Shown piece after piece: positions 1 to 24,961 of a DNA stretch of 24,961 nucleotides; the first letter of the stretch is position 1; each line of letters starts with the position of its first letter. The stretch is from the IMG/VR virus record IMGVR_UViG_3300013372_000205, positions 1-24,961 of that record. One strand, given 5' to 3'. A program made the translations under genes and the position numbers. This DNA comes from a virus. The notes beneath the pieces are model-generated. The model was not told where the DNA came from and did no database searches. It saw only the letters and a program-made list of their open reading frames with translations.

Positions 1-224
1 ACTTGCCAATCATTGATTAACTTCCAATGACTATTGGGTGCTAAATCTCCATGCGGCAAAGGTATAATAGTATCAAAATCTTTACTATCGGAATAGTCAT
101 TTGAAATAAGGCTTATTTGGCTCTGTGGCATGACACGTTTTATACTACGTGCCAAAACCTCAGCACATTTAACATAGTCAGTATTATGTGTGTTTTGTGC
201 TAATATCACAAATCCGTTATTCAT
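1..224 (-). CDS. Glycosyltransferase-like protein, partial (3' end beyond left edge)
   Basis: The frame is open from an ATG at 224-222 to the window edge, giving 74 N-terminal residues that begin MNNGFVILAQNTHNTDYVKC. The start is supported by a GGAG ribosome binding site 7 bases upstream, inside the preceding gene, whose stop it overlaps by 8 bases. The pattern GFVILAQNT-x-x-TDYV, then LARSIK, a beta strand ending LISND and FDTIIPLPHGD, is one I associate with the N-terminal nucleotide-sugar-binding half of glycosyltransferase-like proteins common in aquatic T4-like phages. It aligns by eye with the N-terminus of the upstream 265-residue gene (LLLYAFNTENLDYYKMA), so the two look like tandem paralogues. 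The catalytic DxD region is outside the window. The likely role is sugar transfer to fibres or host-surface glycans, which is inference. The enzymatic assignment is moderately sure and the existence of the gene is very sure. Confidence 0.7.
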   Translation of the reverse strand, partial: MNNGFVILAQNTHNTDYVKCAEVLARSIKRVMPQSQISLISNDYSDSKDFDTIIPLPHGDLAPNSHWKLINDWQ

Positions 225-1014
225 CTACTAACTCCATAAAATTGCTTTTATCCAATAGATGAAAATCAGTATCAGCAATCTTAATATAATGTTTTTTGTT
301 ATTATCTGCTTCTGCAATCAAAAGATATTCAGTGTTAAACGGTGCATCATTAGTTCTATATGCTTTTGATTCTTTACCCAAATGAACTAGATTCCATGGG
401 ATATAATCTTTTTTGTTTATGGTGTTTCCATTTGCAATTCTTAATGCAAAAGTAAGAGCATAATCATTCCTATACATTCCGTCTAAAAACCCGTATAGTA
501 TTGCATAGTGTGAGTAGTTTTTTTGAACCATTTCTAAGCAATCAAATACTTGTTTAGCTTTATCAGATTTACGAAATATAACTAGTGTAGCCCAAAGAGT
601 AGTAAAACTATGTAGGCTTATAATCTCTTGCTCATCATGTGGAGCCATTAAAAAACTAGTCTTATTACAGCACATGAAATCATCATAAATTTCAAATAGC
701 TGTAATAGTTTATTGCTGTTAATTAAATAATCGGTATCAAGTAATATAGTTTCGTCATACGGACTAAATTCGTAAGCCGAATATCTCCCTTTATTTATCC
801 AAACACTTTTACCCTTACGATTAGATTTGTCTGCATCTTGTATAAAAACATTATCAAATTCATAATTGTAATTTTCTAATATCGTAGAGCCGTCAGTGAT
901 TACGCTGACTGGTAAATTTAAAAAATGATTAGCACGTTTAGCTGTCGCTATTGCCATTTTATAATAATCTAAATTTTCTGTATTAAATGCATACAGTAAC
1001 AAACCTCTACTCAT
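217..1014 (-). CDS. Glycosyltransferase-like protein (GT-A fold, DxD motif)
   Basis: This is a 265-residue protein beginning MSRGLLLYAFNTENLDYY. I chose the ATG at 1014-1012 because it overlaps the upstream stop as ATGA, with AGAGAA about 7 bases before it. An in-frame ATG 24 bases further upstream has no ribosome binding site and would lengthen the overlap. An N-terminal beta-alpha-beta region ending in SVITD (residues 37-41) is followed by SPYDETILLDTDYLI, in which D93-x-D95 fits the metal/nucleotide-sugar DxD motif of GT-A glycosyltransferases. WATLVIFRKS (141-150) and MYRNDYALTFAL (180-191) fit the later core strand and acceptor-side helix. H211 in VHLGKESK is only a loose match to the GT8 HxxGxxKPW motif. 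No signal peptide or membrane segment is seen. Its place after the tail fibres suggests fibre or host-glycan modification, but donor and acceptor are unknown. Confidence 0.65.
   Translation of the reverse strand: MSRGLLLYAFNTENLDYYKMAIATAKRANHFLNLPVSVITDGSTILENYNYEFDNVFIQDADKSNRKGKSVWINKGRYSAYEFSPYDETILLDTDYLINSNKLLQLFEIYDDFMCCNKTSFLMAPHDEQEIISLHSFTTLWATLVIFRKSDKAKQVFDCLEMVQKNYSHYAILYGFLDGMYRNDYALTFALRIANGNTINKKDYIPWNLVHLGKESKAYRTNDAPFNTEYLLIAEADNNKKHYIKIADTDFHLLDKSNFMELVDE
232..235 (-). promoter_or_regulatory. Ribosome binding site GGAG of the left-edge glycosyltransferase-like gene
   Basis: GGAG on the minus strand lies 7 bases before the ATG at 224-222, within the last codons of the upstream 265-residue gene. 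It fixes the start of the partial gene and suggests coupled but independently primed translation. Confidence 0.65.
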
Positions 1015-1316
1015 CGGTTTTTCTCTAATTCTTTCCATTCAGTATGCCACTGTTCCATAACAGTGTTATATGTTTCTCTTAATTTGACTTCTAATTTTCT
1101 AATTTCAACCTGTACAGGATTTTGGTATGTATCTAAAAGAACTGTATTAGTTCTATCGCTAATAGATAAAAACGCTATTAGTTCAGGTGTGGCTTTCCAC
1201 AAACCACCTTGGTCTGCTACTATAAGTTTACTCTCGTATTTGTCTTTAAGATATGCTTTGGCGCTGTTGTGTTTAAAACGTGCCTTAGCGTCTGTGATTA
1301 ATTGTTTAGTATCCAT
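1011..1316 (-). CDS. Conserved small phage protein, unknown function
   Basis: This is a 101-residue soluble protein beginning MDTKQLITDAKARFKHNSAK. The start is well supported by a perfect AGGAG 5 bases upstream. The N-terminal 30 residues are a charged, probably helical stretch (DAKARFKHNSAKAYLKDKYESKL broken by no proline). It is followed by LIVADQGGLWKATPELIAFLS and LLDTYQNPVQV, which read as two beta hairpins. The C-terminal 30 residues are again helical and rich in E, K and W (TVMEQWHTEWKELEKNR). I recognise the overall pattern as a small conserved protein of aquatic T4-like phages, but I know no assigned function. Its position directly after two fibre-type genes and before the glycosyltransferases, with an ATGA overlap to the next gene, would suit a fibre assembly factor. 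That is inference from context only. It has no Cys, no signal peptide and no membrane segment. Confidence 0.8.
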   Translation of the reverse strand: MDTKQLITDAKARFKHNSAKAYLKDKYESKLIVADQGGLWKATPELIAFLSISDRTNTVLLDTYQNPVQVEIRKLEVKLRETYNTVMEQWHTEWKELEKNR

Positions 1317-1321
1317 AAATA

Positions 1322-1326
1322 CTCCT
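1322..1326 (-). promoter_or_regulatory. Strong ribosome binding site AGGAG for the 101-residue gene
   Basis: AGGAG lies 5 bases before the ATG at 1316-1314. It is the best Shine-Dalgarno match seen in the window and settles the start of the 101-residue protein. Confidence 0.7.
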
Positions 1327-1331
1327 AAAAG

Positions 1332-1339
1332 TATTTACT
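1332..1339 (-). promoter_or_regulatory. Weak late-promoter-like site AGTAAATA
   Basis: AGTAAATACTTTT lies in the 47-base gap upstream of the 101-residue gene, 15 bases before its start codon. It differs at one position from the NATAAATA late-promoter core of cyanophages and continues with ACT-T as in the T4 late consensus. It lacks the AAGATAAATA string found at three other junctions, so it is only a candidate. Confidence 0.25.
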
Positions 1340-1363
1340 GGATAATTTACTTACCCAATTATT

Positions 1364-2386
1364 TTATAATCCGTATGTTTCACCATCAACTGTACCGGTA
1401 ACTACAGGTGTGCCCCATGATTTAACTAGGTTACTACGTAAGTGTGGTGGTTTCACTGTCAATGTAGTAGTGGTACCAGTACTTACTTGCAATCCATTTG
1501 GAACTTGATTCCAAACAGTTTTAAACTCTATTATACTTCCGTTGTCTCCGTATAAGCCTTGTGCACCGTTAGTTTTTGCTAATATAGAAATATACGAACC
1601 TTGATAGTATGCATACCTACTAGGGAAGCCACCAACTGTCTGTTTAAATATTTCTTGATAGGATGTATTCAACCCGTAATACCCTAACGTAGGTACTATT
1701 TTATTTGTGTTTTGTAATGCATATTTACCTTGTGCATATCTACCACTGAAGCCAGCTGATGCAGTACCACCTATTTTAGTTACTCCGTCGTAAACTATAC
1801 CGGCAATTTGTGCTGTACCAATACTAGGTGCACTTAATAATACTGTACCACAATCCATAGACAGTTTATTGAGCAATTGATTAATACCAAATCCATTTGG
1901 ACTATTGAAAGTTAATGCAAGTTGTCCGCCCATATTGAAAAAATATCGTGCGGCATTACCTGAACTAAAAGTAACAACGTGATGAAATTCTAAAGAATTG
2001 CGCCATATACCTACGTTTTCAGTAGTAGTAAATGAAGTACTACCTTGCAATGCGGCATTAAATCTTCTAACGTAAATTTTTTCTAAATTAGAAGGTAATG
2101 CAGGATCTTCTGTAACAACCTGACCAATCGCAGGGGCTATCATACCAGTTAAATTTGTACCTTGGTGTGCTCCAATAGTCATTATCCGAGACATTAAATC
2201 AAACCAATTATTTGCTGTAATAGAGCCGCCAGTAGCTACAGTAGAAACAGGTGTTTGACCGTACCCAAACTCTCCACTACCTGTACCCCAGATAGCGTTT
2301 AATGTATTTTGAGTTGTAGTCGGGTCTGTTCCTACTAATGAGTTGAAATCAAGAGCCGCTACCGTTGAACCTCTACTGTAGGTCAT
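1364..2386 (-). CDS. Tail fibre-associated virion structural protein
   Basis: This is a 340-residue protein beginning MTYSRGSTVAALDFNSLVG. The start has AAGGAA 5 bases upstream, overlapping the stop codon of the 405-residue fibre gene. The N-terminal 80 residues carry a pattern I recognise from structural proteins of aquatic T4-like phages: AxDFNSLVG (11-19), LNAIWGTGSGEFGYGQTP (29-46), then an IxANNW segment and AHQGTNLTG (73-81). The remainder is rich in G, S, T and N and predicted to be beta-rich, including FFNMGGQLALTFNSP. It ends with a TTTTLTVKPPHLRSNLVKSWGTP tail (broken here only by length). It has no signal peptide, membrane segment or enzymatic motif. It most likely forms or caps a fibre/appendage together with the preceding fibre; direct receptor contact is possible but not shown. 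Confidence 0.72.
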   Translation of the reverse strand: MTYSRGSTVAALDFNSLVGTDPTTTQNTLNAIWGTGSGEFGYGQTPVSTVATGGSITANNWFDLMSRIMTIGAHQGTNLTGMIAPAIGQVVTEDPALPSNLEKIYVRRFNAALQGSTSFTTTENVGIWRNSLEFHHVVTFSSGNAARYFFNMGGQLALTFNSPNGFGINQLLNKLSMDCGTVLLSAPSIGTAQIAGIVYDGVTKIGGTASAGFSGRYAQGKYALQNTNKIVPTLGYYGLNTSYQEIFKQTVGGFPSRYAYYQGSYISILAKTNGAQGLYGDNGSIIEFKTVWNQVPNGLQVSTGTTTTLTVKPPHLRSNLVKSWGTPVVTGTVDGETYGL

Positions 2387-2395
2387 AGTGGTTCC

Positions 2396-3613
2396 TTATT
2401 TCACCATTACAATTGCTTTGACGGTGCCTTCGCCTGATGTAGTTTTGTCTACTAATGCACGACCAATACTATTAAATGCGGTTACTTCACCTTCTTTGGC
2501 AGCACGGGCAAAACCTTTGCCAGCACTTACTAGTCTGTCGCCTTTTTTGACTTCACCTATAACTTTAACTTGTACTCTTCCGCTAAGTGCGATTGGAGGG
2601 TGAGTGTCATTTTCTCCTGCCATACTATTCATTAAGTATGCCGCTGTGTTACTGACAACTCCAAAAACTGTTTCGCTTAAGTCATCAACTACGGCAGTAA
2701 CTTCTTCAGCACCACCTAATTCAACAACAGTGCCTACTTCATAAACTGCGTCGGCTGCAAAGCGTTCTGCTAAGTCAGCGTATGTTGCTTGAATTCTTGC
2801 GCCGGCTGCTAATGTCCAGATACCTGAAATTACGCCACCACCTGCGATTGTTGCTGTAGTAATCTTAGTAGGTGTAATGTTTCCTGTAAACGCATTAATA
2901 CCATTACCACCTGTCAGATAATCAGAAACATTACCATTTGTGTATGTTCCGCTAGGATTAAACATCACTCCATTTGCATACATATACTTGTCGCACTTGA
3001 TACCGTTCAAACTGTTTATACCAAATGCAATATTACCTGAACTTACTACTAATCCGTTACCACCTGAGGCTGCATTACCGACTAATGTCCAAGTACCTGT
3101 AATAGTACCTGTTGTAGTAGGTGCACCTGTACTAATTGTTTGTGTTGTTATTGCTCCGGCGACTGCTGAAGTAATTGTTGCTTGACCTACTGTTAAATCC
3201 GCAGATACTGTAGCTGAACGAACACTCAATGTATCTGATGCCAAAGAATTCGTTACTGATAGATTATTTGTTGCTATATTACCGGTAACTGTTAAATTAC
3301 CTAATGTTGCACTACCACCTGAATTTGTTGATGTTAATGTAAGCCAAGCAATTGAACTGGTAGTTCCGTCAGCTGGGCACACATTTAATGTGTTCAGTGT
3401 AGTATTAAACCACAACTGCCCCTTTAGTGGGTTTGCAGGGGGAGTATCACTTGCAAAGTTCTCTATTACCCTGACAAAGTTAGTATTTAGGGCTTGTCCA
3501 TACCCCGCATAGTTTCGTCCCGGTAAACTTAGTGAGGTACTAACCGTGTTAATAGTACCATCCTGAATTGTAGTCAGTGTTGTACCGTTACTTCTAATTA
3601 TTGTATAAGCCAT
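2396..3613 (-). CDS. Tail fibre protein with C-terminal Peptidase_G2-like region
   Basis: This is a 405-residue protein beginning MAYTIIRSNGTTLTTIQDG. A GGAG lies 10 bases before the ATG and a late-promoter-like AAGATAAATA lies further upstream. The N-terminal domain contains NYAGYGQALNTNFVRVIENF (34-53) and PLKGQLWFNTTLNTLNV (62-78), a signature I recognise from the virion-attachment part of cyanophage-type fibres. Residues about 103-160 are short xLxVxxN/S repeats, suggesting a trimeric beta-helical shaft. Two ITGTWTL/ISGIWTL segments (171-177, 262-268) flank a second repeat region. The C-terminus (278-405) begins YADLAERF and continues with GTVVELGG, a VFGVVSNTAAYLMN segment, ALSGRVQVKVIGEVKKGDRL and GEGTVKAIVMVK. 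It resembles the Peptidase_G2/intramolecular-chaperone region of phage appendage proteins such as phi29 gp12. Whether it cleaves itself cannot be told from sequence. Confidence 0.8.
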   Translation of the reverse strand: MAYTIIRSNGTTLTTIQDGTINTVSTSLSLPGRNYAGYGQALNTNFVRVIENFASDTPPANPLKGQLWFNTTLNTLNVCPADGTTSSIAWLTLTSTNSGGSATLGNLTVTGNIATNNLSVTNSLASDTLSVRSATVSADLTVGQATITSAVAGAITTQTISTGAPTTTGTITGTWTLVGNAASGGNGLVVSSGNIAFGINSLNGIKCDKYMYANGVMFNPSGTYTNGNVSDYLTGGNGINAFTGNITPTKITTATIAGGGVISGIWTLAAGARIQATYADLAERFAADAVYEVGTVVELGGAEEVTAVVDDLSETVFGVVSNTAAYLMNSMAGENDTHPPIALSGRVQVKVIGEVKKGDRLVSAGKGFARAAKEGEVTAFNSIGRALVDKTTSGEGTVKAIVMVK

Positions 3614-3637
3614 TTCTATATTACTCCGCTTTGTAAT

Positions 3638-3645
3638 TATTTATC
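3638..3645 (-). promoter_or_regulatory. Putative T4-type late promoter GATAAATA before the 405-residue fibre gene
   Basis: GATAAATA matches the NATAAATA late-promoter core reported for cyanophages and 7 of 8 bases of T4's TATAAATA. It sits immediately after the stop of the 206-residue gene and 24 bases before the fibre start codon, a workable distance for a short leader carrying the GGAG ribosome binding site. The longer string AAGATAAATA is shared with two other junctions in the window. Confidence 0.55.
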
Positions 3646-4266
3646 TTAAATTGTCACTAGATTAGTTAGACTCTGTATTCGAACCGTATAATCTATCTGA
3701 ATTTGTCTATTCAAACTCTTTTGAACCGGGTGAAATATAACATGGGTCAATAACTTAGTTAATTCATTACCCGCATCATCTGTCCCGTAATTCCCTAATA
3801 ATCCCAACTCATCAAACACATAGTTTGACTCCATTTGTGTTCCGTTATCAAACGCTAATTGTCCAGAAGGCTCACCGTAATCTAGTAAACACTGGACAAT
3901 AATATCAGTATAAACCTTACCTGTAGTATGATTTACGCTCATTTTATTTCTAATTGGATTATCATTCAGAATGCTAGTATCATCAATAATCTTAGTGTAT
4001 GTTTGATTATATAAGCTAGCATTCTGACCTAATGTATTTGTAGGGAGATAAGTGATAATACCTGTTTGGTCAACGCTACTGCCCCCATTACCAAATGCAA
4101 TCTTAAAGATAGCACCCTGGCCTCTACTACTTAATGAATCTGCGATAGCCACGCTGATGTTTTCATAGTGAATGGCATTGTGGCCGTCATAAAAGACTTC
4201 CCCGTCGTTAGGATCGTAGACTTTTAAAAAGCCCTCAATTGTTAGTGGAATATTGACTTTTGACAT
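3646..4266 (-). CDS. Conserved virion structural protein (T4-like aquatic phage family)
   Basis: This is a 206-residue protein beginning MSKVNIPLTIEGFLKVYDPN. Its ATG shares the A of the preceding stop (TAATG), so translation is probably coupled to the 49-residue ORF; a weak GGGG lies 8 bases upstream. The N-terminal motif LKVYDPNDGEVFYDGHNAIHYENIS (14-38 in full) is one I recognise from conserved structural proteins of aquatic T4-like phages. Later come YVFDELGLLG (149-158), LLTHVIFHPVQKSLNR (172-187) and IQIDYTVRI (189-197), typical of a beta-rich virion component where subunits pack together. It has a single Cys (C126), no signal peptide and no membrane helix. Lying between the giant baseplate-associated protein and the fibres, it could connect the two, which is inference. 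The exact family name is not known to me. Confidence 0.75.
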   Translation of the reverse strand: MSKVNIPLTIEGFLKVYDPNDGEVFYDGHNAIHYENISVAIADSLSSRGQGAIFKIAFGNGGSSVDQTGIITYLPTNTLGQNASLYNQTYTKIIDDTSILNDNPIRNKMSVNHTTGKVYTDIIVQCLLDYGEPSGQLAFDNGTQMESNYVFDELGLLGNYGTDDAGNELTKLLTHVIFHPVQKSLNRQIQIDYTVRIQSLTNLVTI

Positions 4267-4415
4267 TAATTATCGCCCCGCATTTGTACCAGAACTTCTT
4301 TGCTATTCGGATCGTAAATTTTAATAGCAGAACTGAATAAAAACCCACTCTGTTCATTTGGCTTAGATTCGGGTTTTACGTCAGGTTTTTCTGATTTTTC
4401 AGTATTTTCATTCAT
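4266..4415 (-). CDS. Small 49-residue protein with KIYDPN motif
   Basis: An ATG at 4415-4413 opens 49 codons ending in TAA at 4268-4266, which overlaps the next start as TAATG. The first 22 residues are polar and low in complexity (E, K, N, P, S: MNENTEKSEKPDVKPESKPN), probably disordered. The rest contains FLFSSAIKIYDPNSKEVLVQ, whose K-(I/V)-YDPN-xx-EV core repeats the N-terminal motif of the 206-residue protein immediately downstream. Short proteins ending in this type of motif occur in aquatic T4-like phages as far as I recall, without known function. There is no clear ribosome binding site: the 14-base gap after the giant gene is almost entirely AAGATAAATA. The precise overlap and conserved motif make a real gene likely; a role as a virion peptide or partner of the 206-residue protein is speculative. 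Confidence 0.7.
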   Translation of the reverse strand: MNENTEKSEKPDVKPESKPNEQSGFLFSSAIKIYDPNSKEVLVQMRGDN

Positions 4416-4419
4416 AATT

Positions 4420-4427
4420 TATTTATC
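4420..4427 (-). promoter_or_regulatory. Putative T4-type late promoter GATAAATA after the giant gene
   Basis: GATAAATA sits in the 14-base gap between the giant gene's stop and the ATG of the 49-residue ORF, within the shared string AAGATAAATA. T4 late transcripts begin about six bases past the core, which would place the start at or just inside the ORF's first codon. If active, it would best serve the 206-residue gene and those beyond. Confidence 0.45.
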
Positions 4428-4429
4428 TT

Positions 4430-7400
4430 TTAATAATATCCGTTCTTTAAGAATCTGACAACTTCAGTATCACTAATCTGTAACGGGTCTCCGGCAGTGT
4501 TATAAACACTAGTATTCCAAGTGACATTGTAATACTTGTCATCCAGTCTTCTTTTCGGTGTCAATCCATACACAGTATCATATGTTACATGTACATCTGC
4601 CGGGCTTGTACCCAAAACGCCGCGGGTTAATCCTGATAAAGTATTATTCAGTATATCTACTCTACTAAATCGTATCTTTTCCCCGTTAATGACGATAATA
4701 TCACCCAGTCTTATAGAGACAGTTAGTACATCATTTACTTCTACACCATTATAGAAAATAATTGCATTTCTATTATTAAAAGTGGTTAGTTTATAATAAG
4801 AACTAGGTAATGTCATAGTGTCTGTTTTTATAATAATGTCTTTTACTTTTGTTGTTTCGAACTGAACGTATATGAACTTAGTATTCCCCACTAAACTAAC
4901 AGTTGTTGTTTCATCCATAACATCTACTACATTATTTACATTGTATAGGTATATAGTATTATCACCTTGTCTTAAGTTATTGACTAGCCAGGTACCGTCA
5001 TCGTCATTTGCGCGGTAAATATCAGTATTTCCTTTATTGTCTATAATGATGTCAAAACTCAATGAATTTGGAGTAGGACCATCTACCGTACTTGTTACCA
5101 CTACTATATCGTCATATTCAACACTAGCTAAAATATTAATCTTATTTTGTAACTTTTTCAATAAAATAGCAGATGCGCTACCGGTATTAATTCGTTGTAC
5201 TAATTTTAAATTAGTGTTATTAGTTATAGTATCTACTGTATAACCCTTACCGTTAATTATAACTGAATCTCCTACTAGTAATTCAGAAGTAAATAATGTT
5301 CCGGATCCTATTACAGTGTCAGTGTCTGCGGTTATTGTTATAGTACCAGTCAATGTATATAACGTAGGACTATATCTTAAATTAGACGGGTCAACTCTTT
5401 TTCCATTAATTGTAACCCATGCTCTACGACTATCGTTGTACTGAAGAAACTCAGCATTAGGGTCAGTAGTAGGGTTAATTGGTTGTTCAATTTTAAAAGT
5501 CAATTCGTCTTTCCATACATAACCACCACCTATATGATTTTCTGCTAGTTCAGGAAGTACAGGAGTTGTTAGTGTTGAATTAGTATATAATGTGTATGGA
5601 TAATATGTTACACCACCAAAAACATATGTACTTTCAGCTTTTATATAATATGCGTTGTTATTAAGATTGTCAGACCCAACTAAGCCGTCTATTCTAACTA
5701 AATCTCCGCTATCAAAATCAGGATCAATTGCTGTTACTACAATGATATAATCTTTATTAGTTAAAGTATAAACTGGCGCTACATTAATACCAGTTCTCTC
5801 TTTGGTTTGCAAGTATAATCTCTGAGTTTCGTTGTATGTAGTAATAGATAAAATATCAGTAGATACCAATGATCCAGCAGAAATTAATGTAATTGTTAAC
5901 TCGTTTGTTGCTGAGTTAATACTATATTCGGTTATTGGTGCTAATCTTAAACCATTCAATTCTACTATTGAATTTACATTATTATTACCGCCTACAAAAC
6001 CTTTAACTGTAAAGGTATCTTGTCCGTTAGTATCATCACCGGTAAATAGCTGTGTAGTTGGAAGGCTATACATATATTCGCTCGGATTCAAATCGTTAAC
6101 ACTAGTATCTAGTAATGCAAATGAAATATAATCAGTTTCTTGGTCATACAGTTGGTTGAATACAATTCTAGCAAAGTTATAAGACCCATAAACAAAGGTT
6201 ACAAGATAGTCAATTAAATAATCTAATTCTCTACCATTATAATATACCACCGGCTTAGTAATTAATGGCTTGAATTCAATACCTAAATGAATTTCACTAA
6301 ACCCTGTTTCTTCATTCACACGCAATGGTATTAATTGACTATTACTGCGTAATATTTGTTTACCGTTACCTGCTTCATATATTTCTACCAGTATAGATTC
6401 CGTAGAACTTATTGCATTGCTTAGTGTAATAGTTTTAGTAATCCAATTAACAGAATAACTTATAGGATTAGATAATGTTGTTAAATCTTCATAAATTCTT
6501 CTACCAGTTTTTTGTACATCATTCATTAAGAAAACGCTTAGGTGTATTGGATTCTTTACCATCTTATCAAAATCGATAGTCAATGATAATGGTAATTTTA
6601 CAGTCTTGGAAACCATGTTGAATCCGGTATGTTCATAGAATTTTTTAGTAGCTAGCAAACTTGAATTATCCCAATATGAACCCGGTGCAGTAGTAACACG
6701 CATCAATAGTGTGTCACTCATAACACCGGCTACTAATTCTTCTGGTCCATAACCGTATAAGAAATCACTTCCCTTAACTACACTGAACGGTTCCTTAGTT
6801 GTAATATATGAAACATCACTCCATGTTACTCCATCCATACTTCTAAGTATAGTGGCTTTTTCTCCTACAGCATAGAAATAAGTACCATCATATGACACAT
6901 TATTTAAATTTACTTCAGTGATATCACTGTTGGTTAGTTGAATCCACGTTATACCATCTGTTGATGATAGTAATGTACCATTATTACCTACAATTACAAA
7001 TCTACCGTTAGCATACACACCGTTGTTAAGTGTGTCTGTTATTGCAGATCCGGAAATTACTGCAGGTGTCCAGTTTGACCCGTTTATACCATAATATATT
7101 TCACTATTTTCTCCGGCAACTACTAGTAGATCACCGGAATTAATAATAGTATTGAATGACGACCTAGAAATATTAGGTGTTGATAATTCCCAGTTGCTTC
7201 CGTCTAAGCTATTTAAAATAACGGATACGGTTATTGTAGTTGGTGCTGATGTTTCTGCTCCGGATAGTATTTGATTGCCACCGCCTACTGCAACAAACCC
7301 TTGGTAGTTTTCTGAGTCTACATATGTAATATCTTTGATATCATACGATAATCTTCCACCAAATGTATATATAGGTACCCATACAATACCATCTTGGCTT

Positions 7401-10400
7401 CGGTATATTCTTTCTCCAACTGCATAATAGAAACCGTCTGCAAAAATAACATCGTTCAACCTGTCAGGAGGAATACTGATAGGACTACTATCAAAATTAT
7501 CATTTCCATATGGAGCTTTATCAAATAATATAGGATTACCAGTTGTTACCCAATTCTTAGCATCAAAGCTAACTAACATTGGATTAAGCAACGTTCTAGT
7601 AGTAACAACATATTGGTCATCAAAGTATGATATTCCCGTAATATCTAAAACCATGTCAGCAATATTAAAATTATCCCACGTTATTCCATCTTCACTAATC
7701 AAAACAAATGAAGTGTTATTTGAATCTCCTACTGCTACATAACGAGTACCATCATTCACTATTGCTTTAATATTAGCATTGCGTGGGTAAAACGGTTGAT
7801 CCTGTAGTTCAAAATCTAAGGATAATTCATCATCCGGACTAAAACTATTACCATAATATGTATTGTTTGGATAAGTAATACCTTTAACTAGTTGTTGCAA
7901 ATCCTTAGGAGGCATATTAATTGCCGGCTCATAGTATGCCACAATTCTGTCTAATGCATTTAGCATTCTATCACTACTTTCAATTGTAGCCCACTTAGTC
8001 TTATCAAACGTTCTGTCGTTATTACTTTCTACACAACGCCAAACTTTATTATCATATGTTACAATTGAAGTACTATCATATTTGTAATTCATTCCGTAGT
8101 AGATAGGCTCAGGCGCATATGCAAAACTATTAGTATTTGCCAAATACGTGAATTCGTTGTATCTTACCGGGAGTCTCATGCTGATATCTTTGTATACTTC
8201 AACTTGAGTATCATTGATTGGTTTTAAATAATATAAACTGTATAAACCAACAGCAGTACCAGTAACGTTAGAATATAATATTCCTCCTCCGTTGTTGTCA
8301 GTACTATATTCGATTGTTATGATTGCATCATTACGACCGGTGACACCACCCAAACTAGAACCCGGAATCACAATTATATCCCCGCTAATATACTTACTGC
8401 CAGGGTTTAATATCTTAATAGTATATTGATTTGTCGGAATATTTGGATCAAATTTTGGTCTATATATTTCAATCTTAGCTCCATTAGAACTAGTGTCATC
8501 ATATGTGAATGGTGCTACTACAGTATAAAAATATATACGAGTACCTTGTATTTGACCAGGCTTTAATGTAGTTGGTTCGTAGTTTAACCCAACAACCGCA
8601 TTGTTATCAACATTAACTACTTGCGTAATTGGTAATACAGCACCCTGGAAACTAGCTAAGTTTGCATCTATTGCAATACCGGTTGCAGTAAAAGTTTTTA
8701 TTGGCCCGTTATTAATTGGCGTACCTGTTACTGTACACGTATCTACTCTTCCGTTAGAACCTGAAATCCCAGTGATGCGAATTACCAAATTGTTTGCAGG
8801 AGTAGTACCGTTAAATCTACTTCCATCCATATACACTAAGTCGTTTACTTGGTATCCACTACCGTAATAGAAAGGACTAACGGTTGCGGTGTAAGAACTG
8901 CCATTTGATGTTATATTGAATCTTGCATTAGTGCCAGTACCATTAGTAGTATCACCCAATTGAGGATCTGCGTATACTCTTTCAACTGCTGTTACTGTAA
9001 TTACGCAATCATTTGTAGTATTAGCCCCGGCCAATCTAGAACCCAATATTCTAATAACATCATTCTGTCTATATGCCGCGCCAACGGTTGTCATTGTCAC
9101 TGAATAATTTCCACCCAAGAGAACATTATTGATTGTAAATTTAGCATCAGTCGAGCCACTTATACTTGCAGTAGCTGTCATGTTAGTATAGGATCTACTA
9201 TAATATAACAATGTCATATTACTAGAACTCTTATCATTAATTGTTCTACTAAAAGGACTTGACCAAAATTCATCTGGACGCCAGACTTCTACCTTAGGTA
9301 CATAACTAGTTCTATCAAATCGCAACGTGTTTTGCACACCTCTAATCAAATTGTTACTTGTTATAGGAATAGCACGTACTGTTAATTCAAATTTATATGT
9401 AGTAGTAATAGCTTGAAAGGTTGGTTTGAATATGAATTTATCAGCGCCTTTTAGACTATTTGCAAGAGTCTTGTGCAACGTAATTGAGATAATTTCTGAT
9501 TGATCCACAGTCGCTACCACATATACATAATAGTAACCATTCTTAATAGAGCCACCGGTGCCATCTATCACAGTTGACTTAATCATATCTCCTGTTTGTA
9601 AGAATGTAGTAGGTACTAATACCGTATGATTAATATAGTTAATTTGCGTATCTTCAAATGTTATTTCAAAACTATTAGTTACTATTATTTCCGGAGTCAC
9701 TGCATAATTTTCGCCTGGGTCTACTACCTTTATACCTATAACTTTATCACCACTCATTATAGGTAATAAACTAGCTTCACGGGTAGGGATAGGATAAATT
9801 TCCGTATCAATATAAGCGGTGACTGTGGGAGGATCGACATAGTTACGACCTGTGTCTAATACGATAACTCCAGGTAAATCCATATAAACAGTAGTACCTG
9901 GATAATGAACAGTTACTAGAGAATTGTTTAAACCTCTTGTTAATCCTGAAACACGGCCAGTTTCTCTATCAACAGTTGAATACCCAATAAGTTCATCATC
10001 AATTTTCATTGTGCCTACTATAGGTATACCTCTACCATTGTCTACAAACAACACATTACTTGTAGTTGTCATGTACTTTACAATTACTGCTACTATTGAA
10101 TCTGAAACAGTATCTAAACTTAATCCGTAACCACTATACCAATTTGAATAGGCAGAGTTTTGCCATACATCATCTGTAATTGAAAATTCATTATCTCCAT
10201 AATTCGGAGATTCAAATACTAATTTTGGAGTTTCGAATTTATCAATGCTTGCATTGTACTTTGGTGGCAAATCAAAATCAGTAATGTCACCGGTATATGT
10301 ATCCAATGCATTATACTTGAACCCTAACTCTTTTATTACAGTGTGATATGGTTTAGTTTCATTAATAAATCCACTAATTAAATTCTCGTTATCACGTTGA

Positions 10401-13400
10401 TATTTCTTTTCTTGCTCTAAATTACGCACTGTATATACTACATCTGCAAAACTAGTTTTATTTAACCATGGCAAGTAATTATGAGCATCAGTATTCTCAC
10501 TCTGAATATACTCAAACATCAATATCAAACTCTTGTTTCTATACGCTAATAAAGGACCAGTATAGATTTGCTCATTCAATGCTCTAATAATATTTCTAGT
10601 TTCAGTTGACGGGTATCCATCATACACAACAGTATCATAGAAATTATCACCAAATCCAATCTTATTAGTTTGGTAATCCCATAGAGTATCTAAGAATTTT
10701 ATAGTACCGTTTTGCAAACCAATACGTACCCAAGAACCAGAAGTATAAACATGTACTTCACGATTACCTTGACTATTTTGTGCAATACCTACTATCAATC
10801 CTTCTTTAGGTGTTAATCTTAGTAAGTCTGGATAAGATGCTACTTCAATTGCAGCCTTTGTTTTATCACTGTATCCATCTTGCCACCAATAAGTATGAGT
10901 CCAATAATTTCTAGTATTATGATAATCGCCGTGGTCAGTTAAGAATGTTAGATTACCAAATTCACTTACTGTATATTTTGCTAAAATACTATTAGCATAT
11001 TCTAAGTAATTTTCTAATGCTTTGAATCTATTAATAAAGAACCCTTGTCTTGGTCTTACATTAACACCAATTTGTAAATAGCTAGGTAAGTTAATATTAG
11101 GTACAGTAGCACCGGATTCATCTACACCGGCAAAACTATCTAGTAATCTATCATATAAACTTTCAGGATATGTATATCCACGCAGTTTATTAACAAAGCC
11201 CGGTAAGAAATCTTCTGGGAAATTGCTTCTTATTAATTTGAATTCATTATGTGTGGGTGTTTCTCCGGATCCAGTACTAAAACCAATATGCATATTAGTT
11301 TGCAAACCGTTGATATATTCTCTACTATTGTATATTGCAAATGTGTCTGGTCTTAATGGTGCAAGATAACTTATACCTGAACTCTGTGGATTAGTAATAT
11401 ATTGTTCTATAACACTATCAGTTAATGTTTTACCACCGTATAGTTTATTAGTTTGTCTAACCCAGAAATAATATTTTGTAACCAAATTGTGATTTGAATT
11501 AACTGCGAATGAAGTTGTATAACGTTCTAAATCATAGGTAGTACCAACACCAACGTAGAATGCAGGTGTTACATCACTTTCTATCCAAGAATAAACTGCA
11601 ACAGTACTTCCAGGGAATACACTACCCCAATACTTTGCGTTATAAACTAAATCATCTTGGTGATAGTTCATAAATTTAACGTCACTTGTATTAAACCACA
11701 ATTTACCAATATGTGCTTTGCCCCATACTATAGTGCCGGTATCAACATTAATACTATTATATCCTGCAGGATCAGTCATAGAGATAAAATCTAAATTTTC
11801 TGCGATTGCACCTAATAATTTTCCACTCAACGGATCAAAATAGTCTAATGAATTTAGATTACTATCATCTAAGTTATTATATAATTGTATCTTTTTAATT
11901 TTAGATACATCTACCACCGGGCTAGATTTTCTATGCACAGACCAGTTTGGTTTTCTTTCAGTATTTTGATATATTACTGCTCTACCGCCCACGTTATCAG
12001 ATTTGAAGTTAGGGCTACCTACCATAACAACATAATCATTAAATGTAACAGTAGACCCATACATTGGCTTTTTACCGTAAATAGGTTCTAAATCATTTAA
12101 TGGTTGTGAATAGATATATTGTCCAGTGTTTAATAAACTTTCAGCATATGGTTTAACATAATCGTACATGTAAACAGCGCCAGCCTCAGTTGCCTCATCT
12201 TGGAATGTTGTCAAATTACTATCAAATACAGTATCATTGTGTGCGTAATCATCATCACTAAAATCAAATTTAGTGCTTACAAATCTTGATCCTGTTGGGG
12301 CTGATACCACAAAGCTATTAAATTCATTAAATTGAACATTATGTCCAAATGCTGTACTATTCTCTGGGTGAGGATTTCTAATCACTTGTGTTTTAGTATA
12401 CGGGGCTATTCCTAATTCATAATAATAATTTCCGTTGAACACTTGCAATGTTAATTTGTTATTATCCTGAGATAAGTTCATATCACGTAATCTAATAACC
12501 AATCTATCATCTTCAGTAACATATGCAAATACGTTTGTTACATTAGCTACGTTAATAGCGTCTGCTATATCATATGCATCACCATTTGGAAACGGTACGC
12601 TTTGACCATTAACTAATAGATAACTTGCGCCTAATACATTGTTGGCAACAATAAATGCAGTAACTCTACCAAAACGTTTACCTTCATTAGTATAACGATA
12701 AACTGCACCTTCTTGCCCAGCTGGTGCAGTTGGTATTGCATCATCTGCTTGTGTAGCTGTTGTTATACCACTACGGTCATATGGTGCACCAACAAGTAAT
12801 TCACTTCCTGTACTATTACATGACACACTTGTACCAAATTGTTGTCCTGCAATTACGCCATTATAGCCCTCGTAACTTGCTAATTGTTGTTCTAATACAA
12901 AGTTTACGCTACTTAATGTAACAATGTCTCCTGCAAAAACACGCGGGCCAATCAATACTAAGTTTAATATTACTACATATTTGCTAGTAGATAATCTAAT
13001 GCCATTAATGAAAATTTGACTTCCACGACCAGGACTGAATGGCAAATATAATGCATAGAATGAGAACGGAGGACTATCATATTGTACAGTCCATGATTCA
13101 ACTAATCTTGAATGTACATATACATAACCAACATCAGCTATTACCGGTAATAAAGGATCCGGGCTATATCTAAAGTTGGCTTTAGGAGCACCAACAAATA
13201 GTTTTGAACCATCATAATTTGTTGCAATGCTATATCCATAGTTGTCGCCAGCTTGGCTAAATGTTCCTGCATTTATTAAATTCAGCAATGAGTAATTGTT
13301 GTTTACTGTTCTTAAGAATGCATTATCACCATCAATATTTGTAGGCGTAATACTATATCCTATACGTTCTACTGTATGGAATGTTGTTCTGTTTACTGTA

Positions 13401-16400
13401 GTTGTTATTACTATTGCCGCACTGTTAGCTGGTATATTAGTAAATGTAATTGTTTCTTGTGTTAATGTGTAAAATGCCGGCAACACAGTTGAACCACCAA
13501 CCGTTACTGCAATATTATTAATAGTGCGAACAAATCCAGTTGATAAGGTTGGTTGTAAGTCGTATGTAACTTTTGTTCCATTACCAGTAAAAGTGTCAAC
13601 CACTGTATTAATATACTCACCGGTAATTATTGTTACATAATCCAGTGCTTGTGTTACTGAATATACCTTAAGTACAGTTCCAAGATGTACGTATGCAGGA
13701 TTTTGATAAATTGCTACTCGTAAAAATTCATCAAAGGTATTGAAATGCTGAGTAGCATTATCCAAGTAACTAAACAATTGAGTATATAACACGCTTTGCA
13801 TGTTATCAATGTATAACTTAGTCATTCCGGTAACATAATCATATTCAGTATTACTTAAAATAACCGTATAATCTACTGGATCACTTTCTGGATCAAATGA
13901 TACTTTTGTACCAGTTGGAACTATACCTTTAATCTGTATATAGTAACGTCTTTTTGTTGAATTGATACCTGTTGTAGTAGATCCAGATACTTCATAATCA
14001 TTTGTTGCTTGTAATAACGTATATCCGGACTTTGCATCATATCCTAAATTGAATATAGTAGCTGTATTATATTGATTATATTGCCAAAATGTGACACGTT
14101 TGCCAGGAGGAATAACAGAAACTTTGTCACCTGTAACAATAAATTCTTTCTTTAGTGGTTCAGTAGTTACCGCAAGTGCAATTCCAGTGAATAGATAAGT
14201 AGGGTCAACATCACGTTGGAATGCAATAATACTATTATAATCTACTGCACTTAAGTATAAGAAATTACCATCACCGCTGAAGGTCATACTTGTACCAACA
14301 TAAGCACCGGCAACAGTAATAATTTGTTCTTCAACTAATGCTTCCACTTCTGGAAGTTGTACAATTCTATATACATATACTTGGCTTGTCACGTTATCTG
14401 GTTTTGACACTACCATAAATTCTTCATTACGTGCAATACTCTTACCATATGGTGCAGTTTTTGTAATAGTATCTCTCAGTAAGAATCCACCGTTGGATGC
14501 TTGAATATATCTATATAACTTACCAGCACCGGGGTCACTTACATAATATCCTAACTTAGGTAAATATGCAATTGCGGTACCAAAGGTTGTGTTGTTTAAA
14601 CTTCTAATATTTGCATTATTAAATTTTGTTAGTTTATAATTTAATGACTTACGATACACAGCCCAATCATTATTTACGTCTTTGTCAATCCAAACAGTGT
14701 TTTTAGTATATTCACTATTCATTAATGGTAAGTTTAACAAACCTACAGGACTACTTAATCTTTGGCTTTGTAAGTTAAACACTAATCCTAGACCGTTAGG
14801 GGTGATAACATTTAAACTATTAGGTAATGATAAATTTACTACTACTGTTTTGTTTGTACTAATAGAAACAATCACATAATACCCATCTACTCTATAGTCA
14901 TAGTTTACAATACCTATACCGTCATATTTTGATAGTGAATGCGGAATATCAAATGTGAAAGTTACAGTACCATCTAAATTATTAAGTACCGAAGTTAATC
15001 TTCTTCCCAATGGTATCGGAGTATATATATTCCAGTTACCTCTATTATCTGCAATCCATATATAATCATTAGCATATACATACCCTACTGTAGTTTTATC
15101 TAATCTTTCAATAGTATAACCAGTTAAATATGTATCGTCTAAATTTACATATCCAGAGTCTGGCATATTAACTAATGATCCATTAGTAACAATTGGTAGG
15201 ACATTTGGACTTTTTATAACTCTTTCATAGTTAACCAAATCGTATAAAGGAACTTGTTGATGTGCCCCTGTAACAGGGAACCCATTAGTTAAACTAACGA
15301 TAGCCGGGTTACCGGTTAATAAGTTTTCATTTAATGTAAACTCTACAAAATTATGATTTAATATTCCGCCATATTCTGCTGACTTGATCGCCCAATTTTC
15401 ATATATATCGTATTCTAATGTATGGTTCTGTAGTTCAATACCTTGCAATATGTCAAGTCCGTCTCTGGAACCCTTACTACCAATCATGTTCTTGTAAACA
15501 CCGATTTGAGAACCATCATTTAAGTTAGCATCAGCAAGATACGTGCGTGGTCTATATCCAATTAAGGAGAATCCTAATAAATCTCCATCACTTTCTAAGT
15601 TACCACGGAACTCGTCATAATATAATAATGATTCATTCGACCTTGTACTAGGGTTAGGTAATAACCCCTCATGTATATTTTGATAATTAGTTTTTAACCA
15701 ATTGTTATAATTGAAAGTAGTGCTAGGTACAATAGTTTGAATATTAGCCATCCAATATTCACGTTTGAATTTTACGATTGTTCCTTTGGTATACTTTTTA
15801 TTTGATGTCCATTCTTCAACATTGTTTTCATTTAATATAAACCCAGGAGCAGTTAATGTTCCGTCCCAATCACTTGATTTGGTTCCTCTTACATATAATC
15901 TTTGTTGGCGCAATCCAGTAGTCAAATTGAATATAACATCGTTGAATACTGTGTCATTATCAAATACCACCACATGTTCAACGTTGCTCAAATCTAATTG
16001 TGCATAGCTGATACTATCCCCCTCAATTAAAGGTTTAGCTGAGAACTCGTTACCATTTCTATATATAGATAAATCTTTTATTTGAATAGGTAGTAAATTT
16101 TGACTTAGCATATAATTATCATGTACTAATGATAAAGATTGTACTGTGTTAAATTCTTTGTTGATTAAAAAGCCATTGGCGCATGGATTAAGGTTTATAC
16201 TACTACCATCTTCCCATCCAGACTGATACCAATACAAGACTTCAATAATCATTTGGGCCCATGTTACTTCAGTACCGTTTTCTACAGTGTTAAACTTCAA
16301 ACCTAACGATTCTAAATATTTTCCATAACCGTTTAAAAATTCAGTCAACTTTACCGCACTAGTAAATTCATGTCCATATTGAATGACACTAATATTTTCT

Positions 16401-19400
16401 GTGAAGTTTTGTGCTAATTTAATATTAATTGCGCCATACCCAATCTCAGTATAATTACCATTGGTTATAGGTTCCATGTATTTGAAGTATGCTTTATTTT
16501 GGCTATTGCCATACACCTTAAATCCATTAGCTGTTTTTTGAACAATTACGCTACTGTATACAATAGTATTTTCAGGTTCATTTCTATAAAATAAAATATT
16601 ATAACTATCGTCAGGAATTAGTAAACTATTATTTTTACTATTTGGTGAACCTTTTTCAACATAAAAGTTAAGTTGATTTTTATCACTAAACCCTGATAAC
16701 TTGTAAGTTAGTCTAACATCTAGGTTGTTCAATAGTTCTGTTAATATTTCATTACCTTGCAATCCATATTGTTGTAGGTAGTCAACCATCCAATTTAAAT
16801 AACTATGAGATGCAGTTGATGCATCTTTTCCATATATGGTAATGTCACTAGGTGAAGACCTAAATCTGTTATCAACTAAGTATTGTTTAAACTCAGCGTT
16901 GTATTTGTATTTGTCTAGGTCTACACCTAAGCTAAGGAAATTAGCAGGTTTTGTTAATGCAAATATACGCATCAAATCAAAAGGCCAAGCACTACTTGTT
17001 AGATAAGCATATTCTGCGGGACCAACGTCACCCGCATCCCAGTCAGTTTTAAATGTACGCTGTGTATATGCTCCAACACATGATTCAAACGGACTTATTA
17101 GGTTACCGTTTTTGTTTACTGGTAAAATCTTTAGTAAGTCTGGTCTAATTCTCTTTTTATTAATATATGGTGAGCCGTCATTCCATACATAACCATTACT
17201 GATATCTTTCCACAGTAGGTCATTGGTGCTAGTATAAGGAGAACTACCATAATATCCATCCCACCATATTGGCTTGTTAGTTATACCTAACATTTCCCAA
17301 GGTGTAATATGAGGTGATATTGTATCGTATAGCCATAAATATATACCTCTCCAACTACCTTTGGTAAAAGATTTGTTAGTTAGTTTATTTGTTGCTTTTT
17401 TATAATTCCATGTATACTCATCGGTACTATCATAATATTGTTGATTAAATTCTATACGATTTAAACCAGTCCAGTTTAAAAACGTAGTAGTGTATAGATT
17501 CATAAACTCATCATATGAGTACTCTGTGGTTCTAAACTCACCAGGAAGTATATCATCAAGTAATAACGGGATCTCTGCGTTAACTTTGATGTTGTTATAT
17601 ATTCTTAGTTCAAATTCATAAAGTGCTTTGTCTCTGAAGTCTTGCAAGAATCCATCGTTATACTCACCGTATAACTTAGTTAATGAACCGTCATGACCTT
17701 TTAACATGAATGTAGGTTTATAATAAGTATCATCTAAAATGATATCAGGTATAGATACTGGATATAATCCTAATTTAGAAGGAGTGTTTGGAACATAACT
17801 ACCATATGTTTGATTATATTCTTTGACCGTTACTATGTCGCCGGCTTGTAGAGTTGTTATAATTAATACATAAGGATCCACATCCGATACAACATAATCA
17901 ACATTACGTATCAGTTGAATGTCCTTAGATAAACCATCTACAAACCTAGTTATATATAACAACACACTATAATAATTTGCATTAGTAAAATCATATGTTC
18001 TTACTAGTGGATAAACCGTATCACCCAATCCTACTTTAAAATTGTATGTATTAGTTACGTAAGCAGTTTTGCTAGGTAACATGTCACTCCAAAAGAAAGG
18101 ACTACTATCGCTCTTAGTACTTGATATAATATCTAATGAATCATCTAGGATAGATAATGGTGAATCATAAGGAGTATAGTTTTGACTATTTACTGTAGAT
18201 ACCAATAATGCTTTAAACTTTACATACTCATTTGAATTATATGAAATACTACTAAAGAAATTATGACTTTGTTTTCTTATAATAGTAGAAGGTATAACCA
18301 ATGATGCACTATTTTGAATGATTCGCATACCATATGGAACTACATTACCCAAGTCTCTATAATTGTTTGCCCCAAAAGCAATACCAACTAAGTTAGGAAT
18401 GTTATTACATATACTCTTAAAATGTCCTCTTATATCACCTGAGTTGATTACTGTAATTTGTTCGTTGAACGGATTATGATCCAAGTTACTTGGAATTTGA
18501 TAATATCCAGTTTTACTAATCTGGTCACTATATAACAATATATCTATTGCATTACTATTTGATAGTGTACTTAATATTTTAATTGATGTTCTATTTGCAG
18601 ACACCGTTACTATATAACCAGAAGAATCGATTCTATCATTATCAACATATACAACAATTGTTGGCCAGTTTGTTGTGGTTGCATCCTTCATTGCAATATC
18701 ACATACAAAAGTTTGGTCAGTTATTGTGTTTTCATTGTATGCAAAATTAAATATCTGATATTGAAAACTACTTTCAATCGCTGGTTCCCAGCCTATTTTA
18801 CGAACATATTCGTTATCATTAATGAATGAGTGTACATAGCCAGTATTAATAGCCTGGTTGATAGATACTCCACTAGATACATAATTGAAGAAGGTACTGT
18901 TTAATGTTACATCAAAAACTATGTCGCTTAAGTTACCTACTCCACTATATTTAATAGGGAATCTTAATACAGAGTCATCTACTCCGGTTGTTTCAGCATA
19001 CTGGAATAACGTACATCCAGTAAAATTGGTTCCAGGATAATATTCAAATGCGCTAAAACTTATACCATTGTTGTCGTATATGTCGAATAAAGGTGGTTGA
19101 TTAACTCTTTCTTTGAACTGTGAGGAAATCCACTGGTCTCCATCAAAATATAATGTACGCCCAACATGTGTGTCACCTCTAGTTATTAATATCTGATCCA
19201 GATATTCAATATCACCGTCACTTGCTTTAGTTAGAGTAACAATCCGTTGACCGTTAATAGTAGCTAGTGCAGCCACATATATTTTATTCCTTACAGCAAG
19301 ACTAGTATCGTTTGCAAACACAATTCTTGCACCATCAAACAATCCACTTTCAGTACCATCAGGTTGATAATCTGTAACACCACCGTTAATAGTTGACAAT

Positions 19401-21178
19401 GCATCTGTAGTTATTGTGTCTAAAAAATCAACCGGAGCTTTACCAAAATTACCTGAGTATAGTAATTTTAAATTTGGATAAAATTCTATAATAGGTCTCT
19501 TTGCTCTACTATCTAAACTAGATAATGCAGTACTAGCTATCGGGCTTACTGTGTTATTCTCTACTACTGTTTTTAAAACATCAACGTGGAACCAGCGATT
19601 ACTGCGACTCCATGCATTTCTATCAATACTACTGCGATTTATTGTAATGTAGTCTTGGTCATATGGTACTAAACTTGAGCCACCAAATGCATCTTCTTCA
19701 AACGAGGTGCCATCAAACGGTGTATTAAACGCCTGACTAAATGGTTCAGGAACAATCATTTCGCTAACTGGAATTAATGAGATACTTGATCCTACACCCT
19801 CTACGTAATAAAAGTCAGTTGTGTATTCAGTTGGGTACACGTTTCCAGCAAAATTTACTTTTAATCCATTTGTGAATTTAATACCGTTTGGACTGGTGTA
19901 TGTCTTTTTACCTAGTATATCCTGTACGTTCAGTAATACATCTATTGGATTATCTATAATCTTAATTTTACCAAACTTAACATTGGACGTGCCACTTTGA
20001 TAAAATAATGTATCTAATCTTGATGTCAACTGTGGCAATTGAATAATTTCACCGTAGCTATTTTTAACAAATGTTTTTGTTATATATTCTTTACCTGATT
20101 TAATAACCAATCTACAATTGTCAGGTATTGCATGTAATTGTATGATTCGTATTACAGAGTCGGGACCCACTAGTTTGATTTGGTATATATTAGAACTTAG
20201 ATTAGAATAATACCCATTAGCAAAATCACCGTTGAAGTCTACATCATCATAATATTCACCTATGAACCCAACGTCAGTTGGCTTTGCACCATAAAATATA
20301 AAAGTTTTTCCATCGATACCGGTAACGTTATCAATTCCTTTGATTTTGCTTAATGGCATTCCATTCAATTCAGCAAACGATAATGTTGTTACTAAGTCAA
20401 CATCAATACTTTCTTGATAATTATATTCATCTTGCGTATCTGCTAATGGTACATCAAATTGAATTACTTGTTTTGCTATACCAGATGCTTGATTATATTG
20501 TATGCCTAATATTTCACGTGTGCTTACATTAGTACTGGCAGCATTTACTCCGCCCATACCCGGTACAGTTTGTATGTAAAACTTTTCAGTATTATCTACT
20601 ATAAATTCATAACTACCGCCACGCACTAAAGTTATAGTAGGATTACTAATTTCTAAAGGGACATCATTAATTGCTATATCGTAACTATTTGCATTGGATG
20701 TTATAGTAAAAGAAGCCTTAACTAATAAATCTTCAGTAGTGACAACAACAGGTTCAGGACCCTGTGGTACCCAATAATATTGTCCAAAGTTAATTAACTT
20801 ATCTAAGTCAGCAAAACTATCCCATGAATAGAATTCATTATTAAACAATTTGTTGTGGTTAGGAGCAACACCACTTTCTAAACTCAATGCATCAATAATA
20901 CCGGGATACGTAATTAAGTCACTTGCTATTGAAGTATCTTTCTTTTTAAATATAACTGCCGGCTCTAATTGATAATTGCTTCTTATCGTAGATATTTCTG
21001 TTAGATACTTATCCTTGCTTTCGACCCCGTAGCCAAATTTACTACCAACAAAACCCTGTATTTTATTAAAGCTGGGTGGTTCAACTAACGTATCAAGCGT
21101 AGCATTCAAAAACTGTTCGTTAGTTTTTGTTTTGAAAATTTCCGGTAGAAACTCAATTGTTCTAATTCTTGTTGCCAT
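4430..21178 (-). CDS. Giant multidomain baseplate-associated structural protein (5582 residues)
   Basis: This single open frame of 16.7 kb encodes a protein of roughly 0.6 MDa starting MATRIRTIEFLPEIFKTKTN, with an AGG 9 bases upstream. The N-terminus (RIRTIEFLPEIF, FLNATLDTLVEP, YQLEPAVIF, FGQYYWVPQGPEP), GDIVTVKEYNQTYGSYVP (about 1112-1129), GDVGPAEYAYLTSSAWPF (about 1381), WTHTYWWQDGYSDKTKAAIE (about 3422) and INETKPYHTVIKELGFKYN followed by ITDFDLPPKYN (about 3600-3630) match my memory of large virion proteins of aquatic T4-like phages. It occupies the slot of gp7 after gp6 but is over five times longer than T4 gp7; homology to gp7 is unproven. Modules: CBM5/12-like segments (about 1787-1830, 4362-4400), seven FG-GAP-like blades (2198-3070), SGLTRG motifs (about 3740, 5512), three G/Y-rich repeats (4020-4285), seven Asp-box blades (4470-4785), and repeated xxNGxxL beta modules (about 2721, 4979, 5071, 5255, 5473). 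There is no signal peptide or membrane helix. It is probably a baseplate-periphery scaffold with adhesive domains. Confidence 0.85.
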   Translation of the reverse strand: MATRIRTIEFLPEIFKTKTNEQFLNATLDTLVEPPSFNKIQGFVGSKFGYGVESKDKYLTEISTIRSNYQLEPAVIFKKKDTSIASDLITYPGIIDALSLESGVAPNHNKLFNNEFYSWDSFADLDKLINFGQYYWVPQGPEPVVVTTEDLLVKASFTITSNANSYDIAINDVPLEISNPTITLVRGGSYEFIVDNTEKFYIQTVPGMGGVNAASTNVSTREILGIQYNQASGIAKQVIQFDVPLADTQDEYNYQESIDVDLVTTLSFAELNGMPLSKIKGIDNVTGIDGKTFIFYGAKPTDVGFIGEYYDDVDFNGDFANGYYSNLSSNIYQIKLVGPDSVIRIIQLHAIPDNCRLVIKSGKEYITKTFVKNSYGEIIQLPQLTSRLDTLFYQSGTSNVKFGKIKIIDNPIDVLLNVQDILGKKTYTSPNGIKFTNGLKVNFAGNVYPTEYTTDFYYVEGVGSSISLIPVSEMIVPEPFSQAFNTPFDGTSFEEDAFGGSSLVPYDQDYITINRSSIDRNAWSRSNRWFHVDVLKTVVENNTVSPIASTALSSLDSRAKRPIIEFYPNLKLLYSGNFGKAPVDFLDTITTDALSTINGGVTDYQPDGTESGLFDGARIVFANDTSLAVRNKIYVAALATINGQRIVTLTKASDGDIEYLDQILITRGDTHVGRTLYFDGDQWISSQFKERVNQPPLFDIYDNNGISFSAFEYYPGTNFTGCTLFQYAETTGVDDSVLRFPIKYSGVGNLSDIVFDVTLNSTFFNYVSSGVSINQAINTGYVHSFINDNEYVRKIGWEPAIESSFQYQIFNFAYNENTITDQTFVCDIAMKDATTTNWPTIVVYVDNDRIDSSGYIVTVSANRTSIKILSTLSNSNAIDILLYSDQISKTGYYQIPSNLDHNPFNEQITVINSGDIRGHFKSICNNIPNLVGIAFGANNYRDLGNVVPYGMRIIQNSASLVIPSTIIRKQSHNFFSSISYNSNEYVKFKALLVSTVNSQNYTPYDSPLSILDDSLDIISSTKSDSSPFFWSDMLPSKTAYVTNTYNFKVGLGDTVYPLVRTYDFTNANYYSVLLYITRFVDGLSKDIQLIRNVDYVVSDVDPYVLIITTLQAGDIVTVKEYNQTYGSYVPNTPSKLGLYPVSIPDIILDDTYYKPTFMLKGHDGSLTKLYGEYNDGFLQDFRDKALYEFELRIYNNIKVNAEIPLLLDDILPGEFRTTEYSYDEFMNLYTTTFLNWTGLNRIEFNQQYYDSTDEYTWNYKKATNKLTNKSFTKGSWRGIYLWLYDTISPHITPWEMLGITNKPIWWDGYYGSSPYTSTNDLLWKDISNGYVWNDGSPYINKKRIRPDLLKILPVNKNGNLISPFESCVGAYTQRTFKTDWDAGDVGPAEYAYLTSSAWPFDLMRIFALTKPANFLSLGVDLDKYKYNAEFKQYLVDNRFRSSPSDITIYGKDASTASHSYLNWMVDYLQQYGLQGNEILTELLNNLDVRLTYKLSGFSDKNQLNFYVEKGSPNSKNNSLLIPDDSYNILFYRNEPENTIVYSSVIVQKTANGFKVYGNSQNKAYFKYMEPITNGNYTEIGYGAINIKLAQNFTENISVIQYGHEFTSAVKLTEFLNGYGKYLESLGLKFNTVENGTEVTWAQMIIEVLYWYQSGWEDGSSINLNPCANGFLINKEFNTVQSLSLVHDNYMLSQNLLPIQIKDLSIYRNGNEFSAKPLIEGDSISYAQLDLSNVEHVVVFDNDTVFNDVIFNLTTGLRQQRLYVRGTKSSDWDGTLTAPGFILNENNVEEWTSNKKYTKGTIVKFKREYWMANIQTIVPSTTFNYNNWLKTNYQNIHEGLLPNPSTRSNESLLYYDEFRGNLESDGDLLGFSLIGYRPRTYLADANLNDGSQIGVYKNMIGSKGSRDGLDILQGIELQNHTLEYDIYENWAIKSAEYGGILNHNFVEFTLNENLLTGNPAIVSLTNGFPVTGAHQQVPLYDLVNYERVIKSPNVLPIVTNGSLVNMPDSGYVNLDDTYLTGYTIERLDKTTVGYVYANDYIWIADNRGNWNIYTPIPLGRRLTSVLNNLDGTVTFTFDIPHSLSKYDGIGIVNYDYRVDGYYVIVSISTNKTVVVNLSLPNSLNVITPNGLGLVFNLQSQRLSSPVGLLNLPLMNSEYTKNTVWIDKDVNNDWAVYRKSLNYKLTKFNNANIRSLNNTTFGTAIAYLPKLGYYVSDPGAGKLYRYIQASNGGFLLRDTITKTAPYGKSIARNEEFMVVSKPDNVTSQVYVYRIVQLPEVEALVEEQIITVAGAYVGTSMTFSGDGNFLYLSAVDYNSIIAFQRDVDPTYLFTGIALAVTTEPLKKEFIVTGDKVSVIPPGKRVTFWQYNQYNTATIFNLGYDAKSGYTLLQATNDYEVSGSTTTGINSTKRRYYIQIKGIVPTGTKVSFDPESDPVDYTVILSNTEYDYVTGMTKLYIDNMQSVLYTQLFSYLDNATQHFNTFDEFLRVAIYQNPAYVHLGTVLKVYSVTQALDYVTIITGEYINTVVDTFTGNGTKVTYDLQPTLSTGFVRTINNIAVTVGGSTVLPAFYTLTQETITFTNIPANSAAIVITTTVNRTTFHTVERIGYSITPTNIDGDNAFLRTVNNNYSLLNLINAGTFSQAGDNYGYSIATNYDGSKLFVGAPKANFRYSPDPLLPVIADVGYVYVHSRLVESWTVQYDSPPFSFYALYLPFSPGRGSQIFINGIRLSTSKYVVILNLVLIGPRVFAGDIVTLSSVNFVLEQQLASYEGYNGVIAGQQFGTSVSCNSTGSELLVGAPYDRSGITTATQADDAIPTAPAGQEGAVYRYTNEGKRFGRVTAFIVANNVLGASYLLVNGQSVPFPNGDAYDIADAINVANVTNVFAYVTEDDRLVIRLRDMNLSQDNNKLTLQVFNGNYYYELGIAPYTKTQVIRNPHPENSTAFGHNVQFNEFNSFVVSAPTGSRFVSTKFDFSDDDYAHNDTVFDSNLTTFQDEATEAGAVYMYDYVKPYAESLLNTGQYIYSQPLNDLEPIYGKKPMYGSTVTFNDYVVMVGSPNFKSDNVGGRAVIYQNTERKPNWSVHRKSSPVVDVSKIKKIQLYNNLDDSNLNSLDYFDPLSGKLLGAIAENLDFISMTDPAGYNSINVDTGTIVWGKAHIGKLWFNTSDVKFMNYHQDDLVYNAKYWGSVFPGSTVAVYSWIESDVTPAFYVGVGTTYDLERYTTSFAVNSNHNLVTKYYFWVRQTNKLYGGKTLTDSVIEQYITNPQSSGISYLAPLRPDTFAIYNSREYINGLQTNMHIGFSTGSGETPTHNEFKLIRSNFPEDFLPGFVNKLRGYTYPESLYDRLLDSFAGVDESGATVPNINLPSYLQIGVNVRPRQGFFINRFKALENYLEYANSILAKYTVSEFGNLTFLTDHGDYHNTRNYWTHTYWWQDGYSDKTKAAIEVASYPDLLRLTPKEGLIVGIAQNSQGNREVHVYTSGSWVRIGLQNGTIKFLDTLWDYQTNKIGFGDNFYDTVVYDGYPSTETRNIIRALNEQIYTGPLLAYRNKSLILMFEYIQSENTDAHNYLPWLNKTSFADVVYTVRNLEQEKKYQRDNENLISGFINETKPYHTVIKELGFKYNALDTYTGDITDFDLPPKYNASIDKFETPKLVFESPNYGDNEFSITDDVWQNSAYSNWYSGYGLSLDTVSDSIVAVIVKYMTTTSNVLFVDNGRGIPIVGTMKIDDELIGYSTVDRETGRVSGLTRGLNNSLVTVHYPGTTVYMDLPGVIVLDTGRNYVDPPTVTAYIDTEIYPIPTREASLLPIMSGDKVIGIKVVDPGENYAVTPEIIVTNSFEITFEDTQINYINHTVLVPTTFLQTGDMIKSTVIDGTGGSIKNGYYYVYVVATVDQSEIISITLHKTLANSLKGADKFIFKPTFQAITTTYKFELTVRAIPITSNNLIRGVQNTLRFDRTSYVPKVEVWRPDEFWSSPFSRTINDKSSSNMTLLYYSRSYTNMTATASISGSTDAKFTINNVLLGGNYSVTMTTVGAAYRQNDVIRILGSRLAGANTTNDCVITVTAVERVYADPQLGDTTNGTGTNARFNITSNGSSYTATVSPFYYGSGYQVNDLVYMDGSRFNGTTPANNLVIRITGISGSNGRVDTCTVTGTPINNGPIKTFTATGIAIDANLASFQGAVLPITQVVNVDNNAVVGLNYEPTTLKPGQIQGTRIYFYTVVAPFTYDDTSSNGAKIEIYRPKFDPNIPTNQYTIKILNPGSKYISGDIIVIPGSSLGGVTGRNDAIITIEYSTDNNGGGILYSNVTGTAVGLYSLYYLKPINDTQVEVYKDISMRLPVRYNEFTYLANTNSFAYAPEPIYYGMNYKYDSTSIVTYDNKVWRCVESNNDRTFDKTKWATIESSDRMLNALDRIVAYYEPAINMPPKDLQQLVKGITYPNNTYYGNSFSPDDELSLDFELQDQPFYPRNANIKAIVNDGTRYVAVGDSNNTSFVLISEDGITWDNFNIADMVLDITGISYFDDQYVVTTRTLLNPMLVSFDAKNWVTTGNPILFDKAPYGNDNFDSSPISIPPDRLNDVIFADGFYYAVGERIYRSQDGIVWVPIYTFGGRLSYDIKDITYVDSENYQGFVAVGGGNQILSGAETSAPTTITVSVILNSLDGSNWELSTPNISRSSFNTIINSGDLLVVAGENSEIYYGINGSNWTPAVISGSAITDTLNNGVYANGRFVIVGNNGTLLSSTDGITWIQLTNSDITEVNLNNVSYDGTYFYAVGEKATILRSMDGVTWSDVSYITTKEPFSVVKGSDFLYGYGPEELVAGVMSDTLLMRVTTAPGSYWDNSSLLATKKFYEHTGFNMVSKTVKLPLSLTIDFDKMVKNPIHLSVFLMNDVQKTGRRIYEDLTTLSNPISYSVNWITKTITLSNAISSTESILVEIYEAGNGKQILRSNSQLIPLRVNEETGFSEIHLGIEFKPLITKPVVYYNGRELDYLIDYLVTFVYGSYNFARIVFNQLYDQETDYISFALLDTSVNDLNPSEYMYSLPTTQLFTGDDTNGQDTFTVKGFVGGNNNVNSIVELNGLRLAPITEYSINSATNELTITLISAGSLVSTDILSITTYNETQRLYLQTKERTGINVAPVYTLTNKDYIIVVTAIDPDFDSGDLVRIDGLVGSDNLNNNAYYIKAESTYVFGGVTYYPYTLYTNSTLTTPVLPELAENHIGGGYVWKDELTFKIEQPINPTTDPNAEFLQYNDSRRAWVTINGKRVDPSNLRYSPTLYTLTGTITITADTDTVIGSGTLFTSELLVGDSVIINGKGYTVDTITNNTNLKLVQRINTGSASAILLKKLQNKINILASVEYDDIVVVTSTVDGPTPNSLSFDIIIDNKGNTDIYRANDDDGTWLVNNLRQGDNTIYLYNVNNVVDVMDETTTVSLVGNTKFIYVQFETTKVKDIIIKTDTMTLPSSYYKLTTFNNRNAIIFYNGVEVNDVLTVSIRLGDIIVINGEKIRFSRVDILNNTLSGLTRGVLGTSPADVHVTYDTVYGLTPKRRLDDKYYNVTWNTSVYNTAGDPLQISDTEVVRFLKNGYY
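6824..7771 (-). repeat. Seven Asp-box-like repeats (second beta-propeller) within the giant gene
   Basis: Residues about 4470-4785 of the giant protein contain seven units of the form (aromatic/hydrophobic)-xAVG-x(5-12)-SxDGxxW. Cores in order are SEDGITW, SFDAKNW (degenerate), SQDGIVW, SLDGSNW, GINGSNW (degenerate), STDGITW and SMDGVTW, at residues about 4490, 4538, 4590, 4653, 4693, 4734 and 4777. Each is preceded by a strand such as YVAVG, YYAVG, FVAVG, FVIVG or YFYAVG. The SxDGxxW core is the Asp-box hairpin of sialidase/BNR and YCF48-type propellers. Seven copies would close a seven-bladed ring. No sialidase catalytic arrangement (Arg triad with FRIP) is seen, so a binding or structural role is likelier than hydrolysis. 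Confidence 0.75.
8324..9121 (-). repeat. Three Gly/Tyr-rich GxxYxxxDxIxIxGSxLxG repeats within the giant gene
   Basis: Residues about 4020-4285 of the giant protein include three related units: VGAAYRQNDVIRILGSRLAG with TNDCVITV, GSGYQVNDLVYMDGSRFNG with ANNLVIRI, and GSKYISGDIIVIPGSSLGG with RNDAIITI. Each pairs a G-x-x-Y turn, a D-(I/L)-(I/V)-strand, a GS-(L/F)-x-G loop and an N-(D/N)-x-x-I strand about six residues on. Spacing is about 75 and 155 residues, the larger gap holding an inserted segment. I recall this unit from other phage structural proteins; its fold and function are unknown to me. Confidence 0.7.
11969..14587 (-). repeat. Seven FG-GAP-like repeats (integrin-type beta-propeller) within the giant gene
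   Basis: Residues about 2198-3070 contain seven blades of the form (F/Y/V)G-x-(S/A)-(I/V/M)-...-(V/L)-x-x-P-...-G-x-(V/L)-Y-x-Y. The starts are FGTAIAY (2198), YGKSIAR (2243), VGTSMTF (2293), YGYSIAT (2644), FGTSVSC (2778), FGHNVQF (2943) and YGSTVTF (3039). The best-preserved cages are LFVGAPKANF, LLVGAPYDRSG, VVSAPTGSR and VMVGSPNFKSD, closed by GYVYVHS, GAVYRYT, GAVYMYD and RAVIYQN. The calcium loop DxDGxxD of true integrin FG-GAP repeats is mostly lost; blades 3 and 4 retain SGDG and NYDG. Long insertions of about 300, 85, 115 and 50 residues separate blades 3-4, 4-5, 5-6 and 6-7. Confidence 0.75.
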
Positions 21179-21195
21179 TTATATATGCCTATACA

Positions 21196-24100
21196 TTATT
21201 TAATTTGTAGTTCAGCCGGTGTCAATGCTGAAATAACAGTGATATCGGTTGCTTGGGCGCAGTTAACAAATATTTCATAAGGGGCACTGCGTATCTCATA
21301 CAATTCGCCAAAACTTAAATTTGGATCGTTGGGGACTAACACTACCGAATTCACCAAATCACCTATTCTACTATGTAAGTAGGCACTTAACTCACTAAAA
21401 TAAAATGTATCACCAAAGTCCCAATTATCAATACTAAAATAATTATTAAGTTCACCTAACACAGTTGTTCTTATTTCACTATCGCTGGCAGTAGTTGTTC
21501 CTGATTTAATAATCTTAATAGTTGCACGTAAATTAGGTGCAGCCTTATTACCAAACAATGGTTTAAATCTAACACTATTAAGAACTACACTATCGGTTAA
21601 CATTTTATAAGTATTAATATTACTGTATTCTTGGTTCAATTCATTAATCGTCGGTGGTGTTGGTTCTGGTATTACACCGGTAGTATCTTTAATCCAATTT
21701 TGATATTGAGTATAATAACTCTGTGTTACTAGATACAAATCAATGATATTAGTAGTGCCTGGATTAATACGTGTGGTATTATCTGATACGTGACGATATT
21801 GGAAATATAATCCTTGACGTCCAGTTTTAGCAACATAGTCTGACAATTGAACAATATTAAATATATTGGCGCTAGTAGTATCGTTAACTGATTGGTAGAA
21901 TTTATTTTCAAATAATGCAAAGAAAACACTACCAACTGGAAATTCGTACTTAACCGCACTAATATCTTGTAGTGTTGGGAACGATGCTAGTATCAAGGTA
22001 CTATCTATCATAACATACCTAGTTAACATATTTGTGTCTACAATGCGTTGGAAGAACACATAATAGAATATATTATCAAATCCGGTTACATATCCAGTTA
22101 CATCTCTAAAGAAATCTGGATCTTGAATAACGTTGCCCATGCTAGCATCAATGCTAGAAACTTCTACGCTATAGTCATCTACATAACCATCACTCTCTGT
22201 TGGTTGTCCTACTACACGTAGTTTTAAATCTCTGGGGAACGGAGCATTACTTGTAGGCTGGCTATTAGATTTTAATATATTAATATAATCTTGCATTATC
22301 TTACCAGTCAACGGATCGTATATTAATTTGGATCTATCAAAACTAAATCTAATATCAGATACGCTAGCAAAATAATAAGAAAGACTTTTATAAGTTACTC
22401 TGTAGTTGTTAGACCCCAAACTTTGAAACTTTACAAAATGTCTAGGAGCATCATATGTACCTATACTCCAACGATTCTGATTTGCAAGTAGTGTGTTATC
22501 GAATAGCAAGGTAAAATTTTTATTTAAATTAATTTCAGTGATACAATCTTGTACTACAGTTGTAGGAATTGAATTACTAAAACTAGGTATTACCGTAGTT
22601 AATCTTGCTTTTGTTGGAATAGGGCTTGATAATATAACCGGACCTAATCCATTACTCAACACTCCCTCTCCGTTATTTGATCCGTCACCGGTTACACTAA
22701 CCACGCTTGTCCAGATATGTTTTACGTCTTGCGGACCTGATAATCCTTCAATCAACATATTTGAGTATTGGTCAAAGTAATAACCTTCTGGTGGAACAAA
22801 ACGCAACAATGCTCCAGGTGTTATATATTGTGCATTACCTGATACATACGTACCTATCTGTGCGGGTCCTGCATAATTATATAAATAACCTGTGGTCTCT
22901 GTTGCATTATATGTTGTTTGTTGCCAATAATATATATATTGATAACTGACTGGTGGAAAATCTACCCACGGATAACGTTGTATATAATATTGATATGCTC
23001 TATGACCACCTAGAATATTAGCTAGTGTTTCTGTTAAGAAGTTAATAATTTCACTAGTAGTATTTGGATTGAAGTTTACATAACCTTCTGACTCATCTAG
23101 GTAAAGACCACCGTCATCAGCAAAGTCATTTGTACTAGAGAACTTTCCACTAGGATCTAGTAAATCAAAGTTACGACTAACACCAACGCTAGTACGATTC
23201 AATGCTTTACTTTTAATAATAGAACTGTATAATGTAAATGGGAAGTTGTTATAATCTTCACCATTAACCATACGATTTTGACTATAGTATCTTTGAGGTG
23301 CACGTGTTTTAATATTAGTAGCAGATTCACGTGTTTGTGCATTAGTAACCGGTAAAGGTAATTCTAATGTCATTAATAATGTTTCTGTTCTACCTGTTCT
23401 GCTAACATAACGTAAAGTAATATTGACACCTTGGAATTCGCTAGGATCAATCGTATAGGTTAATCCATTGCTTGTACGAATGTATGCACTAAAATTACCA
23501 ATTGGTATTTCACTAAAGACTCCATCACCAAAATGATAGCTTACTTGGTCACTAAATCTAGAGGTTACACTAAAGATTTTCTTTTTGTTGTTGTTTTCTG
23601 TGCTACCCAAATTAGCAAAAACGCTGTCTACCTTTGACCATTCAGTTAATGCGTCTGTGATACTGTCTACAGCATACAACCAGGTATCATCGTTATTGAC
23701 TCCGGAAACATCTAAGTCAACTACTTGGTTGCTTATTTGTTCAGCTATGTTAAAATTATAAGTTTGTAGTGTCCCTTGTTTAAAATACATAAAGAACCCT
23801 GTACTAGGACTACCAAATCCTAATTTATCATTTCTATATAAAATATTAAAAGTTCGATCCGGAGCAGGACTTTTTTCGTAAAGTGTATTTTTATTCAAAC
23901 TAGTTACACTAACACATTCAAAATTCATACTAGAGCCATCTACCGTTGCACTAAAAGGTGTTGTAGCTACTGCACCAGCTGGTAATCTTATACTGTATTC
24001 ATCTGTTTTTATATCTAATAATGTTTGACTATTACCGGGTCTACCTATACGTTGAGCATCAATTAAGGTAGCATTTAATACTGTATTAAATTGTTCTTGC

Positions 24101-24555
24101 CAATTTGGGTTTGCCGGGTCATTCCATAGTACATTTAAGTTAGTTAAACTTACACCGTTAATATCACGTAATGATTCGGTTGTTTGTAGTGACACTATTT
24201 TTAAGAATCCTTGACCTGCATTGTTTCTTTTTGGAGTATATCCAACTAAGTTGGCAAGTTTGATGACACTATCTCTGCGTTCTGCGGTGTCAATAAAATT
24301 TTCACGGGTATTCAAATCACCACGGAAAGCAAGTCCTTGACCCATAAATGCTATAATATCAAGCAACGCAATATATTCACTGCTCTCTACATAGTCATTA
24401 AACGTTTCAGGATAATATGCACGTAAGTAATCTACAAAATTCTTACGTAGGGACTCATAATCATAGCTTTGAAAATCGGCTTGGCTATAGGTTTTATAGA
24501 TTGATTTCCAATCATTTACACCAAATACGCTTGCTTGTCTAGAACTTGTTGCCAT
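21196..24555 (-). CDS. 6: Baseplate wedge protein gp6-like
   Basis: This is a 1119-residue protein beginning MATSSRQASVFGVNDWKSIY, with AGAGAAAA upstream of the ATG and a late-promoter-like site 17 bases before it. gp6 of T4 joins baseplate wedges to each other and to the hub and recruits gp25. The N-terminal region matches the gp6 pattern: FVDYLRAYYPETFNDYVES and YIALLDIIAFMGQGLAFRGD, then NTRENFIDTAERRDSVIKLA and LVGYTPKRNNAGQG (about residues 40-112). A middle stretch contains YDPLTGKIMQDYINILKSN and LRVVGQPTESDGYVDDYSVE (about 745-800). The C-terminus contains NYFSIDNWDFGDTFYFSEL, a region ending VNSVVLVP, LSFGELYEI and PAELQIK (about 1035-1119), resembling Baseplate_J-type C-terminal domains. 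It is longer than T4 gp6 (660 residues), as in other aquatic relatives. It follows gp25 directly, which supports the identity. Confidence 0.85.
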   Translation of the reverse strand: MATSSRQASVFGVNDWKSIYKTYSQADFQSYDYESLRKNFVDYLRAYYPETFNDYVESSEYIALLDIIAFMGQGLAFRGDLNTRENFIDTAERRDSVIKLANLVGYTPKRNNAGQGFLKIVSLQTTESLRDINGVSLTNLNVLWNDPANPNWQEQFNTVLNATLIDAQRIGRPGNSQTLLDIKTDEYSIRLPAGAVATTPFSATVDGSSMNFECVSVTSLNKNTLYEKSPAPDRTFNILYRNDKLGFGSPSTGFFMYFKQGTLQTYNFNIAEQISNQVVDLDVSGVNNDDTWLYAVDSITDALTEWSKVDSVFANLGSTENNNKKKIFSVTSRFSDQVSYHFGDGVFSEIPIGNFSAYIRTSNGLTYTIDPSEFQGVNITLRYVSRTGRTETLLMTLELPLPVTNAQTRESATNIKTRAPQRYYSQNRMVNGEDYNNFPFTLYSSIIKSKALNRTSVGVSRNFDLLDPSGKFSSTNDFADDGGLYLDESEGYVNFNPNTTSEIINFLTETLANILGGHRAYQYYIQRYPWVDFPPVSYQYIYYWQQTTYNATETTGYLYNYAGPAQIGTYVSGNAQYITPGALLRFVPPEGYYFDQYSNMLIEGLSGPQDVKHIWTSVVSVTGDGSNNGEGVLSNGLGPVILSSPIPTKARLTTVIPSFSNSIPTTVVQDCITEINLNKNFTLLFDNTLLANQNRWSIGTYDAPRHFVKFQSLGSNNYRVTYKSLSYYFASVSDIRFSFDRSKLIYDPLTGKIMQDYINILKSNSQPTSNAPFPRDLKLRVVGQPTESDGYVDDYSVEVSSIDASMGNVIQDPDFFRDVTGYVTGFDNIFYYVFFQRIVDTNMLTRYVMIDSTLILASFPTLQDISAVKYEFPVGSVFFALFENKFYQSVNDTTSANIFNIVQLSDYVAKTGRQGLYFQYRHVSDNTTRINPGTTNIIDLYLVTQSYYTQYQNWIKDTTGVIPEPTPPTINELNQEYSNINTYKMLTDSVVLNSVRFKPLFGNKAAPNLRATIKIIKSGTTTASDSEIRTTVLGELNNYFSIDNWDFGDTFYFSELSAYLHSRIGDLVNSVVLVPNDPNLSFGELYEIRSAPYEIFVNCAQATDITVISALTPAELQIK

Positions 24556-24572
24556 ATGTTTTCTCTTTTATA

Positions 24573-24580
24573 TATTTATC
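24573..24580 (-). promoter_or_regulatory. Putative T4-type late promoter GATAAATA before gp6
   Basis: GATAAATA lies in the 43-base gap between gp25 and gp6, 17 bases before the gp6 ATG, within the shared string AAGATAAATA. It is followed by TATAAAAGAGAA, which supplies the ribosome binding region. It matches the cyanophage late core NATAAATA. A run of eight T residues precedes it on the coding strand. Confidence 0.55.
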
Positions 24581-24598
24581 TTAAAAAAAACATGGATT

Positions 24599-24961
24599 TT
24601 AGACTTGTTGGGCACGATTGCTAGCCTGGTCAAACAGTACTGCTAATTCAGTTGCGTTATTAAATGGGCTTACAGCCATTTCTATTTGAAGTAATATGCC
24701 ACCTTCAACTTGCGTAACTACAACATCATTAATAATAACTCTAGGGTCTAATGCTCCTATTCGTTTTATCTCTTTTTCTAATTCAATTCTAACATCACTT
24801 GTATTTGGTTCGAATACAAATGCCCACAATGTAGTGCCGTAGTCGGGGCGGCCGGGTTTTTGTCCTTGAGGAATATTTAACGCATTAATAAAATCAGTTA
24901 TAACTAGTTCTTCGTCAGTAGTTCTAAATTTCTTCCCCACACGTTGGTTTTTAGCATAATC
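24599..24961 (-). CDS. 25: Baseplate wedge protein gp25-like, partial (5' end beyond right edge)
   Basis: The frame is open from the right edge to a TAA at 24601-24599, giving 120 residues beginning DYAKNQRVGKKFRTTDEELV. A GTG at 24940 could be read as a start, but the frame continues upstream with sensible residues and no ribosome binding site precedes that GTG, so the true start is most likely outside the window. gp25 is the small wedge protein that binds gp6 at the sheath-baseplate interface and is homologous to lysozyme-like gpW/gp25 proteins of other contractile systems. The family pattern is clear: KPGRPDYGTTLWAFVFEPN (35-53), then a helix with EKEIKRIGALDPRVIINDV. In the latter, DPR (72-74) takes the place of the conserved EPR core motif. 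A strand ILLQIEMAVSP follows. The length is close to the usual 120-140 residues, so only a short N-terminal piece should be missing. Confidence 0.88.
   Translation of the reverse strand, partial: DYAKNQRVGKKFRTTDEELVITDFINALNIPQGQKPGRPDYGTTLWAFVFEPNTSDVRIELEKEIKRIGALDPRVIINDVVVTQVEGGILLQIEMAVSPFNNATELAVLFDQASNRAQQV

Follow-up and report, generated by a model that had tools for sequence, protein, structure and literature searches.

An intact 5582-residue member of a widespread giant jumbo-phage virion protein family, encoded directly after a gp6-like baseplate gene

The DNA analysed here (the window) is a 24,961-base IMG/VR fragment, two thirds of which are filled by one unbroken frame, as the preliminary description had stated. 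The frame (4430..21178) lies on the minus strand, like all window features given below, runs from an ATG to a stop codon without a break and encodes 5582 aa; GC content by codon position is even over its whole length (about 0.41/0.37/0.22). Directly upstream lies a gene for a gp6-like baseplate wedge protein of 1119 aa (21196..24555; phrog_10646, E 1.5e-257), itself preceded by a gp25-like wedge gene, cut by the contig end (24599..24961; PF04965, E 1.2e-6). A 206-aa gene of phrog_11259, a family of unknown function, is found downstream of the giant (3646..4266). Further along, a 405-aa fibre-type protein (2396-3613) shows a weak match of its C-terminal part to Peptidase_G2 (E 0.022), and also to phrog_6427; a self-cleaving chaperone-type end is possible. 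A 273-aa ORF (217-1038), situated where the tail gene cluster ends, looks glycosyltransferase-like by eye and has no PHROG or Pfam match.

The giant gene was compared with its copies in two contigs, both 98% identical to the window. One of them, an independent contig (L002), carries a whole copy of 5580 aa, while in the other (L001) the copy is truncated at the contig end. The window and L002 genes are separated by 2 gap columns in all, and dN/dS ranges between 0 and 0.14 in each 400-codon bin; the gene is under purifying selection over its full length. Since two near-identical contigs carry it and dN/dS is low, the giant frame is real, and both a misassembly and a frame open by chance can be dismissed. 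The frameshift or misassembly by which, according to the preliminary description, the frame might be refuted is excluded by these data, and by the 41 complete giant ORFs found in relatives.

The protein belongs to the family described by the phrog_10938 profile ('virion structural protein', 3324 positions), which matches its N-terminal half with an E-value of 3.4e-212 and its C-terminal half with an E-value of 2.9e-42. Homologues were identified by tblastn in 84 INPHARED phage records, nearly all of jumbo myophages, including PA5oct, 121Q/PBECO4, phAPEC6, Munch, Atu_ph07, GAP32, CBB, SCTP-2, Vibrio 2.275.O and Phosso; an alignment-based scan found relatives in at least 594 IMG/VR stretches. 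Complete homologues range between 3323 and 4555 aa in the isolates examined, and between 3971 and 5994 aa among 41 IMG/VR loci. In two further relatives (L117 and L079) the giant frame is seemingly broken or late-starting in the contig, the longest open frames being of 1336 and 3835 aa. The protein had been regarded as unusual, which overstates the case: practically all relatives are giants, at 3.3-6.0 kaa, and virion-protein profiles with 3324, 4179 and 6136 positions (the last being phrog_701) are already present in PHROGs. The window protein is long, without being an outlier, and is an intact member of an already known and widespread giant jumbo-phage virion protein family.

The gene order around the giant is conserved. 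A gp6-like gene was found immediately upstream in 98 of the 98 loci with a callable upstream ORF; these genes encode 1109-1246 aa, and either end at most 56 bases from the giant or overlap it, often by one base. 121Q, phAPEC6 and CBB have these genes arranged as hub/lysozyme, gp25, gp6, giant, and RaK2 shows a matching arrangement. In nearly all complete relatives, the gene downstream of the giant encodes about 200 aa. The homologue of Salicola phage SCTP-2 has another giant ORF, of 9291 nt (L025:4612-13902), directly upstream, at the place of the gp6-like gene.

The presence of homologues in virions is documented by published papers and database records. The record of PA5oct gp355 is annotated with ESI-MS/MS. 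In purified virions of phAPEC6, gp245 (381.88 kDa) was detected by 17 unique peptides, a coverage of 7.6% (PMC7247149), and in those of CBB, CBB_236 was detected by 21 peptides, a coverage of 7.72% (PMC5259590); both coverages are too low to demonstrate a full-length chain. The two proteins were assigned as homologues of the giant by position and length. The description of the window protein as a phage structural protein in the slot after gp6 is borne out by the phrog_10938 match, by the gp6 synteny and by these detections.

Comparison with distant homologues defined a set of core blocks, C1 to C6, which occur in fixed order in the window protein, span most of its first two thirds and are retained by every complete homologue compared. 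C1 (residues 1-145; 20744..21178) is conserved in all distant jumbo-phage homologues, and is followed by C2 (residues 503-999; 18182..19672), C3 (residues 1130-1790; 15809..17791), which is the best conserved part, C4 (residues 1860-2050; 15029..15601) and C5-C6 (residues 3081-3680; 10139..11938). Block lengths are nearly constant, with coefficients of variation of 0.04-0.07 (0.04 for C3, 0.07 for C5), as opposed to 0.14-0.32 for the spacers; across relatives, C3 and C5 are separated by a spacer of 337 to 1658 aa, and C6 is followed by a tail of 424 to 2398 aa. AlphaFold models were obtained for residues 1130-2050 (pLDDT 73.9, C3 being confident over most of its length) and for residues 3081-3680 (pLDDT 78.5). 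Comparison of models shows the C3 fold also in a structural protein of Atu_ph07 and in proteins of uncultured phages.

Several accessory modules are located between and after these blocks. One, at residues 196-430 (19889..20593), is present in aquatic relatives and missing in the isolated jumbo-phage homologues; residues ~171-249 are similar to modules of cyanophage tail-fibre-like proteins. Between C3 and C4, at about residues 1790-1845 (15644..15811), a putative small domain of chitin-binding type (CBM5/12-like) is suggested by its fold resemblance to the chitin-binding domain 2d49 (46 columns, rmsd 1.9, E 0.28) and by the PF02839 (CBM_5_12) matches of relatives: 13 of 45 match within C3-C4, where the window protein itself does not, and 15 of 28 carry the domain in their C-terminal regions. 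The spacer 2050-3080 houses a probable FG-GAP-type beta-propeller (about residues 2195-3075; 11954..14596), with about seven blades by eye and other modules inserted between them. PF14312 (FG-GAP_2) was found in this spacer in 44 of 45 relatives at E <= 0.01 (best E 4.4e-20), while the window protein scores 19.1 bits (E 0.0015), below the curated cut-off of 23. A literature search combining FG-GAP with phage and baseplate returned no paper from the library searched.

The C-terminal third is variable. It contains glycine/tyrosine repeat modules (residues ~3777-4275; 8354..9850), six Asp-box (BNR-type) repeats (residues ~4485-4800; 6779..7726), whose motifs fall at 4495-4786, and a C-terminal module (residues ~5490-5578; 4445..4711), which overlaps a part similar to the tail-fibre family phrog_1980. 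Modules of the glycine/tyrosine repeat kind are common to the C-terminal regions of relatives and the giant gp7 of cyanophages. The Asp-box repeats probably form a second propeller, and a similar stretch occurs in the Limnohabitans phage DC31. The repeat patterns, including the Asp-box one, were designed after viewing the sequence, and only the Pfam results are independent. Some relatives carry modules similar to the N-terminus of the T7 tail fibre. Taken over the about 100 relatives compared, this arrangement fits a fixed skeleton enlarged by insertion and terminal accretion, some of the gained modules being common to fibres. The earlier idea of growth by domain insertion is largely right, in that propeller, CBM-like and repeat modules do separate conserved blocks; the T4 gp7 or gp10 homology that had been associated with it found no support.

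We regard it as fairly probable that the giant is a baseplate scaffold of T4-related jumbo myophages, standing in the place of gp7 and displaying binding modules. The protein would assemble on the gp6-like wedge ring, at the place held by gp7 in T4. Baseplate contacts would be made by the conserved skeleton of roughly 2,100-2,400 residues (C1-C6), and the added modules, namely the FG-GAP-type propeller, the Asp-box repeats, the CBM5/12-like domains and the glycine-tyrosine repeats, would project outward, and might serve in attachment by binding either glycans of the host surface or other fibres of the phage, a function suggested by the names of the families they match. What counts against a scaffold is that no sequence similarity of the giant to T4 gp7 or to other T4 wedge proteins was found, nor any fold similarity to them in the two core models.

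The same slot could be occupied by a true gp7 homologue, diverged past sequence recognition as a cyanophage giant gp7 might be after further drift. The preliminary description had pointed to the 1032-residue gp7 of T4 as being at the matching place, correctly, as gp7 directly follows gp6 in T4. Moreover, the 4067-aa gp111 of Synechococcus phage Bellamy (phrog_2885, 'baseplate wedge subunit') lies between gp6 and gp8, in the order gp25, gp6, giant, gp8, and matches residues 724-813 of T4 gp7 (E 5e-8); giant gp7 proteins following gp6 therefore have a precedent in cyanophages. In the window family, similarity to this Bellamy giant is seen in the accessory modules of the C-terminal region (E 1.4e-8). 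The Bellamy locus itself comprises the gp7 gene (L142:6571-18774) and a gene for a 2522-aa structural protein (phrog_358; L142:20365-27933); together with phrog_701, this makes such phages a known source of giant virion proteins. Against common descent from gp7 stand the comparisons of the core. With hhalign and deep alignments, no block matched T4 gp5-gp12 (gp8-gp12 being single sequences, hence less sensitive), while the neighbouring gp6-like profile matched T4 gp6 (E 3e-4); the core blocks equally failed to match T4 gp7, Bellamy gp7 and a joint gp7 core profile. The gp7 core profile A9, which finds both T4 and Bellamy, was not significant in any of ten jumbo records, and the gp7 similarity, including its DFY-x-(T/S)KG core motif, was not found in the core of the giant family. 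In Foldseek searches with the two core models (1130-2050 and 3081-3680), no PDB match reached E <= 0.001, T4 baseplate proteins were absent from the best 50, and only the chitin-binding domain looks meaningful; searching PDB sequences with profiles of three core regions gave nothing meaningful either. On this evidence, the gp7 identity of the giant is positional only, and a hidden gp7 homologue is unlikely. A 'TKGSWRGIY' stretch, similar to the gp7 motif by eye, was rejected, its K being unconserved in relatives and the profile comparison negative. A search for T4 gp8 (PF09215) in nine records, run without a working positive control, returned nothing, and the matches of phrog_438 are confined to a stretch of repeat type within the giants and to a small number of other frames.

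The entire protein might also be a baseplate-attached adhesin or fibre, that is, a receptor-binding arm with an N-terminal anchor and no scaffold role, as the tail-fibre-like similarities at residues ~171-249, in the C-terminal region (phrog_1980) and, for some relatives, to the T7 fibre N-terminus would suggest. We consider this quite improbable, because the C1-C6 skeleton is kept by all the complete homologues compared, unlike typical fibres, and because the giant adjoins gp6, with separate fibre-type genes coming after it. A bolder form of the scaffold reading, to which we attach rather little confidence, is that in T4-related jumbo phages an unrelated fold specific to this family (C1-C6) took over from gp7 and also absorbed receptor-binding modules, one giant per wedge then doing what gp7, gp8, gp10 and some fibres do.

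The family is widespread in viral contigs and jumbo phages, is detected in virions and takes the position of one of the core genes of the baseplate, yet its core has no recognisable relative; this core fold is the part of the giant most worth a structure, which would reveal how jumbo-phage baseplates differ from that of T4, and where the host-binding modules are positioned. The window protein itself adds one long, intact example. Compared with T4 gp7 (1032 aa, phrog_964), it shares the slot after gp6, but no similarity in sequence, profile or, for the two core models, fold was detected, and T4 gp7 is five times shorter. The giant gp7 of Bellamy shares with it the slot directly after gp6, the giant size and the C-terminal accessory modules, but keeps a recognisable gp7 core near its N-terminus, to which the core of the window family has no match, and is followed by gp8. 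The closest counterparts are the phrog_10938 proteins of isolates (121Q gp582, RaK2 ORF070, CBB_236, phAPEC6 gp245, PA5oct gp355 and Atu_ph07 gp180), which have the same C1-C6 order and are likewise encoded after gp6. The window protein is longer (5582 versus 3323-4555 aa in those examined), with an additional module at 196-430, an FG-GAP propeller region, in place of which 121Q and PA5oct have just ~110 aa, and a C-terminal region of 1902 aa.
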